Source: Arthrobacter sp. CAU 1506 (GTDB lineage Bacteria > Actinomycetota > Actinomycetes > Actinomycetales > Micrococcaceae). Taken from it: a DNA stretch of 64,000 nucleotides. The stretch's first letter is position 1, and each line of letters starts with the position of its first letter. This document shows positions 1-64,000 of this stretch, one piece after another. The stretch spans positions 124,001 through 188,000 of the forward strand of contig NZ_SUKC01000008.1 of the NCBI RefSeq assembly GCF_005047635.1, read 5' to 3'. Below the pieces are notes generated by a model. That model did no database searches. It was given only the letters and a program-made list of their open reading frames with translations, and was not told where the DNA came from. Both the position numbers and the translations under genes were made by a program.

Positions 1-2
1 CC

Positions 3-1181
3 TACCGCAGAACGCCCATCGGACGTGCCCGCAAGGGATCGTTCGCGGGGGAGCGGCCCGAGGATCTCGCACTGGCTGCCGTTACAGGAGTCCTTGATGC
101 GACACCGCAACTCGACCCCACGGAATTGGCCGACGCGTATGTGGGCTGCGCGGTTCCCGAAGGGGCGCAGGGGGACAACATCGGCCGGCGGGTCATGGTC
201 ATGGCTGGGATGGACCATCTTCCCGCCGTCACGGTCAACCGCTTCTGCGCCTCGTCCCTGCAGGCGACGGCGATGGCGGCACAGGCTGTGCGCGCCGGGG
301 ACGGCGAGGCCTTCCTGGTCGCCGGTGTTGAGCACACGTCCTCGACGCCGCCGGTGACGACTTCTCCCTATCCGGGTTTTGCGGCTGCGGGGAACCGCGC
401 CGGTGAACTCTTCGAATCCGGGGCGGAATGGTCAGACCCACGCAACCGCGGCGAGCTGCCGGACATCTACATCGACATGGGCAAAACCGCCGAGTTCGTT
501 GCGCGATCCACGGGCACCACCCGCCGGGACCAGGATGAATGGGCGCTTGAGTCACAGCTCCGGGCCGCGCGAGCCATCGAGGCCGGCTACTTTGCCCGGG
601 AAATCGTGCCGGTCACCACTGCCGACGGCAGGGTGGTGACGGCCGACGACGGCCCGCGCCCCGCAACAACCATGGACGGACTGTCCGGGCTTCAGCCGGT
701 CTTCCACGCCTCGGGTACCGTCACCGCAGGCAACGCCAGCCCGCTAAATGACGGTGCCTCCGCCCTCATCGTCATGAGCGCCCGCCGGGCCAAGGAATTG
801 GGGATCACCCCGCTGGCCCGCATTCTGGGGAGCACGGCCAGCGGGCTATCCCCGGAGATCATGGGGCTGGGCCCGGTGGGGGCCTCGCAACGGCTCTTGG
901 CACGACTCGGTTTGTCGATTGACGACATCGACGTCGTGGAATTGAATGAGGCATTCGCCGCCCAGGTCGTGCCTGTTGTCCGCCAGCTCAAGGCGGACCC
1001 GGCGAAGGTGAACCCGTTCGGCGGGGCGATCGCGCTCGGCCATCCCTTCGGCGCTACAGGGGCCCGGCTTGTTGGCACGCTCATCAATGGCTTGCAGAGC
1101 AAGGACGCCACGCTGGGACTGGCCACGCTCTGCGTCGGCGGGGGCCAAGGCATGGCCATGGCCATCGAGCGCCTGTCATGA
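3..1181 (+). CDS. Thiolase (acetyl-CoA C-acyltransferase), 5' end outside window
   Basis: Thiolase that condenses or cleaves 3-ketoacyl-CoA. The reading frame is already open at base 3 and its first visible residues (RRTPIGRARKGSF) are a typical thiolase N-terminus, so only about ten residues are missing; 392 are visible, close to the usual 390-400. The nucleophile is the Cys of NRFCASS at visible residue 82; NEAFAA, the GHP of ALGHPFGATGAR and the C-terminal CVGGGQG supply the other catalytic elements. The stop overlaps the start of the thioesterase by 4 bases, so the two are co-translated. With the acetoacetyl-CoA synthetase at 11.6 kb it could turn acetoacetyl-CoA into two acetyl-CoA; a PaaJ/PcaF-type 3-oxoadipyl-CoA thiolase is equally possible because of the PaaI-like neighbour. 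Confidence 0.93.
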   Translation, partial: YRRTPIGRARKGSFAGERPEDLALAAVTGVLDATPQLDPTELADAYVGCAVPEGAQGDNIGRRVMVMAGMDHLPAVTVNRFCASSLQATAMAAQAVRAGDGEAFLVAGVEHTSSTPPVTTSPYPGFAAAGNRAGELFESGAEWSDPRNRGELPDIYIDMGKTAEFVARSTGTTRRDQDEWALESQLRAARAIEAGYFAREIVPVTTADGRVVTADDGPRPATTMDGLSGLQPVFHASGTVTAGNASPLNDGASALIVMSARRAKELGITPLARILGSTASGLSPEIMGLGPVGASQRLLARLGLSIDDIDVVELNEAFAAQVVPVVRQLKADPAKVNPFGGAIALGHPFGATGARLVGTLINGLQSKDATLGLATLCVGGGQGMAMAIERLS

Positions 1182-1594
1182 GCACGGTGATGACTATTGA
1201 CGATCCGGCGCGCTCCATGCTGAAAGCAGACCGGAGCCTGGACCGGCTGGGCGTGATTGTGGAAGGCGCCAGCGGCGGCCGCTCGGTCGCAGTTCTCGAA
1301 GTCGAACCGTTGATGGCCAATGGGCATGGCATTGCCCATGGTGGCTTCGTTTTCAGTGTTGCCGATACTGCCTTCGCGATGGCAGCGAACACGCTGGGCC
1401 CCAGCATTGCGACGGCGGACGCATCCATCACCTACCTGTCTCCTGCGCACGTCGGCGAGCGATTGGTTGCCGAGGCCGAGGTTACTTTCAATGAATCGCG
1501 GCGGGTCATCGTGGACGTCATCGTACGCGCCGGAGACCGCACGGTGGCCATCTACCGCGGAACCGGCCGCGCACTCCGGGCACCTGCCGGCTAG
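1178..1594 (+). CDS. PaaI-like hotdog-fold acyl-CoA thioesterase
   Basis: 138-aa single hotdog-domain thioesterase. HGGFVFSVADTAFA (residues 54-67) is the conserved helix segment of PaaI-type hydroxyphenylacetyl-CoA thioesterases, with the usual Asp/Thr region following. Length fits the family (about 130-150 aa). The ATG overlaps the thiolase stop (ATGA). In phenylacetate operons PaaI hydrolyses stalled ring-hydroxylated CoA esters and releases CoA; the same housekeeping role is inferred here, although no paaABCDE genes are inside the window. It could instead be a general aryl-CoA thioesterase. Confidence 0.85.
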   Translation: MSTVMTIDDPARSMLKADRSLDRLGVIVEGASGGRSVAVLEVEPLMANGHGIAHGGFVFSVADTAFAMAANTLGPSIATADASITYLSPAHVGERLVAEAEVTFNESRRVIVDVIVRAGDRTVAIYRGTGRALRAPAG

Positions 1595-1619
1595 GCCGCG
1601 CACCACCCTGCAGACGGGG

Positions 1620-1649
1620 ACCCATCGCTCACCGAATCGAGCGATGGGT
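1620..1649. terminator. 11-bp hairpin after the thiolase-thioesterase unit
   Basis: Perfect inverted repeat with arms ACCCATCGCTC / GAGCGATGGGT and an 8-base loop, 25 bases after the thioesterase stop. There is no T-tract, as is common for actinobacterial terminators. Confidence 0.6.
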
Positions 1650-1683
1650 TCCGTCGCCTCTGGACAGCAGCACCCCCACGCAA

Positions 1684-1733
1684 ACCGCTCCCCTGGAAGG
1701 ACCGATTTCTAAGGTCACATCCAGGGGAGCGGT
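1684..1733. terminator. 13-bp inverted repeat between convergent genes
   Basis: Perfect 13-base arms (ACCGCTCCCCTGG and its complement) around a 24-base spacer, lying 28 bases past the stop of the minus-strand DapA-like gene. With the preceding hairpin it forms a bidirectional termination zone between two convergent units. Confidence 0.55.
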
Positions 1734-1761
1734 CTACCAGCGCTTCCTAGCCCAGGGAGCG

Positions 1762-2781
1762 TTAGGCCGAGACGCGGCCCCGCACGAACTCTTCATCCGG
1801 GGAGTCCGTGACCGGCAGGCCCGAGGCTACCAGCGAGGCCCGGAGCTGCTTCATGAAGCGGTCGGGCAGCTTCGGGGCGGGCGCGCGGAGGGCTCCACCG
1901 TTGAAGCCGGCGAGCCACTCCTGGTATTTCCACTGGGTGCGGTTGATCATGTTTGTCCCCGGCGTAGAGGTTGAGGACACGGCACCGTTGGCCTGGCGGG
2001 CGGGATGCACCTGCCAGTACAGCTTCATCGCTTCCTCCCACTGACCGGACTGGGCCAGTTGGAAGGCGCGGGGGTAGTAGTCACTCATCCAGTTCGTGTT
2101 GCTCGTGCCAGAGAACTGGAAGTCCAGGACGGACATCAGGGGGATGGTCTCGGCCTCGATCGGGCAAGAGATCAGCACCTCGTCGCGGAAGTGGTGGTAC
2201 ATCTCCATGACGCCGGGGATGCCGGGGTAGGCCTGCTCCGCCTTGATCGCGACGATGTTCGGGATGGCGTCGAGGACGCGTCGAACGAAGGCCACATCCA
2301 TGCCTGCCGGGTGGATGCGCTCGAAGCCCCAGGCCGGAAGCGGGAACAGCATGGTGGCCAGCCCGGTCTCGTCGCAGAAGGCCTTGGTGTAGTCGAACAC
2401 CTGGTCGTGGGACGTCGGCCAGAAGGACGCGGGGTAGGCCAGCAGTGCGCGGTCGACGCCGGCGGCTTCGGCGAGCTTGGCAGCGCGGATGTTTTCTTCC
2501 AGCGTGTTGAAGATGGCGTGGAAAAAGATGCCGAAGTCGGGTCCGGCGGCTTCGCGCGCCACTGCGGCAATTCGGGCGTATTCCTCCACCGTGACATTCA
2601 CTTCGGCAACCAGAAGGGTGCCGGCAAAGCCGAGTTCCTTCAGCTTGAGCACGTCGTGGCGGATCGCGTTCTCGTTGATCCCGGAAAAGTCGGGTGTGTA
2701 GGACGGGTGGGTGACGGCGATCGTGCCGCGGAACTTCTCTTTCGCCCAGGCTCGGGCCTCGGACCGTGTGTAATCCACCAT
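1762..2781 (-). CDS. DapA/N-acetylneuraminate-lyase superfamily lyase or dehydratase
   Basis: 339-aa TIM-barrel protein of the dihydrodipicolinate synthase family, cytoplasmic. The Schiff-base lysine is Lys180 in NIVAIKAE. The usual YNxP motif that carries the catalytic Tyr is replaced by FPLPAWGFERIHP (146-158), so it is not biosynthetic DapA. Family members with catabolic roles cleave or dehydrate 2-keto-3-deoxy acids or deaminate pyrroline-4-hydroxy-2-carboxylate. The ATG at 2781 is chosen because AAGGAG lies 8 bases upstream; the open frame extends 60 codons further but that part is low-complexity and overlaps the next gene. It follows the ornithine-cyclodeaminase-like gene by 22 bases on the same strand. 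Substrate unknown. Confidence 0.8.
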   Translation of the reverse strand: MVDYTRSEARAWAKEKFRGTIAVTHPSYTPDFSGINENAIRHDVLKLKELGFAGTLLVAEVNVTVEEYARIAAVAREAAGPDFGIFFHAIFNTLEENIRAAKLAEAAGVDRALLAYPASFWPTSHDQVFDYTKAFCDETGLATMLFPLPAWGFERIHPAGMDVAFVRRVLDAIPNIVAIKAEQAYPGIPGVMEMYHHFRDEVLISCPIEAETIPLMSVLDFQFSGTSNTNWMSDYYPRAFQLAQSGQWEEAMKLYWQVHPARQANGAVSSTSTPGTNMINRTQWKYQEWLAGFNGGALRAPAPKLPDRFMKQLRASLVASGLPVTDSPDEEFVRGRVSA

Positions 2782-2803
2782 GGGTATTCTCCTTAATCCT
2801 TGT

Positions 2804-3817
2804 TTATTTTCTAGTGGTGACAATGCCGACGGGAAGTACGGTGCCGATGCCCTCGGCTCGGGCTCGGTTGAGGAGCATCTCGGCGACGACGATGTCCTGC
2901 AGGCCCGAGCCGGTCGATTTGTAGATCCGAATGCCCTGCTCCGGGTTGATCTGGGTTGCACCGCTGAGCACGGCGTTGAGTGTGACGACGACGGAATCCA
3001 CGTCGATGCCGTCCGCGCGGGCGGCGATCATGTCGCCGCTGCCGTTGACCACCTCGTCATACGTGTCGACGACGACGACGGCGGCCCGGCCAATCAGGTC
3101 GGCGGGCAGTTCGCGCTGTGCCGGCGTGGTGGAACCGATGGAGACGATGGCGGTATTGTGGCCCACCCAGTCGCTCAGCAGGGTGGGTGACTCGTCCCTC
3201 GATCGCGCCGCACAGAGGATGAGGTCTGCACCCTCGGCTGCCTCTTGGGCAGAGCCGACCGCGACGGCCGCCGCACCAGAAACGCCGTCGAACTCGCGGG
3301 CGAACGCCTCACGATTCGAGGGTGTAGGACTGAACACGCGGATGCCGGCGAACTCGACCAGGTGGGACAGCGCCGTGAGGTGCGACCGCGCTTCGAAGCC
3401 CGAGCCGATCACGCCGATCTGCAAGGGCCGTTGCGGTACCAGCGTGGAGGCGCCGACTGCGGAGGTCGCCGCCGTGCGCAGGCCGGTGACCCGGTTGCCG
3501 TCCACCAGCGCGACCAGGTCCGCCGTGTCCTTCTCGAAGAGGGAGATGAGATAGCTGACGCGGAGCCCGTCCGCGAAGGATCCGACGATCGATTTCGCGC
3601 CGAACAGCTGGCCGCTTCCCGGGACGGACGGCATGATCCGCATCCACTCGCGTTCGGACTGGGCAAAGATCCTGCCTGGCGTCCGGGCCTCGTCGTCGGC
3701 GGCACTGTAGGCGGCGCGAATGGCCCGGATGGCCTCGGGCCAATCTGACAGCTTGGCTACATCGGAATCTGTCAGGAACAGCGGAAGGTTCTGCGGCAAT
3801 TCGCCATCGGTACTCAC
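2804..3817 (-). CDS. Ornithine cyclodeaminase/mu-crystallin family protein
   Basis: 337-aa member of the OCD/mu-crystallin family of NAD(P)H-binding enzymes. Central GVIGSGFEARSHLTAL is the Rossmann nucleotide-binding loop, and TLVPQRPLQIG precedes it as in the family. Members either deaminate ornithine to proline or reduce cyclic ketimines such as pyrroline-2-carboxylate. GTG start at 3817 with GGAG nine bases upstream. It is the first gene of a minus-strand pair with the DapA-like gene and is divergent from the aldehyde dehydrogenase, sharing a 133-base promoter region that contains a palindromic operator. Given the aconitase X operon in this window, a pyrroline-2-carboxylate reductase role is attractive but not shown. 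Confidence 0.82.
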   Translation of the reverse strand: MSTDGELPQNLPLFLTDSDVAKLSDWPEAIRAIRAAYSAADDEARTPGRIFAQSEREWMRIMPSVPGSGQLFGAKSIVGSFADGLRVSYLISLFEKDTADLVALVDGNRVTGLRTAATSAVGASTLVPQRPLQIGVIGSGFEARSHLTALSHLVEFAGIRVFSPTPSNREAFAREFDGVSGAAAVAVGSAQEAAEGADLILCAARSRDESPTLLSDWVGHNTAIVSIGSTTPAQRELPADLIGRAAVVVVDTYDEVVNGSGDMIAARADGIDVDSVVVTLNAVLSGATQINPEQGIRIYKSTGSGLQDIVVAEMLLNRARAEGIGTVLPVGIVTTRK

Positions 3818-3887
3818 GGGCTTTCACTCCTTCGTGTTACGGGGCCCCGCAACGAGCGGGTCGGAGAATGAGATGGGCATTACATCC

Positions 3888-3902
3888 GATACGAATCGTA
3901 TC
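3888..3902. promoter_or_regulatory. Palindromic operator, site 1 (GATACGAATCGTATC)
   Basis: A 15-base palindrome (7-base arms, central A) in the divergent region between the OCD-like and aldehyde dehydrogenase genes. TACAT lies two bases before it and a TATACT -10-like hexamer follows at 3906-3911, so the palindrome sits inside the likely promoter, as expected for a repressor site. Related sites occur at 5392 and 9945. Confidence 0.65.
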
Positions 3903-3950
3903 CCATATACTCGTCAACACAACCCCGTCTCAAGGAGGAGCGTTCAGCAT

Positions 3951-5327
3951 ATGGGAATCGCAACTGTGAACCCGACCACCGGCTTGACCGAAAAGGAATT
4001 CGAGCCCCATTCATCCGAAGAGGTCCAGGCTCGGATCGCCGAGTCCGCCGGGGCAGCAACTCGCCTCCGCGCCACCACCTACGAGCAGCGGGCGGCCTGG
4101 ATGCTTGCTGCCGCGGAGATCCTCGACGACGAGGCGAACAGTCTCGCGGAGCTCATCACCGTCGAGATGGGTAAGCCCATCGCGCAGTCGGTCGCCGAGG
4201 TGCAGAAGTCCGCGAAGGCCATGCGCTACTACGCCGAGAATGCGGAAGCGTTCCTCGCCGACAGCCCGCTCCAGGACCCGGCGGCGGTGGGTGCCTCCCA
4301 GGCCTGGACCCGCTACGAGCCACTCGGCGCGGTCTTGGCGGTCATGCCGTGGAACTATCCGCTGTGGCAGGTGATTAGGTTCGCCGCCCCTGCGCTGATG
4401 GCGGGGAACTCCGGCCTGCTGAAGCATGCCTCCAACGTGCCCCAGGCCGCGATCTATCTCGACACGCTGTTCGAGCGGGGAGGATTCCCGGCCGGTTCCT
4501 TCCGGACCCTGCTGATCGGCGGCGGCGAGGTTGCCGGCGTTCTGGCGGATCCGAGGGTCAAGGCGGTCACATTGACCGGTTCGGAGCCCGCAGGGCGTTC
4601 CGTAGCTTCGATCGCAGCCGATCACGTGAAGAAAGCCGTTCTGGAACTCGGCGGATCGGATCCGTTCATCGTCATGCCGACCGCAGATATTGCCGAAGCG
4701 GCAGCCACGGCGGTGAGGGCCCGGATCAGCAACAACGGCCAGTCCTGTATCGCAGGCAAGCGCTTCATTGTCCACACCGAGGTCTACGACGCCTTCGCCG
4801 TCGAGTTCGCGGAGCGGATGGCCGACCTCGTCGTCGGCGACCCCCTCGATCCGCAGACCGAGGTTGGCCCGCTGGCCACCCGCTCCGGCCGCGACGAACT
4901 TGCCGAGCTCGTCGAGGACGCCCGGGACCGCGGGGCCCAGATCCTGGCCGGCGGAACCATTCCGGACAGCAAAGGCTTTTTCTATGCCCCCACCATTGTG
5001 GCCGGGCTGACCGACGACATGCGGCTGGTCCAGGAAGAAGCCTTCGGGCCCGTTGCCTCGCTCTACCGCGCGAACGATCGCGAGGAAGCCCTGCGGATCG
5101 CCAACCAGACCTCCTTTGGCCTGTCCAGCGCTGTTTGGACGCGCGACGAGGAAGAGGAGGGGTGGTTTATGAAGAACCTCGAGGCGGGGGCTGTGTTCAT
5201 CAACGGCAGGACCGTTTCCAACCAGGAGCTGCCGTTCGGCGGGATCAAGCGCTCCGGATTCGGGCGGGAACTTGCGGCGGAAGGCATCCGCGAGTTCTGC
5301 AACCTCAAGACCGTCTGGAAGGCCTGA
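3951..5327 (+). CDS. NAD(P)-dependent succinate-semialdehyde-type aldehyde dehydrogenase
   Basis: 458-aa ALDH superfamily enzyme oxidising an aldehyde to its acid. Catalytic Cys266 lies in [12 protein letters not shown] and general base Glu232 in [18 protein letters not shown] (132-140) and TGSEPAGR (209-216) are typical of GabD/Sad-type succinate-semialdehyde dehydrogenases. ATG 3951 is preceded by AAGGAGG at the right distance; the longer frame back to 3720 runs antisense into the neighbouring gene and was discarded. Likely substrates in this setting are succinate semialdehyde or 2-oxoglutarate semialdehyde, a product expected from the DapA-family partner. Transcribed divergently from the OCD/DapA pair from the shared operator. 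Confidence 0.92.
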
Positions 5328-5391
5328 CGCAACGTAGCGAGCGGCTCGCCGCAACCCTTGCGAGGGTAAAGTGATCGGTGTTACATTATCC

Positions 5392-5406
5392 GAAACGAAA
5401 CGTACT
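5392..5406. promoter_or_regulatory. Degenerate operator, site 2 (GAAACGAAACGTACT)
   Basis: Eleven of the first fourteen bases match site 1 (GAtACGAAtCGTAt), and the site is again preceded by TTACAT. It begins 32 bases before the hydroxylase ATG. The symmetry is imperfect, so binding would be weaker. Confidence 0.5.
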
Positions 5407-5423
5407 GAACCGAAGGATGCCAA

Positions 5424-6929
5424 ATGACCGACGCAGTGAATGTCGACGTGGTGGTGATCGGGGGAGGCCCGGTAGGGGTGACGGCGCTGGCGCTGCTTGG
5501 CCGGGCGGGGCTGACCGCTATTGGTTTGGAGCGCGAAACCGAGGCCTGGCCCACGGCCCGTGCGGTGCACTTCGACGGCGAAACGTTCCGCACCCTCCAG
5601 TCACTGGGGGTTGCGGAACGGTTCGCGGACGTCACGTTGCCGATGTCTTCGATGCATATCGAGAATGAGGCCGGCGAGGTGCTCATCTCCGTCCCCACCG
5701 GTCGTTTCGGGGCGCAGGCCTGGCACGACGACCTCACCTTCCACCAGCCAGACGTCGAGCACTTGCTTCGGGACGTTGTTGACGGGCTGCCCGGCGTCGA
5801 ACTCCGCTGCGGAAGTGCGGCCACCGACGTCCGAAATGTAGACAACGGCGTCGAGGTCACCGTGTGCGATGCGGCTGGCCGTGAATCGGTAATCCGTGCG
5901 CGCTGGGCCATCGCGGCCGATGGCGCCCGGTCCGAGGTCCGCAATTCCTTCGGAATCGTGAACGAACGCATCGGCGAGGACGCCGAGTGGCTCGTGGTGG
6001 ACGGAATCCTCAAGGACAGCCCCGGTTTGGCAACCGACATGATCTTCTTGGGCCACCACACCCGGCCCGCCCTGTGGATCCGCCTGCCAGGCGACCGGGT
6101 GCGGATGGAGTTCATGCTGATGCCCGACGACGACCCCGAGGACATCGTGACGGCGGAGTCGGTCGAACGGATTAGCCGCGGCGTGCTGCCGGCGGACAAG
6201 TTCACCGCCGACCGGCAATCCATCTACACGTTCCGGGGCCGCATCGCCGAGCAGTGGAAAGTGGGCAACATCTTCCTGGTCGGAGACGCTGCGCATCAGG
6301 CACCGCCGCTGTTCGGTCAGGGCCTGTGTGCCGGGATCCGGGACGTGGCCAACCTCGTCTGGAAGCTTGACCTGGTCAAGCGTGGATCGGCCGATGCATC
6401 ACTGCTCGACTCCTACGAAACCGAGCGCAAGCCGCATGCACGGTTCTGGGTCGAGCAGGCGGCCAATGCCGCCGGCTTCCTCCAGACCACCGACGCCGAG
6501 GTAGCGAAACAGCGGGACGAGTTCATCCGGACCAATCCCGCCGCATCTGCCCCTGTGTCCCCGGCTTTGGGGCCGGGCCTCCACGAAGGCGACACCGACA
6601 AGAGGGCGGGCCATCTGGGCGTCCAACCGATCCTGGCCGACGGTGTCCGCCTTGATGACATGGTTGGTTCACATTTCCTGGTGGCGACCTCGCATGACCT
6701 CTACGAAGCCGTCTCAGCAGAACTGCGCGCACAGCTTGAGGAGGACGGCGACGTCGTTGTCCTCCTTGATCCGGCCAAGGTCGGCCAGATCCTCGACGCG
6801 GCGGGTTCCTCCGCCGTCGTCATGCGGCCGGACCATTACATCCTGGGGCTCGGCGACACGCCCGAAGAGCTCGAGCGCCTCGTCCGCCGCATCCCCACCG
6901 TCGATCGCGCCGTACCGGCGTCCATCTAG
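5424..6929 (+). CDS. FAD-dependent aromatic hydroxylase (MhpA/PheA-like)
   Basis: 501-aa class A flavoprotein monooxygenase that hydroxylates a phenolic ring with NAD(P)H and O2. The N-terminal GGGPVG (13-18) binds the ADP of FAD; the second FAD motif, LVGDAAHQAPPLFGQG, starts near residue 285 and is characteristic of the MhpA/TfdB/PheA group; the C-terminal third is the thioredoxin-like extension of this group. It is followed 41 bases later by the extradiol dioxygenase, so its product is probably a catechol or hydroxyquinol-type ring ready for meta-cleavage. An operator-like site lies just upstream. The exact substrate (for example a resorcinol, a hydroxyphenylpropionate or orcinol) cannot be read from sequence. 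Confidence 0.9.
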   Translation: MTDAVNVDVVVIGGGPVGVTALALLGRAGLTAIGLERETEAWPTARAVHFDGETFRTLQSLGVAERFADVTLPMSSMHIENEAGEVLISVPTGRFGAQAWHDDLTFHQPDVEHLLRDVVDGLPGVELRCGSAATDVRNVDNGVEVTVCDAAGRESVIRARWAIAADGARSEVRNSFGIVNERIGEDAEWLVVDGILKDSPGLATDMIFLGHHTRPALWIRLPGDRVRMEFMLMPDDDPEDIVTAESVERISRGVLPADKFTADRQSIYTFRGRIAEQWKVGNIFLVGDAAHQAPPLFGQGLCAGIRDVANLVWKLDLVKRGSADASLLDSYETERKPHARFWVEQAANAAGFLQTTDAEVAKQRDEFIRTNPAASAPVSPALGPGLHEGDTDKRAGHLGVQPILADGVRLDDMVGSHFLVATSHDLYEAVSAELRAQLEEDGDVVVLLDPAKVGQILDAAGSSAVVMRPDHYILGLGDTPEELERLVRRIPTVDRAVPASI

Positions 6930-6970
6930 ACCAACACCCGCCAGAAATCGGCACAAGACAGGAGATCACA

Positions 6971-7909
6971 ATGGCCTTCAGCCCGATCACCCACCTGCGG
7001 CACTTCGACATCGCCGTACCCGACTACCAAAAGCAAATCGACTTTTATAAGAACCACTGGGGACTCACCGTGATGGAGGACGACGGCGGCGTCACCTACT
7101 TCGCCGCCGAGGGTTCGCCTGAGAACTACTCGGTCCGGGTCCGCAAATCGGATGAGAAACGACTCGACCTGGTCTCCTTCGGCGCCGCGGACCGTGCCGC
7201 CGTGGACCAGCTCGCGTCCGACCTCATCGCGAAGGGCGTGCAGCTGGTCGGCGAACCCGACGATGTGAAGACGTTCGGCGGCGGCTACGGCTTCCGGTTC
7301 TTCGATCTCGAAGGCCGCACCATCGAGGTTTCCAGCGACGTTGAAACCCGCAAGCACCGCAAAGTCGAAGAGCGCGAGGACATCCCGGTCAAGCTCTCGC
7401 ACGTCGTGCTGAACTCGCCCGAGCCGGAAAAGATGCGGGCCTGGTACGAGCAGCACCTTGGCTTCCGCCTGTCCGACACGCTGAACCACCCGCACACCGG
7501 CGACCTGTTCTACTTCATGCGCTGCAACGCGCAGCACCACAGCATGGCCATCGCCCGCGGCCCGCACGCCTCCCTGCAGCATGCGTCCTTTGAACTGCGC
7601 GGCATCGACGAGTACATGCGCGGCAGTGGCCGCCTCATGCGCGCCGGGTTCCGGAAGATCTGGGGTCCGGGCCGGCACCGCGCCGGCGACAACACCTTCA
7701 CCTACTTCATCGACCCGAACGGGAACACGATGGAGTACACCACCGAACTCGACACCATCGACGAGGATACCTGGCATCCCAGCATCTTCGACGTCCGCGA
7801 GCCGGAGACCTCCGACCAATGGGGGACCGGCGGCGAGATGGACGAATTCATTACCAAGGAGATGTTCAACGACCCGGACAAGGGCTTGTACGTAGCCCCG
7901 CCGGTCTGA
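6971..7909 (+). CDS. Extradiol (VOC-fold) ring-cleavage dioxygenase
   Basis: 312 aa with two vicinal-oxygen-chelate domains, at about 6-125 and 140-260. The C-terminal domain carries the Fe(II) facial triad: His144 in SHVVLN, His204 in QHASFEL and Glu255 in MEYTTE. This is the type I extradiol dioxygenase layout that opens catecholic rings next to the hydroxyl pair. CAGGAGA precedes the ATG. It lies between the FAD hydroxylase and a fumarylacetoacetase-family hydrolase, the order expected for hydroxylation, meta-cleavage and C-C hydrolysis. The metal triad makes the class firm; the substrate is inferred from context only. Confidence 0.9.
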   Translation: MAFSPITHLRHFDIAVPDYQKQIDFYKNHWGLTVMEDDGGVTYFAAEGSPENYSVRVRKSDEKRLDLVSFGAADRAAVDQLASDLIAKGVQLVGEPDDVKTFGGGYGFRFFDLEGRTIEVSSDVETRKHRKVEEREDIPVKLSHVVLNSPEPEKMRAWYEQHLGFRLSDTLNHPHTGDLFYFMRCNAQHHSMAIARGPHASLQHASFELRGIDEYMRGSGRLMRAGFRKIWGPGRHRAGDNTFTYFIDPNGNTMEYTTELDTIDEDTWHPSIFDVREPETSDQWGTGGEMDEFITKEMFNDPDKGLYVAPPV

Positions 7910-7921
7910 CGGGAAGCTGCT

Positions 7922-8971
7922 GTGACCGAAAAAATACCAACCGAAACGGTCGGTCCGAAGGGCTTCGCGCTCGGCAGCTTCGAGCTTGCGGGGGCGCAGT
8001 TCCCCGGGGTGGTCTTCGGTAACGCAGTCGTGGATCTCCGATCTGTCCTGCCCGGGGTGGGGCAGATCGGGGATCTGTTCGGCAGTTGGGAAGCACACCT
8101 GGACGCGCTCCAGGCCATCGATCCGGCGGCGGTCCCTGCGCATCCGCTCCAGGAGCTGCGGGTGCTGCCGCCGGTGCAACCCGTAGGCACCTTCATTGCC
8201 GCCGGCGCCAACTACCGCGAGCACGTGCTGGAAATCAGTGTGGCTCACCGGCTGGGTGCCGAGGGCGCCAACGAGTCCGAGCTCCGGGCGGAGGCCGCCG
8301 CGGAGACGGATGAACGCCGCCGGGTCGGCGACCCGTATGTCTGGACAGGAATACCGTCCGCCGCCTGTGGAGCCAATGACGACCTTCAATTGCCCGACGT
8401 CGGCGAAAACGTCGACTGGGAACTTGAGCTGGGCGTGGTGATCGGAAAGGCGGCGCATCGGGTGGGCGTTGCGGAGGCGATGGACTACGTCGCCGGCTAC
8501 ACCATCGTCAATGACATCACGGCGCGGACGCTGGTCCCGCGGAGCGATATCGCCATGATGGGCACCGACTGGTTCCGGGCGAAGAACCAGCCGACGTTTT
8601 TCCCCACCGGTCCTTACCTGGTGCCGGCGCGGTTCGTGGACGACCCCGCAAAGCTCCGGATCCAGCTGAGCCTGAACGGCACGCTGATGCAGGACGCCTA
8701 CACGGATGACCTGCTGTTCGGTATCCCGAGCTTGATCGCCTACGCGTCATCGGTTGCGCAGCTGCAGCCCGGCGACATTCTGCTGACCGGGTCGCCGCCT
8801 GGAAACGGCTCGCACTGGGGCCGTTTCCTGCAGGGCGGCGATGTCATGGAAGCGACCATCTCCGGCCTGGGTGCCCAACGCACGCTTGTCCAGGCCCCGA
8901 GCGGGAAACTGCCATCGTGGTACGCGGACAGGCGGCCCGAGGTTGCAGCGGCTGACGGCCCAAAGCAATGA
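7922..8971 (+). CDS. Fumarylacetoacetate hydrolase family protein 1
   Basis: 349-aa FAH-superfamily enzyme. DWELELGVVIGK (from about residue 165) and VNDITAR (about 196-202) provide the Glu-x-Glu and Asp metal ligands; PTFFPTGPYLVP and GDILLTGSPPGN are the C-terminal family signatures. Members hydrolyse C-C bonds of diketo acids or hydrate and decarboxylate 2-hydroxy-muconate-type dienoates. GTG start twelve bases after the dioxygenase stop, so it probably acts directly on the meta-cleavage product. A 30-residue acidic/arginine-rich insertion (about 110-140, with ESELRAEAAAETDERRR) is longer than in minimal family members. Confidence 0.87.
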   Translation: MTEKIPTETVGPKGFALGSFELAGAQFPGVVFGNAVVDLRSVLPGVGQIGDLFGSWEAHLDALQAIDPAAVPAHPLQELRVLPPVQPVGTFIAAGANYREHVLEISVAHRLGAEGANESELRAEAAAETDERRRVGDPYVWTGIPSAACGANDDLQLPDVGENVDWELELGVVIGKAAHRVGVAEAMDYVAGYTIVNDITARTLVPRSDIAMMGTDWFRAKNQPTFFPTGPYLVPARFVDDPAKLRIQLSLNGTLMQDAYTDDLLFGIPSLIAYASSVAQLQPGDILLTGSPPGNGSHWGRFLQGGDVMEATISGLGAQRTLVQAPSGKLPSWYADRRPEVAAADGPKQ

Positions 8972-9813
8972 CCCTGCGGCAAAGCCATTTCGTGCCGCCG
9001 GTCCCGTACCTCTTCGCGGCCCATCACGGACTGCTGGCCGGGCTGGACGTTGAAGCCACGCGTGCAACGTCCAGTGCGGTGCAGTTGGAGGGACTGCTCA
9101 CGGGAGACCTGGATCTGGCAGTCACAGCCATCGACAACCTGTTCGAGTGGACGCGGGCGGGCGCGGATCTTCGACTCGTCGCACAAGTCGAGAGGACCAC
9201 CCCGCTCGGGATCTATACGCGCGGCGCGGTGGAGACCTTCAACGCTCTGGCGGGGTGTCGGTTTGCGGTGGATGCGCTGTCGAATGGATTCGCTCTGGTC
9301 GCCCGCCATGTGCTCGAGGAGGCCGGCGTCGAGGTCGACTACGTCGAGGTAGGTGGAGTCCGCGAGCGCTTCGACGCCTTGGTGGCAGGGGATGCGGACG
9401 CGACGCTGCTTGGCCCGCCGTTCGGTGAGCTCGCGGTACAGGAGGGCATGCGAAACTTGGCCACCGTGAATGGCCTGCTGCCGGACTTTCCCGGCCAAGG
9501 GCTGGTGGTCCGGGCCCCGCTCGTCGATTCTGAAGAGCTTCACCACTACCTGCGTGCTTTGGCCCGCGGTGCGGTGTACTGTGACTCGCTTTCGGCCGAC
9601 GACGGCGTCGCCTTCCTGACGCAAAGCGGCTTCTCAACGGCGGCAACGGCGGCGTGGGATGCCCGGCCGGAAACCCTGGAAGTCAGTTCCCCGGGCCTTG
9701 CCATGCTGACGGCCATTCGGCGGCGCCTGGGCATGCTGCCGCCCGGTATCGAGCTCGCAGCACTGTGCGATGCAGGCCCGCTGGGCCGGGCCAAAGAGGC
9801 TGTGGCGCCCTGA
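8968..9813 (+). CDS. SsuA/THI5-like substrate-binding domain protein without signal peptide
   Basis: 281 aa resembling the periplasmic-binding fold of NitT/TauT importers: LEGLLTGDLDLAVTAIDNLFEW followed by a second lobe beginning near GCRFAVDALSNGFALVARHVLEEAGV. There is no signal peptide, Tat motif or lipobox; the protein starts at the first beta strand (MTLRQSHFVPPVPYLFAAHHG), so it should stay in the cytoplasm. Its ATG overlaps the preceding hydrolase stop (ATGA), making it translationally coupled to an enzyme rather than to a transporter. It may be a sensor, a chaperone for a pathway intermediate, or an enzyme of the THI5/MqnA type. Function not recognised. Confidence 0.7.
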   Translation: MTLRQSHFVPPVPYLFAAHHGLLAGLDVEATRATSSAVQLEGLLTGDLDLAVTAIDNLFEWTRAGADLRLVAQVERTTPLGIYTRGAVETFNALAGCRFAVDALSNGFALVARHVLEEAGVEVDYVEVGGVRERFDALVAGDADATLLGPPFGELAVQEGMRNLATVNGLLPDFPGQGLVVRAPLVDSEELHHYLRALARGAVYCDSLSADDGVAFLTQSGFSTAATAAWDARPETLEVSSPGLAMLTAIRRRLGMLPPGIELAALCDAGPLGRAKEAVAP

Positions 9814-9944
9814 GCCCAGACAGGGCGAAAAGCTGCCGGACCCGCAAACCGGTACGGTCCAAAACCAGCCTCACCGCAAACCGTGCGGCACCGCAAAAAC
9901 TGCACCCCGCAGATCGAACCATTGTGATCGCGGGCACTACATGC

Positions 9945-9959
9945 GATACTGTACGTATC
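9945..9959. promoter_or_regulatory. Palindromic operator, site 3 (GATACTGTACGTATC)
   Basis: Same outer arms as site 1 (GATAC and CGTATC around four variable bases) and the same TACAT two bases upstream. It ends 39 bases before the ATG of the second FAH-family gene. Confidence 0.6.
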
Positions 9960-9997
9960 GAACTGAAGCGCCATAGAAGTACTACCGAGGAGAAGAC

Positions 9998-11014
9998 ATG
10001 AAGCTAGGGAGAATCGCTGTCGCTACGCCGGACGGCGAACAAATCCGGCTCGTAGCAGCCCGGCCCGAAGAGGGGCGCGTCGTCGATCTGGCCCGCGCGT
10101 ACGCGCTGACCCTGCAGCGGAAGGGTGCCGATGCGGATCGCGCCCGGGCCATCGCCCTGACCATGCTCCCGGGCAGCCTGTCTGCGGGAATCGGCGGCGG
10201 CGACGCCTTCCTCGACGCCGCTCATGCTGCGCTCGCGGCGGCAGATGACGCCTCGTTCGCCATTGACGAGGTCTCCTGGCGGGCAGCCGTTGACTCGCCG
10301 GTCATCCGCGACGGCCTGACCTTTGAACAGCACATCCAGAACTTCAGCCGTACCGTGGCCAAGGCTGCGCCAGCGCGTTCGATCTACAATCGCCCCGGAT
10401 ACTTCAAGGGAACCACCGCCACGTCCTTGGGACATGATGAGGTCCTGGCCTACCCGGACTTCACTGAGGCCCTCGACTGGGAGCTCGAGATCGGCTACGT
10501 CGTCGGCAAATCCGGCACCGACCTGACTCCGAACGAAGCGCTCGACCACCTGTTCGGCATCACCATCTTCAACGACTTCAGCGCCCGCGACGTGCAGGGT
10601 GTCGAAATGCCCATTGGGATGGGCCCGCAGAAGAGTAAGGACTTCGCCTACGGCATCGGACCCTGGGTGGTCACGATGGACGAAATCGCATCGATCGAGG
10701 GACTCAAGGGGCAGGTCCGTGTGAACGGCGAAGTCCTGTCCGACACCAAGGTCGAGGACTTCGTGTACACGCCGGCCGAGCTGCTGGCCTATGTCTCCAT
10801 TTCCGACCGCCTGCAGCCCGGCGACATCATCGGCTCCGGCACGATGGGCTTCGGAGCCGGCGTCGAGATCGGGCGGTTCCTGCAGCCTGGCGATGTCATC
10901 GAGCTCGAACTCGAAGGCGTCGGGACGCTGCGCACCCCTATCTCCACCGAGCGCAAAAAGGCCCCGTGGTGGCCTGCGCCCCGTACCTACCCGCACGAAG
11001 GATGGCAGGCATGA
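9998..11014 (+). CDS. Fumarylacetoacetate hydrolase family protein 2
   Basis: 338 aa, a second FAH-superfamily enzyme only distantly similar to the one at 7.9 kb. Metal ligands are Glu162 and Glu164 in DWELEIGYVVGK and Asp193 in FNDFSARDVQ; GPQKSKDFAYGIGPW and GSGTMGFGAGVEIGRFLQPGD resemble enzymes that act on acylpyruvate or fumarylacetoacetate-like substrates. ATG preceded by GAGGAGAAG. It overlaps the cupin gene by 4 bases and belongs to an operon ending in acetoacetyl-CoA synthetase, which supports acetoacetate as one of its products. Whether both hydrolases act in one pathway or on parallel substrates cannot be told. Confidence 0.88.
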   Translation: MKLGRIAVATPDGEQIRLVAARPEEGRVVDLARAYALTLQRKGADADRARAIALTMLPGSLSAGIGGGDAFLDAAHAALAAADDASFAIDEVSWRAAVDSPVIRDGLTFEQHIQNFSRTVAKAAPARSIYNRPGYFKGTTATSLGHDEVLAYPDFTEALDWELEIGYVVGKSGTDLTPNEALDHLFGITIFNDFSARDVQGVEMPIGMGPQKSKDFAYGIGPWVVTMDEIASIEGLKGQVRVNGEVLSDTKVEDFVYTPAELLAYVSISDRLQPGDIIGSGTMGFGAGVEIGRFLQPGDVIELELEGVGTLRTPISTERKKAPWWPAPRTYPHEGWQA

Positions 11015-11619
11015 CCACCAGACCTCCCGTCCGCCGGGTTGTCACCGGACACGACGACGAAGGCCGCGCCATTATTCTGTCGGACGGACCGGCGCCGAAT
11101 CACTGGACCTCCGACCTGATCCCGGGCTTCGGTGCCACCGTCCCCTGGCTCACCCAGGGGCCCATCGACCACGTCACCGACGAAGATCCGGCTACCGCTG
11201 ATGCGGATCTGCCGAGCTTCCCCGGTCCGGGCGAAACCATCCTGCGGATTGCGGACTTCCCGCCGGACTCTGTCTATCCGGATGAAGCCGACTCGGTGAT
11301 CTTCAGTGAAATCGATGGTCACGAGGAGGCTGAAGCCGGCGCGGAACACAGCAACGGAAAGCACTTCTGGTTCCACCGCACGGATTCGCTGGACTACGCG
11401 GTGGTCCTCGACGGCGAGATCACGCTGCTGGTTGACGAGGGCGAAACGACGCTGCGCGCCGGAGACGTAGCGATCCAGCGTGCCACCAGCCACGCCTGGT
11501 CGAACCGCACCGACCGCACCGCGCGGATGTTGTTCGTGCTGATCGGCACGGAGCCCCTGTCGGCGTCGGAAATTGCGGCACAGCGCAAGGAGCAGTCCCA
11601 TTCCTTGGAGCGAACGTGA
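11011..11619 (+). CDS. Cupin-domain protein
   Basis: 202 aa. The cupin barrel covers about residues 105-190: HFWFHRTDSLDYAVVLDGEITL is cupin motif 1 and LRAGDVAIQRATSHAWSNR is motif 2 with its His. The N-terminal 100 residues are acidic and proline-rich without a recognised domain. ATG 11011 overlaps the FAH stop (ATGA) and the GTG of the CoA ligase overlaps this stop, so all three are coupled. Small cupins in aromatic operons can be dioxygenases, isomerases or sensors; the motif-1 histidines are only partly conserved (HRTDSLDY instead of HxH), so metal catalysis is uncertain. An upstream GTG in frame lies inside the previous gene and was not used. Confidence 0.8.
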   Translation: MTTRPPVRRVVTGHDDEGRAIILSDGPAPNHWTSDLIPGFGATVPWLTQGPIDHVTDEDPATADADLPSFPGPGETILRIADFPPDSVYPDEADSVIFSEIDGHEEAEAGAEHSNGKHFWFHRTDSLDYAVVLDGEITLLVDEGETTLRAGDVAIQRATSHAWSNRTDRTARMLFVLIGTEPLSASEIAAQRKEQSHSLERT

Positions 11620-13583
11620 TTGTTGATGCCCGGGCCGCAGATGGCGAGGTGATCTGGGAGCCCGGCACAGCCGTCGCCGACACCGGCATCGGGCGATTTG
11701 CCGGTTTCCTGCGCGCGCAGGGAATGGAGATTGGCCAGGACTATGACGAGATCTGGCAATGGTCGGTCGACAATCCGGAGACGTTCTGGGAGCTCTTCGC
11801 CCAGTTTGCGGGCGTGGAGTTCGGCGGCTCCCAGGGGCCGGTCTGCACACCGGATGCCATGCCGCACACGCGGTGGTTCCCCGGCCGCACCGTGAACTTC
11901 GCCCGCCACCTGCTCGAAGGCCATGACGGGACGGCGCTGATCGCCGTCGCCGAGGACGGGTCCCGGGAAGAGGTCAGCTGGGACGCGTTGCGGCGCGAGG
12001 TCGCCTCGCTCGCGAAGCACCTGCGTGAGGCGGGCGTTGGCCCCGGTGACCGGGTCGTTGCTGTCCTTCCCAACGTGGCCGAGGCGGTGGCGGGGCTCCT
12101 CGCTGCCGCCTCGATCGGGGCCGTCTGGTCCATTTGTGCACCGGAATTCGGCGCCGGAGCGATCGTTTCGCGGTTCGCCCAGTTGGACCCCAAGGTCGTG
12201 ATTGCCGCGCCGAGCTACGGGCTCGGCGGCAAGGAGCGCGACCGCCGGGAAGAGTTCCGCGAAATCTTCGCCCAGCTCCCGACGGTTGAGCATGTCATCT
12301 GGGTGACCCGGCACGGCTCCACGCCACCGGTCGAAACACCGGTGCCGGCCGTCAGCTGGGAGCAGGCGGTGGCCGCACCGGCTGAGCCCGTGTATCACGA
12401 CGTCGAGTTCAGCCACCCGCTGTGGGTCCTGTTTTCCTCCGGAACCACGGGCATCCCCAAGGGCATTGTGCACGGCCACGGCGGCGCGCTGCTCGAGGAG
12501 ATGAAGATGCTCCTCATCCATTCGGACCTGCGGCCGGGAGACAGGTACTACAACGTCGCCTCGACCAGCTGGGTGCTGTGGAACTCGTTGATCTCCGCTC
12601 TCGGTGTAGGGGCGACGGCCGTGCTCGTCGACGGTAACCCCACGTTCCCCTCGGTTGACCGGGTCTGGCAGGTAACCGCTGCAGAAAACGTCGCGGTCCT
12701 CGGCGTCAGTGCCGGTTTCGTCCACGCCTGTGCCAAGACCGACCTGGTGCCGAAGAGCGACCATGACCTGTCCGCGCTGCGTTCGCTCCAGGTCACCGGA
12801 TCCCCGCTGTCCCCGGACGGCTATCGGTGGGTCTACGGCAACGTCGGCGACATCTGGCTGAGCTCGATGAGCGGCGGCACAGACATCGCGTCGGTCTTTG
12901 TTGGCGGATCACCCACGCTGCCCGTTCGGGTCGGCTATATCCAAGTGCCCGCGCTCGGAGTCCGGGTGGAGGCATGGGACGACGGCGGAAGTCCCACCAC
13001 CGGGAAGGGCGAGCTCGTCGTCACGCAACCGATGCCGTCCATGCCCCTGCAGTTCTGGGGCGACGACGGCAGCCGCTACCACGACAGCTACTTTTCGACC
13101 TACCCGGGAGTATGGCGGCACGGCGACTACATCGAGTTCAGCTGGCGGGGGATCCTCATCCACGGCCGGTCCGACTCGACGCTCAACCGCAACGGGCTCC
13201 GGCTCGGCTCGGCGGACATCTACGCCGCCGTCGAGACTCTTCCGGAGGTCGCAGAAGCGCTGGTGATCGGCGCAGAGCTAGGCACCGAGTACTACATGCC
13301 GCTCTTCGTCAAACTCTCCGACGGCGCCGACCCCGCTGCGGCAGAGGCAGCGATCGTGAAGTCCATCCGGGACAGTCTCTCGGCTCGCTACCTGCCCGAC
13401 GAGATCGTGTTCATGCGGGCCATCCCGCACACCCGCACGGGCAAAAAGCTGGAAGTCCCGGTGAAACGTCTCCTGCAAGGTGCTGCGCTCGACGACGTCG
13501 CGGACCTCGGCGCGGTCGACGACCCCGAATTGCTCGAAGAATACGCGCAGTTCGCGCTCGGACGGCACGCCGTCGCGAATTAG
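11616..13583 (+). CDS. Acetoacetyl-CoA synthetase
   Basis: 655-aa adenylate-forming ligase of the acetoacetate-CoA ligase type (about 650 aa is usual). The N-terminal ACAS-type extension (about 30-90, with WQWSVDNPETFWELFAQF) precedes the AMP-binding core; the P-loop is VLFSSGTTGIPKGIVHGHGG and the C-terminal catalytic Lys lies in TRTGKKLEVPVK. It activates acetoacetate to acetoacetyl-CoA with ATP. GTG start overlaps the cupin stop. As last gene after two FAH-type hydrolases it fits a route in which ring cleavage releases acetoacetate, which the thiolase at the window start could split to acetyl-CoA. Confidence 0.93.
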   Translation: MIVDARAADGEVIWEPGTAVADTGIGRFAGFLRAQGMEIGQDYDEIWQWSVDNPETFWELFAQFAGVEFGGSQGPVCTPDAMPHTRWFPGRTVNFARHLLEGHDGTALIAVAEDGSREEVSWDALRREVASLAKHLREAGVGPGDRVVAVLPNVAEAVAGLLAAASIGAVWSICAPEFGAGAIVSRFAQLDPKVVIAAPSYGLGGKERDRREEFREIFAQLPTVEHVIWVTRHGSTPPVETPVPAVSWEQAVAAPAEPVYHDVEFSHPLWVLFSSGTTGIPKGIVHGHGGALLEEMKMLLIHSDLRPGDRYYNVASTSWVLWNSLISALGVGATAVLVDGNPTFPSVDRVWQVTAAENVAVLGVSAGFVHACAKTDLVPKSDHDLSALRSLQVTGSPLSPDGYRWVYGNVGDIWLSSMSGGTDIASVFVGGSPTLPVRVGYIQVPALGVRVEAWDDGGSPTTGKGELVVTQPMPSMPLQFWGDDGSRYHDSYFSTYPGVWRHGDYIEFSWRGILIHGRSDSTLNRNGLRLGSADIYAAVETLPEVAEALVIGAELGTEYYMPLFVKLSDGADPAAAEAAIVKSIRDSLSARYLPDEIVFMRAIPHTRTGKKLEVPVKRLLQGAALDDVADLGAVDDPELLEEYAQFALGRHAVAN

Positions 13584-13602
13584 CCGGACCTGCAATCCGG
13601 CT
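13582..13602 (+). terminator. Hairpin after acetoacetyl-CoA synthetase
   Basis: Arms AGCCGGA / TCCGGCT with a 7-base loop begin inside the stop codon. An imperfect second hairpin (GGGAGGCCC / GGGCCTTCCC) follows at about 13604-13639. Together they likely end or attenuate transcription before the ABC transporter genes. Confidence 0.45.
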
Positions 13603-13686
13603 GGGGGAGGCCCTCCGGGCGCCGGAATGGGCCTTCCCGATCAAACTTTCAACCGGCCGCTTGGCCATCAGTAAAAGGAGATAACC

Positions 13687-14691
13687 ATGCGGTTTTCAAT
13701 TCGAAATCTGACGTCGGTGGCCACCATTGCCGCCGCGGCCCTCGTCCTCGCCGGCTGCTCCGGTGGGGAGACTTCGGCTTCTGCGGGCGGAGCGTCCGCC
13801 GGCGCCAGCGAAGTGACGGAACTGAAAGTCGGCGTCACACCGATCGCGAATGCCGCCAACCTCTACATTGCGATCGAACAGGGCTATTTCACTGAAGAGG
13901 GCCTGGACGTCACGCCCACCATCATTCAGACAGCCTCCACCGCCATTCCGTCTCTGCTCAACGACGAGCTGCAGCTGGCCTTGATGACGTCGGTCCCGAC
14001 GGTGACCGCGGCGTCGAAGGGACTGCCGATCAGTGTTGTGTCGGGTAGCGACCGGTACCCCACCGACGGCGCTGCGGACACCACCGCCTTGGTGGTCTCG
14101 CCCGAGAGCGGCATATCCTCCCTCGCTGACGTCGCCGGCAAGACCGTCGCGCTCGTCGGGTTGAAGTCCGCGCCGGATCTGGCCCTACGGGTGGTCCTGG
14201 AGGAAGCAGGAGTAGACCCCTCCGACGTTGAGATGGTCGAGATCGCTTACCCGGACATGGTCTCCGCCCTGCAGTCCAACCGCGTCGATGCCGCCTTCGT
14301 CGTCGATCCGTTCCTCTCGGCGGCCAAAGCGGCGGGTCTTGACGTCGTCTCGCAGCCGTTCACCGAAGGCCTCGGTGGAATGAATGCCCTGCTGTGGGTG
14401 GGTAGCGATGCGTTCGTGCAAGCGAATCCAGAGACCGCCGGGAAGTTTGCCACCGCCATCAAGAAGGCGGGGGAGTACGCGAACGAGAACCCGGAGGCAG
14501 TGCGTGAGGTCCTTCCGGAATTCACCTCGCTCTCGCCCGAAGCCATCGCCAAGTCGATCATCCCCAGCTGGGACGGAGAGATCTCGGACACGGACATCCA
14601 GGCCTATGTAGACCTCATGAAGCGCGAAGGGTTTATTGCCGAGGACGCCCCGGGCGTCGAAGACCTGCTCTGGGTGCCCAGTGGCAACTAG
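13687..14691 (+). CDS. NitT/TauT-type ABC transporter substrate-binding lipoprotein
   Basis: 334 aa. Lipoprotein signal peptide with lipobox LVLAGC (Cys about residue 23), then a Ser/Gly/Ala linker and an SsuA/NMT1-like domain: LKVGVTPIANAANLYIAIEQGYFTEEGLDV is the typical first lobe. It would bind a small organic solute outside the membrane and pass it to the two permeases that follow. AAAAGGAGAT precedes the ATG. First gene of a four-gene importer operon; the neighbouring ring-cleavage genes suggest an aromatic acid or related carboxylate, but the ligand is unknown. Confidence 0.9.
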   Translation: MRFSIRNLTSVATIAAAALVLAGCSGGETSASAGGASAGASEVTELKVGVTPIANAANLYIAIEQGYFTEEGLDVTPTIIQTASTAIPSLLNDELQLALMTSVPTVTAASKGLPISVVSGSDRYPTDGAADTTALVVSPESGISSLADVAGKTVALVGLKSAPDLALRVVLEEAGVDPSDVEMVEIAYPDMVSALQSNRVDAAFVVDPFLSAAKAAGLDVVSQPFTEGLGGMNALLWVGSDAFVQANPETAGKFATAIKKAGEYANENPEAVREVLPEFTSLSPEAIAKSIIPSWDGEISDTDIQAYVDLMKREGFIAEDAPGVEDLLWVPSGN

Positions 14692-15496
14692 CGATGCCGT
14701 GATAGTTCCCGCACGTCGTCGTCTTGCCGGGCGTTGGGCCTCGCCGCTGGCCGCCCAGCTGGCCGTGGTGGCCGTGCTGCTTGTCATCTGGCAGATCACG
14801 GCCAGCGTGGGCCAGCTCGGAGCGGTCCCCACGCCGGTTGAAGTAGCCCGGGCGTTGCTCGCGATCTTCGCGAGTGGCGCGGTTTGGGAGCCGCTGGGCA
14901 CCACCCTGGCCGGGTGGGCGATCAGTCTGGTGCTCGCCGTCGTCGTTGGCATTGTGGTGGGGTTCCCGCTCGGAACCAGCCGGCTGGCTTATCGGCTGTC
15001 CGTCTTCACGTTGGACTTCCTGCGCACCATTCCCGCCCTGGTGTTGGTGCCGCTCGTCGTCCTGCTTTACGGCTCCGGCCTGGAAAGCACCATCTTGTTG
15101 GCCTTTCTCGGCGCCGTGTGGGCAGTCATCATGCAGACGATTTACGGGGCACGGGATGTCGACCCGACGGCCCTGCAGACGTTCATGTCTTTCCGGGTCC
15201 GCCGCTGGGACACGGTCAAGTTTCTGCTTGTCCCCACCGCGTTGCCCTACATCGCTACTGGAGTCCGGTTGGCGGCAGCGATCTGCGTGCTCGTGACCAT
15301 CAGCGCGCAGGTCGTGATTCCGGCCGGCGGATTGGGCGAACAGATCCTCACCGCCCAACTGGGCGGAGCGGTACCGTCCATGTACGCCTACATCTTCCTG
15401 TGCGGTGCGCTTGGCGTCGGAGCAAATGCAGCCTTCGGCAAGCTTGAAGGCAGGGCACTGGCCTGGCATCCCTCTCATCGAAAGGTGTCGGCATGA
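14681..15496 (+). CDS. ABC transporter permease (BPD_transp_1)
   Basis: 271-aa inner-membrane permease with about six hydrophobic helices; the first is LAAQLAVVAVLLVIWQI. The EAA-like cytoplasmic loop is VDPTALQTFMSFRVRRWDTVKFLLVPTALP in two adjoining stretches near residues 160-190. The chosen GTG at 14681 overlaps the lipoprotein stop by 11 bases; GTG 14699 is an alternative, since neither has a strong ribosome site. Forms the membrane pore together with the next gene product. Confidence 0.88.
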   Translation: MATSDAVIVPARRRLAGRWASPLAAQLAVVAVLLVIWQITASVGQLGAVPTPVEVARALLAIFASGAVWEPLGTTLAGWAISLVLAVVVGIVVGFPLGTSRLAYRLSVFTLDFLRTIPALVLVPLVVLLYGSGLESTILLAFLGAVWAVIMQTIYGARDVDPTALQTFMSFRVRRWDTVKFLLVPTALPYIATGVRLAAAICVLVTISAQVVIPAGGLGEQILTAQLGGAVPSMYAYIFLCGALGVGANAAFGKLEGRALAWHPSHRKVSA

Positions 15497-16254
15497 GCTC
15501 ACCGTTCGCACGGCTCATAGTGCCGGCTTTATTGCCCATCGTCCTCATCCTCGCGTGGTGGTACACCAGCGAGGGCGGCTCCTCGATCTTCTTCCCCCCG
15601 CTGTCGCAGATTCAGGAGAGGTTCCAAGAACTGTGGCTGTTTGCGCTGGTTCCGGAACACGTCGTACCGAGTCTTCAGTCGATTCTCTGGGGACTCTGGA
15701 TCTCGATCGTGCTTGGCGTCGGCCTGGGGGTACTTCTCGGCCTGAACGGTTACGTCGCTACAGCCGTGAACCCGGTCCTGCAGTTCCTTCGCTACCTCCC
15801 GGCGGTTGCGTTGCTGCCGCTGGCCATTCAGCTGATTGGCATCGGTCAGGAAATGCGGGTCACCATCATCGTGCTAGGCGCGCTGTGGCCGATTCTGCTC
15901 AACACCATTGACGGGGTCCGCGGGATTTCCCCCGGCCTGATCGACGTCGCAAGATCCAACCGCCTGAGGAACTTCGACTGGATCTTTCGCGTAGTCATCC
16001 CGAGCGCGAGTCCGCAAATCTTCGCCGGGATCCGCGCGAGCCTCGCCGTTTCCGTCATCTTGATGTTCGCCAGCGAACTATTGGGAGCGTCCCGCGGGAT
16101 CGGTTACTTCATCCTCGAGGCCCAGCGGCAGTTCTCGCTGCCGGAAATGTGGTCGGGAATGATCCTGCTCGGAATCATCGGCTACGCCTTGAACGTGGTC
16201 CTGATGGCGATCGAATACTTCGCACTCGCGTGGCACCGAAAGGCACGGATATGA
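15493..16254 (+). CDS. ABC transporter permease (BPD_transp_1), second subunit
   Basis: 253-aa membrane protein of the SsuC/TauC type, ATG overlapping the previous stop (ATGA). Six hydrophobic segments are visible, starting with RLIVPALLPIVLILAWWY; the EAA loop is GLIDVARSNRLRNFDWIFRVVIP. Two different permeases in one importer suggest a heterodimeric pore, less common than the homodimer of SsuC-type systems. Confidence 0.88.
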   Translation: MSSPFARLIVPALLPIVLILAWWYTSEGGSSIFFPPLSQIQERFQELWLFALVPEHVVPSLQSILWGLWISIVLGVGLGVLLGLNGYVATAVNPVLQFLRYLPAVALLPLAIQLIGIGQEMRVTIIVLGALWPILLNTIDGVRGISPGLIDVARSNRLRNFDWIFRVVIPSASPQIFAGIRASLAVSVILMFASELLGASRGIGYFILEAQRQFSLPEMWSGMILLGIIGYALNVVLMAIEYFALAWHRKARI

Positions 16255-17057
16255 CAACAGGAGAACTGGACATGCAAGCCACCAAAACCCCGGTGCTCGA
16301 AGCCGTCAACATCAGCAAATCGTACGGCGAGAAGCAAGTGCTGGCCGACGTCTCATTCTCGGCTGGGGAGGGAGAGTTTGTCTGCATCGTGGGACCGTCC
16401 GGGACGGGAAAGACGACGCTGCTGAGAACGCTGTCAGCGCTTGGCACCGCCAATTCGGGAGAGGTGCGCGTCAACGGCATGGCCATCACCCGCCCTCCAG
16501 CGGAAGTGTCGGTTGTCTTCCAGGACTACAGCCGATCGCTGATGCCGTGGATGCGCGTGGGCAAGAACATTGAACTGCCGCTCCGCCGCTACAAGCTCTC
16601 GCCTGCCGAGAGGACCACGCGGGTAACCGAGGCGCTACGTGATGTTGGACTGGAGCACGCCAAGGACCTCTATCCGTGGGAGATGTCCGGCGGGATGCAG
16701 CAGCGCGTAGCCATCGCGCGGTCTCTGGCGTACCGCCCGCAGGTCTTAATCATGGACGAGCCGTTTGCCTCCGTGGACGCCCAGACACGTGCCGATCTTG
16801 AGGACCTGATGCTCGACATTCGGGCGCGCCTCGGGGTGACAATCGTGCTGGTCACGCACGATATCGAGGAAGCCGTCTATCTGGGCGACAAGGTCATCGT
16901 CCTGTCGGGCAGGCCCGCATCGGTCTCTGCCACCGTGGACGTTCCACTCGGACGAACGCGGGACCAAATCAGCACCAAGTCCCGGCCGGATTACTTGGAA
17001 CTCCGTGCCAAGATCCACGCGATGATCATGCAAAGCCCGAGCTCCGTTTCCGGTTGA
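16251..17057 (+). CDS. ABC transporter ATP-binding protein (SsuB/TauB-like)
   Basis: 268-aa ATPase energising the importer. Walker A GPSGTGKTTL, Q-loop VFQDYSRSLMPW, signature MSGGMQQRVAIARSL, Walker B VLIMDEPFASVD and the switch His in VTHDIEEA are all intact. ATG 16251 overlaps the permease stop; a second ATG at 16272 has AGGAG eight bases upstream and may be the true start. Last gene of the 13.7-17.1 kb importer operon. Confidence 0.92.
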   Translation: MTTGELDMQATKTPVLEAVNISKSYGEKQVLADVSFSAGEGEFVCIVGPSGTGKTTLLRTLSALGTANSGEVRVNGMAITRPPAEVSVVFQDYSRSLMPWMRVGKNIELPLRRYKLSPAERTTRVTEALRDVGLEHAKDLYPWEMSGGMQQRVAIARSLAYRPQVLIMDEPFASVDAQTRADLEDLMLDIRARLGVTIVLVTHDIEEAVYLGDKVIVLSGRPASVSATVDVPLGRTRDQISTKSRPDYLELRAKIHAMIMQSPSSVSG

Positions 17058-17102
17058 AGCGGCGAGTTCTGCCTGACCAGGCAGTCCGTTGCTGCCGACA
17101 TG

Positions 17103-17148
17103 ACAACGCCGGGTGTAGCTCTGTAAGTTGAGCCGTACCCGGCGTTGT
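17103..17148. terminator. Terminator-like hairpin, copy 1 of a shared sequence family
   Basis: Perfect 12-base arms ACAACGCCGGGT / ACCCGGCGTTGT with a 22-base loop that can pair further (AGCTC / GAGC). A closely related hairpin with the same ACGCCGGGT arms and TAAGT loop core follows the hydrolase gene at 29002-29049. The rest of the 211-base gap shows no gene. Confidence 0.65.
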
Positions 17149-17268
17149 GGCGCAGGAGAACCTATGAGCCTCTAGTCGTCTGTCGCCGTCTGGTAGCCGC
17201 CGGGAAAGCAAGGGCACCCGCTCGCTTAGAGTTGATCGTCGTGACAGTGGTGCGGAGCTGGAGGTCAA

Positions 17269-18033
17269 TTGCGGAGCGATGATGGGCGCAGCGTTCTCTC
17301 CCGGGTTGTGGGAATCCTGCGGTCTTTCGGGGAGGGCAATGAGGATCTCAGCGCCAGCGAGATCAGCCGGATGGCCGGGCTGCCCATGTCCACGTGCCAC
17401 CGGATCCTTGCCGCGCTCGTAGAGCAGGGGCTTCTCGAAAAGGGTGCCGAGGGTCGGTACCACGTGGGACTCGTCCTCTGGGAAGTGGCTTCGCACGCGC
17501 CGCGTTCGGTCGGTGTGCAGCGTCTGGCGCTGCCGTTCATGCACGACCTGTCCGAAATCACGCACTACCCGGTCCACCTGGCCGTCCGGGAAGGCCTCGA
17601 AAGCGTCTTCATCGAGCGCCTCGCACCGACCGATTCGCCGTTCGAGCGGCCGCGGGTGGGAAGCCGCTACCCGCTGCACGTCACGTCGGTGGGACTGATT
17701 CTGCTGGCCCATGCGCCCGCCTCGGTGCAGAACGACTTCCTCGCCGGCTCGCTCCGGACCTACACACCGCTGACCGAAACGGATCCCGTCCGACTGCGGA
17801 AAAAGCTGGCCGAGATCCGCACCCAGGGCTTCGCCGTCAGCGACAGGCAGGTTGTCCTGGATGCCATCTCGGTGGCGGCGCCGATCCGGGACTGGACCGG
17901 CGCCGTCGTCGCGGCGATCTCGGTCAACACCCCGCTGGGGCGGCTGCGCGAAAAGTCGGCGGCGCATGCCGTCCAGACCGCGGCGCTGGGCATCACCCGG
18001 TCCTGGCAGCGGTCCAGGAGCACCGACTTCTAG
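17269..18033 (+). CDS. IclR-family transcriptional regulator
   Basis: 254 aa. Winged helix-turn-helix at about 10-70 (LSASEISRMAGLPMSTCHRILAAL) and the IclR effector-binding GAF-like domain from about 80, with the typical GSRYPLHVTSVGLILLAHAP. A TTG start at 17269 is forced: an in-frame TGA lies 27 bases upstream and GGAGGT precedes the TTG at six bases. Such proteins often control aromatic and acetoacetate catabolism in response to a pathway intermediate. It is the only regulator in the catabolic arm, placed between the two ABC operons, and is the likely binder of the three GATAC...CGTATC sites. Confidence 0.9.
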   Translation: MRSDDGRSVLSRVVGILRSFGEGNEDLSASEISRMAGLPMSTCHRILAALVEQGLLEKGAEGRYHVGLVLWEVASHAPRSVGVQRLALPFMHDLSEITHYPVHLAVREGLESVFIERLAPTDSPFERPRVGSRYPLHVTSVGLILLAHAPASVQNDFLAGSLRTYTPLTETDPVRLRKKLAEIRTQGFAVSDRQVVLDAISVAAPIRDWTGAVVAAISVNTPLGRLREKSAAHAVQTAALGITRSWQRSRSTDF

Positions 18034-18137
18034 CGGGAAATGTGACCCAACTCTCATTCAGTGGGAACGCCCTAGGGGCACTCACTATGCGCTGAGATAG
18101 TGTCTCCAACGGTTCCCCACCGAACGAGGAGACAAAG

Positions 18138-19208
18138 ATGTTCCGCTCAACAACGCAGCCCCGTCCATCCGTCAGCCGCCGCGGCTTCATCACCGGCACC
18201 ATGGGCGTGGCCGCCCTGGGAATGGTGGGTGGTGCCCTGGCCGGCTGCAGCACCGCCTCCGCCCCTGCCGCTTCCGCCGACCTCAAGGACTTCACCTACC
18301 TGAGCTACCTGCCGATGGAGACGCTCTCCGTGGCCCCGGAACTGCTCGCCGACGCCGGCGGCTACTTTGCCAAGCACGGCCTGAACGTCACCTTCCAAAC
18401 CACCAAGGGTTCGCCGCAGGCACTGCAGACGCTGATCTCCGGCGTCGCACCGCTGACCCGCGTGGGCGCGATCGACCTGATGACTGCCGCCGCCGACGGC
18501 CAGCCGCTGGTCAACGTCGGCAGCATCGTCCGAGGCTCCTCCATCCGGACGCTCTACAGCAAGCAGCACCCGCTGGAGAAGCCGGAGGACTTCCTCGGCA
18601 CCACCATGGGCGTGCCGTCGGAAGGCGGCACCAGCGACAAGTCGTTGTCGCTGATGCTGCACAAGGCCGGCTTCGATCCCAGCCAGGTCAAGCGGCAGGT
18701 CGTCGGCCTCGGCCCGGGAACGTTCGAACTGGTCAAGCGCGGAGACATCGTCGGCTACATGGTCAGCATCGACCAGTCGATTGTGGCCAGCCAGCAGTTC
18801 GACGGCGAAGCCGCGGTTTTCGACGCCGGCGACTCCGTGCGCGCCGACGCCCAGGTCTACACCGCCACCCAGCAGGGCCTCGAAGAGCATGGCGACGACA
18901 TCAAGAAGTACCTGGCGGCTATTCAGGAGGCTACGCAGGCCATCGTAGACGATGAAGAGCTCGACGGCGTGCTGGAAACCATGCGCTCCAAGTATTCCTT
19001 CGCATCGCTCGACGACGACACGGTGGCCAAGGAATCGCTGCGCCAGAGCCGCAACCTCTGGACTGCCAAGGGCACACAGCCGCTGCTGCAGACCGTGGAG
19101 GACTACTGGGTCGAAGGCTACGAAGAGCTCGTCGACGCCGGCATGATCCCGGCCGGCAGCGACCCCAAGAAGTGGATGGACAACAGCTATCTGCCCGCCG
19201 GCAAGTAA
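18138..19208 (+). CDS. NitT/TauT-type ABC substrate-binding protein, Tat lipoprotein
   Basis: 356 aa. The leader has a twin-arginine motif (SRRGFI, about 13-18) and ends in lipobox ALAGC, so export is probably by Tat followed by lipid anchoring. The mature part is an SsuA/NMT1-like domain (LSYLPMETLSVAPELLADAGGYFAKHGLNV). CGAGGAGACAAAG precedes the ATG. Head of an eight-gene run through 25649: binding protein, ATPase, permease, IlvD-like dehydratase, FAD oxidoreductase and both aconitase X subunits. A short CACTAT / ATAGTG inverted repeat at 18083-18102 lies in its promoter region and may be an operator. Confidence 0.9.
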   Translation: MFRSTTQPRPSVSRRGFITGTMGVAALGMVGGALAGCSTASAPAASADLKDFTYLSYLPMETLSVAPELLADAGGYFAKHGLNVTFQTTKGSPQALQTLISGVAPLTRVGAIDLMTAAADGQPLVNVGSIVRGSSIRTLYSKQHPLEKPEDFLGTTMGVPSEGGTSDKSLSLMLHKAGFDPSQVKRQVVGLGPGTFELVKRGDIVGYMVSIDQSIVASQQFDGEAAVFDAGDSVRADAQVYTATQQGLEEHGDDIKKYLAAIQEATQAIVDDEELDGVLETMRSKYSFASLDDDTVAKESLRQSRNLWTAKGTQPLLQTVEDYWVEGYEELVDAGMIPAGSDPKKWMDNSYLPAGK

Positions 19209-19227
19209 CGGCCTGGATTGAGGAAGA

Positions 19228-20073
19228 ATGACCATGCACGTTGACAGCACCCTGTCTTCGCTTCCCATAGCGGAGGACGCCGACCGGCCGGTGGAAATCC
19301 GGATCGACGGGCTCCAGAAGACGTACAAGACCGAACGCGGCTCGGTGGAAGCCCTCTCCGATATCAATCTGGAAATCCGCCGTCGTGAATTTGTGTCGCT
19401 GATCGGGCGATCCGGCTGCGGCAAAACCACCCTGCTGCGGATCATGGCGGGCCTCGTGGCGCCCACGGCCGGGCAGGTGGAGGTGGGCGGCAAGAGCCTC
19501 TGGCACAACGGAACCGTCGATTCCAGCGTTATCAAGCGGCTCGGCGTCGTCTTCCAGGACGCCAACCTGTTCCCCTGGTACAGCATCGAGGAAAACATCG
19601 CGCTGCCGTTGAAGCTGCGCGGCGTGAAGAAGCGCGAACGGCTGGAGCGCGCCAGGGAACTGGCCGGACTCGTGGGGCTGGAGAAGTTCCTGCGCAGCTA
19701 CCCGCGCGAACTCTCCGGCGGCATGCGGCAGCGTGCGGCCATCGCCCGTGCGCTCAGCGACAACCCCGAGCTGCTGCTGATGGACGAGCCCTTTGGCGCC
19801 CTCGATGCGCTCACCCGGGAAAAGATGAACCTTGAAATCCAGCGGATCGCGCTGGCCACCGAGGCCACGGTGGTCTTCGTGACCCACGACATCGAAGAAG
19901 CCGTGTTCCTCGGCGACCGCGTCGTGCACCTCACCCCGCGGCCCGGCCGGATCAAGGACATCGCCGACGTGCCGCTGTCCCGGCCGCGGGCCATGGAGGT
20001 CCAGACCGGCCAGGAGTTCAACACCGTAGTGGCGGAGCTCCGCGCTTCCCTGAACCAGGAGGACGACCAGTGA
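19228..20073 (+). CDS. ABC transporter ATP-binding protein (SsuB/TauB-like)
   Basis: 281-aa ATPase of the second importer. Walker A GRSGCGKTTLL, Q-loop VFQDANLFPWYS, signature LSGGMRQRAAIARAL, Walker B LLMDEPFGALDAL and switch His in VTHDIEEAVFLGD are all intact. It starts 19 bases after the binding protein and overlaps the permease by 4 bases. Confidence 0.93.
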   Translation: MTMHVDSTLSSLPIAEDADRPVEIRIDGLQKTYKTERGSVEALSDINLEIRRREFVSLIGRSGCGKTTLLRIMAGLVAPTAGQVEVGGKSLWHNGTVDSSVIKRLGVVFQDANLFPWYSIEENIALPLKLRGVKKRERLERARELAGLVGLEKFLRSYPRELSGGMRQRAAIARALSDNPELLLMDEPFGALDALTREKMNLEIQRIALATEATVVFVTHDIEEAVFLGDRVVHLTPRPGRIKDIADVPLSRPRAMEVQTGQEFNTVVAELRASLNQEDDQ

Positions 20074-20864
20074 ACCGCCGGAAACTCATCAAGGTACTGC
20101 CCTGGATCACCACACCGGGCCTGCTAGTAGTCCTCTTCGTGGTCTGGGAGCTGTCGGTCAAGGCACTGAATGTCTCGCCCTTGGTGCTACCGCCACCCAG
20201 CAAGGTCTTCGAAAACCTCGGCGACCTGCTGGGGAAGGCAAGTACCTGGCAGAACGTGCAGGTCACCGTCATCGAGATCGCGATCGGCTTCTCGGTCGGT
20301 GTGGCCGCCGGCGTCGTCGTCGGTGTTCTGCTCGGCAAACTGCCGTTGCTGGAGGCCAGCGTCCGCCCATTGATCATCGCCCTGGAAGTCATCCCCAAGG
20401 TCGCCCTGATTCCGCTCTTCGTCATCTGGTTCGGCTTCGGCATGACCACCAAGGTGATCATCGCCGCACTGCTCGCCTTCTTCCCGGTGATGCTCAACGT
20501 CCTGCTGGGCGTGCGCTCGGTTGAACGCGGCCACCGCGACGTGATGCAGTCCATCAACGCCAGCCGCTGGCAGACCTTCACCCACCTGGAAGTCAAAAGC
20601 ATGATGCCCCACGTCTTCGCGGGGATGGAAACGGCGATCGTGCTCGCGGTGATCGGCACGATCGTGGGCGAATACCTCGGCGGCAACGAAGGACTCGGCT
20701 ACATGGTGGTGCGCACCCTGAACGAACTCAACGCGCCTGCCCTGTTCGCCGTCATCCTGATGCTGGCCTCCGTCGGCCTGGCCATGTACTTCATCGTCAC
20801 CTCGTTCAAACGGGTCGCGATCCCGTGGCACGAATCGGTCTACGGTCGGAAGGCGGAAGGCTAA
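20070..20864 (+). CDS. ABC transporter permease (SsuC-like)
   Basis: 264-aa inner-membrane permease with about six hydrophobic helices (first: WITTPGLLVVLFVVWELSV). The EAA loop is RDVMQSINASRWQTFTHLEV. Translationally coupled to the ATPase (ATGA) and immediately followed, without spacer, by the dehydratase ATG, so transport and catabolism are co-expressed. Only one permease here, implying a homodimeric pore unlike the first importer. Confidence 0.9.
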   Translation: MNRRKLIKVLPWITTPGLLVVLFVVWELSVKALNVSPLVLPPPSKVFENLGDLLGKASTWQNVQVTVIEIAIGFSVGVAAGVVVGVLLGKLPLLEASVRPLIIALEVIPKVALIPLFVIWFGFGMTTKVIIAALLAFFPVMLNVLLGVRSVERGHRDVMQSINASRWQTFTHLEVKSMMPHVFAGMETAIVLAVIGTIVGEYLGGNEGLGYMVVRTLNELNAPALFAVILMLASVGLAMYFIVTSFKRVAIPWHESVYGRKAEG

Positions 20865-22538
20865 ATGGAACTGCGCAGCAACTTTCCCGTCGGCAGTCCG
20901 CGCTGGGCCACCCGGCGCACCCAGTGGAAGGTCCTCGGCCTCACCGACGAGGACCTGACCAAACCCAAAATCGCCGTGGTCAACTCGTCGTCGAAACTGG
21001 CACCCTGCTTCAGCCACCTGGACGACATCGCCGACCGGGTCTGCGAAGCGGTCCGCGACGCCGGCGGCGTGGCGTTCGAGATCCGGACCGTCGCCCCCAC
21101 GGACTTCATCATGGCGGCCGGGGCCAAGGGCGGCTACGTGCTCTCCAGCCGGGACCTGCTGGCCAACGACATCGAAGCCGCGGTCGAGGGCGCCATGCTG
21201 GACGGCATGATCTGCCTGGCCTCCTGCGACAAAACCACGCCCGGACAGCTGATGGCCGCCGGCCGGATCAACGTCCCCACCATCGTGGTCCCGTGCGGCT
21301 ACCAGCCCTGCGGCGTGCTGGACAACGGCGAACCGGCCGACATCGAGGAAGTCTTCATCCAGGCCGGGCATGTGGCCACCGGCGGAATCACCGTCGAGGA
21401 CCTGTGCACCATCAGCGACCGCGCCATCGCCGGCCCGGGTGTGTGCACCGGCATGGGCACCGCCAACACCATGCACATCATGGCGGAGGCCCTGGGCATG
21501 TCGCTGCCCGGTGCCGCGCCGGTGGCGGCCAACAGCCCCAAGATGTGGGACACCGCGGCACGCTCCGCCGTCGCCATCCTGGACGCCGTCCGGCAGGGGC
21601 GCACCCCGCGCAGCATCATGACCGCCGGGGCCTTCCGCAACGCGGCCGCCGCGGTGCTGGCCGTCAGCGGCTCAATCAACAGCGTCAAGCACCTGCAGGC
21701 GATCGCGGTGGAAACCGGCGTGGACGTGAACGTCAACGGGCTCTTCACCGAACTCGCCGAACACGTCCGCCCGCTGGCGGCGGTCCGCCCGAGCGGCCCG
21801 GACAGCATCGAGGACTTTGAACGGGCCGGCGGCGCCCGGGCCGTGCTCGCCCAGCTGCGGCCGGTGCTGGATCTGGACGTCGCCACCATCACCGGCGAGC
21901 CGCTGGGCCAGACGCTCGACGGCTACGAGGTTCCGGACCCGGAGCTGATCCGGCCGCTGGACAACCCGCGCGGAGTGCAGGCGACCATCCAGATCCTGCG
22001 CGGCAGCCTGGCCCCGGAAGGGTCCATCGTCAAGCTGTCCGCCACGGAGAAACGCGACGACCGATTCGCCGGCCCGGCGCGGGTCTTCGAAGAAGCCACC
22101 CAAGCCATCGCCGCGCTCGAGACCGGCGTCGTGCAGCCCGGCGAAGTCCTGGTGCTCCGCGGCGTCGGGCCGGTGGGCACCCCCGGGATGGGCATGGCCT
22201 CCAACGTGGTCTTCGCGCTGAACGGCGCCGGACTGACCGGCAAGGTCGCGGTGGTCACCGACGGCCAACTGTCCGGGCTGGTGAACCAAGGCATCGTCGT
22301 CGGCGAGGTCAAACCCGAAGGCGGCGTGGACGGGCCGCTGCGGCTGGTGCGCGACGGCGACGTGATCGCCGTCGACATTCCCGCCAAGACCGTGGACCTG
22401 GACGTTCCCGTCAGCGAACTCGACCGCCGCCGGGCGGAGTCCGCGCCCCCGCAACACGGCGGGCAGACCGGCGGGTGGCTTGGCCTCTACGCCCGCAACG
22501 TCTCGCCGCTGGAACACGGCGCCACCCTCAGCCGCTGA
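20865..22538 (+). CDS. IlvD/Edd-family dehydratase
   Basis: 557-aa [2Fe-2S]-type dehydratase that removes water from a 2,3-dihydroxy acid to give a 2-keto-3-deoxy acid. Cys48, Cys121 (SCDKTTPG) and Cys194 (PGVCTGMGTANTM) match the three cluster cysteines of dihydroxy-acid dehydratases; SGLVNQGIVVGEV in the C-terminal part is the family signature in a divergent form. ATG directly abuts the permease stop. Being in a transporter/aconitase X operon rather than with ilvBC, it is more likely a catabolic sugar-acid or hydroxy-acid dehydratase than the branched-chain biosynthetic enzyme. Confidence 0.9.
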   Translation: MELRSNFPVGSPRWATRRTQWKVLGLTDEDLTKPKIAVVNSSSKLAPCFSHLDDIADRVCEAVRDAGGVAFEIRTVAPTDFIMAAGAKGGYVLSSRDLLANDIEAAVEGAMLDGMICLASCDKTTPGQLMAAGRINVPTIVVPCGYQPCGVLDNGEPADIEEVFIQAGHVATGGITVEDLCTISDRAIAGPGVCTGMGTANTMHIMAEALGMSLPGAAPVAANSPKMWDTAARSAVAILDAVRQGRTPRSIMTAGAFRNAAAAVLAVSGSINSVKHLQAIAVETGVDVNVNGLFTELAEHVRPLAAVRPSGPDSIEDFERAGGARAVLAQLRPVLDLDVATITGEPLGQTLDGYEVPDPELIRPLDNPRGVQATIQILRGSLAPEGSIVKLSATEKRDDRFAGPARVFEEATQAIAALETGVVQPGEVLVLRGVGPVGTPGMGMASNVVFALNGAGLTGKVAVVTDGQLSGLVNQGIVVGEVKPEGGVDGPLRLVRDGDVIAVDIPAKTVDLDVPVSELDRRRAESAPPQHGGQTGGWLGLYARNVSPLEHGATLSR

Positions 22539-22568
22539 CCCGGCGACCAACAGACTTTAAGGATTTCC

Positions 22569-23906
22569 ATGCCTCACGAACTGACAGAAGTGAAGATTCG
22601 CACGCTGACCAAGCCGCCACACGCGCCGGCCGAGGAACTGTCCGCGGACCTGTGCATCGTCGGCGCCGGCATCGCCGGCATCTCGGCGGCGCTGACCGCG
22701 GCCAAACTGGGCCGCCGGGTGGTGATCGTCGACGCCCTGCCCGTCCTCGGCGGCCAGTGCGCCAACTCGCTGATCGGGCTGTTCTGCGGCGTCTACGGCA
22801 ACGGACCCGAATACCGGCAGCTCACGCACGGCATCTTCGATCCGATGTTCGCCGACCTGGTGAAAACCGGCGACGTCTCCTACAACTACCGGCACACCAT
22901 CACGGTGAACTACGACGAGAACGCCGTCGGCCGCTGGATGGAGACGCAGATTGACCAGGCCGGCGTGATTCCGGTGACCGGGGCGTCCATCCTGGACGTG
23001 GAGAACGACGGCGGCCACCTGCGCGCCGTCGTCTTCGCCACCAGGTACGGGCTGCTTCGGGTGAGCGCGGATTCGTTCATCGACGCCAGCGGCGACGCCG
23101 CGCTCACTTGGGAAGCCGGGCTGGAATGTCGGGTGCCGGAGCGCACCATCTGGGGTTCCCAGCAGGTCCGGCTGGAAAACCTGGACCCCGAACACGCACC
23201 CCCGGCCGACGAACTGGCCAACCGGGTGGCCGAGAAGGCGGACGAGTACGGCCTGCTCCGGCGCGACGGGCTGGCCTTCTTCTTCCCGGGCCGGGACACC
23301 GCCGTGATGAACATGACCCACGTGGAGGCGCCGCTGCAGGCGATCGAAGCCTCCGCGGCCCAGCTGCGGGGCAAGGAGCAGGCAGACCGGGTGGTCGACT
23401 TCCTGCGGACCGAGTTCCCGGACGCGTTCGGGCGGGCCACCGTCCGGCTGTACGGCTTCCCCGGGCGGCGGCAGACGCGCTGGATCGCCGGCGAGCACCA
23501 GCTCACCGTCGATGAGGTGCGGACCGGGTTCCGGTTCGACGACGCCGTGGCGCGCACCGCCTGGCCGATCGAGCTGCACGACCGGCCGGAGGGTTACGTC
23601 TGGGACGTCTTCGACTCCGACCATGTCCACTACGTGCCGCTGGGCAGCATCACTCCGCGGGGCGCGGTGAACCTGCTCGCCGCGGGCCGCTGCGTCGACG
23701 GCGATGCTGCCGCTCTCTCCAGCGTCCGCGTGATGGGACCGTGCGCGGCCATGGGTGAGGCCGCCGCGCATGCCCTGGATCTGGCCGACGGCGGTCCGGT
23801 CTCCGAGATCAACCTGGCCGAACTGCGCGACCGCATCCGGGCGAACATTGGCGAAGACGGAACCGACGCCGGAAAGGAGCAGGTCCTTGCAGCTGACCGA
23901 CGATGA
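22569..23906 (+). CDS. FAD-dependent oxidoreductase (FAD_oxidored type)
   Basis: 445-aa flavoprotein. DLCIVGAGIAGISAALTAAKLG (about 27-48) is the dinucleotide-binding motif; VDALPVLGGQCANS follows, and the C-terminal LLAAGRCVDGDAAALSSVRVMGPCAAMGEAA is the second FAD contact seen in this family of uncharacterised dehydrogenases. TAAGGA precedes the ATG. Its 3' end overlaps the TTG start of aconitase X by 20 bases. Probably oxidises a hydroxyl or amine group of the imported substrate before or after dehydration. Exact reaction unknown. Confidence 0.85.
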   Translation: MPHELTEVKIRTLTKPPHAPAEELSADLCIVGAGIAGISAALTAAKLGRRVVIVDALPVLGGQCANSLIGLFCGVYGNGPEYRQLTHGIFDPMFADLVKTGDVSYNYRHTITVNYDENAVGRWMETQIDQAGVIPVTGASILDVENDGGHLRAVVFATRYGLLRVSADSFIDASGDAALTWEAGLECRVPERTIWGSQQVRLENLDPEHAPPADELANRVAEKADEYGLLRRDGLAFFFPGRDTAVMNMTHVEAPLQAIEASAAQLRGKEQADRVVDFLRTEFPDAFGRATVRLYGFPGRRQTRWIAGEHQLTVDEVRTGFRFDDAVARTAWPIELHDRPEGYVWDVFDSDHVHYVPLGSITPRGAVNLLAAGRCVDGDAAALSSVRVMGPCAAMGEAAAHALDLADGGPVSEINLAELRDRIRANIGEDGTDAGKEQVLAADRR

Positions 23907-25167
23907 CAAGGCCATGCGGGACGGCCGCGACGGATCCGCCGTCGCCGCCGCGATGGATCTGCTGATCCGCTACGGCGAGGGCCTCGGCGCCGAACGGCTG
24001 TGCAGCGTGCGGAATGTGGCCGGCACGTCCACCCAGCCGACGCCGGCGAAAAACAAGATCGCGGCCGAGGGCGGCTGGAACAAGGCGTACGCCGTCATCA
24101 ACCTGGACTGCGACGAGGACATCGAGATCCCGAAGATGCGCGTCCCCACCTGCCAGTTGCAGCACGGGTTCAGCGCCGATGCCCTGAACATCACGCCGTA
24201 CAGCCCGCATTTGGTGGAGCTGCAGGCCGACGCCGAATCCTTCGCGAGCGACCGCGGCATCAACATTCTGGCCACCTGCACCCCGTACCAGGTGGGCAAC
24301 CTGCCGGTCCGCGGTGAGCACATCGCCTGGATGGAGTCCTCGGCGGTGGTCTACGCCAACTCCGTGATCGGCGCGAAATCCAACTGCGAAGGGACGGCAT
24401 CCACCGGCGCCGCCGGCCTGACCGGGCGGATCCCGTACTGGGGTAACCACCTGGACGAAAACCGCAAGGGCACCCACCTGATCCGGTCCGACGTTCGGAT
24501 CGACTCCTTCATGGACTGGGGGCTGTTCGGCTACTTCGCCGGCGACGTGGTGCAGGAGGAGCGGCCGGTGTTGACCGGAAACCTGGGCCTGCCGTCGCTG
24601 ACCGACCTGAAGCACTTGGGCGCGGCGCTGGCCACTAGCGGGGGAGTGGAGATCTTCCACCTGCCCGGTGTCACGCCCGAGGCGCCGACTGTTACGGAGG
24701 CCTTCGAACCCGCGCCCTTGCCGGACGTGGTGGTTTATACGGAGGCCGACCGGCGGGCTGCCTACGAGTCGCTCAACAACCAGGGCACGTCCGAGGACGT
24801 GGACTTCATCCTGCTGGGCTGCCCGCATGCATCCCTGGAGCAGATAGCCCAGATCGCGGCACTGCTGGACGGCAAACGACTGAGCCCCAACACCGAGTTG
24901 TGGGTGATGACCCCGCGTGCCCTGCGTTCGGTGGCAGATCGAAACGGCTATTCCGCCGTGATTGAGCGCGCCGGCGGGCGGCTGCTGACCGACTCCTGCC
25001 CGGCCATGTCACGCGTGGCGCCCGAAGGAACCAAGGTCTTCGCTACCGACAGCGCCAAGCAGGCACACTACCTGCCGGCCATCCTGGGAATCGAGGCCTG
25101 GTTCGGGACCACCGAAGACTGCATTAACGCAGCATTGACCGGCAAGTGGAACGGGGCATTGAGATGA
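23887..25167 (+). CDS. Aconitase X large (catalytic) subunit
   Basis: 426 aa matching the AcnX catalytic domain (formerly DUF521): RNVAGTSTQPTPAKNKI near residue 40, LLATCTPYQVGN-like core (ILATCTPYQVGN), SAVVYANSVIGAKSNCEGTAS and TDSCPAMSRVAPEG carry the conserved cysteines and serines. Characterised bacterial AcnX dehydrates cis-3-hydroxy-L-proline; archaeal AcnX dehydrates phosphomevalonate. TTG start is placed at 23887 because AAAGGAG lies eight bases upstream and the protein then has the normal family N-terminus; the longer frame is the shadow of the FAD gene. It overlaps the FAD gene by 20 bases and the small subunit by 4. Confidence 0.9.
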   Translation: MQLTDDDKAMRDGRDGSAVAAAMDLLIRYGEGLGAERLCSVRNVAGTSTQPTPAKNKIAAEGGWNKAYAVINLDCDEDIEIPKMRVPTCQLQHGFSADALNITPYSPHLVELQADAESFASDRGINILATCTPYQVGNLPVRGEHIAWMESSAVVYANSVIGAKSNCEGTASTGAAGLTGRIPYWGNHLDENRKGTHLIRSDVRIDSFMDWGLFGYFAGDVVQEERPVLTGNLGLPSLTDLKHLGAALATSGGVEIFHLPGVTPEAPTVTEAFEPAPLPDVVVYTEADRRAAYESLNNQGTSEDVDFILLGCPHASLEQIAQIAALLDGKRLSPNTELWVMTPRALRSVADRNGYSAVIERAGGRLLTDSCPAMSRVAPEGTKVFATDSAKQAHYLPAILGIEAWFGTTEDCINAALTGKWNGALR

Positions 25168-25649
25168 TTTCGTCCGAGCAGGAGGCTGCGGAGAGCTTGG
25201 CTGGAACCAAGGCCGCTTTGGCTTCAACCGACCAGATAGTGCTGCGTGGCCGGGGCATCGTGCCCGGAAAGATCCGTGGCGAAGCGCTGGTCTCCCCGGA
25301 GACCATCTCCGGCTGGGGCGGCATCGACCCGGCCACCGGCACCATCATCGAGCGCCGGCACAGCCTCTGCGGCGTGTCCTTTGCGGACAAAGTGCTGGTC
25401 TTCCCCGGGGCCAAGGGCTCCTCCGGCTGGTCGGGATTCTTCCAAAGCACCCGCCTGCTGGGCACGGCCCCGGCCGCCATGGTCTTCACCAAAATGACCA
25501 CCAAAGCCGTACTCGGCGCCGTCGTCACCCGCGTCCCCACCGTCAGCGAACTGGACCAGGACCCTGTGCAGGTCATCCGCACCGGCGACTTCGTCGAGGT
25601 CGATGCCGACACCGGAACCGTCACCATCTTGCAACGCGGAAACGGCTAA
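25164..25649 (+). CDS. Aconitase X small (swivel, DUF126) subunit
   Basis: 161 aa. RGRGIVPGKIRGEALVS (about 30-46), SLCGVSFADKVLVFPGAKGSSGWSG and the following AAMVF are the AcnX swivel-domain signatures; the PGAKGSS loop supplies the catalytic serine. In many bacteria the two AcnX domains are separate adjacent genes as here. The ATG at 25164 overlaps the large-subunit stop (ATGA). Last gene of the importer/dehydratase operon, followed at once by a hairpin. Confidence 0.92.
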   Translation: MISSEQEAAESLAGTKAALASTDQIVLRGRGIVPGKIRGEALVSPETISGWGGIDPATGTIIERRHSLCGVSFADKVLVFPGAKGSSGWSGFFQSTRLLGTAPAAMVFTKMTTKAVLGAVVTRVPTVSELDQDPVQVIRTGDFVEVDADTGTVTILQRGNG

Positions 25650-25657
25650 TTGCGGAT

Positions 25658-25687
25658 CAGCCGGCCGCTTTGAAAGGCGGCCGGCTG
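25658..25687. terminator. Terminator hairpin after aconitase X
   Basis: Perfect 11-base arms CAGCCGGCCGC / GCGGCCGGCTG with an 8-base loop, nine bases after the stop. It separates the catabolic operon from a convergent gene. Confidence 0.7.
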
Positions 25688-25716
25688 GTAGGTAGGCCCT
25701 CGAACGCTATGCCGTC

Positions 25717-26397
25717 CTACACGCCCCGCGACAATACATCTTGCTCTTGGAGGGTGCGTGGTTTTCCGCCCAATTTCCAACCGACCATGTCCAGTGCCCG
25801 CAGAGGGGAGATGTTTGGGTCGACGGCAACGTTTGCGAGCTCCCGCCAGTTGTCGTGCTGGCTCCGGAGATCACTCTGCAACGCCGGTAGCCAGGCGCGG
25901 CAGAAGTCCCGACGGCTCCGCTTCTTGACCGGTGGTACGGGCTTGTTGCCCAAAACGCTGTAGCAGCGGCGGATGTTCTCGTCGAATAACGGGATGAGTT
26001 TTGGCCGCTTTCGATGCAGCACTTTTGCCAATTTAGTCATGCCCACGTGCTTCACAGGAATGTCGTCGAGCACCCCAAATAAGTCAGCGATCGCTTCCAG
26101 CGTTTCTTCTCCGGCTTGGGCAAGGGTGCCCGACGTCCCAACCGCCATCAGTCGCTCATTGATCTTCGGAAGGAGCGATTCGAGAGCGTAGTAAGAAACA
26201 ATCGGTTTCTGGCCAGCGTTCAGTAGGGAGACTGCAAGGAGATCCGGCAGTTCAACGCTTTCAGTGGGGCTGCCAGGGTACGCGTCGTAAGCCGGATATG
26301 ACCATGTCCGCGTGCTATTCGTTATGTAGTCCCCGACGTATTTCTTTGCCTTTTCAAATTCAATGGTGGCGCCACCGACGCGCAAAAGTTCAGTCAT
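25717..26397 (-). CDS. DUF6308-like hypothetical protein
   Basis: 226-aa soluble protein without signal peptide or membrane segment. The block LHRKRPKLIPLFDENIRRCY (about 128-147) and the N-terminal IEFEKAKKYVGDYI resemble the uncharacterised actinobacterial DUF6308 family. AGGA lies seven bases before the ATG at 26397. It stands alone, convergent to the aconitase X operon, with a more A+T-rich codon choice than the catabolic genes. Conserved charged residues in the RPKLIPLFDE block could be functional, but no reaction is known. Confidence 0.65.
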   Translation of the reverse strand: MTELLRVGGATIEFEKAKKYVGDYITNSTRTWSYPAYDAYPGSPTESVELPDLLAVSLLNAGQKPIVSYYALESLLPKINERLMAVGTSGTLAQAGEETLEAIADLFGVLDDIPVKHVGMTKLAKVLHRKRPKLIPLFDENIRRCYSVLGNKPVPPVKKRSRRDFCRAWLPALQSDLRSQHDNWRELANVAVDPNISPLRALDMVGWKLGGKPRTLQEQDVLSRGV

Positions 26398-26892
26398 AGT
26401 CTGATCCTGCCATGTGTTAGGTGAGATGCACGCGTATGTGTGACGATACCCAAGTGACTGGCGTCCGGAGATGATCGCTATTTACTTGGTTACCCCGAAG
26501 CCGCCTCGCCAATCGATAAAAAGTCGACGAAGTTACAACTACTGGAGCCGAAACTCTGTCGGATTTTTTCCTGAAGTTTGGCGAGCGTGGGACATCAACG
26601 GCGGCAGTCTTTCGATTGTTGCCCCTTTCGTTCGGACTCCAAACAGCCAAGGAGTTGCTCCCTGTTGAGCACTCTGGCGGATGTCCGGTACTGGGAGTTG
26701 GCGGTGCCCGCGTAAGACTGCGTCTCCAGAGGGGTTCGAGACCATGAGTCTGACTAGGCACAAGCAGGTTGGTCACGTAGGCGGTTCGTAATCGAGCATT
26801 GAAACCCGTGGACTGGCCAAAATCCTTGCGCAGCAGGCTCGGCATCGGCAAGGATACAGATGAACCCGTGCTGCGAAGAAGGGGCAGACGCG
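26398..26892. other. 495-base intergenic region without a convincing gene
   Basis: Separates divergent units. Short open frames on both strands lack ribosome sites and have no protein-like composition. It presumably holds the promoters of the flanking genes; no clear hairpin or repeat was seen. Confidence 0.5.
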
Positions 26893-27234
26893 ATGACGAA
26901 GTATCTGATCTCGTTTCCGAGTGCCGCCATGGACGTCCCTGAGGAAGAAGTGCCAGCGCTGTCGGATGCTTCGCACGCGGTGGTTCAGGAGGCGAAGGAT
27001 GCCGGCGTCTGGGTGTTCGGCGGCGGAATCGATGAGAGCATCTCGCCTGTCATGGTCGACAGCGATGGGACCGTGCGTGAGGGTACCTACCCGCAAACAA
27101 CGCACCTCGAAGGCGGCTACTCGGTACTGGAACTGCCCTCGTATGACTCGGCCTTGGAATGGGCCGCGAAGATCGCGGTCGCTTGCCGTTGCGCCCAGGA
27201 GGTACGGGCTTTCGAATACGACCCCGCCAGCTAA
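26893..27234 (+). CDS. YCII-like (DGPF-related) small protein
   Basis: 113 aa. MTKYLISFPSAAMDVPEEEVPAL at the start and GVWVFGGGIDES, TDGTVREGTYPQTTHLEGGY-like middle (DSDGTVREGTYPQTTHLEGG) and ALEWAAKIAVACR are the pattern of YCII-related dimeric alpha-beta-barrel proteins often seen near ECF sigma factors. ATG 26893 is preferred over 26860 because homologous proteins begin with MxKYL and AAGGGG precedes it. No sigma-factor partner is present here. Function unknown. Confidence 0.7.
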   Translation: MTKYLISFPSAAMDVPEEEVPALSDASHAVVQEAKDAGVWVFGGGIDESISPVMVDSDGTVREGTYPQTTHLEGGYSVLELPSYDSALEWAAKIAVACRCAQEVRAFEYDPAS

Positions 27235-27369
27235 GTCTCGGCTGGGTGACCGACTTCGCTGGGCTCGCGGCGGGCGCATTCGCGAAGGCGGGGAGCCTTG
27301 AGCCCGATGGCTGTCTCTTTGAGCGCGTCGAAATCATTTCGGAAACCCGGATCTGGCAGGATCTGTTGC

Positions 27370-28986
27370 ATGCAAAAATCAGAGGTCGTCTTCCGTTTCC
27401 TTGACGGAACTCGCGTCCAGTGTCAGATCGTCTCGCCTCGAGGGCAGAAGCTCACGCTGTCCGGAAACATAAACGAAGAACCTGAATTCGAGATGGGCGG
27501 GCTTGGGGATAACCGAGCTTTGGTTGGGTGCGCCTGGGCTTTCGCGAAGGCTAAGTACGAAGCGGTCACCTTGCCTGATCAGGAACAGCAGAAGAACGCT
27601 GAGAAGCGAGCGGGATCCCATCAAAAAGTGGCCGAGTGGATCGCCGATTTGGCTGACGACCTTGCGAGCGAAGAAAAGCGGGGATGGTGTTCTGGTTGCT
27701 TCGAGGAGCACGCGCACCGGAAGGCCAATCGGGCGGTCGGGAAGGCGCCCGCCTACATATGCGGCGGTTGCGGATTGCCGACACTGCCCTGCGCATGCCC
27801 CGGCTGCAAAAACATGGCAGTGCGAGGGCAAGGGCCTGTCCCGATAAAGAGGTATTGTGCCGAGCACCGCCACGAGATCCCTGGGTTTGCGAAGGCTGAT
27901 CGCAAGATGGGCGAGCTCAATAACTACGAGGAGTTCCTCAAATACGACAAACGAAACCTCGCCAGCGATACCAGAGTGGCAGGCCTAGCAGGCGTGGGAC
28001 TCGTAGCAGCCACACCCTTCGCCTACTTCGCTGCACCTGCGATCGGAGGGGCAGTCGGAGCACTCGTTGGCGGATACACCGGCGCTGCGGCTACCAGTTT
28101 TGGTCTGGCTTTCCTGGGTGGCGGCGCGCTAGCCGTCGGCGGCCTCGGCATGGCCGGCGGGACCTTGGTGATAACAGCTCTTGGCGCTTCCCTCGGCTGC
28201 GCGCTGGGCGCCTCGGTCATGAATGCCTATCTCCGCGAAGACAAATCTTTCCATATTGAAATGCTGCAGGGAGGATCAGGCGTACCGGTTATCGTCTGTA
28301 ACGGCTTCCTTAGTGAGAGCGGCAAGGGTTGGGGCGAGTGGCGGGACATCATCACTAAGCGTTACGCGGATTCGCCCGTCTATCGGGTCCACTGGGGCGC
28401 CAAGGAACTTAGGCATCTAGGAATTCTCGGCGGTCGCGGGGCAGCCAGGGTCGTCGGCGCCGCAGCCCTAAGGGAGGCTGCCGAGAGAGCCGCAAAAATG
28501 GCAGCGAGGAGGCTCGGCCCGCTCGCGCCGGCCCTCGCCGCAGCCGACCTTGCCAAGAACCCATGGCACGTCGCCAAGAACCGCGCCGAGAAGACCGGCG
28601 TAATCTTGGCCGACCTGCTCGCCCGTACTAACGCTGATTCCTATGTGCTGGTGGGCCACAGCCTCGGCGCACGTGCGATGGTGGTCGCAGCCCAGACGCT
28701 AGGAACTAAGCCCGGTGGCCCGCGGATTCAAGCTATTCACCTCCTCGGCGCAGCCATTGGAGCAAGGAGTGATTGGCACACCCTGACCGCCGCAGTAGAC
28801 GATGCAGTCTACAACTACCACTCAAGCAATGACAGCGTGCTGAAATTCGCCTACGGCCTCGCTCAAGGCCAGGCAGCGGCAGGTCTCGCAGGCTTCAGAC
28901 CGAGTGCAGACAGGCTGAAAAATATCGACGTCTCGGGTCGAGTCAAGAGCCACTTTGACTACCACAAGAACGTCGGCCTCAACTAG
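27370..28986 (+). CDS. Zinc-ribbon / glycine-rich membrane / alpha-beta hydrolase protein (DUF726-like)
   Basis: 538 aa with three visible parts. Residues 107-163 hold many Cys/His (WCSGCFEEH, YICGGCG, CACPGC, RYCAEH), likely two zinc ribbons. Residues 203-285 are a long Gly/Ala-rich hydrophobic stretch, enough for two or more membrane helices. Residues 300-538 look like an alpha-beta hydrolase: VPVIVCNGFLSE starts the fold, the nucleophile elbow is GHSLG (429-433), and later Asp (AVDDAVYNYHSSNDSVL) and His (SHFDYHKN) residues could complete a triad. This resembles DUF726/TMCO4-type hydrolases. The ATG at 27370 gives an intact domain start; upstream in-frame residues look untranslated. Monocistronic with a strong terminator. 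A membrane-acting lipase or effector is possible. Confidence 0.75.
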   Translation: MQKSEVVFRFLDGTRVQCQIVSPRGQKLTLSGNINEEPEFEMGGLGDNRALVGCAWAFAKAKYEAVTLPDQEQQKNAEKRAGSHQKVAEWIADLADDLASEEKRGWCSGCFEEHAHRKANRAVGKAPAYICGGCGLPTLPCACPGCKNMAVRGQGPVPIKRYCAEHRHEIPGFAKADRKMGELNNYEEFLKYDKRNLASDTRVAGLAGVGLVAATPFAYFAAPAIGGAVGALVGGYTGAAATSFGLAFLGGGALAVGGLGMAGGTLVITALGASLGCALGASVMNAYLREDKSFHIEMLQGGSGVPVIVCNGFLSESGKGWGEWRDIITKRYADSPVYRVHWGAKELRHLGILGGRGAARVVGAAALREAAERAAKMAARRLGPLAPALAAADLAKNPWHVAKNRAEKTGVILADLLARTNADSYVLVGHSLGARAMVVAAQTLGTKPGGPRIQAIHLLGAAIGARSDWHTLTAAVDDAVYNYHSSNDSVLKFAYGLAQGQAAAGLAGFRPSADRLKNIDVSGRVKSHFDYHKNVGLN

Positions 28987-29001
28987 TACCTCCTCGAGTC
29001 C

Positions 29002-29049
29002 CAAAACGCCGGGTGCGGCTCCATAAGTGGAGCCGCACCCGGCGTTTTG
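29002..29049. terminator. Strong 21-bp terminator hairpin, copy 2 of the shared family
   Basis: Perfect 21-base arms starting CAAAACGCCGGGTGCGGC and its complement, loop ATAAGT, followed by TTCACT. The A-rich 5' arm gives a T-rich 3' arm, so it can terminate in both directions. The ACGCCGGGT arms and TAAGT loop recur at 17103-17148. Confidence 0.8.
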
Positions 29050-29248
29050 TTCACTGTGCTTCCGCAGGGGCCGCCGGTCCGCCCGACCGTCGGGCTGCAT
29101 GTGGCGAAAGTAGCGTGGACCTGGCGGCCCTGCGGAAAGTCTTTGGGACCCGGCGGTTGATCGGGGGCTGGCTATTGGACCCAGGTCAACCGCCGGACAG
29201 TTAGAAGGGGTACGCCGAGGGCGCGATGCCTCGGTGGCGGGTGGGACG

Positions 29249-29298
29249 GCCCGGGATGTTGTGCCCATTCGCGAAGCAGTGAACAGAACATCCCGGGC
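29249..29298. repeat. 12-bp inverted repeat between hydrolase and malate synthase
   Basis: Arms GCCCGGGATGTT / AACATCCCGGGC around 26 bases; outer flanks (GCGGGTGGGACGG and CCGTCCCCCACTCCCGC) extend the pairing with bulges from about 29237 to 29322. Probably an RNA structure or terminator zone. No gene is seen in 29050-29375. Confidence 0.5.
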
Positions 29299-29320
29299 AG
29301 CATCCCCCGTCCCCCACTCC

Positions 29321-29368
29321 CGCCCTCCGGTCCGGGCCACTGTTGCCAGCGGCCCGGACCGGAGGGCG
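29321..29368. terminator. 18-bp terminator hairpin after malate synthase
   Basis: Perfect arms CGCCCTCCGGTCCGGGCC and complement with a 12-base loop, eight bases beyond the stop of the minus-strand malate synthase gene. Confidence 0.75.
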
Positions 29369-29375
29369 AGGAGAC

Positions 29376-31016
<1,641 letters not shown>

Positions 31017-31110
31017 CGCTCATTCACTCCCTAAAACTTTTGTAAGTACGACGCCGGAGCCCGGCCCAAGTGCCAAAGGTGACCTTCGGATGAGGTGCGA
31101 TACTGATGGA

Positions 31111-31200
31111 GCCGATTGGGGGTCCGGAAAGCGGCTAATAGATTCCGTAAGGCCGCCCGCGGCCGTCGGAATGTCGTGCCGCGGCGGACCCCCAATCGGC
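31111..31200. repeat. Large inverted repeat between aceA and aceB
   Basis: 16-base perfect arms GCCGATTGGGGGTCCG and complement enclose 58 bases that can themselves fold (ATTCCG / CGGAAT and GGCCG / CGGCC). It starts 31 bases beyond the aceA stop and probably acts as terminator or attenuator, uncoupling aceA and aceB levels. Confidence 0.6.
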
Positions 31201-31231
31201 GAAGCCGAGCACCGCCGTCGTGGTGTAGCTG

Positions 31232-32548
31232 TTAGTGGAACTGGCCTTCTTCGGTGGAGCCCACCAGGGCCAGGGTGCTGCCGTTGGGGTTGAGGGCAGT
31301 GGAGATGGTGTCGAAGTAGCCGGTGCCCACTTCGCGCTGGTGCTTGGTTGCGGTGTAGCCGCGGTCTTCGGCGCCGAACTCGCGCTCCTGCAGTTCGACG
31401 TACGCGCTCATCCCGTTGCGGGCGTAGCCGTGGGCCAGGTCGAACATCGAGTAGTTCAGGGCGTGGAAGCCGGCCAGGGTGATGAACTGGAAGGTGAAGC
31501 CCATCGCCCCGAGCTCGCGCTGGAATTTGGCGATCGCCGCGTCGTCCAGGTGCTTCTTCCAGTTGAAGGACGGCGAGCAGTTGTAGGAGAGCATCTGGTC
31601 CGGGAACTCGGCCTTGACCGCCTCCGCGAACTTGCGGGCCAACTCCAGATCCGGAGTGCCGGTCTCCATCCAGATCAGGTCCGAGTAGGGGGCGTAGGCC
31701 TTGGCCCGGGCGATGCACGGCTCAATTCCGTTGCGGACCTTGTAGAAGCCCTCCGGAGTGCGCTCGCCGGTGATGAACTCGCGGTCGCGCTCGTCCACGT
31801 CGGAGGTGATCAGCGTGGCCGCCTCGGCATCCGTGCGGGCAATGATGACCGACGGGGTGCCGGCCACGTCGGCCGCCAGCCGGGCCGCGTTCAGCGTGCG
31901 GATGTGCTGCGCGGTGGGGATCAGCACCTTGCCGCCCAGGTGGCCGCACTTCTTCTCCGAAGCCAGCTGGTCCTCCCAGTGCACGCCCGAGGCGCCGGAG
32001 GTGATCATGGACTTCATCAGCTCATAGGCGTTCAGCGGCCCGCCGAAGCCGGCCTCGGCGTCGGCCACAATCGGCACCAGCCAGTCCTCAACCGTCTGGA
32101 TGCCTTCGGAGAACTCGATCTGGTCGGCCCGCAGCAGCGCGTTGTTGATCCGGCGGACCACCTGCGGCACCGAGTTGGCCGGGTACAGCGACTGGTCCGG
32201 GTAGGTGTGGCCGGAGAGGTTGGCGTCGGCGGCCACCTGCCAGCCGGAGAGGTAGATGGCGCGCAGCCCGGCCTTGACCTGCTGCACCGCCTGGTTGCCG
32301 GTCAGCGCGCCGAGCGCGTTGGTGTAGCGGCCCTCGGCGGCTTCCTCGGTGAGTTGCTTCCACAGCTTCTGCGCGCCGCGCTTGGCCAGCGTGTGCTCTT
32401 CCTGGACCCGGCCGCGGAGGCGGACGACATCCGCTGCGGTGTAGTCGCGAGTGATGCCCTCCCAGCGGGAATCGGCAGCCCACTCGAGCTCCAGTGCCTT
32501 GGCCGCTTCCTCAGCGTTCATCGGGGCCGGCTCAAATGATGCAGTCAT
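31232..32548 (-). CDS. aceA: Isocitrate lyase
   Basis: 438-aa glyoxylate-shunt enzyme cleaving isocitrate to succinate and glyoxylate. The catalytic KKCGH motif is at residues 199-203 (Cys201), and [10 protein letters not shown] (161-170) contributes metal ligands. Length is normal for the short actinobacterial isoform. A strong GAGGAGA precedes the ATG. It is divergent from the RamB-type regulator and upstream of aceB on the same strand. Confidence 0.97.
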
Positions 32549-32575
32549 TGCTGTTCTCCTCTATCGGTGGTCCAT

Positions 32576-32665
32576 CCGGTGATCGAGCTTGTCGAGATCG
32601 AGACCCGGTCGAGCTTGTCCTGTGAGTTGATCGCGCTCCACCCGGTGATCGAGCTTGTCGAGATC
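32576..32665. repeat. 24-base direct repeat in the aceA-ramB promoter region
   Basis: CCGGTGATCGAGCTTGTC plus GAGATC occurs at 32576-32599 and 32642-32665, start-to-start 66 bases, with a partial third copy (CGGTCGAGCTTGTC) between. It resembles the short palindrome-like intergenic repeats known from actinobacterial genomes. It may be a mobile REP-like element or a regulator landing zone. Confidence 0.6.
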
Positions 32666-32761
32666 CGAACTTCTTCGTGAAATCGACTATTCCGCAGGTC
32701 ACAACAGGTAATCCATAGAAAATGCTGGAAAGATTTGCACTTCTTCCCGTATCCTCAAAAA

Positions 32762-34249
32762 ATGGCAACCACCAGCTGGAATCGTCCCTCCAAGCACGAC
32801 GACGGTGTCTCCGCAGAGCCCGAAGTCGACGTCATCAGCCTGGGCCGGCGGGTGCGGCACCTGCGGAAGGCCCAGGGCATGACCCTGGACGATCTCGGTG
32901 CCGCGGTTGGCGCCGCGCCGTCGCAGCTCTCGCTGATCGAAAACGGCAAACGCGAGCCCAAGCTCGGCATGCTGCAGGCCCTCGGCAAAGCGCTGGGGGT
33001 GGGAATCGACCAGCTGCTCGGGGCCGAGCCACCCAGCCGCCGCGCCGCCCTGGAGATCGAGCTGGAACGCTACCAGCGCGGGCCGCTGTACGAGTCGCTC
33101 GGACTGCCGAAAGTCCGCGTCAGTTCGCGGCTTTCGATGGATGTGCTGGAATCCTTGGTCGGCCTGCAGCATGAGCTGGAACGCCGGCTGGACGAGCAGG
33201 CCGCCACTCCCGAAGAAGCGCGCCGGGCGAATACTGAACTGCGGGCGGAAATGCGCTCGCGGAACAACCACTATGAGGACATCGAGGCGCAGGCCCAAGA
33301 GCTCCTGAAGGCAGTCGGGTTCAAGGGCGGGCCGCTGTCCCATCACGTGGCCGCGGACATCGCCGAGCACCTCGGTTTCAGTCTGCAGTACGTCAGCGAC
33401 CTGCCGCATTCCACCCGGTCCGTGACGGACTTGAAGAACAGCAGAATTTATCTGACCCAGGGCCACCGGTCCGAACACGACCCGCGGTCTGTGCTTTTGC
33501 AGGCCGTCGGGCACTACGTCCTGGGACACCAGACGCCCGCTGACTATGCGGACTTCCTGCGCCAGCGCGTGTACACCAACTACTTCGCCGCCGCCCTGCT
33601 GATGCCGGAGCACGCCACCGTGGACTTCCTGCAGAAAGCCAAGGCCTCAAAGGAATTGGCCATCGAGGACCTACGCGACGCCTTCAGCGTTTCGTACGAG
33701 ACTGCAGCCCACCGCTTCACCAATCTGGCCACCCACCACCTGGGCATCCCGTGCCATTTCCAGAAGGTCCACGTCTCCGGCATCATCCACAAGGCCTACG
33801 AGAACGACGGCGTGAATTTCCCGGCCGACCACACCGGCGCCATCGAGGGTCAGCCGGTCTGCCGCAACTGGACCTCGCGCGCCGTCTTCGACGTGCCGGA
33901 CAAGTTCCGGGCCTTTAACCAGTACACGGACACCAAAGCCGGAACCTTCTGGTGCACCGCCATAACGGAGCGGCACTCGTCGGGGGAGTACTCGCTGAGC
34001 ATCGGCATTCCCTACAAGGAGGTGAAGTGGTTCCGCGGCCGCGACACCACCGAACGCTCCGTCTCCAACTGCCCCGACGAATCCTGTTGCCGCCGCCCAC
34101 CCGCCGACCTCGCCGCCCAATGGGCCGGCCACGCCTGGCCCAGCGCCCGCGCCAACTCCCACCTTCTAGCCGCTCTCCCACCGGGTGCCTTCCCAGGCGT
34201 CGACGAAACCGAGGTGTATTCGTTCCTGCAGGCGCACATCGGCAAGTAG
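32762..34249 (+). CDS. ramB: RamB-type short-chain fatty acyl transcriptional regulator
   Basis: 495 aa. N-terminal XRE helix-turn-helix (LGRRVRHLRKAQGMTLDDLGAAVG then APSQLSLIENGKREP), an IrrE/ImmA-like middle (HYVLGHQ in place of HExxH, so no metalloprotease site) and a C-terminal cysteine-containing ScfR domain (CRNWTSRAVFD, VSNCPDESCCRR). In Corynebacterium RamB represses aceA/aceB and acetate activation genes at AAAGTTTGCAAA-like sites; a TTTGCAC sequence lies just upstream here. ATG 32762 is used because a TTG at 32735 has no better ribosome site. Divergent from aceA, consistent with local control of the glyoxylate shunt. Confidence 0.88.
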   Translation: MATTSWNRPSKHDDGVSAEPEVDVISLGRRVRHLRKAQGMTLDDLGAAVGAAPSQLSLIENGKREPKLGMLQALGKALGVGIDQLLGAEPPSRRAALEIELERYQRGPLYESLGLPKVRVSSRLSMDVLESLVGLQHELERRLDEQAATPEEARRANTELRAEMRSRNNHYEDIEAQAQELLKAVGFKGGPLSHHVAADIAEHLGFSLQYVSDLPHSTRSVTDLKNSRIYLTQGHRSEHDPRSVLLQAVGHYVLGHQTPADYADFLRQRVYTNYFAAALLMPEHATVDFLQKAKASKELAIEDLRDAFSVSYETAAHRFTNLATHHLGIPCHFQKVHVSGIIHKAYENDGVNFPADHTGAIEGQPVCRNWTSRAVFDVPDKFRAFNQYTDTKAGTFWCTAITERHSSGEYSLSIGIPYKEVKWFRGRDTTERSVSNCPDESCCRRPPADLAAQWAGHAWPSARANSHLLAALPPGAFPGVDETEVYSFLQAHIGK

Positions 34250-34362
34250 CTAGCGAGCTACGAAGCTCAAAAGGACGCTTTCGCTCTTAAATTCGGGTGG
34301 GGTCCCGATGCCGCCCTCCGATATCCGGGGTCTCTCACGCGGAATGAAGCACAGGCCTCATG

Positions 34363-35757
34363 TCACACGAGTTTTAGCTGTTCCATCCAACGAAGGATCA
34401 GGGCCGCCTGCGTTGGGCTCAATCCGTTGGACGATTCTTCGCGCAGCTGCCGTCGGAGCTCATCTCGAGGGAGGGATAGTGCTTTGCTCCGTACCTCCGA
34501 AGCTCCAGCGATTCGCGACATGAACTGGTCCTGCAAGATTTCGAGAGTTCGCTCCTCGAGGAGGCGCTCTCCTGTTTCGGTCAATCGCACTCGGTCTTCT
34601 GAGAAAGAGACCAGACCCAGAGAGGCCAAAATGCCGATTCTTCGGCGAGCTTCCGACGCCAGAGTGATTGACGGAAACGCTTCTTGGAATGACTCAACGA
34701 ATTGCTCATAACCGGGCTCATCTCGCGCGATTTCAGTCATTTGAATCAAGGTTTCCAAGTAATCTCCCTTGCGACCGTCTGGGAGCTTCACCACTGGATA
34801 AAGAGCTGGAGCGGCGTAGTAACGCTGTCGTTCCCGATCGAACGAGTTGCGGTCGATCCGCTCGGCCACCTCAACCGAGTCTTGGCGAATATCCAGATTG
34901 AGCGCGCCCTTCGCCCTTTCAAGCAGACTGGCCGGTCGGAGCATGAAGAGTCGGTGTCCTGACTCCCGGTTGAGTTCCTCGAAGAGCTCGATCCGTGGTC
35001 CCCGAATCTGCCCTTTCTCACGACGCCACCAGTCTTCTTTGACGTCCCCGGTAACTAAAACGATATCCATTGGCCTCGCTATGGCGACATCGAGTATCTG
35101 ACGCCACAGCATGTAGTCACCATGCGGAGCCAAACCAGACTTGTCAGCGTCCTCGTAACCAGGCGGCAGTCGCTCATCGATTCGCCGCTGCGCCTCGCGG
35201 GAATGCTGCTCCACCTCATCTTCGTGAAACGGCGCACCTACACATTCGTTGGTGATAGCTACTAACCGAGCAAGAACCGGGTCACGATTGGTGTCGATGG
35301 CCGAGTCGAGGCCGCCATCGCTGAATTCTTCGACATGTACAATTACTCGATCATGAGCCGCGTCAAGAATCGTGTGTAGTTCTTGGACTCGGGAGTCGGC
35401 CAGCCCCGCGCGTTTAGCCCACCTAGATAGCGATTGCCTCGACCTGTCTGCAAGCCCGCTGAGCTCGTTCTTCAACTGGTCCGCCGCACTTGATGCCTCT
35501 CTTATAGTCGCGTCCCTGTTCCGCCAGAACTCCACTGCGACCTGATGCGGAATGAACAGCCGATCGTGGAAGGCTTCAAGTGTACGGAGCAAATCTTCGC
35601 GGGCATCTTCGTGATATCGATAAACGTTGAGCAGTACATTGGTATCAACTACTAAGAGGCCGGATTTGAGGGCTGCGGTGTATTCGTCGTCGCTGGGGGA
35701 CAGATAGGCTCGAAACCTTTCGAGGAGCCCGTTGTCTCTAATCGCTTTGCTATCCAT
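34363..35757 (-). CDS. PIN-like nuclease domain protein (PIN_8 type) with C-terminal winged helix
   Basis: 464 aa. The PIN core uses Asp38 in LLVVDTNVLLNVYRYH, a Glu in AVEFWRNRD, an Asp in HGDYMLWRQILD and DIVLVTGDVKEDWW for the acidic metal cluster; a helical insertion (about 85-130) is typical of the larger PIN-like family found in defence loci. Residues from about 330 form a winged-helix-like tail (RRIGILASLGLVSFSEDRVRLTETGERLL). AGG precedes the ATG at 35757. First gene of the defence island; tandem with the ATPase/GIY-YIG group on the same strand, 153 bases downstream of it. Probable RNase or DNase effector. Confidence 0.8.
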   Translation of the reverse strand: MDSKAIRDNGLLERFRAYLSPSDDEYTAALKSGLLVVDTNVLLNVYRYHEDAREDLLRTLEAFHDRLFIPHQVAVEFWRNRDATIREASSAADQLKNELSGLADRSRQSLSRWAKRAGLADSRVQELHTILDAAHDRVIVHVEEFSDGGLDSAIDTNRDPVLARLVAITNECVGAPFHEDEVEQHSREAQRRIDERLPPGYEDADKSGLAPHGDYMLWRQILDVAIARPMDIVLVTGDVKEDWWRREKGQIRGPRIELFEELNRESGHRLFMLRPASLLERAKGALNLDIRQDSVEVAERIDRNSFDRERQRYYAAPALYPVVKLPDGRKGDYLETLIQMTEIARDEPGYEQFVESFQEAFPSITLASEARRRIGILASLGLVSFSEDRVRLTETGERLLEERTLEILQDQFMSRIAGASEVRSKALSLPRDELRRQLREESSNGLSPTQAALILRWMEQLKLV

Positions 35758-35910
35758 CTACCTGGCCCTCTCAATCTCATAATCTTGCTGCCCTAGTTGA
35801 TTCTTCAGATTATCGCGTGGTACCAACGAAACAGGTAGCGGCTCATAGATGGCTCCCCATTCACCGGAAAGTGCGTGGGGAGCACCCATGCTGACGTTCA
35901 CTTCTTGGAG

Positions 35911-37686
35911 TTATTCGTCGAACCTAACGAGTTCCTTCATGTACGCCTGAGTGTGTTGGCCCCAATAACTGCGCAGGTCCTCGAACTCCTCGGGCTCGCG
36001 GTGGAGGTTCTCTGCCTTTGCGTAGGCGAGGAATAGCATGTCAAGTGCCATGGACGTGCGGCGAATGAGGTTGTGCATTTCGGCGGCGTCCTGCTCGTCG
36101 AACGGCTTGTCCGCTGTCTCTCGTAGCACATCGTAGATGTCGCGGATGAACGGGTGACGGTGATTCAGGCGGAGGATGGCCTTTGCATTTAGGTGGTCGA
36201 CAGTCATGAGTTCCTTGCCGGGCCAGTTGCCGTCGAGGATCGTCATCGAGTGCTGAGCAATATGTGCGCGGATCCCATCTGCCTTGTTGGCGTTAGCCTC
36301 CGTGTTGATCTCCAGTTCGTCGAGGATCTCGTCGATCTTCGCGCTTTCCTGCTCAAGGGTGAGATTCAAGCTGGCCTGTCCACGGGGCGCCGTCTGCTCG
36401 GCGCGATCGACTGCCTCCTGGACGGCTGGGTCACGGCCATCGACGCTCTCCGCCTGTTGTGTGATCCGGACTTCGTCCCAATGACGTCGGATCTCTTTAC
36501 GGGCCTGTGTTACCGGGCGCTTGAGCCATTCGCGGAGCGCGTTGCGGAGCTTGCTTACTGGCTCAGCGCCCCTCTTGACATGGCGAACCTGGAAGTACTC
36601 GTCGAGCTCAGCTGGGAACGAGACCTCAATACCGATGTAACGGTCGCCAACGGTCACGCCTCCGGTGAGCATTCGGGGAACGATGTCATAGTAGATCTCG
36701 CGGCCATTACGCATCATGCTAATGCGGCCTTCGTTGTCTTGATTGATCTGGAACTCGCGAATATCCCTGCCGTCGAGATCAGTTTCACCGCCCTTCCCCT
36801 TTTCGTGACGGAAAATCTCCGGGGCGATTGACACGCTGACGTGCACTTGGTGGTCGTCGATTGTGAGATCGGTCTCCTCGATAACCTTGCCCTTGAGGCT
36901 ATCGGGACCAAGCCCATCACGCATGCCATAGCGTGTCTGGATGCGAGGGTCGTCCAGCAGGAACAGCGGATCATGCAACGTTACTGGCTTTCCCGCTAGG
37001 ATGATGTTCAGGCCCTGATCGAGGAACTGACGGTAAGCTCGGGCGATAAATTTGCGCAGGTCCGCGATCTTGGTGTCGAGTGAGGCACCGTACGTGCCTC
37101 CGCTTGAGAGCCGGTCGATGTGCTGCCAGAGGACGAGGGTTCCGCTCTCGAAGGGCTCACCTTTAAAATCCTTCATCAAGTCGACGTATTCTTTCGGCCA
37201 GCCGCCTACCTCAACCGACCGAATTTCCGTCTGACTCCCGGCGCTGATCTCGTCTAGGTCCAGATAAGCAAGGTAGTAGGCATTGCTACCGGCGGCTTTG
37301 GCATAGACCTCGATGCGGGTGCCGACGCTAAGAGCAGCGAGTTTGAGGCCGACACCAAATCGGCCGAGACCTTTGCGCTGCCCGTAGCGGCTCGAGTAAC
37401 CCATCTTAAGGACCTTGGCGAGCACCGGAAGGTCTATACCGCGCCCGTTGTCGGCGAAGGCGATTTCCGTGATGTGCTTCCTGTCCTTGGAGTACATGGG
37501 TTCGATCCGGATGACCGTGGCGTTGGCCTCGATCGAGTTGTCGATCGGTTCGCCTACGGCCGCGGTGAGGTCGAAACCGGCGTCGCGCATGCTCTCCAGC
37601 GCCTTATCGACTTCGATGATAGGCGAGGTGCGGGCCGCATCGACAGTTGCGGAGGATGGTGCCTGGAAGATGGGGTTGGTAGTCAT
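35911..37686 (-). CDS. GHKL (Hsp90/MORC/MutL-like) ATPase
   Basis: 591 aa. The Bergerat ATP-binding fold is clear: EPIDNSIEA (46-54, with Glu46 and Asn50), FADNGRGID (78-85) and GLGRFGVGLK (106-115). The rest has mixed alpha/beta and a helical C-terminus without a recognised nuclease motif. AAAAGGAAC precedes the ATG at 37686; a long in-frame extension to 38052 is the antisense shadow of the GIY-YIG gene. Such ATPases act as conformational switches that clamp DNA or partner proteins. It is downstream of GIY-YIG and sigma-like genes on the same strand, suggesting a three-gene unit in which this protein is the switch and GIY-YIG the nuclease. Confidence 0.85.
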   Translation of the reverse strand: MTTNPIFQAPSSATVDAARTSPIIEVDKALESMRDAGFDLTAAVGEPIDNSIEANATVIRIEPMYSKDRKHITEIAFADNGRGIDLPVLAKVLKMGYSSRYGQRKGLGRFGVGLKLAALSVGTRIEVYAKAAGSNAYYLAYLDLDEISAGSQTEIRSVEVGGWPKEYVDLMKDFKGEPFESGTLVLWQHIDRLSSGGTYGASLDTKIADLRKFIARAYRQFLDQGLNIILAGKPVTLHDPLFLLDDPRIQTRYGMRDGLGPDSLKGKVIEETDLTIDDHQVHVSVSIAPEIFRHEKGKGGETDLDGRDIREFQINQDNEGRISMMRNGREIYYDIVPRMLTGGVTVGDRYIGIEVSFPAELDEYFQVRHVKRGAEPVSKLRNALREWLKRPVTQARKEIRRHWDEVRITQQAESVDGRDPAVQEAVDRAEQTAPRGQASLNLTLEQESAKIDEILDELEINTEANANKADGIRAHIAQHSMTILDGNWPGKELMTVDHLNAKAILRLNHRHPFIRDIYDVLRETADKPFDEQDAAEMHNLIRRTSMALDMLFLAYAKAENLHREPEEFEDLRSYWGQHTQAYMKELVRFDE

Positions 37687-37744
37687 GTTTTCGTTCCTTT
37701 TCTCTGCCGGGGAGGCGTTCGGCGGCCCGGGCGATATGGGTGAG

Positions 37745-38122
37745 TCAGGCGGGAATGGACGGGATGTCGAGGCGGTTGGAGCGCACGATACGGACGGTCT
37801 CGATGCAGAACGGGCAGGGCGGCTCGTGGATTGAAGGGCGCTGTGGGTGGATAAGATTGGAGGTTTGGTCGGCGAGAGCGTGGAACAGACAGCACTCCAT
37901 GGCGTAGGCGTTGTGTGCTGAGAAAACGACGTCGTAGGTGAAGTAGGCGTGTGGCCGGTTCTGGGAGTGCTCGAGCAGACGCCGGCGTAGGCTGGTGTCG
38001 CTTCGGCCCACATAGGCGGGAGTGCCGCGCGACCACAGGACGTAGGCGCCAATGACGCCCTCTGGGATGAGAGCGCGGATTAGCCATGGCCTGAGGGCAT
38101 ATCTGCGGGGTTTCATGCGCAC
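37745..38122 (-). CDS. GIY-YIG-like nuclease
   Basis: 125 aa. The two beta strands read GAYVLW and AYVGRS (variants of GIY and YIG), followed by LRRRLLEH with the catalytic Arg and Glu76 in AYAMECCLFHAL, the metal-binding Glu. A CPFC pair (102-105) near the C-terminus may bind zinc with other residues. It overlaps the sigma-like gene by 10 bases and lies 58 bases before the GHKL ATPase. Single-domain, so substrate choice must come from a partner. Likely DNA nuclease of a defence unit. Confidence 0.8.
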   Translation of the reverse strand: MRMKPRRYALRPWLIRALIPEGVIGAYVLWSRGTPAYVGRSDTSLRRRLLEHSQNRPHAYFTYDVVFSAHNAYAMECCLFHALADQTSNLIHPQRPSIHEPPCPFCIETVRIVRSNRLDIPSIPA

Positions 38123-38610
38123 GTCACCTCAGCTATGTAGCCGGCGAAGGCTGCACTTCGTGCACGCGAGATGCGCTCACGCATGCGCTTGACTGGAAGT
38201 CCGGCAGCGCAAGCGAGGGACTCGGCGTCGTGGCCCCGGGCAACGGCCTTGAGTAGTTGGCGTTGGTGCACGGTCAGGGACGGCGTGGAATCGAGCCAAT
38301 CGAGCAACTCGAACTCCGCGAGCGGGTCGTAGGCGCTGGCTGCCTCTGCCTCAGCGCGCTTGGCTGCATACAGGTCGGGATCGTCGAAGGAGACCAGACC
38401 TTGCCTGGCGCGGTCTTTGACGACTTTCAGCGCGTTGGCACGCGCGCTCCTGACCATGCGAAGAGGTTGGCTGGTCTTAGTATGGTTGCGAATCAGTTCG
38501 TCGAGCGCACGGTCGATGCGGTCGAGTTCGACGGTGTCGAGAGACGCACGTGTGACTTCGGATTGCTGCTGGAGGGTGCTCACAGCAGACTGGATTTCCA
38601 AGCTCATCAT
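38113..38610 (-). CDS. Sigma-region-4-like helix-turn-helix protein
   Basis: 165 aa. A helical N-terminal half leads into LTVHQRQLLKAVARGHDAESLACAAGLPVKRMRERISRARS in two adjoining stretches (about 114-153), which has the rhythm of a sigma-70 region 4 or LuxR-type helix-turn-helix. No region 2 is visible, so it is not a full sigma factor. Weak ribosome site at the ATG. First gene of the sigma-like/GIY-YIG/GHKL unit, overlapping the nuclease by 10 bases; it may regulate the unit or guide it to DNA. Confidence 0.7.
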   Translation of the reverse strand: MMSLEIQSAVSTLQQQSEVTRASLDTVELDRIDRALDELIRNHTKTSQPLRMVRSARANALKVVKDRARQGLVSFDDPDLYAAKRAEAEAASAYDPLAEFELLDWLDSTPSLTVHQRQLLKAVARGHDAESLACAAGLPVKRMRERISRARSAAFAGYIAEVTCA

Positions 38611-39058
38611 TTGTTGTACCTACGTATCTGACGGTGGGGCCTTCGGCCTCACGGTCGGTAGATGGACATGAAGAATATTCAGTTGTAGGGCACTAGCATA
38701 ATCGTGACCACAGACATCCGCTAGGTGCCACAAGGAAACGGATCCTCAATAGTTAAGGGGGGCTAAGTGGGTCACTTGTTGCGCTCCGGGTCATAGCGTT
38801 CTCCCCCTTCGGGCTCAGCAACAAACCGATCGCGCCCGTGGAATTCTTGCATACCCTGAACAACCATGGTGGTTCCTAGAAGCGCTTCTGTGTCAGTCAG
38901 AACTGCAGTTGCGGCCGTATCGTGCGGACGATTTTCCGGTTGACGAGGCCGAGGTCTGCTACTTCCTCGCAGCGCCCGCGCCAAGCTGTGAAGGTCTTCC
39001 GGTGCAAGGCTTCAAAGTGCTCTATGCGATTTTGGTACTCCCATTGAGTGATTTTGCA
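38611..39058. other. 448-base region without a confident gene
   Basis: A 70-codon minus-strand frame (38772-38984) ends in a protein-like GGERYDPERNK but has an improbable Arg/Pro-rich start and no ribosome site, so it may be a remnant. The region probably holds the promoter of the sigma-like gene. Confidence 0.4.
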
Positions 39059-40123
39059 TCATTGGCCTGCCTGGACAGCGGCATTCGCATCCGGCGCGGG
39101 CGGGGGTCCATCCTCCGTGGCCTGCCAACCGCTTGCGCAGTAACGATGGAACTCCATCACGTCCTCAAGTAGCTGGATGGCTTCGTTTAACGACCGTCCC
39201 GTGTGAGGGCTCGTTGAGTAGGATGTCATTAGGTTTGAGTGCGGGTATCGTTGATGCCTTCTCCAGGCCATACCTAGATGGTTTATGGCATCCCATCCGA
39301 AAAGCTCCGCCTTCCGCGACGATTCCGGCTCCTCCTGGTACATCGTCCGGAACCCTGCCTGGACTATGGCGAGCGCTCCTGCGATCGCGTCGGAGCCTTC
39401 AAACACGCACAATCCGTCATTCTCTGCTCGGACGGCTATTTCCGTCTTGGAAAGCACGGGTGTCGTGTCAGAGTGATGAGATTTCATCCATGCAAGCAGA
39501 ACTTCGGCGATGAACTGATGTCCTCGTGCAAGTAGATCTTGTGAATCCAGACAGAGCCAGTCCTGAACGTCTGATTTCATCATCACGCCTGGATAGCTCG
39601 TCCACAGGTGAAGTAGCCACGGAAACGTCTGCGGTCGGAAGGCGTGAGTGTTTTTTTCAGGGAGGGTCACGGTCTTCGGGGTTTTCGGCTCCGTTTCGTC
39701 CGTTTCAGTTCGGCGAGCATCCTTCGACAGATTTTCAGCATGCGCTTCTTCCCACGCCGCAAGTGTCGCCTTCAAGTCTCGCGGAGACGCAAAGCGCTTC
39801 CGGTCTCCCTTGAGGATGATCAGAAATGTCGGAACTCCGACTTCAGCTCCGGCTATCCATCCCCTGACTCGCTCCACTGCGGGGGAGGGATCTTGTCCGC
39901 TGGTCATGTTTTTGACCTGCGCATGTGCGACTCGTCCCGAAAGGGACCAAGAGTTTCCTAACTTATTGTATTCCTGCGGTCTCAGCGGAACCTGAATGTG
40001 GAGGTCTAGTCCATAATCGGATCCGGTTAGCGAGTTCACCACCGCGCCCATAAGGAGGAACTCTTTCAGAGTATCCACTTCTCCGATGTCGCCGCTATGC
40101 TTGAGCCGCTTCCTGATTGCCAT
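39059..40123 (-). CDS. DUF4365-like PD-(D/E)XK nuclease-domain protein
   Basis: 354 aa. The N-terminal 75 residues contain the restriction-endonuclease-fold pattern of DUF4365: GEVDTLKEF (Glu15, Glu21), SDYGLDLHIQ (Asp40) and AHAQVKNM (Gln69-Lys71). Residues 75-354 are mixed alpha/beta, including FPWLLHLWTSYPGVMM, not assigned. ATG 40123 is chosen over 40144 because GGAGG lies five bases upstream. DUF4365 proteins occur in defence loci as standalone nucleases. No partner gene is close on the same strand, so it may be a solitary system. Confidence 0.72.
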   Translation of the reverse strand: MAIRKRLKHSGDIGEVDTLKEFLLMGAVVNSLTGSDYGLDLHIQVPLRPQEYNKLGNSWSLSGRVAHAQVKNMTSGQDPSPAVERVRGWIAGAEVGVPTFLIILKGDRKRFASPRDLKATLAAWEEAHAENLSKDARRTETDETEPKTPKTVTLPEKNTHAFRPQTFPWLLHLWTSYPGVMMKSDVQDWLCLDSQDLLARGHQFIAEVLLAWMKSHHSDTTPVLSKTEIAVRAENDGLCVFEGSDAIAGALAIVQAGFRTMYQEEPESSRKAELFGWDAINHLGMAWRRHQRYPHSNLMTSYSTSPHTGRSLNEAIQLLEDVMEFHRYCASGWQATEDGPPPAPDANAAVQAGQ

Positions 40124-40590
40124 CGGCGCCTCCGATCCCATCATTGGTCTCCATTCGTCCCCGCTGTAATTGTTGGTTTAGACTACCGTCCATATGGGAT
40201 TGGGCCTGTAAGTAGGCTTGCGAAGTGTTCTCACCGGATCTCCCGCAATCGCCAGGGCTGCGCCTGCGGTGGGCGAGAGAGCAAACTTACGCGTCGGATT
40301 GTGCGATCTAAAAGGCAGTTGAGGTAGCGCGAGACGTGTGCGCTGCCCGCTCCGTGCTGGCTCATAACCCAGACAAGATGACGACTTGCCGAGCCTGCCG
40401 AGAAGGGCAGGTCGCACGACTTATGGGCTGCCACGGGTATGTGTTACCGAAGCCGGTTGTTTCTGCAGGGATACAGGGAAACCGCAATGTTATCTCTAAA
40501 GTGCAGTAAGATTTAAAGCCGTTAACATTTTGACATTGTTCGTCTGACGGATATAGTCGAGTCTGACATGGTATACAGTGGGGAAATCTA
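40124..40590. other. 467-base intergenic region, promoter-bearing
   Basis: Divergent spacer between the nuclease and the small membrane protein. Open frames here are short and unconvincing. The right part is clearly more A+T-rich and holds a near-consensus promoter at 40530-40557. Confidence 0.5.
40530..40557 (+). promoter_or_regulatory. Near-consensus sigma-70 promoter
   Basis: TTGACA, 16-base spacer, TATAGT. A start near 40564 would give a leader of about 27 bases to the ATG at 40591, preceded by GGGGA. It is among the closest matches to consensus in the window. Confidence 0.65.
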
Positions 40591-41187
40591 ATGGCTTTTT
40601 GGCGTTATGGGCGGCGGATCTCCGATCTGGAGGCGCAGTTAGGTTTGCTGGCAGTGTCCTCTTCCCGGCCGCCAGCCTCGCAGCAAGCGAGCATCTCAAA
40701 GACCTCCATTTTATCGATCGTCGCGATTCTCATCTCAATCACAGCGGTTGTAGTTCCTTGGTTGCAAAATGACCAGCTAGCCAAGGAAACACTGGAGGCC
40801 GAGAGGCGAGCAGCTATCGGCCCTATTCTTAACGATGTTGCAATTGCAGAGAGAAAACTGTGGGCAGCAAAAGAGGCTTTGAGAGCAACGGTGGGCGGGA
40901 GTGATGCCGCCGTGAATGGTGCGCGGGCCATGGTCAGCGAAATGATGACCGAATACTTGGATGCTACATATCAAGTCGTACCACATGCGGAACTTGAGGA
41001 GCTTGTCTCAATGAACAACCTCACCAGAGCCTTGATGTTTGGCGATCCTAGCCAAGACGGTGCCGCTGGTACAGAGATTACCCAAGCTCAAATTGATCAG
41101 TATGAAGACGCTTCCTCTGCGTTCCAGCGGACGTTCAAGTGTTCGGTGAATCCGTCGGTAGAAGAGAAATGTCTACAGAAGAATTAG
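40591..41187 (+). CDS. Small single-pass membrane protein, hypothetical
   Basis: 198 aa. One membrane helix at about 39-58 (SILSIVAILISITAVVVPWL), short positively charged N-terminus (WRYGRRI) and a mostly helical C-terminal part rich in Ala/Glu, ending with two cysteines (FKCSVNP, EKCLQKN). Topology suggests N-terminus inside. A near-consensus promoter and GGGGA ribosome site precede it. Composition is A+T-richer than the catabolic genes. It sits alone between the DUF4365 gene and dndA. No recognised family; membrane proteins of this kind can be abortive-infection effectors, but nothing here proves it. Confidence 0.6.
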   Translation: MAFWRYGRRISDLEAQLGLLAVSSSRPPASQQASISKTSILSIVAILISITAVVVPWLQNDQLAKETLEAERRAAIGPILNDVAIAERKLWAAKEALRATVGGSDAAVNGARAMVSEMMTEYLDATYQVVPHAELEELVSMNNLTRALMFGDPSQDGAAGTEITQAQIDQYEDASSAFQRTFKCSVNPSVEEKCLQKN

Positions 41188-41516
41188 TTACGTTCTCATT
41201 CTCGACGAACCAAGGCCGGGGAATCACGACCTAGCTTATCTGCCTGGTGTCCTCCGCCCGATGTTCCTTCCTGCAATTTTCGTTTTGTGAAATGTGTCTG
41301 CACACCCGTGGTCTGCCCGGACGATGCGGCGCAGCTCTTGTACTGCGCGCAAATATATGCGATTCTAGCGGCTCTCCCTACCCCCGACCGGAAAAGCGCT
41401 GCTTGCCTGTAGGGCTCCCAGCATCAATATGGAAGTTCTAAGGGGCCGATTGTGCTGTTGGCCCCGCAAATCCCTGGCATGTCCCACAAGACGCTGCCCT
41501 GGCTCATGACTTACCA
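41188..41516. other. 329-base region without a gene
   Basis: Lies between the small membrane protein and the 3' end of dndA (convergent). No convincing open frame, repeat or strong hairpin is seen. Confidence 0.5.
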
Positions 41517-42704
41517 TTAGCGCTCCTGCAGAGCGCGGAGGCGCCGCGCGATCTCCCTGTAGGGAAGCCCCGCCGTTCCCGGTCCCCAAGAAAGTCGGAG
41601 CGCTCTCTCCACTCTGACTTGAGCGAGCCCCGCTGCCGTCAAGACATGACTCGGTTCGTAAGCTTGTGACGTGCAAGCTGAGCCGTTCGACAAGGCGACA
41701 ATATCCTTGAGCGCCACGATGGCGGCCTCCGAATCGACGCCAGGGATGGAGACGTTGAGCGTACTAGCAACCGTCCGATTCGGATCACCATTCACTTCGG
41801 CGCCCAGCGGGGCCAAAACTGTTAGGAGTTCTTCCTTGATCTCCATAGCCGCTTGCGATCGGTGCTCCGATTCTCTCAGCGCCAATGTGGACGCTGTTCC
41901 CATCCCGGCAATGAGAGGCACAGGAAGGGTCCCAGGGCGAAGGCCGCGTTCCTGCCCGCCGCCGAACATGAGCGGTGTGAGGGGGATCCTTTTGTAACCC
42001 CGCCGCCGGCAAATGAGTGCGCCGACGCCTTTGGGGCCGCCAATCTTGTGCCCAGAAACCGCCAGGAGATCGATACGCGGGTTCCTGAGCGGCTCAATCA
42101 GCTTGCCGAACGCTTGGGCGGCATCCACATGAAAGTATGCGTCGTGGCCCGACATCACCCTGCCGATTTCCGGAATCGGTTGGATTACTCCGGTTTCGTT
42201 GTTGACGGCCATCACAGACACCAGCAATGTGTCGGGACGCAGCGCGTCCGCGACAGCTTCGGGTGAAACCCATCCGCCCTCGGTGGGGGGCAGCAGCTCG
42301 ACTTCGAATCCCCGTGCCTGGAGAATTTCAAGAGGCTCCAGAACCGCCTTGTGCTCGATCTGCGTGGAGATGACATGGCGCTTGCCGCTGGCCTCGCCGT
42401 GTGCGGCTAGCCCTAAGATTGCTAAGTTGTCGCTCTCGGTGGCACCGCTGGTGAAGATGACCTCGTCGACCTGAGCGGCTACCACGGCCGCTACCTCGCC
42501 CCGCGCCTGTTTGACGCGCTCTTTAGCCCGCTGTCCGTAGGAATGCGTCCGACTGCCGGCATTGCCGAACTCGGACGCCATGTAAGTCATCACCTCTTCC
42601 GCCACGCGAGGATCTACGGGCGTGGTGGCGTTGAAGTCCAAGTAGACCGGCATTCCTGGTGTAAGGGGTCTCTCGGCGTTGGGATCGGAGTTCGTTACGC
42701 TCAT
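41517..42704 (-). CDS. dndA: Cysteine desulfurase of the phosphorothioation system
   Basis: 395-aa PLP enzyme (IscS/NifS fold) that takes sulfur from cysteine for DNA phosphorothioation. PLP Lys220 lies in SGHKIGGPKG, His118 in TQIEHKAVLE, and the persulfide Cys344 in SNGSACTSQAYEPSHVL; LRPGTLPV is the usual substrate-binding loop. ATG 42704 gives the normal start (PVYLDFNATTP near residue 20); the longer frame runs antisense into the dndB promoter. Divergent from dndB-E with a 92-base spacer containing a 24-base palindrome, the classical dnd arrangement. It could be a general IscS, but this placement supports DndA. Confidence 0.92.
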   Translation of the reverse strand: MSVTNSDPNAERPLTPGMPVYLDFNATTPVDPRVAEEVMTYMASEFGNAGSRTHSYGQRAKERVKQARGEVAAVVAAQVDEVIFTSGATESDNLAILGLAAHGEASGKRHVISTQIEHKAVLEPLEILQARGFEVELLPPTEGGWVSPEAVADALRPDTLLVSVMAVNNETGVIQPIPEIGRVMSGHDAYFHVDAAQAFGKLIEPLRNPRIDLLAVSGHKIGGPKGVGALICRRRGYKRIPLTPLMFGGGQERGLRPGTLPVPLIAGMGTASTLALRESEHRSQAAMEIKEELLTVLAPLGAEVNGDPNRTVASTLNVSIPGVDSEAAIVALKDIVALSNGSACTSQAYEPSHVLTAAGLAQVRVERALRLSWGPGTAGLPYREIARRLRALQER

Positions 42705-42757
42705 ATCTGCTAGCCTAACCCAGCGTATGGAGTCGTGTTTGGAGAAAAGTGGCGTGT

Positions 42758-42781
42758 TGTTTGGATGTAGACATCCAAACA
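42758..42781. promoter_or_regulatory. 24-base palindromic operator between dndA and dndB
   Basis: Arms TGTTTGGATGT / ACATCCAAACA separated by AG. An additional half-site TGTTTGGA lies at 42736-42743, 22 bases (about two helical turns) upstream on the same face. It covers the region between the divergent dnd starts and ends 15 bases before the dndB ATG. Likely bound by DndB or another dnd repressor. Confidence 0.7.
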
Positions 42782-42796
42782 TGATTGAATCGGAAC

Positions 42797-43951
42797 ATGC
42801 CACAAAAGAGGTCGATCCCTCCAATTCCGGGCGGCGGAGTCTCAAGCGCCAAGTCTGGCGAGTTCGAATATGCCTTTCCTGCCATCCGCGGCGTCCAGGC
42901 GGGGCACGAGTACTACGTGACTATGTGCCCCCTGCGAATCGTCCCCCGCCTCTTCCTATATAATGAGGAGGAGTTGCCCCCGGAGATGCGCGCGCAGCGT
43001 TCCCTCAATAAAGCGCGGGTGCCTGAGATGGCGCGCTACATCGTGGAGAATCCGGACAGCTATATCTTCTCAGCGCTGACCGCCTCGGTGAACGCTGACG
43101 TGCGCTTTGAATCGCCGCTAGGGGACACCGGCCCTGCGGAGCGGGTCGGTACGCTGACGATCCCCATGTCAGCCACTTTTATAATCAACGACGGGCAGCA
43201 CCGCCGAGCTGCCATTCAACAGGCTCTAACCGAGAATCCCGCTCTCGGTGACGAGACAATCGCCATAGTCATGTTCATTGACGTCGGCCTCAACCGTTGT
43301 CAACAAATGTTTGCTGACCTGAATCGCTACGCCATTCGCCCAGCAAAGTCGATCGGCGTACTCTACGATCATCGTGACCCGATGGCGGCCATCTCGAGGC
43401 TTGTCGTCTCCCAAAACCCGCTCCTCAGCGACTTGACCGAGATGGAGAGCAGCAACTTGGCGCCCCGCTCGCGGAAGCTGTTCACGTTATCTGCGCTGCA
43501 CACAGCGACGAGTGCCCTGCTAAATGAGGTCAAGACAAACTCATTGACTGAACGCGTCGACCTTGCAACCGAGTTCTGGCGCATCGTCGCTGGCCAGTTC
43601 TCGGTGTGGCAGCAGGTCTACCGAGGTGAAGTCACGGCTGGTGAAGTTCGTCAAGACTTCATCCACACCCACAGCATCGCGCTGCACGCCCTGGGCCGAG
43701 TGGGCAACACCCTGCTCCGCGAGAGTCCCATCCCATACGCCTGGGAGGAGCGTTTGGGGAAACTGCGCACCATCGACTGGCACCGCAACAACGCTGATAC
43801 TTGGGAAGGCCGCGCGACTACCGCCGGCAAGGTCAGCAAAAGCCGCACCAACGTGGAACTTACCACCGCATACATTCGAACCGTGCTTGGGATGCCGCTC
43901 CCTCCCGACGAACAGCGCGCAGAGGATGCTTTTACCCGAGGAGAGAAATGA
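42797..43951 (+). CDS. dndB: DNA sulfur modification protein DndB
   Basis: 384-aa DGQHR-type protein: FIINDGQHRRAAIQQAL carries the signature motif and MFADLNRYAIRPAKSIGVLYDHRD is the conserved following block. DndB is not needed for modification but tunes its level and is reported to repress dnd transcription. ATG 42797 is used rather than TTG 42785; neither has a strong ribosome site. It overlaps dndC by 4 bases. Its own operator candidate is just upstream. Confidence 0.92.
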   Translation: MPQKRSIPPIPGGGVSSAKSGEFEYAFPAIRGVQAGHEYYVTMCPLRIVPRLFLYNEEELPPEMRAQRSLNKARVPEMARYIVENPDSYIFSALTASVNADVRFESPLGDTGPAERVGTLTIPMSATFIINDGQHRRAAIQQALTENPALGDETIAIVMFIDVGLNRCQQMFADLNRYAIRPAKSIGVLYDHRDPMAAISRLVVSQNPLLSDLTEMESSNLAPRSRKLFTLSALHTATSALLNEVKTNSLTERVDLATEFWRIVAGQFSVWQQVYRGEVTAGEVRQDFIHTHSIALHALGRVGNTLLRESPIPYAWEERLGKLRTIDWHRNNADTWEGRATTAGKVSKSRTNVELTTAYIRTVLGMPLPPDEQRAEDAFTRGEK

Positions 43952-45492
43952 CGACGATCAGCCTGCCCATCCGCCCCCGGTCCCGGTCAGCCTTCGATGA
44001 TCTCGGTTTCGCCGCTACGATCGACGGGCTAGTAGCCCAGACTCAGCAGCTGTATCTAGCTGACGGCGTACCGTGGGTTGTAGGCTATTCAGGCGGGAAG
44101 GACTCTACCGCGACGCTCCAGATCGTCTGGCTCGCGCTTCAGGGGTTGGAACCAGAGCAACGCACGAAGCCGGTGCATGTCATCAGTACGGACACGCTTG
44201 TCGAGAATCCTGTCGTCTCCGCATGGGTGACCCACTCGCTCGAAGTCATGGCCAGCGCAGCAGAGGCCCATCATCTGCCGTTGACTCCGCATAAGCTGAC
44301 GCCCGCCGTTACCGATACGTTCTGGGTGAATCTCATCGGGCGCGGATACCCTGCGCCTCGCCCGAAGTTCCGCTGGTGCACCGAACGGCTAAAGATCAAG
44401 CCCTCGAACTCCTTCATCCGCGAGATGGTGCGCTCCCATGGCGAAGCCATTCTGGTGCTCGGCACCCGGAAGGCTGAAAGTTCCGGACGAAATGCTCGAA
44501 TGTCAGCTCTCGAGTCACGGCGGGTTCGAGACCTCCTAAGCCCTAACGAATCCTTGCCGAACGCCCTTGTCTACTCACCAGTTGAAAACTGGTCAAACGA
44601 TGACGTCTGGACATTCCTCATGCAGTCCCCCAATCCTTGGGGCTACTCCAACAAGGAACTGCTCACGATGTACCAAGGCGCCTCGGCCGACGGTGAGTGC
44701 CCGCTTGTCGTTGATTCTTCGACGCCCAGCTGTGGCAGCAGCCGCTTCGGCTGCTGGACCTGCACGCTTGTCGAACAGGACAAATCTATGGCAGCCATGA
44801 TCCAAAATGACGAAGAGAAGGAGTGGATGCTGCCCCTTCTGGAACTCCGCAACGCACTCGATATCCCCGATGACCGTCACCTCAGGGATTTCCGCCGAAT
44901 GAACGGCTCGGTGCAGCTCTTCCATGACCGGCCCATTCCGGGACCGTATACGCAGTCTGCCCGTGAGGACTGGCTGAGGCGGTTGCTAGAAGCACAGGTC
45001 TGGATCCGGGAGAACGGCCCGGAGTATGTCCGCTCGCTGGAGCTGGTGACCTTGGCGGAACTCGAGGAGATCCGACGAATTTGGGTCGTTGACAAGCACG
45101 AATTTGAGGACCATCTTCCCGGCCTCTATCAGGCTGCGCTCGGAGAGCCATATCCGGGCAAGCCGCTTGACGAGCACCTGCCTCTCGGGGCCGACATGAT
45201 TAAGTCCCTGCAACAGGTCGTTGGGGAAGATCGCCTTCATTTCGAGCTGGTTCGTGAACTGCTGGATATTGAGCAGCGCCACCGCTCCCAGGTGCGGCGC
45301 GCCGGATTATTTGAGTCCTTGGAAAAAGCTCTTCGGCGTGGTTTCTACGACGACGAAGCGGACGCCACACTTCGGGCGCAGAAGCGCAAGACGGCTATGG
45401 ATCGGACCGAGCAGGATCCGGAACCAGATGATCCTGACCCACTCGACATCGCCGATGGTTACGTGCGGGCGGTTTCGGAGTCCGCGTCATGA
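43948..45492 (+). CDS. dndC: DNA sulfur modification protein DndC (ATP pyrophosphatase, 4Fe-4S)
   Basis: 514-aa PAPS-reductase-like ATPase that activates the DNA backbone for sulfur transfer. The PP-loop is SGGKDS (48-53); Cys144 (FRWCTERLKI), Cys262, Cys269 and Cys272 (CGSSRFGCWTCTLV) match the four cluster cysteines of DndC. The C-terminal tail is acidic and Pro/Asp-rich. ATG 43948 overlaps the dndB stop (ATGA); the frame continues upstream only as a shadow. Confidence 0.95.
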   Translation: MTTISLPIRPRSRSAFDDLGFAATIDGLVAQTQQLYLADGVPWVVGYSGGKDSTATLQIVWLALQGLEPEQRTKPVHVISTDTLVENPVVSAWVTHSLEVMASAAEAHHLPLTPHKLTPAVTDTFWVNLIGRGYPAPRPKFRWCTERLKIKPSNSFIREMVRSHGEAILVLGTRKAESSGRNARMSALESRRVRDLLSPNESLPNALVYSPVENWSNDDVWTFLMQSPNPWGYSNKELLTMYQGASADGECPLVVDSSTPSCGSSRFGCWTCTLVEQDKSMAAMIQNDEEKEWMLPLLELRNALDIPDDRHLRDFRRMNGSVQLFHDRPIPGPYTQSAREDWLRRLLEAQVWIRENGPEYVRSLELVTLAELEEIRRIWVVDKHEFEDHLPGLYQAALGEPYPGKPLDEHLPLGADMIKSLQQVVGEDRLHFELVRELLDIEQRHRSQVRRAGLFESLEKALRRGFYDDEADATLRAQKRKTAMDRTEQDPEPDDPDPLDIADGYVRAVSESAS

Positions 45493-47465
45493 TCCTGAAT
45501 GAACTCGTTCTCCACAACGTGGGCACCTTCGCCGGACGGCACGTCATTGACCTAACTCCGCCCTCACCAGACAAGCCTATCGTGCTAGTCGGCGGCCTCA
45601 ATGGTGCTGGAAAGACCACTTTTCTGGAGTCGATTCAGCTGGCTCTCTACGGTTCGCTCGCGCACGGCACCGGACGACGTGCAGGCGGCTACGAAAACTA
45701 CCTCCGGGGCTTGATACATCGTGGCGTACCTGCAAGTGAAGGCGCTGTCATCGAACTTACCTTCACAGCGCACCAGGAGGGGGCGGAGCACACCTATACG
45801 GTGCGACGCAGCTGGAAGAACGCGGGCGCCTCGATCCGTGAACTCCTCTTGGTTTCCGTCAACGGTAGGTACGACCAGTCGCTGACCTCGACTTGGAATG
45901 AACACGTCGAGACGTTCCTCCCCCGAGGGATCGCTGGGCTCTTCTTCTTTGACGGTGAGCAGATCGAGGCCCTCGCCGACATGGACCGTTCCCGTCAGGT
46001 CCTCAGCTCGGCCCTTGCGGCCCTGCTTGGTCTCGATCTCGTGGAACGCCTCAGCACGGACCTCACTGTTCTCAAACGACGCCACAAGGGCGAGAAGGTG
46101 CCGGATGGTCTCCGTCAGATCGTCGAGGAGAAGAACCGACTGCTAACCGCTGGCCGCCAGGCTGAGGAAACTGCAGTCCAAGCCGAGGCAGGTCGCAGGA
46201 CCGAAATGGAGCGCCGTCAGAAGGTACTCCATGAGGCAACCGAAGCGTATCGCGCTGCCGGGGGCGATCTTCTCGATCGACGCGAGTCGGCGGAAGCAGA
46301 TGCAGGCATCGTGCGCTCGGGACTGGCACAGTGCGAGGACCACATCCGGCATGAGATTTCAGGGGTATCCCCACTGCTGCAGCTCGATGGACTTCTTGAA
46401 CAGTTGGGTGACCAAGTGCACCGCGAGGCCGACGCCCAGCGCAACACCCTGATGCTTGAAGCCTTCGAAGCGCGCGATTTCGCTGTGCTCCGGGAGCTTC
46501 GAGGCGCCAACATGAATGGGGCTACGGTTGCCGCTGTCGAACAGCTCCTCAGGAGTGATCGAGATGGGCGGCGCGTCTTCGTAGATGCCGAGGAAATCAT
46601 AGGATTCCGGGATCCGTCGGCGTTGGAAGCTTTGCTGACGACGACCCTCCCGGAGGCACGCAAACGCCTGCAGTCAGCTGTCGATCGGAGGGAAGAGCTC
46701 AAGAGCGAGCTAGACCAGGCTGAGCGAGTCTTGGCTGCCATACCCGATCCAGAAGCACTCGCCCCGCTCCGCCGGCAACGTGAGGATGCTCGCGACGAAC
46801 TCCTTCGAGCCGAAGCTGCCCACACGGTTGCTGTCGAACTCGTCGCTTCCACACGCGCGGCCAGCGCCAAGGCCAACGCAGCTTACGAAGCTGCGCTAGA
46901 CAAGGCAGCACTGGTGAATCTGACCGCCGACGACGATCGACGGCTGGTTGAGCACGTCGACCGTGTCCGTGCGACCTTGGAGGATCTGCGTATTGCTGCA
47001 GCACGCCGACACCTTGAGCGAATTTCGCAGTTGATCCTTGAGGCACTCGGCATGCTGCTCCGCAAGGAGAATCTCATCACCGACGTTCAGATTGACCCTG
47101 AGACGCACGAGGTATCGCTCACGGGCGCAGACGGTCGGCCGCTGCCCGCCAAGGACCTTTCCGCCGGGGAACGACAACTTCTGGCGGTCGCGCTCCTCTG
47201 GGGTCTGGCACGCGCATCGGGCCAGCCGCTCCCGGTGGTTATCGATACGCCGCTCGGGCGTCTCGACGGATCCCACCGTGAGCATTTACTGGAACGCTAT
47301 TTTCCAAATGCCAGTCATCAGGTGGTGTTGCTGTCGACGGACACCGAAATCGACGAGGAGGCCTTCGCCCGCATTTCGCCCAGCACTGGCCTCACATACC
47401 ACTTGGAATTCGACGTAAATGCCAATGCGACGCGCGTCGAAACCGGCTACTTCTGGGAGAAATAA
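45489..47465 (+). CDS. dndD: DNA sulfur modification protein DndD (SMC-like ATPase)
   Basis: 658-aa ATPase with a split nucleotide-binding head: Walker A GGLNGAGKTTF (35-45), FFFDGEQIEALADMD, then a long coiled coil (about 190-520) and the C-terminal signature LSAGERQLLAVAL with Walker B PVVIDTPLGRLD. DndD supplies ATP-driven DNA handling for the modification complex. ATG overlaps the dndC stop. The coil shows no CxxC zinc hook. Confidence 0.94.
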   Translation: MILNELVLHNVGTFAGRHVIDLTPPSPDKPIVLVGGLNGAGKTTFLESIQLALYGSLAHGTGRRAGGYENYLRGLIHRGVPASEGAVIELTFTAHQEGAEHTYTVRRSWKNAGASIRELLLVSVNGRYDQSLTSTWNEHVETFLPRGIAGLFFFDGEQIEALADMDRSRQVLSSALAALLGLDLVERLSTDLTVLKRRHKGEKVPDGLRQIVEEKNRLLTAGRQAEETAVQAEAGRRTEMERRQKVLHEATEAYRAAGGDLLDRRESAEADAGIVRSGLAQCEDHIRHEISGVSPLLQLDGLLEQLGDQVHREADAQRNTLMLEAFEARDFAVLRELRGANMNGATVAAVEQLLRSDRDGRRVFVDAEEIIGFRDPSALEALLTTTLPEARKRLQSAVDRREELKSELDQAERVLAAIPDPEALAPLRRQREDARDELLRAEAAHTVAVELVASTRAASAKANAAYEAALDKAALVNLTADDDRRLVEHVDRVRATLEDLRIAAARRHLERISQLILEALGMLLRKENLITDVQIDPETHEVSLTGADGRPLPAKDLSAGERQLLAVALLWGLARASGQPLPVVIDTPLGRLDGSHREHLLERYFPNASHQVVLLSTDTEIDEEAFARISPSTGLTYHLEFDVNANATRVETGYFWEK

Positions 47466-47860
47466 TGCCGATCGAACACATCCGCTTGTCGCAGACAGCC
47501 AGGGACCAACTCATCACGCTGAAGCGCCGCACGGGAATTCAGCACTGGAATGTCCTTTGCCGCTGGGCCCTCTGTCGTTCACTTGCTGAGCCTACCGCCC
47601 CGCCGGCACTCAATCTCACCTTGGACAGCAACGTTGAGATGAACTGGCGTACTTTCGGGGGCGACTTCGGCGACGTTTTGTGGGCACTGCTGAGGCTCCG
47701 CTGCCACAATGATGGCCTGCCATCGGAAGAGGAGACACTGGCGCAGCAGTTCCGGCTTCATCTGCATAGGGGCATCGGCTATCTCGTTGGAGACCCTCGG
47801 TCCTCCGATATCGCAGGACTTGCCAACATGGGTCTGAGTGAGCCGCCAGCTCCATCATGA
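47465..47860 (+). CDS. dndE: DNA sulfur modification protein DndE
   Basis: 131-aa small basic protein: HIRLSQTARDQLITLKRRTGIQHWNVLCRWALCRSL in two adjoining stretches is the DndE helical fold, with Lys/Arg residues that bind nicked DNA in characterised DndE. One-base overlap with dndD (TAATG). Completes the B-C-D-E operon. Confidence 0.92.
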   Translation: MPIEHIRLSQTARDQLITLKRRTGIQHWNVLCRWALCRSLAEPTAPPALNLTLDSNVEMNWRTFGGDFGDVLWALLRLRCHNDGLPSEEETLAQQFRLHLHRGIGYLVGDPRSSDIAGLANMGLSEPPAPS

Positions 47861-49305
47861 CCGACACGCCCATAGCGCGTCATAAGACGGCGCTCAGCCG
47901 AACAGGTCTCTCGCGGCCGATATCAACGGCAATCGCTGACGGTCTGTTGGGGCAGGATAATACGGTCTTCGACTATGGCTGCGGCAAAGGCGACGACATA
48001 CGGCACCTTCTGGCCCTCGGTTATGCTATCGAGGGATGGGACCCGGTGCACCGACCGAATGTGGACAGACGAGCAGCCGAAGTCGTGAACCTGGGCTATG
48101 TTCTCAACGTCATTGAAAGCAAGAAAGAGCGTGCCCAGACCCTGCAGTCAGCGTGGGCTCTCGCAACGGGATTGCTTGTGGTATCCGCACGTTTGACGTG
48201 GGATGGCCGGAACCTCGGCGGGCGCCCCCTCGGGGACGGAGTCATCACGCGCACGGGCACTTTTCAGAAATTCTACGAACAGACCGAACTAGCAGATTGG
48301 ATCGAACAGACGCTGGATGTCAAGCCGTACGCAGCTGCCCCGGGCGTCTTCTACGTGTTCCGGGATAAGGCGGCAGCACACCGATTCACCGCGTCGAGGA
48401 TTTATACCTACCGCCCACGCATCACAATTGATCCGCATGTCCTCTATGAAGGGAATCAGAAAACGCTCGCTCCCCTGCTGTCCTTCATGCAGGCGCACGC
48501 CCGCCCGCCTCGGCCAGTTGAACTCCAGCGTGAGGAACTCTTGCGGATTCAGGATGTATTGGGAAGTGTAGGGCGCGCCGAGCGCCTGATCCGGCAGGTC
48601 ACCTCTGACAGCTATTGGGAGCAGGTTGTCCTCCGGCGGCGGGCCGAGCTCCTGATCTACGTGGCGCTTTCCCGGTTTGGCCGGAGGCCCAGTTTCTCGC
48701 AACTGGACAGAGTCTTGGGCGCCGATATCCGAATGCTCTTCGGCGCTTATAGGGAGGCTTGTCTACAGGGTGATCGACTTCTTCTTGCCTGTGGAAACCA
48801 GGCGAAGCTATTTATGAGTGCCCGAAGTTCGAAAATCGGGAAGCAGACGCCTACTGCACTGTACGTGCACCACTCCGCTATGGCCCAGATCCCGCCCATA
48901 CTCCAGGTCTATGAAGGGTGTGCGCGGGTGCTTGCTGGTACGGTCGAGCACGCCAACATGATCAAGCTTTCGGTGGCAGAACCCAAAGTTTCATATCTTA
49001 GCTATCCCGACTTCGACCGGGTTCCGCATCCGACCCTTCAGTCAGCCGTCACGGTCAATTTGCGGAATCTCACGGTCGACTTCAGGGATTACCGCACTTC
49101 GGAAAATCCGCCCCTCCTTCATCGCAAAGAAGAGTTCCTGGGCCCTGACGACACGAATCGAACTCGGTACGCGCGCCTCACTCGATCAGAGATGAAAGCC
49201 GGCCTCTACGATCATCCAGAGTGCATCGGAACGCTCAAAGGATGGATGGAAACTCTCGAGGCCGCACACGTGAAGATCCAAGGTCACCGGCTTATTCGCG
49301 GCTGA
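47857..49305 (+). CDS. Phosphorothioation-associated putative methyltransferase
   Basis: 482 aa. The N-terminal SAM-binding motif VFDYGCGKGDDIRHL (37-51) is followed by IEGWDPVHRP and NLGYVLNVIE, matching the family of DNA-phosphorothioation-associated putative methyltransferases; the C-terminal half is specific to it. Overlaps dndE by 4 bases, so it is part of the modification operon. Its target (DNA base, phosphorothioate or protein) is not established. Followed by a strong hairpin. Confidence 0.85.
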   Translation: MTDTPIARHKTALSRTGLSRPISTAIADGLLGQDNTVFDYGCGKGDDIRHLLALGYAIEGWDPVHRPNVDRRAAEVVNLGYVLNVIESKKERAQTLQSAWALATGLLVVSARLTWDGRNLGGRPLGDGVITRTGTFQKFYEQTELADWIEQTLDVKPYAAAPGVFYVFRDKAAAHRFTASRIYTYRPRITIDPHVLYEGNQKTLAPLLSFMQAHARPPRPVELQREELLRIQDVLGSVGRAERLIRQVTSDSYWEQVVLRRRAELLIYVALSRFGRRPSFSQLDRVLGADIRMLFGAYREACLQGDRLLLACGNQAKLFMSARSSKIGKQTPTALYVHHSAMAQIPPILQVYEGCARVLAGTVEHANMIKLSVAEPKVSYLSYPDFDRVPHPTLQSAVTVNLRNLTVDFRDYRTSENPPLLHRKEEFLGPDDTNRTRYARLTRSEMKAGLYDHPECIGTLKGWMETLEAAHVKIQGHRLIRG

Positions 49306-49340
49306 CTCAGGCGGTCGGTCTCAGGTGCCGACCGTCTGAG
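49306..49340. terminator. Bidirectional terminator between the two dnd operons
   Basis: 13-base arms CTCAGGCGGTCGG / CCGACCGTCTGAG (one G-T pair) with a 9-base loop, starting right after the methyltransferase stop and 75 bases from the convergent operon's end. Confidence 0.7.
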
Positions 49341-49414
49341 ACACTGCGGTCATTCGTCCGAGCCCCAGGGCGAGCCCTCGTCTCATCCCGGCTAGTAGGA
49401 TTTTCCTGGTCGAC

Positions 49415-49885
49415 TTACCATTTCACCCCGCCGAGTAGCTCATCGACGCTCATGGGTTTAATACCGCCCTCTTGAGCCAAAGCAGTAGTGACGACTTCGA
49501 GCACGACCAACGCCGCTGTCTGGTGGCGGGTGTTGATCTGTTCCTGGATGTACTCCAGCCCGCCGTTGGCGTACTCCTCGAAGATCCGGATCCGTTCCTC
49601 AAGACGGGCGGCGTCGAGGATCTCGGGGTCATCCGAAACGGCATTGACAGCGATCATGCTGATTAAGGAATCACTGTAGAGGGGGTTGGTCAACACATCG
49701 ATGCGGATACCCTCGCCCCCTGTTCCGTTTAGCGGGACGCGCCGGTCCTGATTCCACCCGACGGCGGCGGCGAAGAGAAGAACATCGCGGTAAGTCGGGA
49801 AGCCGGCCTCTAGCTGCATCACTTCAATGAGCACAGCATGATCCTGTGGCCGCCTCGCGCGAACGTCTGTTTGTGGACTCGTCAT
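49415..49885 (-). CDS. Dnd system-associated protein 4-like
   Basis: 156 aa. FPTYRDVLLFAAAVGWNQDRRVPL, SLISMIAVNAVSDDPEIL and RLEERIRIFEEYANGGLE in sequence are the conserved blocks I associate with dnd-associated protein 4, a small protein of unknown biochemical role found beside dnd genes. No catalytic residue stands out. The ATG overlaps the stop of the SMC-like ATPase (ATGA). Last gene of the minus-strand effector operon; perhaps an adaptor or regulator of the ATPase. Confidence 0.75.
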   Translation of the reverse strand: MTSPQTDVRARRPQDHAVLIEVMQLEAGFPTYRDVLLFAAAVGWNQDRRVPLNGTGGEGIRIDVLTNPLYSDSLISMIAVNAVSDDPEILDAARLEERIRIFEEYANGGLEYIQEQINTRHQTAALVVLEVVTTALAQEGGIKPMSVDELLGGVKW

Positions 49886-51942
49886 CGAATCTCGATCTCC
49901 TGCAGCTTGGAGTACGCCGTCTCCGACGGCCGAATGTATGGGTAGGGTGTGCCGCTCAACTCGATGTCCTCCGGCTCGACTCCACTTCCAGACGCGTGAC
50001 TCTGGATGACCCCGAGGTGGCTTAGGAAGGGTCGAAGTTCAGTCAGCACATTCCCGAGGCCTTGGCTCTTGCTCACCAGAACCACCAACTGCGGGGCCAA
50101 TTTGGCAAGCGCCCTCGAAACCGCCGTCTGATAGTTTACGTCGAGTGATCCGAATGCCGCGTCCATGACGATTGGGTATACGCCTGCGTCCGGCGCACCA
50201 CTGACTTCCGCATCCTGAAGCTCTTTGCTCTCCCGGGCCAAGGTCGAGACAGCGGCGACAAAGCTTAGGCTCAGGATCTGGTTCTCCCCAGTGGACTTGC
50301 CGACCGGAAGGTTCGTAACTTCGTCGTAGAGCGACAATTCGAAGTTTTCACTCAAAGTAGGAATGTAGGACTTTTTGAATGTGATTTCGCTGTAGATCTC
50401 CTTTAGCTTCGCGTCCAGGCGCCGTCTCATGTCCGCCTCTCGGATCGCAAGGATTTCTGCAAGCGCCTTTCGGACGTGAGTGACGAGGTTTGAGCGCCCC
50501 AAGGCACGAGCCGCCAGCTCATCCTCGATCTCGGCTTTGCTGCGTTCGCGGTTCTGGTGTTCCAGATCCTTCGCGATGGTCTGCAGATCGTTCTTCAAGC
50601 CGCCGATCTCCTGCAGGCGGGCGGCTATCCGATTATCGAGTTCAATACGTTTGCTCTCAAGGAGTGCGACCTCCTCGTGCCGGCTGTCCCGTAGCTTGTA
50701 GTCGAGTTCCGAGCTCTCCGCCACCAACTCGCTGATGCGATCATTCAGGTCATCGATTTCTTGGATGACGGTGCTGAGTGCTTCGCGAAGATCGTTACGG
50801 GCGCCTCCGATCAGCTCGATCTGGCCGCGCAATTTCTGCCACGCCGTCTCGACTTCCTGGAGTCCGGCCTTATGCCTCCACTCCTGAACCTGTTTCCATG
50901 CGGGCGAATGCTCGGCCAACTTGGTACCGCAGATGCAGGTCTCTTCGTCGAGCAGCTGGTCGACGAACTCGCGCTTGAGGGGAGCCGGAAGGGCGCCACG
51001 CCGGTAAAGGCTCTGTGCCATTGCCTCTGTCTTACCGCAGAGAGGATCGGTGAAGGCCAGAAACCCGCGGGTTGCGATCAGGTGAGAACGTCTGTTCTGA
51101 GCCGCTTCCATCTCATCGCGAGCGAGGTTTAGATCCTTACCTACCTGATCGCGTCTTTCTTGGATTGGAGCCGCTTCGGCGTGTTGTCGAAGAACGGCGA
51201 GGACCCCTTCTCGTTCTTCCGAGAGCGCAGCATGCTTGCCCTCGGACACGACAAGCGCATCTTTTGTTGTTGTCTCACGCTCATTCAGGTTGTCGATGGT
51301 TTCCTGAATCTTGGATAGGGCCCCACCGTCCTTTTTACGCAGGTCCGCCGTTACTTTGTTGTCGACCTTCTTAAGATGGGCTAAGGCTCTCTCCACTTGT
51401 TCGAGCCCTAGGAGCATCTTGATGTCTTTTTGGGCTTCTGCGTATGCGCCACCCGCAACCAGCTTCTCGATCCGCTCACCATTGAAGAAGAAGAAGCGAC
51501 TGAAGCTCTCGGGAAGGATGCTCGAAACCTTGACTTGCGGACCCTCAACGATCTCAGAGGAGCCGTCCGGACTGGTCACCCACAACTGAATCTGGGGAGC
51601 GCCCGACTGCTGGAGATCGGATTCTTTGCGCAAGCTCATCGAGCGTAAGAGTCGGTAGTTGAGCCCCTCGTGCTCGAAATGGATGTCTACGGCGACGGTT
51701 ATGCTGGCACCAATGGCGGTACGAGCCCACGCGCCGTCGCTGACCAAGCGGTTCTTCTGCTCGAGGTCGTCCGACAGAATGCCGTATAAGCACCATGTGA
51801 AAGCGTTGAGGAAGGTGGTTTTGCCGGCGCCATTCGCGCCAAAAAGCATGGCCACAGGGCGCACGTCGTCCGTTGAAAGGTCGAACGTCTGCTCACCTTC
51901 AAACTGACGGAAGTTGGTGAGAGTGATGGACTGTAATTTCAA
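49882..51942 (-). CDS. SMC/RecF-like AAA ATPase of the dnd-linked effector operon
   Basis: 686 aa with Walker A GANGAGKTTF (about 35-44), FFFNGERIEKLVAGGAY, a long coiled coil (about 185-560) and Walker B YPIVMDAAFGSLD. At mid-coil a CICGTKLAEHSP motif resembles a Rad50-type zinc hook, with CxC rather than CxxC. It is similar in plan to DndD yet has this hook, and sits in the opposite operon, so it is a separate ATPase, probably a DNA-sensing or translocating part of a restriction complex. Coupled by ATGA overlaps to the 53-aa protein upstream and dnd-associated protein 4 downstream. Confidence 0.85.
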   Translation of the reverse strand: MKLQSITLTNFRQFEGEQTFDLSTDDVRPVAMLFGANGAGKTTFLNAFTWCLYGILSDDLEQKNRLVSDGAWARTAIGASITVAVDIHFEHEGLNYRLLRSMSLRKESDLQQSGAPQIQLWVTSPDGSSEIVEGPQVKVSSILPESFSRFFFFNGERIEKLVAGGAYAEAQKDIKMLLGLEQVERALAHLKKVDNKVTADLRKKDGGALSKIQETIDNLNERETTTKDALVVSEGKHAALSEEREGVLAVLRQHAEAAPIQERRDQVGKDLNLARDEMEAAQNRRSHLIATRGFLAFTDPLCGKTEAMAQSLYRRGALPAPLKREFVDQLLDEETCICGTKLAEHSPAWKQVQEWRHKAGLQEVETAWQKLRGQIELIGGARNDLREALSTVIQEIDDLNDRISELVAESSELDYKLRDSRHEEVALLESKRIELDNRIAARLQEIGGLKNDLQTIAKDLEHQNRERSKAEIEDELAARALGRSNLVTHVRKALAEILAIREADMRRRLDAKLKEIYSEITFKKSYIPTLSENFELSLYDEVTNLPVGKSTGENQILSLSFVAAVSTLARESKELQDAEVSGAPDAGVYPIVMDAAFGSLDVNYQTAVSRALAKLAPQLVVLVSKSQGLGNVLTELRPFLSHLGVIQSHASGSGVEPEDIELSGTPYPYIRPSETAYSKLQEIEIR

Positions 51943-52100
51943 GGCAGGATCTCCTTGACTACCGTGAGCAAGTCATCGGTTGCGTCGTAGGTGGATAGGT
52001 GCAATTTCGACCTCTCGATCTCTAGCACCCGCCTCAGCAGGTGCTGCTCCTCCTCCGTCAGTTCATCTAGCACCTGGCGCTCATTCCGTGCCTCAGCCAT
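51939..52100 (-). CDS. 53-aa protein of the effector operon
   Basis: Short acidic helical protein (MAEARNERQVLDELTEEEQ... ending VVKEILP). ATG 52100 has AAAGGAG eight bases upstream, the best ribosome site in this operon; the longer frame to 52130 lacks one. Its TGA overlaps the ATPase ATG, so it is coupled to it. Predicted as one or two helices. It may be a subunit or assembly factor of the ATPase, or a small inhibitor. No family recognised. Confidence 0.7.
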   Translation of the reverse strand: MAEARNERQVLDELTEEEQHLLRRVLEIERSKLHLSTYDATDDLLTVVKEILP

Positions 52101-52145
52101 CGTGCCCGCTCCTTTCAGGTTTCCTTGCAATTTGTCAATTGGCTA

Positions 52146-54281
52146 TCACAGGTCCATGAGTTGGTACCGCTCCTTCAGCGGACGCAGCACCTTCAGAGTT
52201 TCCTCGTAGTTCTCCGATAACCTACCGAACTCGTTGGCGCGCTGGAGTTCGCGGATCAGGAGTGTTCGCTCGACGTCGAAGTTGATCGGTGCGTCGGCGG
52301 GCGGCACCGCGAGGTAGTCAAAGATGATTGCATGCGTTTTGCCTTCCGCGCGCCGCAGCAGTCGTCCTCGACGCTGAATGAATTGGCGAGGGTTTGAGCT
52401 GCTAGCCAGCAGATAGCCGATTCGTGCATCGGGGATGTCAACGCCCTCATCGAGACATTTCATTGCTGCAAGGATCCGAAGGTCGTTGCCCGAGCTGAAC
52501 CTCCTTAGTAGTTCCTTCCGTTTGATACGCGGCGTCTCGCCAATATAGTCATGAACTGAGAGGCGTAAGCCATTACCGATCATCCCCGTGACTTCGGAGA
52601 GTTGCCTTTGCCCCGGCGCTTCGCCGAATGGTCGGGGACATCGACCTTCAGCGCAATAGACCAGCTGAAACCAGCTGTCACGGTTTTCACGCAGGTCTGC
52701 TTCGAGTGCGGCGACCTTACCCCCGGCGTGCCCAAGTATGTTCGCCCGATCCCGTAATAGTCGACCAAGAACTGATTCGTCTTGAGAGTCCGCGATATTT
52801 TCGCCCGAGGCGATCCGTTGGGCAATCTGCGCGGTTAGATCGACATAGAACTGAGTTTCATCCGCAGCTAATTCCACTAGGCGGGGGTAATAGTGATATC
52901 GGGTGAGGGCGCCCATGGCAATCGCCTGACTCATCGGCAATTCAAATACGATCTCCCCGAAGTACTCGATGAGTTCATCGGTGCCTTCATCGTCGAACCA
53001 GCGCTCGGGTGTGGCGGACAGAGCCAGTCGGTATGTTGCGTTCGTTGGTAGCGCTGCCAAGTAGGTGGAGGATCCTAGGTTGTGCGCTTCGTCAGCTATC
53101 ACGGCAAGGTGCTGCGAGATGCGCGAGAGCACTAACTGGAATTTAGAACCTGCGAAGGACGAGTTAGTTGCGACCATTACGACTAGCGATCGCTGGCCCA
53201 TCCGAAGGGAGCTTAATTGGCTTTCGACAATCGGCTGCCACTTTTTGCTGGATTCATAAATCGCGATCGGTTTAACGCCGAACTCCTCGACCTCCGTGAT
53301 CCATTGGTCGACCAGATGCTGCTGCGGAGCAACAATTACCGTCACAAGCGGCTGTTCGTGTTCCCTGAGGACGCGGCTCAGCTGGGTGACAGCGATCATT
53401 GCCGTTTTGGTTTTACCGGTGCCGGTCGCCATCTTGAGGATGCCCCGCCCCTGGTTACCCAGCCATGATTCGACAGCATTACGTTGGTAGTCGCGGACTG
53501 TCAGCCAATTGGGGATGGTGAGATGGGGAGGCTCCAAGGTGGCTACTGGTGCGGGCGTTAGGGCCGTGTCCCTTCCTAGCAGGGACGCTTTTGGGCGCTC
53601 TTTTGCCAGCTCGAGTAAGCGTGCGCGGGCCACGCCGGGGAAAGGTTCGATACGCAGGGATGGTGTCTGGTTGGACCACAGCTCTTGGAAGTCGCGCTCC
53701 AGGCGTAGTGCCCGGGCACCGTCGCCTGTCACCCATCCCTTGTACACTTCAACCGATTCGAAGTTTGCCATAAGGCCGCCGTAGGTTTCGTTGCTGCTGC
53801 CTGTGAAACCAACCAAGTCACCTAGATCGTCGCGGAAAATGCCGATCTTCTCGTGATAGATGCCGATGCGGCCTTCCTGCTCTATGAATGCCAATTTGAT
53901 ATCCAGCCGGCCTTCCGCGATGAGGCGCCCCAGCAGTCCGAGGCCCTCCAGCACAGCTTCAGAACCTTCCGAATCGAGTTCGCGAACGGTGGCGCGCTCG
54001 ATAACGGCGCGCACATCATAGCCCCGCTCGATGTCGACGATGTCGTCTTCGTTGAGATGTGGAGATGCGATTAGGCGCATCGTCCCGCCACGCTCGGAGA
54101 ACGTCTCGATTCCCCTTGCGTACAGCGCCAGACTGGTCGAGGTAAAGTAACCAACTGCGCGGCTGTAACTTGTAGCAACCGTAAAGGCCGGCACGAAGAA
54201 ATTTGCGACAACATCTTCCTGGTCACTACGGTAGCGATCATTTAGGTGCAGTGAGCGAAGTCCTAGAGGTACTTCCGTCAC
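52146..54281 (-). CDS. PLD-nuclease / superfamily 2 helicase (dnd restriction-type)
   Basis: 711 aa. The N-terminal phospholipase-D-type nuclease has HxK in IYHEKIGIF (His143, Lys145), then Asp151 and GSSNE (161-165). The helicase core follows: MATGTGKTKTA (285-294), DEAH box 397-400, LSATPERW (421-428) and motif VI QFIQRRGRLLRR near 640. One HKD motif per chain implies a dimeric active site. This nuclease-helicase plan fits type III/ISP-like restriction factors and annotations of dnd-linked restriction enzymes. It overlaps the sigma/alpha-CTD-like gene by 4 bases and precedes the 53-aa gene by 45. Confidence 0.88.
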   Translation of the reverse strand: MTEVPLGLRSLHLNDRYRSDQEDVVANFFVPAFTVATSYSRAVGYFTSTSLALYARGIETFSERGGTMRLIASPHLNEDDIVDIERGYDVRAVIERATVRELDSEGSEAVLEGLGLLGRLIAEGRLDIKLAFIEQEGRIGIYHEKIGIFRDDLGDLVGFTGSSNETYGGLMANFESVEVYKGWVTGDGARALRLERDFQELWSNQTPSLRIEPFPGVARARLLELAKERPKASLLGRDTALTPAPVATLEPPHLTIPNWLTVRDYQRNAVESWLGNQGRGILKMATGTGKTKTAMIAVTQLSRVLREHEQPLVTVIVAPQQHLVDQWITEVEEFGVKPIAIYESSKKWQPIVESQLSSLRMGQRSLVVMVATNSSFAGSKFQLVLSRISQHLAVIADEAHNLGSSTYLAALPTNATYRLALSATPERWFDDEGTDELIEYFGEIVFELPMSQAIAMGALTRYHYYPRLVELAADETQFYVDLTAQIAQRIASGENIADSQDESVLGRLLRDRANILGHAGGKVAALEADLRENRDSWFQLVYCAEGRCPRPFGEAPGQRQLSEVTGMIGNGLRLSVHDYIGETPRIKRKELLRRFSSGNDLRILAAMKCLDEGVDIPDARIGYLLASSSNPRQFIQRRGRLLRRAEGKTHAIIFDYLAVPPADAPINFDVERTLLIRELQRANEFGRLSENYEETLKVLRPLKERYQLMDL

Positions 54282-56476
54282 AGCAAGTCCAAGATCTCGT
54301 CGACGTTACCGCGGTGCTTCGGGCGCTCAGCGCTGCCTCTCCCGTCTAGATGCTCGCGGATGCCGACCAGTAGTTCGGCAATATCCTCATCGCCGCGCTC
54401 TCGAAAAGCCCCAATAATGCTTATAACAGGGCTGGGCTCCGGCAGCCCGAGAGCAACGGCCAAGGATCGGCGAGCGCCCTCGGGGTCGAGGGTGTGGGCC
54501 GCTCCGGTCAGGCTGAGAGCGTCCAGAAGAGGCTGACCGACGGGCTCGCTGGCGGGCTCGAAGCTGAAACTACCGTCGTCCCCGAGCACTAGGAAAGCTT
54601 CTGTGTCAACTGCTATGTCCTGGTCCATTAAGAAGCGACGGATGGTTCCAAAGGAGGGCTGAGTACCCGTCCATGCGACAAGCTGTGGGCCAAGCGGCGA
54701 AGGTAATTGCCGCGACTCACCAGGCTGGAGGCCGACGATCTTGGCAATCGCTACAGGAGCGGCTGACCCGCTGCCCCGCAGATGGTCTGTGGTGATGCGG
54801 ACGCGGTAGGCCCACGCGTCGGCCCTGCGGAATAGACGGCGCGTACTCGCGGGAGCTTTGCGGATTTCATGGTTTCCCGAATACAGCCGGACGACTCCGT
54901 CCTGGACCTCGAACGGTTTCATGTTGGCGTAGGCGATCACGCTGTTCGCCGTCACGGTGTATCGTCCCGTGATGTACTCGATCAGGTCATTCAGGCTGGC
55001 TCGTCCACCGCTCCTGGCCACCTGCTCCCGGATAACGGAACGGATACCAGCATACGCATCCATTCCCCACTCCCTCAGCGCCCAGAGGTCCCGATCGACA
55101 CGTTCAAAGCGGTCGTCTTGGCTCAGCGCGTTCTTCACTGACCCAACGCTGCGATCAAACGAGAAACGGTCGACAATCTCCTGTCCGCTCAAAGGGGAGC
55201 CTCCCACCGACAGCACAGCGGCGGCATAGTCACCGACGGACCCGACACGTGTGTAAACGGCGTCTCCATCTACGATGTAACCGCAACGCCGCAACCACGC
55301 AGCCGTTAGCTCGGGCAGCCGTCCCGGCTGACTGGACTCGACCAGGTCAAGCTCGTCGAGCCGGGCGACACCGTATTGGTCTGCCCGCTCCTCCAGCTGA
55401 GTTCGCGTAAGCATTTCAGCGGACTGCATAGTCGGCACAACACACCAGCGGTCCTCGATTTCGTACGCGTCGTCCAGCCCATCTAGCACACGCCAAACGG
55501 GCTGACCCACGAAATCGATTGCTTTTCCGAGCGCTGGCATCAGGGCAAGCAGGTCGTCAAGCGGACGAATTGTTCCGATAAGCGTGCGGGCGGTATCCGC
55601 GACCATCGCTAAGGGGCCACCTTCCGAGATGAAGCCGAGCATGGCACCGCGAGCCTTGCCCTCAATCTGACGGATACGCTCACGGGTTACGCCGTACGAT
55701 CTACCAATTTCATCCAGAGTGAGGGGAGCGTCTGCGAACAACCTGTTCGCAAGAACGTCTACGGCCCGTTTATCCAGTGTTGCAAAGGCTTTGTCGAATA
55801 GGGCGGCGACATCTGTCTCGGACTCGCCATCCAGAATTTCCTCAGCCCGCAGCATTTCGAGCCGGCGCCTGGCCATGAGCACTAAGCCGGGACTGCCCGG
55901 GGGCAATGGGGCCCCAAGCAACGGCTGCTCCGGCAGGCCAACAACAGCGTACCAAGCGGCAATTTGCCTAAGATCTTCGATGACGGACGCTAACTGAGCT
56001 GGCGGTGCCTCCGGCTGTTGCTCTTCATCCGAAGATGCAAGGGTGGTCACTGTGGGGGTAGTGGCGGATGCCGAGGAGTCTGCCAGCGCCTGCAAGATGG
56101 AGTCTATTGTGCCGACACCGATCTGGCGCCACTCCATCAATTCATAAAGTCTGAGCGGGATAAGGTCGCCGGCTGTGCTGCAACTATTACGTCCGAGGGC
56201 GTTGACCGCCCTTGCCGGTAGGCGGATCTCGAGTAGGTTTAGCTCGGGGTTCAAACCAGGAAAGATTTGCCCGACGGTCCACTGTGTGAGTCTCTCCATA
56301 GCAAGCTCAGAGACGTGTGCAAGCCTCTGAATACGAGTCGTCAGACTCACGCCGTCGATCATTTCCGTCCAGGTTGGAAGGGTGCCAGGCTCAGCAACTC
56401 CCTTTAGCCAAGGGAAAGCGTCGAGCCAACTCCGCGGACGCTGGTCGTCAAAGCCTCGCACTAGCTCGTCAGTCAT
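54278..56476 (-). CDS. Composite RNA-polymerase-like DNA-binding protein (alpha-CTD-like, sigma-4-like, HARE-like)
   Basis: 732 aa. Residues 84-131 (LPARAVNALGRNSCSTAGDL... YELMEWRQIGVGTIDSIL) resemble the helix-hairpin-helix alpha-subunit C-terminal domain; residues 235-280 (LDKRAVDVLANRLFADAP, then LTLDEIGRSYGVTRERIRQIE) closely resemble sigma-70 region 4. Near 455-510 is a winged helix like the HARE/RNA-polymerase-delta domain (SPLSGQEIVDRFSFD, FERVDRDLWALREWG). The rest is mixed and unassigned, with no sigma region 2 or nuclease motif. ATG 56476 has a purine-rich AAGGGGG site. It heads or nearly heads the effector operon and is coupled to the PLD-helicase. Likely a DNA-recognition or transcription-sensing component. 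Confidence 0.8.
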   Translation of the reverse strand: MTDELVRGFDDQRPRSWLDAFPWLKGVAEPGTLPTWTEMIDGVSLTTRIQRLAHVSELAMERLTQWTVGQIFPGLNPELNLLEIRLPARAVNALGRNSCSTAGDLIPLRLYELMEWRQIGVGTIDSILQALADSSASATTPTVTTLASSDEEQQPEAPPAQLASVIEDLRQIAAWYAVVGLPEQPLLGAPLPPGSPGLVLMARRRLEMLRAEEILDGESETDVAALFDKAFATLDKRAVDVLANRLFADAPLTLDEIGRSYGVTRERIRQIEGKARGAMLGFISEGGPLAMVADTARTLIGTIRPLDDLLALMPALGKAIDFVGQPVWRVLDGLDDAYEIEDRWCVVPTMQSAEMLTRTQLEERADQYGVARLDELDLVESSQPGRLPELTAAWLRRCGYIVDGDAVYTRVGSVGDYAAAVLSVGGSPLSGQEIVDRFSFDRSVGSVKNALSQDDRFERVDRDLWALREWGMDAYAGIRSVIREQVARSGGRASLNDLIEYITGRYTVTANSVIAYANMKPFEVQDGVVRLYSGNHEIRKAPASTRRLFRRADAWAYRVRITTDHLRGSGSAAPVAIAKIVGLQPGESRQLPSPLGPQLVAWTGTQPSFGTIRRFLMDQDIAVDTEAFLVLGDDGSFSFEPASEPVGQPLLDALSLTGAAHTLDPEGARRSLAVALGLPEPSPVISIIGAFRERGDEDIAELLVGIREHLDGRGSAERPKHRGNVDEILDLL

Positions 56477-56840
56477 GCGATGAGCCCCCTTCCTCCACCG
56501 TTGACCGGACCGCCCGATATCCGCGGCTTGTACGGTGGTCCGGCCAAACTGATGTGGCCCGCGACGCCGTGACTTTTTCATCTCGGAGGTACATGGGAAG
56601 CGGCTCATGCCCCCAGCAAGCACGGAATACCCGCAGCAGCGGGCTGCAGTCAGTAATGACCTTCGCTGGTAGGGGCACCCACTTGAGGGCGCTCCCTGAC
56701 GGGGAGAGGTCCGCGCTGCGGGGATGTGTGGAGCATTCCTGTCGATGATGGCACCATCCCGTGTGAAACCAGTACACTTCCGCAGGAGTTATTGATGCGC
56801 GGACCCAGATGCCACCGCTCACTAGTTCCCCCAACACGTG
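56469..56840 (-). CDS. Possible small hypothetical protein at the head of the effector operon
   Basis: 123 codons from GTG 56840, preceded by GAGGTGA at ten bases and an in-frame stop further upstream; the TGA overlaps the next ATG by 8 bases, the coupling style of this operon. Codon third positions are mostly G or C, and the end (LRVFRACWGHEPLPMYLRDE) looks protein-like. Cys/His-rich near residues 27-38 (WCHHRQEC). It could be chance, since the first half is low in hydrophobic core residues. No family recognised. Confidence 0.38.
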   Translation of the reverse strand, partial: HVLGELVSGGIWVRASITPAEVYWFHTGWCHHRQECSTHPRSADLSPSGSALKWVPLPAKVITDCSPLLRVFRACWGHEPLPMYLRDEKVTASRATSVWPDHRTSRGYRAVRSTVEEGGSSHD

Positions 56841-57000
56841 TATCGATTCACCTCAGTCTATCGTCAGCGTGCAAATAAAACACCCATTTGATTTCGGGTG
56901 GGCCGGGATATCCGCGGGCGAGAGGAGTTCCTATTTATGTGGCGCGGCGGGCTTCGGCTGGATAGGCGGGGCTAGGCGCACGCGTTAAGGTGGTTCGCTG

Positions 57001-57897
57001 TCACGAAATACGTCTTGCGTAATCTTCTTTGACGACTTCGAGGTGGAGCCAGGAGTCGGTGCGGCTGACGCCGGGGAGGCTGCGGATTTCTTCGAGCTGG
57101 GCGAGGAGGTCGCGGGGGGATTGGGCGGCGAGGGTGGCGATGGCGTCGAAGCGGCCGACGGTTTGGGCAACGAACTCCACGTGCGATGAGCTGCGCAGGA
57201 GCTCGAGGACGGCGTCATTGTCGCCGGAGAGGTTGAGGCCGACGCCCATGGAGAGTTGCCGGCCGCCGGCGCCGCGGGACTCGACGGCGCTGATCCGGAT
57301 GATCCGGGCGTCGAGCAGGCGCTGGACCCGGGAGCGTACGGCGGTGGGCGTGAGGCCCACGGCGGCGGCGAGGTCGCGGTAGCTGGTCCGGCCATCCTGC
57401 TGCAGGATCTCGATCAGCTGGGTATCGACGCCATCGATGGTGACCTCTCCGGCGTACTGCGAGATGAAGAAGCCCTTGACCAGGCGGGTGTAAACCAGCG
57501 TGTCGATATAGGCCACGTCGGGGTGCTCGCGCAGCCGGGTGAGCACGCCATGCAGTTCGTCGTGGGTGGCCACGCGGATCTCGGCGACCAGGTCATGCGT
57601 GCCGCCGACCGCGGAGACCAGCACGGCCTCCGGCCAGTCGGCCAGCCGCTCGGCAATATTGCGCACCGGCCCGGACGCCACCACGGAAACGTGCGCGATC
57701 ACATGCTGGCCGAGGAACGCGGGATCCACCGCGGCCACCACCCGGACGGTGTGGGTGTCCAGCAACTCCCGCAACCGGGCGGACACCGTGGCCCGCGGGA
57801 GGCCGAGATCACGGGCCAGGTCCTGATAGCTGGCCCGGCCCTCCTGCTGCAGGGCGCGGACGAGTTTTGTGTCGATCGTTTCGGTGTAGTCCGCCAA
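57001..57897 (-). CDS. Lrp/AsnC-family regulator with two tandem HTH-RAM units
   Basis: 298 aa, twice the usual about 150. First HTH at about 8-50 (LVRALQQEGRASYQDLARDLG), first RAM ligand-binding domain to about 140, then a second HTH (LIEILQQDGRTSYRDLAAAVG) and second RAM domain. TTG 57897 is preferred (GGAGG and AAGGA just upstream); the open frame starts 13 codons earlier at another TTG with no ribosome site. Divergent from the MHS transporter operon, which it probably controls in response to an amino-acid-like ligand. Double-unit Lrp proteins are typical of actinobacteria. Confidence 0.88.
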   Translation of the reverse strand: MADYTETIDTKLVRALQQEGRASYQDLARDLGLPRATVSARLRELLDTHTVRVVAAVDPAFLGQHVIAHVSVVASGPVRNIAERLADWPEAVLVSAVGGTHDLVAEIRVATHDELHGVLTRLREHPDVAYIDTLVYTRLVKGFFISQYAGEVTIDGVDTQLIEILQQDGRTSYRDLAAAVGLTPTAVRSRVQRLLDARIIRISAVESRGAGGRQLSMGVGLNLSGDNDAVLELLRSSSHVEFVAQTVGRFDAIATLAAQSPRDLLAQLEEIRSLPGVSRTDSWLHLEVVKEDYARRIS

Positions 57898-58114
57898 AGT
57901 TTCCTTAACCTCCCAAGTGAGCACCGCCGTCGTCAATTATCCAGTGATGCAGCCCACATGCAAGCACATTCGGAAAATAGTGCGCCAGAACCTGCGCAAA
58001 ACTGAATTCAACAGCGCCTAACGCAAAATTTCTGCTCTTGTCGGATCTTGGCCGCCGCCCTACAGTTGCATGGATCACACCGGCATCCATGCCTACACCC
58101 CAAGGTGGAAGACC

Positions 58115-59476
58115 ATGTCACACACATCAGCAACCCGGCCGCAGTTCAGCCACGCCAGGGCCCGCCGCGCAGGATTCGCGGCCTTCGTCGGCACCGCCAT
58201 CGAGTGGTACGACTTCTACATCTACGCCACGGCCGCGGCCCTGGTCTTCGGCCCGCTCTTCTTCCCGGAGGCGGACCGGCTGGCCGGCATCGCCGCGGCC
58301 TTCGCTACCTACGCGGTGGGCTTCCTGGTCCGGCCGCTGGGCGGCGTCATCTTCGGGCACATCGGCGACAAGTTCGGCCGGCGCCCGTCGCTGGTGATCA
58401 CGCTGCTGGTGATGGGCCTGTCCACCGTGTTGGTGGGCGTGCTGCCCACGTACGAGAACATCGGCTCCTGGGCCGCGGTGCTGCTGGTGCTGCTGCGCGT
58501 GCTGCAGGGCCTGGCCGTGGGCGGCGAGTGGGGCGGCGCCGTGCTGATGGCGGTGGAGCACTCGCCGGAGAAGTACAAGACGTTCTACGGCGGCTTCGCG
58601 CAGCTGGGCAACCCGGCCGGCGCGCTGGGCGCCACGCTGATCTTCGGCATCCTCTCCGCGCAGGGCGAGACGTTCCTGGTGGACGGCGGCTGGCGGATTC
58701 CGTTCCTGCTTTCCGTGGTGCTGATCGGCGTGGGCTTCTGGGTCCGCTACCGGGTGGAGGAATCCCCGGTGTTCGAGGACAAGGTGGCGGGCCAGGAGCA
58801 GTCGGTGCCGATCAAGTACGCGCTGGGCAAGAACTGGAAGCCGATCCTGATCGGCATCGGGCTGCTGCCCATCTCCACCGGCGGCTACTACCTGGCCACC
58901 ACCTTCGCCACCGCCTACGGCACGGATCCGTCGGTGGGCCTGGACGAGACGCTGATCCTCAACGCCATGTCCGTGGCGGCGTTCTTCGAGCTGATCACCT
59001 GCCTGGGCATCGCCTGGCTGGGCGACAAGTGGGGCCGCAAGCGGGTGATGGCCATCGGCCTGATCGGCTCCGTGGTGTTCATCGTGCCGCAGTTCCTGCT
59101 GATGTCCACCGGACCGGAATGGATGATCTTCGTGGCCTTCGCCGTGGTCCGCGTGGCGATGAACTTCACCTACGCCCCGGTGGCCACCATCCTGTCCCAG
59201 CTGTTCAAGCCGCAGGCACGCTACACCTCCATCTCGCTCTCCTACGGCCTGGCCGCCGCCATCTGGGCCGGCCTGTCCCCGCTGGCCGCCACGCTGCTGT
59301 GGGACGCGACCGGCACGGTGTGGTCGGTGATCGGGCTGTTCGCCGCGATGGGCGCACTGGGCCTCGTCTGCCTGGCGATCGCGCCGCAGCACGTTGACGA
59401 CGATGTTTACCCCGGCGCTGTCGGTTCTGCCGACGCCGGTACCGAAGGTACTTGGAACAAGGAGAGCTTTAAGTAA
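58115..59476 (+). CDS. MFS transporter, metabolite:H+ symporter (MHS) family
   Basis: 453-aa membrane protein with about 12 hydrophobic segments. GTAIEWYDFYIYATAAALVF at the start is the MHS hallmark (as in ProP, ShiA, KgtP), and GHIGDKFGRRPSL plus WLGDKWGRKRVM are the two cytoplasmic MFS loops. ATG 58115 follows AAGGTGG; the 15-codon longer version is unlikely. First gene of a catabolic run with an amidohydrolase, a ThDP enzyme and an M20 hydrolase (one-base overlap with the next gene), so it probably imports their organic substrate with protons. Confidence 0.92.
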   Translation: MSHTSATRPQFSHARARRAGFAAFVGTAIEWYDFYIYATAAALVFGPLFFPEADRLAGIAAAFATYAVGFLVRPLGGVIFGHIGDKFGRRPSLVITLLVMGLSTVLVGVLPTYENIGSWAAVLLVLLRVLQGLAVGGEWGGAVLMAVEHSPEKYKTFYGGFAQLGNPAGALGATLIFGILSAQGETFLVDGGWRIPFLLSVVLIGVGFWVRYRVEESPVFEDKVAGQEQSVPIKYALGKNWKPILIGIGLLPISTGGYYLATTFATAYGTDPSVGLDETLILNAMSVAAFFELITCLGIAWLGDKWGRKRVMAIGLIGSVVFIVPQFLLMSTGPEWMIFVAFAVVRVAMNFTYAPVATILSQLFKPQARYTSISLSYGLAAAIWAGLSPLAATLLWDATGTVWSVIGLFAAMGALGLVCLAIAPQHVDDDVYPGAVGSADAGTEGTWNKESFK

Positions 59477-61188
59477 TGCGCAAGCTGAAGACGTTCGACG
59501 ACGCCGCCGACTTCCAGCCGCTGCTGGTCACCGCCGGCACCATCCACACGCTGGACCCCTCCGGCAAGGGCGCGACGGCGATGCTGGTCGCCGCCGGGCG
59601 GGTAGCCGCCGTGGGCACCGAGGCGGAATGCCGCCAGACTGCGGCCGGGCTGGGGCTGCGCGAACCGGAGCACCAGGACCTGGGCGACGCCGTGGTGGTC
59701 CCCGGGTTCGTGGATCCGCACGCGCACCCGCTGATGTACGGGCAGATGAAGACCTGGGTGGACTGCGGACCGGACCAGGCCGGAAGCATCCCGGAGATCG
59801 TGGCACTGCTGCGCGCGGCCGCCGAGACCGCCCCGGCCGGGCAGCCGGTGCGCGGCTACGGCTACGAGCACCGCAACCTGGCCGAGGGCCGCCACCCCAC
59901 CCGGCAGGAGCTGGACCAGGTGGCCGCGGACCGCGAGGTGTACCTGATGAACGCCTCCGGCCACGGCGGCGTGGTGAACAGCTACACGCTGGAACTCAAC
60001 GGCATCACCCGGGATACCCCCAACCCGGCCGGCGGCGAGTTCTTCCGCGACGCCGACGGCGAGCTGACCGGCGAGCTGTCCGACGCCGCGTGCAACATCC
60101 TCACCGGGCTGAACGGCGTGAAGGTAGGCCACCACGGACCCAACTTCCACCTGGCCGACGCTCCGGAGGAACACCTGCGCCAGCTCTCCGCCGCGCAGCA
60201 GGACTTCCTGGCCGGCGGCGTCACCACGGTGGGCGACTGCCAGGTGTCCCGGCGCGAGTTCGACATGTACCTGCGGCTGGCCGAGGCCGACCAGCTGAAG
60301 ATCCGCTACAGCATGTACTTCCTCTCCCACCTGCTGGAGGAGGGGCTGGAGATCGGCATGACCGGGGCGTTCGGCAACGCGCACCTGAGCTTTGCCGGCT
60401 TCAAGTTTTACGCTGACGGCACGCTGGGCGGCTGGACCGCCTACTTCCCGGACGGCTATGTGGGCGACCCGTGCCGCACCGGCCAGCTGTATCACGACCC
60501 GGCCGACTACGCGGCTCTGATCCTGAAGGCGCACGCCGCCGGGCTGCAGACGGCCACGCATGCCCAGTCGCCCACGGCGCTGGAGATGGTGATCTCCGCG
60601 ATCGAGGCCGCGCAGGCCGAGCACCCGGACTCCGACGCCCGGCACCGGATTGAGCACTGCGGGCTGCCCGCGCCGGAGCAGATCACCCGGATGGCCGACG
60701 CCGGCATCTTCCCGGTGAACCAGCCGCAGCACTACTACAACTGGGGCGAAGGGGTGACCGCCGCCGTCGGCACGCCGGGGGAGCGGTTCAACCCGCTGGG
60801 CGAGTTCGTGGAAGCCGGAGTGCCGGTGACCCTGAGCTCCGACGCTCCGGTGGCCGAGCCTCGCCCGCTGGAAGCGATCCAGGCGGCGGCGACCCGGGTG
60901 ACCCGTCGCGGGCACCAGTTGGGATCGGACGCGCTGCGGATCACCGCGGCCCAGGCACTGGAGGCGCACACGCTGAACGGCGCCCGGGCGCTGGGCCGCG
61001 AGGACGACCTCGGCTCGTTGGCGGTGGGCAAGCGTGCCGACTTCGCCGTGCTCTCCGCCGACCCGCTGGTGGTGGCGCCGGAGACCATCGCGCAGATCCA
61101 GGTGCTGCAGACCTGGGTGGGCGGCAAGGCGCAGTATGCCGCGGACGCTACCCGGGAGCCGGCGCTCGCCGGAGACAGCCATGTCTGA
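59476..61188 (+). CDS. YtcJ-like amidohydrolase (amidohydrolase_3)
   Basis: 570-aa metal-dependent hydrolase. FVDPHAHPLMYG (the HxH motif near 75-86), FYADGTLGG, THAQS, RIEHCG and LSSDAPVAEPRPL provide the metal-ligand pattern of the amidohydrolase_3 group, whose known members hydrolyse amides or N-formyl/N-acyl compounds. The ATG overlaps the transporter TAA (TAATG), and the end overlaps the ThDP gene by 8 bases. Cytoplasmic. Substrate unknown. Confidence 0.9.
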   Translation: MRKLKTFDDAADFQPLLVTAGTIHTLDPSGKGATAMLVAAGRVAAVGTEAECRQTAAGLGLREPEHQDLGDAVVVPGFVDPHAHPLMYGQMKTWVDCGPDQAGSIPEIVALLRAAAETAPAGQPVRGYGYEHRNLAEGRHPTRQELDQVAADREVYLMNASGHGGVVNSYTLELNGITRDTPNPAGGEFFRDADGELTGELSDAACNILTGLNGVKVGHHGPNFHLADAPEEHLRQLSAAQQDFLAGGVTTVGDCQVSRREFDMYLRLAEADQLKIRYSMYFLSHLLEEGLEIGMTGAFGNAHLSFAGFKFYADGTLGGWTAYFPDGYVGDPCRTGQLYHDPADYAALILKAHAAGLQTATHAQSPTALEMVISAIEAAQAEHPDSDARHRIEHCGLPAPEQITRMADAGIFPVNQPQHYYNWGEGVTAAVGTPGERFNPLGEFVEAGVPVTLSSDAPVAEPRPLEAIQAAATRVTRRGHQLGSDALRITAAQALEAHTLNGARALGREDDLGSLAVGKRADFAVLSADPLVVAPETIAQIQVLQTWVGGKAQYAADATREPALAGDSHV

Positions 61189-62962
61189 GCAGGCCCTGTC
61201 ACAGCCGGCCTTGTCTGACCGGGCCCCGCTGCCGACCCAATCCCAAGCCGGGCCGGGCGCCCAGTCCGTCCCCGCCGTCGAACTTCCGGACGGCGTGGTG
61301 GCGGAGAACGTGGGCCTGACCGTGCTGACGCTGCTGCACAACTACGGGATTGACGCGGTGTTCGGCATCCCCGGCACGCACAACCTGGAGTTTTACCGGC
61401 ATCTGTCGCCGCTGGGCATCCGGGCGGTGACCAGCCGGCATGAACAAGGTGCCGGGTACGGCGCCGACGGCTGGTCGCAGCAGACCGGGCTGCCCGGCGT
61501 CGTCATCACCACGTCCGGGCCGGGCCTGCTCAACGCGCTCTCCGCAGCCGGCACCGCGTACTGCGAGTCGCGGCCGCTGATCATCCTGTCCCCGGGCGTG
61601 CCCGAGGGCGAGGAGTTCGCGGACGTCGGCGCGCTGCACGAAACCAAGGACGCCACCGGGGCCGCCGGCGCGATCGTGGAGTGGTCGCGCCGCGTCCATA
61701 CCGGGACCGAGGCCGCGCAGGCCATCCACGACGCGTTCGAGCTGTTCCGCTACGGGCGCCCGCGGCCGGTGCACATCGAGGTTCCGCTCAACGTGCTCGA
61801 AGGCCCCAGCGACTGCCCGGCGGAGCTGCTGGAGCCGGCCGCCCCGCACGAGCCGGCGGGCGCCTCCGCGCAGGCCATTCGGCACGCCGCGCAGCTGCTG
61901 GCCGAGTCGCGCCGGCCGGTGATTCTGGCCGGCGGCGGTTCGCTGCGGGCTGGCGTGGAGTTGCTGCAGTTGGCCGAAGTACTGGACGCCCCCGTGGTGA
62001 CTACGCTCAACGGCAAGGGCGCGGTGCCCGAATCGCATCCGCTCTCGCTCGGCTCGGACATCCGGCTGCCCGCCGCGCAGCAGCTGTGCGAGGAAGCGGA
62101 TGTCTTGCTGGTCATCGGTTCCAAGGTGGGCGAGGCCGAACTCTGGTTCAACCAGCTGCACCCGAGCGGCACGGTGATCCGGGTGGACATCCTGCCGGGC
62201 CAGATGGCCAAGAACATTGTGGCCGACGTTCCGCTCGTCGGCGACAGCGCCGCCGTCGTGCCCCAACTACTCGCCGCCCTCGAGGAACACAATCCCCCGG
62301 TGGTCGACCAAGCGAGCGCCAGCGAGCGCGTGGAGACCGGGCGCGTGGAGAACCGAGCGCGTGGAGACCGGGGCGCCGACCGCGTGGCCCGGCTGCGTCC
62401 GGTGCTGCGCGATGCAGCCCGCGAACTGGCCCCGCCGCTGGCTGCGCTCGCCGAACAAGTGGCCTCCGTGCTGCCGGCCAACGCGGTGCTCGGCGGCGAT
62501 TCCTCGCAGGTGACGTACTTCGGCACCGCCAGCTTTGTGCCGCAGGAGCGGGCGCACTCGTTCCTGTACACGCCCGCCTACGCCACGCTGGGTTACGGCC
62601 TGCCGGCGTCGATCGGCGCCAAGGTGGCCGCGCCGGACCGGCCGGTGGTCTGCGTGCTCGGCGACGGCGCGCTGATGTTCGCCGTTCAGGAGCTGGCCAC
62701 CGCGGTGGAGCAGCGGCTGGACCTGGTGGTGGTCTGCGCGGACAACGGCGGCTACGGCGAGATCCGGCAGAACGAACTGGACCGCGGGATCGCTCCGGTG
62801 GGCGTGGACCTGGTCCAGCCCGACTGGGCTGCCCTGGCCACCGTCTTCGGCGGCCACGGCGAACGGATCACCGCCGCCGAGGACTTCGCCCCGGCGCTCG
62901 CCGCAGCCATCGATGCCGGAGGACTCCGCCTACTCCACGTCCCCACCGCCTTGTTCGAGTAA
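61181..62962 (+). CDS. Thiamine-diphosphate enzyme (acetolactate synthase-like), with repeat-derived linker
   Basis: 593 aa with the three-domain layout: N-terminal PYR domain with the catalytic Glu in RHEQGAGYGADG (about residues 86-97), central domain, and C-terminal PP domain with GDGALMFAVQE and the ADNGGYG metal site (DN instead of the usual NN/NG). The linker at about 370-400 (VVDQASASERVETGR, then VENRARGDRG) is encoded by a 41-base repeat also found at 63031 plus a tandem triplet of GCGCGTGGAGA units, so it was inserted in frame. First 30 residues are also low-complexity. ATG 61181 overlaps the amidohydrolase end. Probably a decarboxylase or benzoylformate/oxalyl-type lyase; not the ilvB enzyme, since no small subunit follows. 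Confidence 0.85.
   Translation: MSEQALSQPALSDRAPLPTQSQAGPGAQSVPAVELPDGVVAENVGLTVLTLLHNYGIDAVFGIPGTHNLEFYRHLSPLGIRAVTSRHEQGAGYGADGWSQQTGLPGVVITTSGPGLLNALSAAGTAYCESRPLIILSPGVPEGEEFADVGALHETKDATGAAGAIVEWSRRVHTGTEAAQAIHDAFELFRYGRPRPVHIEVPLNVLEGPSDCPAELLEPAAPHEPAGASAQAIRHAAQLLAESRRPVILAGGGSLRAGVELLQLAEVLDAPVVTTLNGKGAVPESHPLSLGSDIRLPAAQQLCEEADVLLVIGSKVGEAELWFNQLHPSGTVIRVDILPGQMAKNIVADVPLVGDSAAVVPQLLAALEEHNPPVVDQASASERVETGRVENRARGDRGADRVARLRPVLRDAARELAPPLAALAEQVASVLPANAVLGGDSSQVTYFGTASFVPQERAHSFLYTPAYATLGYGLPASIGAKVAAPDRPVVCVLGDGALMFAVQELATAVEQRLDLVVVCADNGGYGEIRQNELDRGIAPVGVDLVQPDWAALATVFGGHGERITAAEDFAPALAAAIDAGGLRLLHVPTALFE
62297..62371 (+). repeat. Dispersed repeat copy A and tandem triplet inside the ThDP gene
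   Basis: 62297-62337 matches 63031-63071 at 40 of 41 bases. The GCGCGTGGAGA(A)CCG core is then repeated twice more to 62371, with units of about 15-16 bases. The reading frame is kept throughout. Confidence 0.85.
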
Positions 62963-62986
62963 CCCGGCGATTCGGTGGTCGCCGGG
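62963..62986. terminator. Hairpin directly after the ThDP gene
   Basis: Arms CCCGGCGA / TCGCCGGG with an 8-base loop begin right after the TAA. A second imperfect palindrome (CTTTGACCACCGG with CCGGTGGTCGACC) lies at about 63012-63043. Together they probably attenuate the M20 gene. Confidence 0.55.
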
Positions 62987-63030
62987 TCTCTACTCGGCGC
63001 TGGCGCGCCTCCTTTGACCACCGGCGCCAC

Positions 63031-63071
63031 CCGGTGGTCGACCAAGCGAGCGCCAGCGAACGCGTGGAGAC
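63031..63071 (+). repeat. Dispersed repeat copy B, intergenic
   Basis: 41 bases starting CCGGTGGTCGACCAAGCG, one mismatch from the copy inside the ThDP gene. Its left part forms an imperfect palindrome with the preceding 35 bases, like a REP-type element. Confidence 0.8.
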
Positions 63072-63154
63072 GCGAGCGCACCGTCCGGCGCCACGCACCG
63101 CCGTCGTACTTTCCTCTGCACCTTATTAACAGCACCACCCGAAAGGACCAACCC

Positions 63155-64000
63155 GTGAGCACCACCCAGGAAACCGCCGCAGCAGTCCCCGCCGGCCTCG
63201 CGGGCGATGCCAAGGCCACCGCCCGCGAGTGGATCGACGCGAACATGGACCGGCTCTCCGAATGGCACCGGCACATCTGGGAGCTCGCCGAGCCGGCTTG
63301 GCGCGAATACCGGTCGGCCGCCTGGTATGTGGAGCGGCTGCGCGCCGAGGGCTTCGAGGTGGAGGAGGGCAGCGGCGGAATGCCTACCGCGTTCAAGGCC
63401 GAGTGGGCGCAGGGGAGCGGCGGACCGGTGCTGCTGACCTATGCCGAGTACGACGCGGTGCCCGGCAACTGCCAGGCCGCCTCCACCGAGGAAACCCCGC
63501 GCGACGGCCTGAGCGCGTTCGCTCCCGGCCACACCGACCCGCACTCGGCGCTGGGCATCTCCACGCTGGCCGGACTGCTGGGCACCAAGCACGCGATGGA
63601 GGTCCACGGCATCGCCGGCACGCTGCGCTACACCGGCGAACCGGCGGAGAAGGTGCAGGGCTCCAAGGTGGTGCACGGGCTGCGCGGCTACTACGACGGC
63701 GTGGACGCGATCGTCAGCTTCCACCCGTTCTACATGCTGCCCCTGTGCAACACTGCCCGCTGGGACACCCAGTGCGGCTCCTACTACTCGAAGGTCTACT
63801 CGTTCATCTGCGACGAGCCGGAAACCTGGCAGCTCTCGGCCAACCCGAACTCGCCTATCCCGGCGTCGCACTCGGCCGCCCGCGCGCCGGGGGCGAACGT
63901 GGCGCTGATGCAGATGTACACCAGTTCGCGGGTGATGCAGGACGCCATGCTGCCCAGCTTCGGCGGCTGGAGCCTCTCGGACGCGATCCTCGGCTCGGGG
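63155..64000 (+). CDS. M20-family amidohydrolase (AbgB-like), 3' end outside window
   Basis: 282 codons visible, open at the window edge. GTG 63155 follows AAAGGA at eight bases. AEYDAVPGNC carries the catalytic Asp region, APGHTDPHSALG a metal-binding His, and YTGEPAEKVQGSKV the paired catalytic/metal glutamate site of M20D peptidases; SFHPFYMLPLCN fits aminobenzoyl-glutamate hydrolase B-like proteins (about 480 aa). It would hydrolyse an N-acyl amino acid or amide in the cytoplasm. Separated from the ThDP gene by hairpins and a repeat, but probably part of the same catabolic group. Confidence 0.88.
   Translation, partial: MSTTQETAAAVPAGLAGDAKATAREWIDANMDRLSEWHRHIWELAEPAWREYRSAAWYVERLRAEGFEVEEGSGGMPTAFKAEWAQGSGGPVLLTYAEYDAVPGNCQAASTEETPRDGLSAFAPGHTDPHSALGISTLAGLLGTKHAMEVHGIAGTLRYTGEPAEKVQGSKVVHGLRGYYDGVDAIVSFHPFYMLPLCNTARWDTQCGSYYSKVYSFICDEPETWQLSANPNSPIPASHSAARAPGANVALMQMYTSSRVMQDAMLPSFGGWSLSDAILGSG

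Follow-up and report, generated by a model that had tools for sequence, protein, structure and literature searches.

A sigma-4-like HTH protein, a GIY-YIG nuclease and a MORC-like GHKL ATPase encoded beside, and inherited with, dndABCDE of some Actinomycetota

The window analyzed here is a stretch of 64,000 nucleotides from Arthrobacter sp. CAU 1506, and all coordinates refer to it. Three genes are located on its minus strand between 38610 and 35911, in the order HTH, GIY-YIG and GHKL. The first (38113..38610) encodes a protein of 165 aa with a sigma-region-4/LuxR-like HTH, supported by the ORF and by a conserved family of 12. The second (37745..38116) encodes a standalone GIY-YIG (URI) nuclease with a C-terminal CxxC, supported by catalytic residues and by the junction sequence, and the third (35911..37686) a GHKL ATPase of 591 aa, with a MORC-type GHKL+S5 region at about 25-406 and a conserved C-terminal domain at about 480-591. 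The sequence-only reading had described three same-strand genes with an overlap and a 58-base gap; this was confirmed by the ORF calls, and its domain assignments were found to be correct on the basis of the Pfam HATPase_c_3 match, the conservation of GIY-YIG residues and the fold of the HTH protein.

Two candidate starts exist for the GIY-YIG gene, GTG at 38122 (125 aa) and ATG at 38116 (123 aa). The latter is more likely, since it forms an ATGA overlap with the HTH stop codon and has AGGTGA upstream, an arrangement that also indicates, at the sequence level, that translation of HTH and GIY-YIG is coupled. The GHKL gene, downstream of GIY-YIG, has its own AAAGGAA before its ATG; a longer GHKL ORF of 713 aa was regarded as an artefact, since its upstream TTG start would overlap the GIY-YIG gene. 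Because a promoter and terminator scan gave nothing above the shuffled expectation, the operon structure is read from gene spacing alone.

A complete phosphorothioation (PT) cluster, dndABCDE (41517-47860), was found 3 kb from the trio. It is composed of the dndA cysteine desulfurase gene on the minus strand (41517..42845; PADLOC SspA/DndA, E <1e-130) and of dndB, dndC, dndD and dndE on the plus strand (42785..47860), assigned by family matches. A PT-associated putative methyltransferase gene follows on the plus strand (47857..49305; TIGR04096, E 5.1e-184), and this family is present in nearly all trio loci. Further along, on the minus strand, are the genes for DNA phosphorothioation-associated protein 4 (49415..49885; TIGR04062, 3.8e-24, over the cut-off), which adjoins pbeC and is probably a PbeD-type protein, for a PbeC-type ABC ATPase (49882..51942; PADLOC PbeC 5.4e-241) and for PbeA, with a PLD-like domain and an SF2 helicase (52146..54281; PADLOC PbeA 4.2e-248, TIGR04095 6.4e-163). 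A 781-aa protein with a sigma-4 domain is also encoded in the window, beyond PbeA.

Downstream of the GHKL gene, a PIN_8-domain protein is encoded on the minus strand (34363..35757; E 6.5e-61), and relatives of it are encoded close to the trio or pair at three other loci (L018, L030/L105 and L106); it is a probable accessory effector. The gene upstream of the trio on the same strand (39059..40144) is only a candidate for the module: tblastn and ORF maps revealed no relative of its product in the other trio loci, and no confident Pfam, PADLOC or NCBIfam family was assigned. When genomes of the same genus were used for defining the island borders, the flanks had no close orthologues there.

For the HTH protein, no confident Pfam match was obtained, and a weak sigma-70 match was to TIGR02989. 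Its structure model (pLDDT 87) matches sigma-4 and LuxR HTHs over residues 94-165 (Z about 7), which supports a sigma-region-4/LuxR-type HTH as the predicted C-terminal half. Since the N-terminal helices of the model gave poor structural matches, the protein is a candidate, and not an established, working sigma factor. The Pfam match of the GIY-YIG protein is sub-threshold (E 0.016; 16 bits against a gathering cut-off of 22.6), and its nearest solved relative is UvrC (E 0.23). The family alignment retains GxY, YxGRS, R48, H52, E76, N89 and CxxC, and the catalytic residues do not vary among nine sequences, which come from Actinomycetota and Nostoc; judged by GxY, YxG, R48, E76 and N89, all invariant in the nine, the protein falls within the GIY-YIG (URI) superfamily.

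The GHKL protein matches Pfam HATPase_c_3 (E 1.6e-18), and its ATP-binding motifs appear intact: E46/N50, D79xGxG83, G108RFGxG113 and G182T183 are at least 90% conserved in the Dnd-linked and Ssp-linked relatives. Its structure model (pLDDT 78) matches SMCHD1 (Z 20.6) and MORC3 (Z 20.2), and Topo VI-B and Hsp90 are matched as well; the four matches, over residues of about 25-406, are at Z of about 17-20. Motifs and predicted fold agree in placing the protein in the GHKL ATPase superfamily, with a MORC-like GHKL+S5 architecture. Membership in the MORC family proper was rejected because the MORC-specific S5-domain motif GhXhhpXXRhl is absent in all 14 sequences compared, and we therefore call the ATPase MORC-like (paraMORC-type). 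An ExxxH, which in paraMORC2 is conserved in the C-terminal part of S5, lies at 398-402 of the window protein, after the S5 strands, and nearby in most, not all, relatives.

The trio or the HTH-GHKL pair was found in at least 11 distinct loci. A relative of the ATPase was encoded at 13 loci in one scan of the genome collection. Using tblastn with the window proteins, together with ORF maps, we found the full trio, with its gene order unchanged, in Acrocarpospora, Frankia, Mycobacterium asiaticum, Arthrobacter, an actinomycete MAG and Streptomyces; the neighborhood conservation that the sequence-only reading had proposed to check is thus present in several actinobacterial genera. A plasmid search gave the trio in the same order on a Nocardiopsis plasmid, with identities of 54, 49 and 40%. 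The full trio is also present on a Streptomyces-derived IMG/VR contig (L030), which was rejected as evidence for phage carriage because a Streptomyces chromosome (L105) encodes identical proteins for the genes compared. HTH-GHKL pairs were found in Embleya, Streptomyces rugosispiralis, Catenulispora and Sphaerisporangium, and a GHKL-GIY combination in Nostoc. In two loci (L105 and L106) the trio lies directly downstream of dndE and is central in the Dnd locus. A phylum-wide GHKL search gave the window's own genome as the only orthologue. In the IQ-TREE phylogeny, one clade (99/99) holds the Dnd-linked ATPases.

The nuclease is the variable member. HMM searches of the HTH-GHKL pair loci found no GIY-YIG, and because at least five GHKL loci linked to Dnd (L018, L020, L025, L029 and L107) are without the nuclease, it is not an obligate subunit; a decayed GIY-YIG was found by HMM search in an Acidobacteria MAG. 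Since the ATPases of GIY-less loci are scattered over the GHKL tree, at four separate points, GIY-YIG is probably ancestral and was then lost several times. The proposal of a three-gene unit has therefore been upheld for a conserved HTH/GIY-YIG/GHKL set in a conflict context, and has to be narrowed with respect to the nuclease: judging from the loci compared, HTH and GHKL form the constant core and GIY-YIG is dispensable.

DndC was detected in all 12 genomes with an actinobacterial trio or pair, namely ten of the first DndC survey, the window's included, and the genomes of L105 and L106. DndC identity was 60-100% in the ten, and DndC was also found on the L030 contig. The base rate was 1 of 246 sampled Actinomycetota, the sole positive being the window's own genome. 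For an unbiased comparison, DndC and GHKL were both used as queries against 296 Streptomyces genomes; 15 had DndC and four had a GHKL orthologue, and each of these four also had DndC (Fisher p = 4.4e-6; 8.6e-5 when the seed genome is left out), with GHKL within 13 kb of dndC on one contig in each. The fourth match (G682) is a more divergent orthologue (33%), for which no HTH or GIY was detected. The ATPase is present in only about one quarter of the Dnd-positive Streptomyces and is therefore not required by Dnd. On the Nocardiopsis plasmid, which was examined by itself, no DndC accompanies the trio. An independent published case of Dnd together with GIY-YIG is Rhodococcus qingshengii RL1, in which a strain-specific run contains dndABCDE, methyltransferase, protein 4, AAA, DEAD and GIY-YIG genes (PMC8416521). 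The trio is thus genetically linked to the PT modification genes, a context that the sequence-only reading had missed and that makes the trio a companion of Dnd and not a set standing by itself.

Mantel tests were performed on pairwise protein distances, with RpoB as a host control. Correlations with Dnd proteins were r = 0.72 for HTH-DndC, 0.58 for GHKL-DndB and 0.53 for GHKL-DndC (p <=0.001), and within the trio r was 0.70 for GHKL-HTH and 0.54 for GHKL-GIY. The trio-Dnd correlations persisted when RpoB was controlled for, and those of the trio distances with host RpoB were near zero. For GHKL against PbeA and PbeC, correlations were negative or nil. Most of the genomes also have PbeA and PbeC, which could account for restriction by themselves. 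In Frankia, Catenulispora and two Streptomyces, four of the 13 genomes with a trio or pair, no PbeA was detected, and GIY-YIG is retained in three of the four; this places the trio outside PbeABCD. From the Mantel pattern and the PbeA-less genomes, we conclude that the trio follows the PT modification genes, and neither Pbe nor the host; it is encoded beside, and inherited with, dndABCDE of some Actinomycetota.

The genes of distant full-length relatives of the ATPase (25-30% identity) belong to helicase-GHKL-PLD cassettes, which lie next to those for SspB, SspC and SspD and in many cases also to a cysteine desulfurase gene. PADLOC models identified SspBCD in L024 and L026, SspC and SspD in L014, and SspD in L013, and the other Ssp assignments are based on annotation (PAPS reductase, DUF4007). 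A literature search found no paper on sspBCD with a helicase and phospholipase D. The cassette was rejected as SspFGH on account of the Walker A motif of SspF and the resemblance of SspH to FtsK. Because such relatives lie beside SspBCD, one ATPase lineage appears, from sequence comparison, to accompany both known DNA-sulphur systems with different nucleases. As a tentative extension, which we consider rather doubtful, one MORC-like GHKL lineage might provide the clamp that responds to PT in Dnd (double-strand) as well as in Ssp (single-strand) systems, swapping its nucleases: GIY-YIG in Dnd loci, and an SF2 helicase with phospholipase D in Ssp loci. If true, this would add a further kind of PT restriction machine, and bacteria would have a counterpart of the MORC proteins that act on epigenetically marked DNA.

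We interpret the trio as an accessory restriction module of PT defense, in which self would be recognized by the sulphur tag and a separate nuclease would be brought in by an ATP-driven clamp, and give this reading a probability of slightly above one half (about 0.52). Co-occurrence and co-divergence with Dnd, independence from Pbe, the Ssp-linked relatives, the conserved active sites, the ATGA coupling and precedents point to it; from computed gene structure, conservation, Dnd linkage and co-divergence, predicted folds and intact active sites, we infer complex formation, clamp action, PT gating and an antiphage effect of the trio. The precedents are DndI, SspFGH and DndFGH, ATPase-nuclease partners of PT systems which damage untagged DNA (PMC11662687, PMC8092258). 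An ATP-driven clamp plus nuclease, with the HTH as regulator or targeting factor, had already been proposed in the sequence-only reading and is still what we would best infer. The GHKL protein would dimerize upon ATP binding, like MORC and MutL, and close on DNA as a clamp; the sigma-4-like HTH protein would aim the clamp at DNA or control the operon, and GIY-YIG would be a dedicated nicking or cleaving subunit licensed by the clamp. On host DNA, PT tags would cause the clamp to be released or fail to load, so that only untagged invader DNA would be cut. At loci without GIY-YIG, another nuclease may do the cutting, such as the PLD domain of PbeA in most of them and an Mrr-type protein in Catenulispora.

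The main rival to PT-gated restriction, although itself unlikely, is a suicide-effector role, in which the trio is a backup module whose GIY-YIG degrades DNA indiscriminately once an invader disables Dnd or Pbe, with GHKL as the sensor or switch that keeps the nuclease inactive in healthy cells. In the text of Rakesh et al. 2024 (PMC10853773), such a role is proposed for URI (GIY-YIG) and PIN genes that stand alone at the edges of Dnd loci, in some cases on the opposite strand, and the window fits that description, as the trio borders the Dnd genes on the other strand from dndBCDE and a PIN gene follows it. The loss of GIY-YIG in some loci would also fit an optional effector. However, a border position does not hold for L105 and L106, where the trio is central and directly after dndE, the co-divergence of HTH and GHKL with Dnd proteins is tighter than a generic backup needs, and GHKL, MORC and MutL proteins are unmentioned in the text of that paper.

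Improbable, in our estimation, is a Type-IV-like module, in which GIY-YIG cuts DNA that GHKL/HTH has recognized by its modification, either foreign PT or modified phage bases. Dnd loci do contain HNH/REase proteins fused to readers of PT or modified bases, according to the text of PMC10853773, but Pfam, NCBIfam and PADLOC gave no SBD wHTH, SRA or HARE reader in the trio, and PT is expected on host DNA of the same cell. We assign an equally low probability to a non-restriction role as a regulator of Dnd or a repair aid, in which the MutL-like ATPase and nuclease would process nicks or mismatches where PT occurs, and the HTH would control dnd expression. The MutL homology in the GHKL superfamily, the HTH as the protein with the strongest co-divergence with DndC, and the existence of Dnd systems without the trio would agree with such a role, whereas the repeated loss of the nuclease and the SF2 helicase and PLD nuclease of the Ssp-linked relatives, a usual composition of restriction complexes, argue against it. 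An independent defense system merely sharing defense islands with Dnd, as unrelated systems do cluster there and the Nocardiopsis plasmid trio has no DndC on the plasmid, is very improbable and is disfavored by the Streptomyces two-by-two table, with the ATPase in none of the Dnd-negative genomes, by Dnd in ten of ten actinobacterial trio or pair genomes, and by the Mantel tests, in which trio distances track Dnd, and neither the host nor PbeA/C.

Restriction by the trio would be of significance since many Dnd and Ssp modification clusters are without an identified restriction partner. Both sspE and sspFGH are missing from more than 80% of sspBCD clusters (PMC8092258), and DndABCDE often occurs without DndFGH, according to the text of PMC10853773. 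A Dnd-tracking ATPase-nuclease module with relatives on the Ssp side is a concrete candidate for filling part of this gap, and the trio offers a bacterial setting for studying the response of MORC-type ATPases to a mark on DNA.

Among known systems, the trio shares its window and most of its loci with DndCDEA-PbeABCD, a PT-linked restriction module (Xiong 2019, PMC6459918). The PbeABCD proteins differ from the trio in being a PLD-helicase, a small protein, a CxC ABC ATPase and a DndE-like protein, and identity with PbeABCD was rejected because PADLOC gave no Pbe match for the trio and PbeA is absent from four of 13 genomes. DndI carries an HNH nuclease, SspH and DndH resemble FtsK/HerA translocases, and neither DndI nor DndFGH or SspFGH is reported to be a GHKL ATPase or GIY-YIG nuclease (PMC11662687, PMC8092258); a TIGR03237 (dnd_assoc_2) search gave matches in none of the 13 trio or pair genomes, and the control genomes gave none either. 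MZA (MzaA sigma-like, MzaB GHKL, Z1 and AIPR) resembles the trio in having a sigma-4-like protein followed by a GHKL ATPase, and MzaB is the nearest named family to GHKL, over residues 30-243 only. The trio was nevertheless rejected as MZA, because the MzaB score was 73.7 bits against a cut-off of 850 and no Z1, AIPR or PD-(D/E)XK genes were found among the scanned trio neighbors; MzaB-type proteins also form a separate long branch from the trio ATPases.

In Shedu with an N-terminal GHKL (VcSduA, paraMORC3; PMC12137116), GHKL controls a nuclease in phage defense and both active sites are needed; its nuclease is of the PD-(D/E)XK type, fused in one chain and not reported to be PT-linked, whereas that of the trio is a separate GIY-YIG protein. 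The paraMORC GHKL ATPases (Iyer, Abhiman, Aravind 2008, PMC2292703) combine, like the trio, GHKL, S5 and a nuclease near DNA-modification genes. Their operons are described in the text of that paper as restriction-modification, often with an SF2 helicase and with a proposed DNA-looping role. The same text does not describe a pairing with dnd or with GIY-YIG and a sigma-like HTH, and the helicase-GHKL-PLD form may already be drawn in its figures. The text of the 2024 survey of Dnd neighborhoods (PMC10853773) mentions URI/GIY-YIG nucleases, and our text searches of openly readable papers found none tying GHKL ATPases to Dnd or Ssp. No PADLOC or NCBIfam match of the trio was above the cut-off, in agreement with the sequence-only reading, which had recognized no named system in it, and the trio is probably an undescribed restriction arm that uses the sulphur tag for distinguishing self from invader.

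Downstream of the trio lies a PIN_8 gene (34363-35757), and since its relatives were found close to the trio, or to the HTH-GHKL pair that is without GIY-YIG, in Embleya and two Streptomyces loci, this gene is suggested to be an additional effector. In Streptomyces loci, the GHKL gene is followed directly downstream by a gene for a long DndB-related protein of about 720-780 aa (locus coordinates L020:3761-6178, L030:9955-12126 and L106:12676-14844). The proteins of one of these loci, IMG/VR contig UViG_2767802101_000004 (L030), are those of Streptomyces chromosome region L105, which holds the Dnd locus, with 100% agreement over those compared, and the contig is probably not viral. Arthrobacter sp. 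AK04 carries an intact GIY-YIG gene and, just upstream of it, a remnant duplication in which part of the sequence for the N-terminus occurs a second time (L023:9467-9562).

Nearly all trio-linked Dnd loci have a TIGR04096 methyltransferase (47857-49305 in the window), and a relative was found in L024, an Ssp locus from an Acidobacteria MAG; the enzyme may therefore be a general phosphorothioation accessory. A recurrent SF2 helicase-GHKL-phospholipase D cassette, a candidate Ssp restriction partner, adjoins SspBCD-type genes in loci L013, L014, L016, L026, L027, L071, L072 and L076, and our literature search found no description of this cassette beside such genes. On two Vibrionaceae plasmids (L011 and L012), a phosphoadenosine phosphosulfate reductase family gene has a divergent GHKL relative upstream.

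Adjoining pbeA is a gene for a 781-aa protein (54278-56623), in which a sigma-70 region 4 domain is combined with a segment resembling the RNA polymerase alpha-CTD. The sigma part of this protein matches MzaA, the sigma-like protein of the MZA system. M. asiaticum has a near full-length relative, and the relatives in Sphaerisporangium and Streptomyces loci are partial or weaker.

What the first reader, a model, noticed from the sequence alone, without database searches (positions are those of the whole stretch)
49415..56840. Candidate new phosphorothioate-dependent effector operon facing dndBCDE
Five or six tightly coupled minus-strand genes end 75 bases past the terminator of the dnd modification operon: a composite alpha-CTD/sigma-4/HARE-like protein, a PLD-nuclease helicase, a 53-aa protein, an SMC-like ATPase with a hook-like CxC, and dnd-associated protein 4. 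I recognise no DndF, DndG or DndH. Established: dnd modification is often paired with restriction modules, and haloarchaea use a different four-gene module (PbeABCD). Inference: this operon is the restriction or exclusion arm, with the helicase-nuclease as executor.
Basis: partly seen in the sequence, partly recalled or inferred. Interest (0 to 1): 0.8.

Follow-up and report, generated by a model that had tools for sequence, protein, structure and literature searches.

The report
Known Pbe antiviral operon, extra gene
This operon is a bacterial copy of a published antiviral gene set (PbeABCD) that works with sulfur-marked DNA, but it starts with an extra, conserved gene whose protein joins two DNA-contacting parts of RNA polymerase and whose role is unknown.

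Summary
The observation largely holds; the claim of a new effector operon does not. The last four minus-strand genes are PbeA (PLD nuclease-helicase), PbeB (53 aa), PbeC (CxC ABC ATPase) and PbeD (dnd_assoc_4), in the order of the antiviral cassette published in 2019 and already known in bacteria. A full dnd set lies beside them. Outside that four-gene definition is the first gene, here called S4H (54278-56476, 732 aa). Its protein has an RNA-polymerase alpha-CTD and a sigma region 4 whose -35 recognition helix matches SigA; the rest is not securely identified. It overlaps pbeA by 4 bases. Full-length relatives head the cassette in five other actinobacterial loci, each with a dnd or dnd-associated gene nearby. 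In all, 11 of 26 other bacterial PbeA loci hold a sigma4 protein (also Rhodobacterales, Rhizobium, an erythrobacterium, Lactiplantibacillus), against 0 of 6 haloarchaeal loci and 0 of 20 control stretches. S4H relatives also sit in MZA-like, Zorya-like, GmrSD and DUF4011 loci. Best reading: PbeABCD plus a bacterial promoter-DNA-binding accessory, regulator or targeting subunit. A bolder reading, not excluded: bait for phage proteins that attack host RNA polymerase. No function was tested.

The parts
54278..56476 (-). S4H, 732 aa: alpha-CTD (aa 73-136), sigma-70 region 4 (aa 217-289), helix-rich segments (about 300-530), beta-rich part (about 548-641; B3-like fold only a weak lead), helical C-terminus
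   Evidence: PF04545 and PF03118 (aa numbers there are +49); AlphaFold model with VIA-align Z 9.1-10.6 to sigma4 and up to 9.7 to alpha-CTD; start conserved
52146..54281 (-). PbeA: PLD-family nuclease (HxK...GSxN) fused to an SF2 helicase, 711 aa
   Evidence: PADLOC PbeA E 4e-248; TIGR04095 E 6e-163, 543 bits, under its 600-bit cut-off; motifs aligned
51939..52100 (-). PbeB-type small protein, 53 aa
   Evidence: position between pbeA and pbeC; conserved in 4 aligned rows; no NCBIfam or PADLOC match, one Pfam match at E 0.099 under its cut-off
49882..51942 (-). PbeC: CxC-type ABC ATPase, 686 aa, TTG start
   Evidence: best PADLOC model PbeC, E 3e-240, 797 bits, against 138 bits for the best DndD model; Walker motifs and C-I-C at aa 336-338
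49415..49885 (-). PbeD, DNA phosphorothioation-associated protein 4, 156 aa
   Evidence: TIGR04062 85.6 bits over cut-off 74.25; no PADLOC match
41517..42845 (-). dndA, cysteine desulfurase (open frame; true start may be internal)
   Evidence: TIGR03235 491.9 bits, cut-off 480
42785..43951 (+). dndB
   Evidence: TIGR03233 over cut-off
43801..45492 (+). dndC (open frame; true start probably later)
   Evidence: TIGR03183 over cut-off
45489..47465 (+). dndD
   Evidence: TIGR03185 over cut-off
47465..47860 (+). dndE
   Evidence: TIGR03184 over cut-off
47857..49305 (+). DNA phosphorothioation-associated putative methyltransferase
   Evidence: TIGR04096 612 bits, cut-off 150

Best explanation
The operon is a bacterial PbeABCD cassette headed by a conserved fifth gene, S4H. 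Shown by sequence: the identity and order of pbeA-B-C-D, the dnd modification genes beside them, and S4H as an alpha-CTD + sigma-region-4 protein whose gene overlaps pbeA. Inferred from published work: the dnd genes put phosphorothioates on host DNA, and PbeABCD blocks replication of unmarked invading DNA only when the host carries the mark. Inferred here: S4H binds promoter-type DNA (UP-like plus -35-like) through its alpha-CTD and sigma4. It either sets expression of the cassette or brings PbeA-PbeC-PbeD to transcribed, promoter-rich invading DNA. I put the Pbe identity at 0.95, S4H as a functional part of the system at about 0.65, and promoter-type DNA binding as its mode at about 0.45.
For: PADLOC PbeA and PbeC at E 4e-248 and 3e-240, TIGR04062 over cut-off; same order A-B-C-D as in Xiong 2019; hook and nuclease motifs aligned over the survey loci. 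S4H heads the same cassette in L014 Geodermatophilus, L015 Saccharothrix, L027 Arthrobacter plasmid, L035 and L036, each with a dnd or dnd-associated gene in the fetched stretch; S4H identity 52-75%, PbeA 69-90%. Sigma4 proteins in 11 of 26 other bacterial PbeA loci (L027, L035 and L036 among them; L014 and L015 left out because S4H itself found them), 9 of the 11 directly upstream of pbeA on the same strand; 0 of 20 control stretches of 18 kb. The sigma4 stretch YGVTRERIRQIE is identical to a SigA in the PDB; the Arg and Asn of the alpha-CTD motif are invariant in the 6 rows of A11 and one of these rows aligns with solved alpha-CTDs.
Against: The published archaeal cassette has no fifth gene, and 19 of 36 surveyed PbeA loci have no sigma4 or S4H-like protein, so S4H is not essential to the type. 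The rest of S4H beyond alpha-CTD and sigma4 is not identified with confidence, and Foldseek gave no match at E 0.001 or better for the model. S4H relatives occur in quite different defence loci and as partial matches on 12 mycobacterial plasmids whose surroundings I did not look at, so its role may not be specific to Pbe or to defence. No DNA binding or protection was measured. TIGR04095 is under its curated cut-off, and PADLOC PbeC models also match the true DndD strongly (E 1e-198).
Confidence: 0.8

Rival explanations
1. S4H is only the local transcription regulator of the operon: it binds its own promoter in the 0.5-kb gap upstream and takes no part in defence.
For: First gene of the operon, after a 524-bp gap with no supported gene; alpha-CTD and sigma4 are promoter-binding domains.
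Against: At 732 aa with further domains it is large for a regulator; in MZA-like L013 and in L034 its counterpart is a late gene of the operon; the upstream DNA of window and L027 does not align well, so no shared operator was seen.
Confidence: 0.3
2. S4H is an integrated decoy: its alpha-CTD and sigma4 are bait for phage proteins that bind or modify these same parts of host RNA polymerase, and the contact releases PbeABCD.
For: It carries just the two domains that phage takeover proteins such as T4 AsiA and Alt attack (recalled, no call); host-like recognition residues kept; sigma4 proteins in 11 of 26 bacterial and 0 of 6 haloarchaeal Pbe loci; relatives in several unrelated defence loci.
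Against: No phage protein was tested; conserved DNA-contact residues are equally expected for plain DNA binding; published PbeABCD works without it; 0 of 6 archaeal loci is a small number from one class.
Confidence: 0.12
3. A new phosphorothioate effector operon unrelated to published modules.
For: No DndF, G or H model appears in the match lists of the operon's genes (long lists are capped at 25 rows).
Against: PbeA, PbeC and PbeD match published families along most of their length in canonical order.
Confidence: 0.02

Closest known systems
DndCDEA-PbeABCD (Xiong et al. 2019, PMC6459918)
   Same: pbeA-B-C-D in the same order, small PbeB, AAA/ABC PbeC, dnd modification genes beside it (section 8 read)
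   Different: bacterial; dndB present; convergent rather than following dnd; additional head gene S4H; the word sigma does not occur in the paper's main text
CxC ABC-ATPase/DndE-anchored systems (Rakesh et al. 2024, PMC10853773)
   Same: HKD nuclease-SF2 helicase, small protein, CxC ATPase, placed next to Dnd (section 16 read)
   Different: the list of genes in section 16 holds no sigma4 protein; 'sigma' occurs once in the main text, about DndH; its figures and supplements were not seen
MzaA of the MZA anti-phage system (NCBIfam NF041931)
   Same: a sigma-region-4 protein inside a multi-gene defence operon
   Different: only the sigma4 part of S4H matches (44.5 bits, cut-off 800; profile positions 639-697 of 726); sigma4 is C-terminal in the MzaA model, central in S4H
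SigA/RpoD region 4 and RNA polymerase alpha-CTD
   Same: fold and recognition residues
   Different: no sigma region 2 or 3 and no alpha N-terminal domain reported

Membership tests
PbeABCD cassette | PbeA: PLD (HKD) domain fused to SF2 helicase | tested here: met
   (Pfam PLDc_2 at 25.5 bits is just under its 27-bit cut-off; the motif is present)
PbeABCD cassette | PbeB: small rapidly evolving protein between A and C | tested here: met
   53 aa, by position and by conservation in 4 aligned rows; no NCBIfam or PADLOC model matched
PbeABCD cassette | PbeC: ABC ATPase with CxC hook | tested here: met
   best PADLOC model PbeC, E 3e-240; C-I-C
PbeABCD cassette | PbeD: small last gene (dnd_assoc_4) | tested here: met
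   TIGR04062 over cut-off; no PADLOC match
PbeABCD cassette | PbeD is a DndE relative (claim of Rakesh et al.) | tested here: inconclusive
   hhalign of 6 PbeD against 5 DndE: probability 0.3%, with few sequences; AlphaFold model too poor, pLDDT 37
PbeABCD cassette | order A-B-C-D beside phosphorothioation genes | tested here: met
PbeABCD cassette | protection that needs the phosphorothioate mark and the four genes; no cleavage of viral DNA | not testable with these tools
   wet-lab property, reported for the archaeal system
DndFGH | dndF, dndG, dndH in the genome | tested here: inconclusive
   no match to TIGR03237 or TIGR03238 in the own genome, but controls were silent; TIGR03236 not searched
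Sigma-70 factor (for S4H) | region 2 (core binding, -10 recognition) besides region 4 | tested here: not met
   Pfam reports only Sigma70_r4 and alpha-CTD at E 0.1
MzaA (for S4H) | full-length match to NF041931 | tested here: not met
   44.5 bits, cut-off 800, sigma4 part only
HARE-HTH (for S4H) | HARE-HTH domain | tested here: inconclusive
   no Pfam hit; several helix-rich segments in the model, not identified singly

The most novel reading that the evidence does not exclude
S4H is a general bacterial defence sensor: a decoy of RNA polymerase (alpha-CTD plus sigma4 in one protein) that several unrelated anti-phage systems (Pbe, MZA-like, Zorya-like, GmrSD, DUF4011 loci) have taken up to detect phage proteins that seize host transcription, and that in Pbe loci releases the nuclease-helicase.
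Probability: 0.12. Interest if true: 0.85.

Novelty: new variant of a known kind. Interest (0 to 1): 0.5.

Why it matters
How PbeABCD senses and stops invaders is disputed in print: one group sees a block of replication without cleavage, another argues for cleavage. A conserved fifth gene that couples the cassette to promoter DNA or to RNA polymerase would give a handle on the trigger in bacteria, and would link Pbe to other systems that carry relatives of the same protein.

Tried and rejected
Rejected: the sixth ORF (56469-56837), not supported by conservation upstream of S4H. Rejected: S4H as a sigma factor or as MzaA. PbeD-DndE kinship could not be shown. B3-like domain in S4H: Foldseek lists plant B3-containing chains at probability 0.66-1.00 but E 0.05-0.2, and prints no range; B3 is not among the 50 VIA-align rows; a profile of that segment found nothing in PDB sequences. 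So it stays a lead. No shared operator was seen upstream of S4H. Literature: a search for a sigma/alpha-CTD link to phosphorothioation gave 0 papers holding 3 of 4 terms; the 2020 ABC-ATPase paper that first described CxC systems and the 2012 HARE-HTH paper are not held, so an earlier mention of the sigma4 partner cannot be excluded. A search for 'MzaA' returned only noise in the rows shown.

Limits of the survey: the 36 loci are not independent (three L. plantarum plasmids; the sigma4 proteins of L029 and L056 are 72% identical). Of the 25 plasmid records, 21 were opened; H32, H33, H37 and H39 were not, and L047 was dropped as a cut copy of L057. The sigma4 profile was trained partly on counted loci; independent support is Pfam PF04545 over its cut-off in the window, L014, L015, L029, L032, L034 and L039 and the deposited name 'sigma factor-like helix-turn-helix' in L029, L032, L034, L048, L049, L056 and L057. 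The 20 control stretches come from six actinobacterial genomes only, so they do not match the proteobacterial, Bacillota or archaeal loci.

Full report
What is there. Five minus-strand genes lie at 49415-56476, end to end against dndBCDE and the dnd-related methyltransferase gene, with dndA on the far side. Neighbouring frames overlap by 4 bases at S4H/pbeA, pbeB/pbeC and pbeC/pbeD; pbeB has its own ribosome-binding site and starts 45 bases after pbeA. In the stretches measured, the dnd genes and the operon have 60% and 58% G+C against 63-70% in the three other parts of the window.

What the last four genes are. The helicase matches PADLOC PbeA over aa 8-694 of 711 (E 4e-248) and the NCBI 'DNA phosphorothioation system restriction enzyme' domain at E 6e-163, though at 543 bits, under that model's 600-bit cut-off. 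The ATPase matches PADLOC PbeC best (E 3e-240, 797 bits) and DndD models far less (138 bits); the PADLOC PbeC set is not specific by itself, for the window's true DndD also matches some of its models (E 1e-198). The last gene passes the cut-off of dnd_assoc_4 but has no PADLOC match. The 53-aa gene stands where PbeB stands and is conserved in the four rows aligned, but no NCBIfam or PADLOC model matched it. This is gene for gene the order of the cassette that Xiong et al. named PbeABCD (PMC6459918, section 8 read), found by them in bacteria too (passage), and that Rakesh et al. (PMC10853773, sections 16 and 24 read) describe as the CxC ABC-ATPase system. In the survey alignment the HxK...GSxN motif is present in 31 of 36 PbeA; the other five (L032, L046, L054, L055, L057) lack the PLD part; the two helicase motifs shown are in 36 of 36. 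Of 32 PbeC rows, 27 have CxC, 4 have CxxC and one is a fragment; four loci gave no PbeC row.

What the first gene is. S4H starts at ATG 56476. Pfam finds sigma-70 region 4 (E 1e-9) and alpha-CTD (E 5e-5, 23.4 bits against a 23.8 cut-off). An AlphaFold model from six sequences (mean pLDDT 70.7, pTM 0.40) has no Foldseek match at E 0.001 or better as a whole. By VIA-align its aa 217-289 match solved sigma region 4 (for instance 1ku7, Z 9.7, rmsd 1.8 over 71 residues, 38% identity) and aa 73-136 match solved alpha-CTD (for instance 8igr, Z 9.5, rmsd 1.5 over 61, 21% identity). The helix that reads the -35 element is identical over YGVTRERIRQIE to the best-matching SigA of the PDB. The Arg and Asn of the alpha-CTD motif are invariant in six rows, and one of those rows (L034) aligns them with solved alpha-CTDs; that these are DNA-contacting residues (R265, N268 in E. 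coli) is recalled, not from a call. Sigma regions 2 and 3 are not reported, so it is not a sigma factor.

Where S4H occurs. In the order, 7 of 396 genomes including the own one have an S4H match at E 1e-15; in the stretches I took from the six others, tblastn with the window's proteins found no PbeA beyond short helicase matches in one. PbeA searches found 7 of 394 genomes in the class and 7 of 396 in the phylum, own genome counted in both and G569 found twice, and 25 plasmids. Full-length S4H heads the cassette in L014, L015, L027, L035 and L036, overlapping or almost touching pbeA, with at least one dnd or dnd-associated gene in each fetched stretch; in L035 that is only the methyltransferase gene.

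Wider survey. In 36 PbeA loci, 15 have a sigma4-bearing protein, 2 have an S4H-like protein in which no sigma4 was found (L037, L063), and 19 have none. Without the window and the three loci found only through S4H or sigma4 itself, it is 11 of 32: 11 of 26 bacterial (three of them full-length S4H heading the cassette: L027, L035, L036) and 0 of 6 haloarchaeal. Nine of the 11 lie directly upstream of pbeA on the same strand; L034 has it downstream and L039 on the opposite strand. In 20 stretches of 18 kb taken from six actinobacterial genomes at round-number places the same profile found nothing. Outside the actinobacterial clade the shared part is mainly sigma4 with or without alpha-CTD, so common descent of the whole protein is not shown there. 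L039, from the same class as the window, matches over nearly the full profile. 12 of the 36 loci gave a DndC match, but that of L030 is an SspD; annotated dnd genes add L048, L049 and L056, so 14 of 36 have dnd modification genes in the fetched stretch, and L035 the methyltransferase only.

S4H away from Pbe. Relatives lie next to GmrSD (L008) and next to Zorya-like genes (L010: ZorA over its cut-off, ZorD-like under it); in L011 just downstream of a DndB-family gene; in L013 with MzaB-, MzaC- and MzaE-like proteins (all under the NCBI cut-offs) and a C5 methyltransferase; and in L051 near a DUF4011 protein. In L009 the neighbour is an AAA_14/DUF4143 protein that I do not know as defence; L012 was not annotated; partial matches on 12 mycobacterial plasmids were not followed.

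How it likely works. Shown: genes, order, domains, conservation. From published work on the archaeal system: the mark made by the dnd proteins lets PbeABCD tell self from foreign and block replication; pbeB, pbeC and pbeD are needed and pbeA partly. Inferred: S4H adds contact to promoter-type DNA or to the transcription machinery of the bacterial host. Whether that is regulation, targeting or bait for phage proteins is open.

Verdict. A known kind of system, with a conserved accessory gene that the four-gene definition does not include and that I did not find in what I could read about Pbe.

Noticed in passing
L030 (Rhizobium indigoferae plasmid), L042 (Sphingomonadaceae plasmid), L039: Pbe-type genes sit beside Ssp-type phosphorothioation genes instead of dnd: PADLOC SspA/B/C/D in L042, SspB/C/D in L030, SspC/D in L039. 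Nine papers hold both SspABCD and PbeABCD (listing seen); I did not read them for this pairing.
   Followed up: partly
L032, L055, L057 (L. plantarum plasmids); L046, L054 (haloarchaea): PbeA lacks the PLD nuclease part; in the three L. plantarum loci a 1080-1147 aa sigma4 protein lies directly upstream.
   Followed up: partly
L008, L010, L011, L013, L051: S4H relatives at GmrSD (L008), Zorya-like (L010), DndB-family (L011), MZA-like (L013) and DUF4011 (L051) genes.
   Followed up: partly
hits H6-H17 (12 mycobacterial plasmids): Partial matches (23-44% of S4H, C-terminal half) to hypothetical or winged-helix proteins; surroundings not examined.
   Followed up: no
L016:9098-10756 (Arthrobacter sp. 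Bi26): An S4H relative split over two open frames with no Pbe gene found by tblastn in the 20.8-kb stretch: looks like a remnant.
   Followed up: no
L048, L049 (Rhizobium plasmids): A RelA/SpoT-domain gene sits just upstream of the sigma4 protein and PbeA in both.
   Followed up: no
L027 (Arthrobacter sp. StoSoilB13 plasmid): pbeA and pbeC each match in two overlapping pieces: decay or sequencing error.
   Followed up: no
L050 (Nonomuraea gerenzanensis): Two S4H-like genes within about 6 kb.
   Followed up: no
window 57001-57936: Double AsnC/Lrp-type regulator upstream of the operon on the same strand, with transporter and amidohydrolase-like genes beyond: probably the flank of the island.
   Followed up: no
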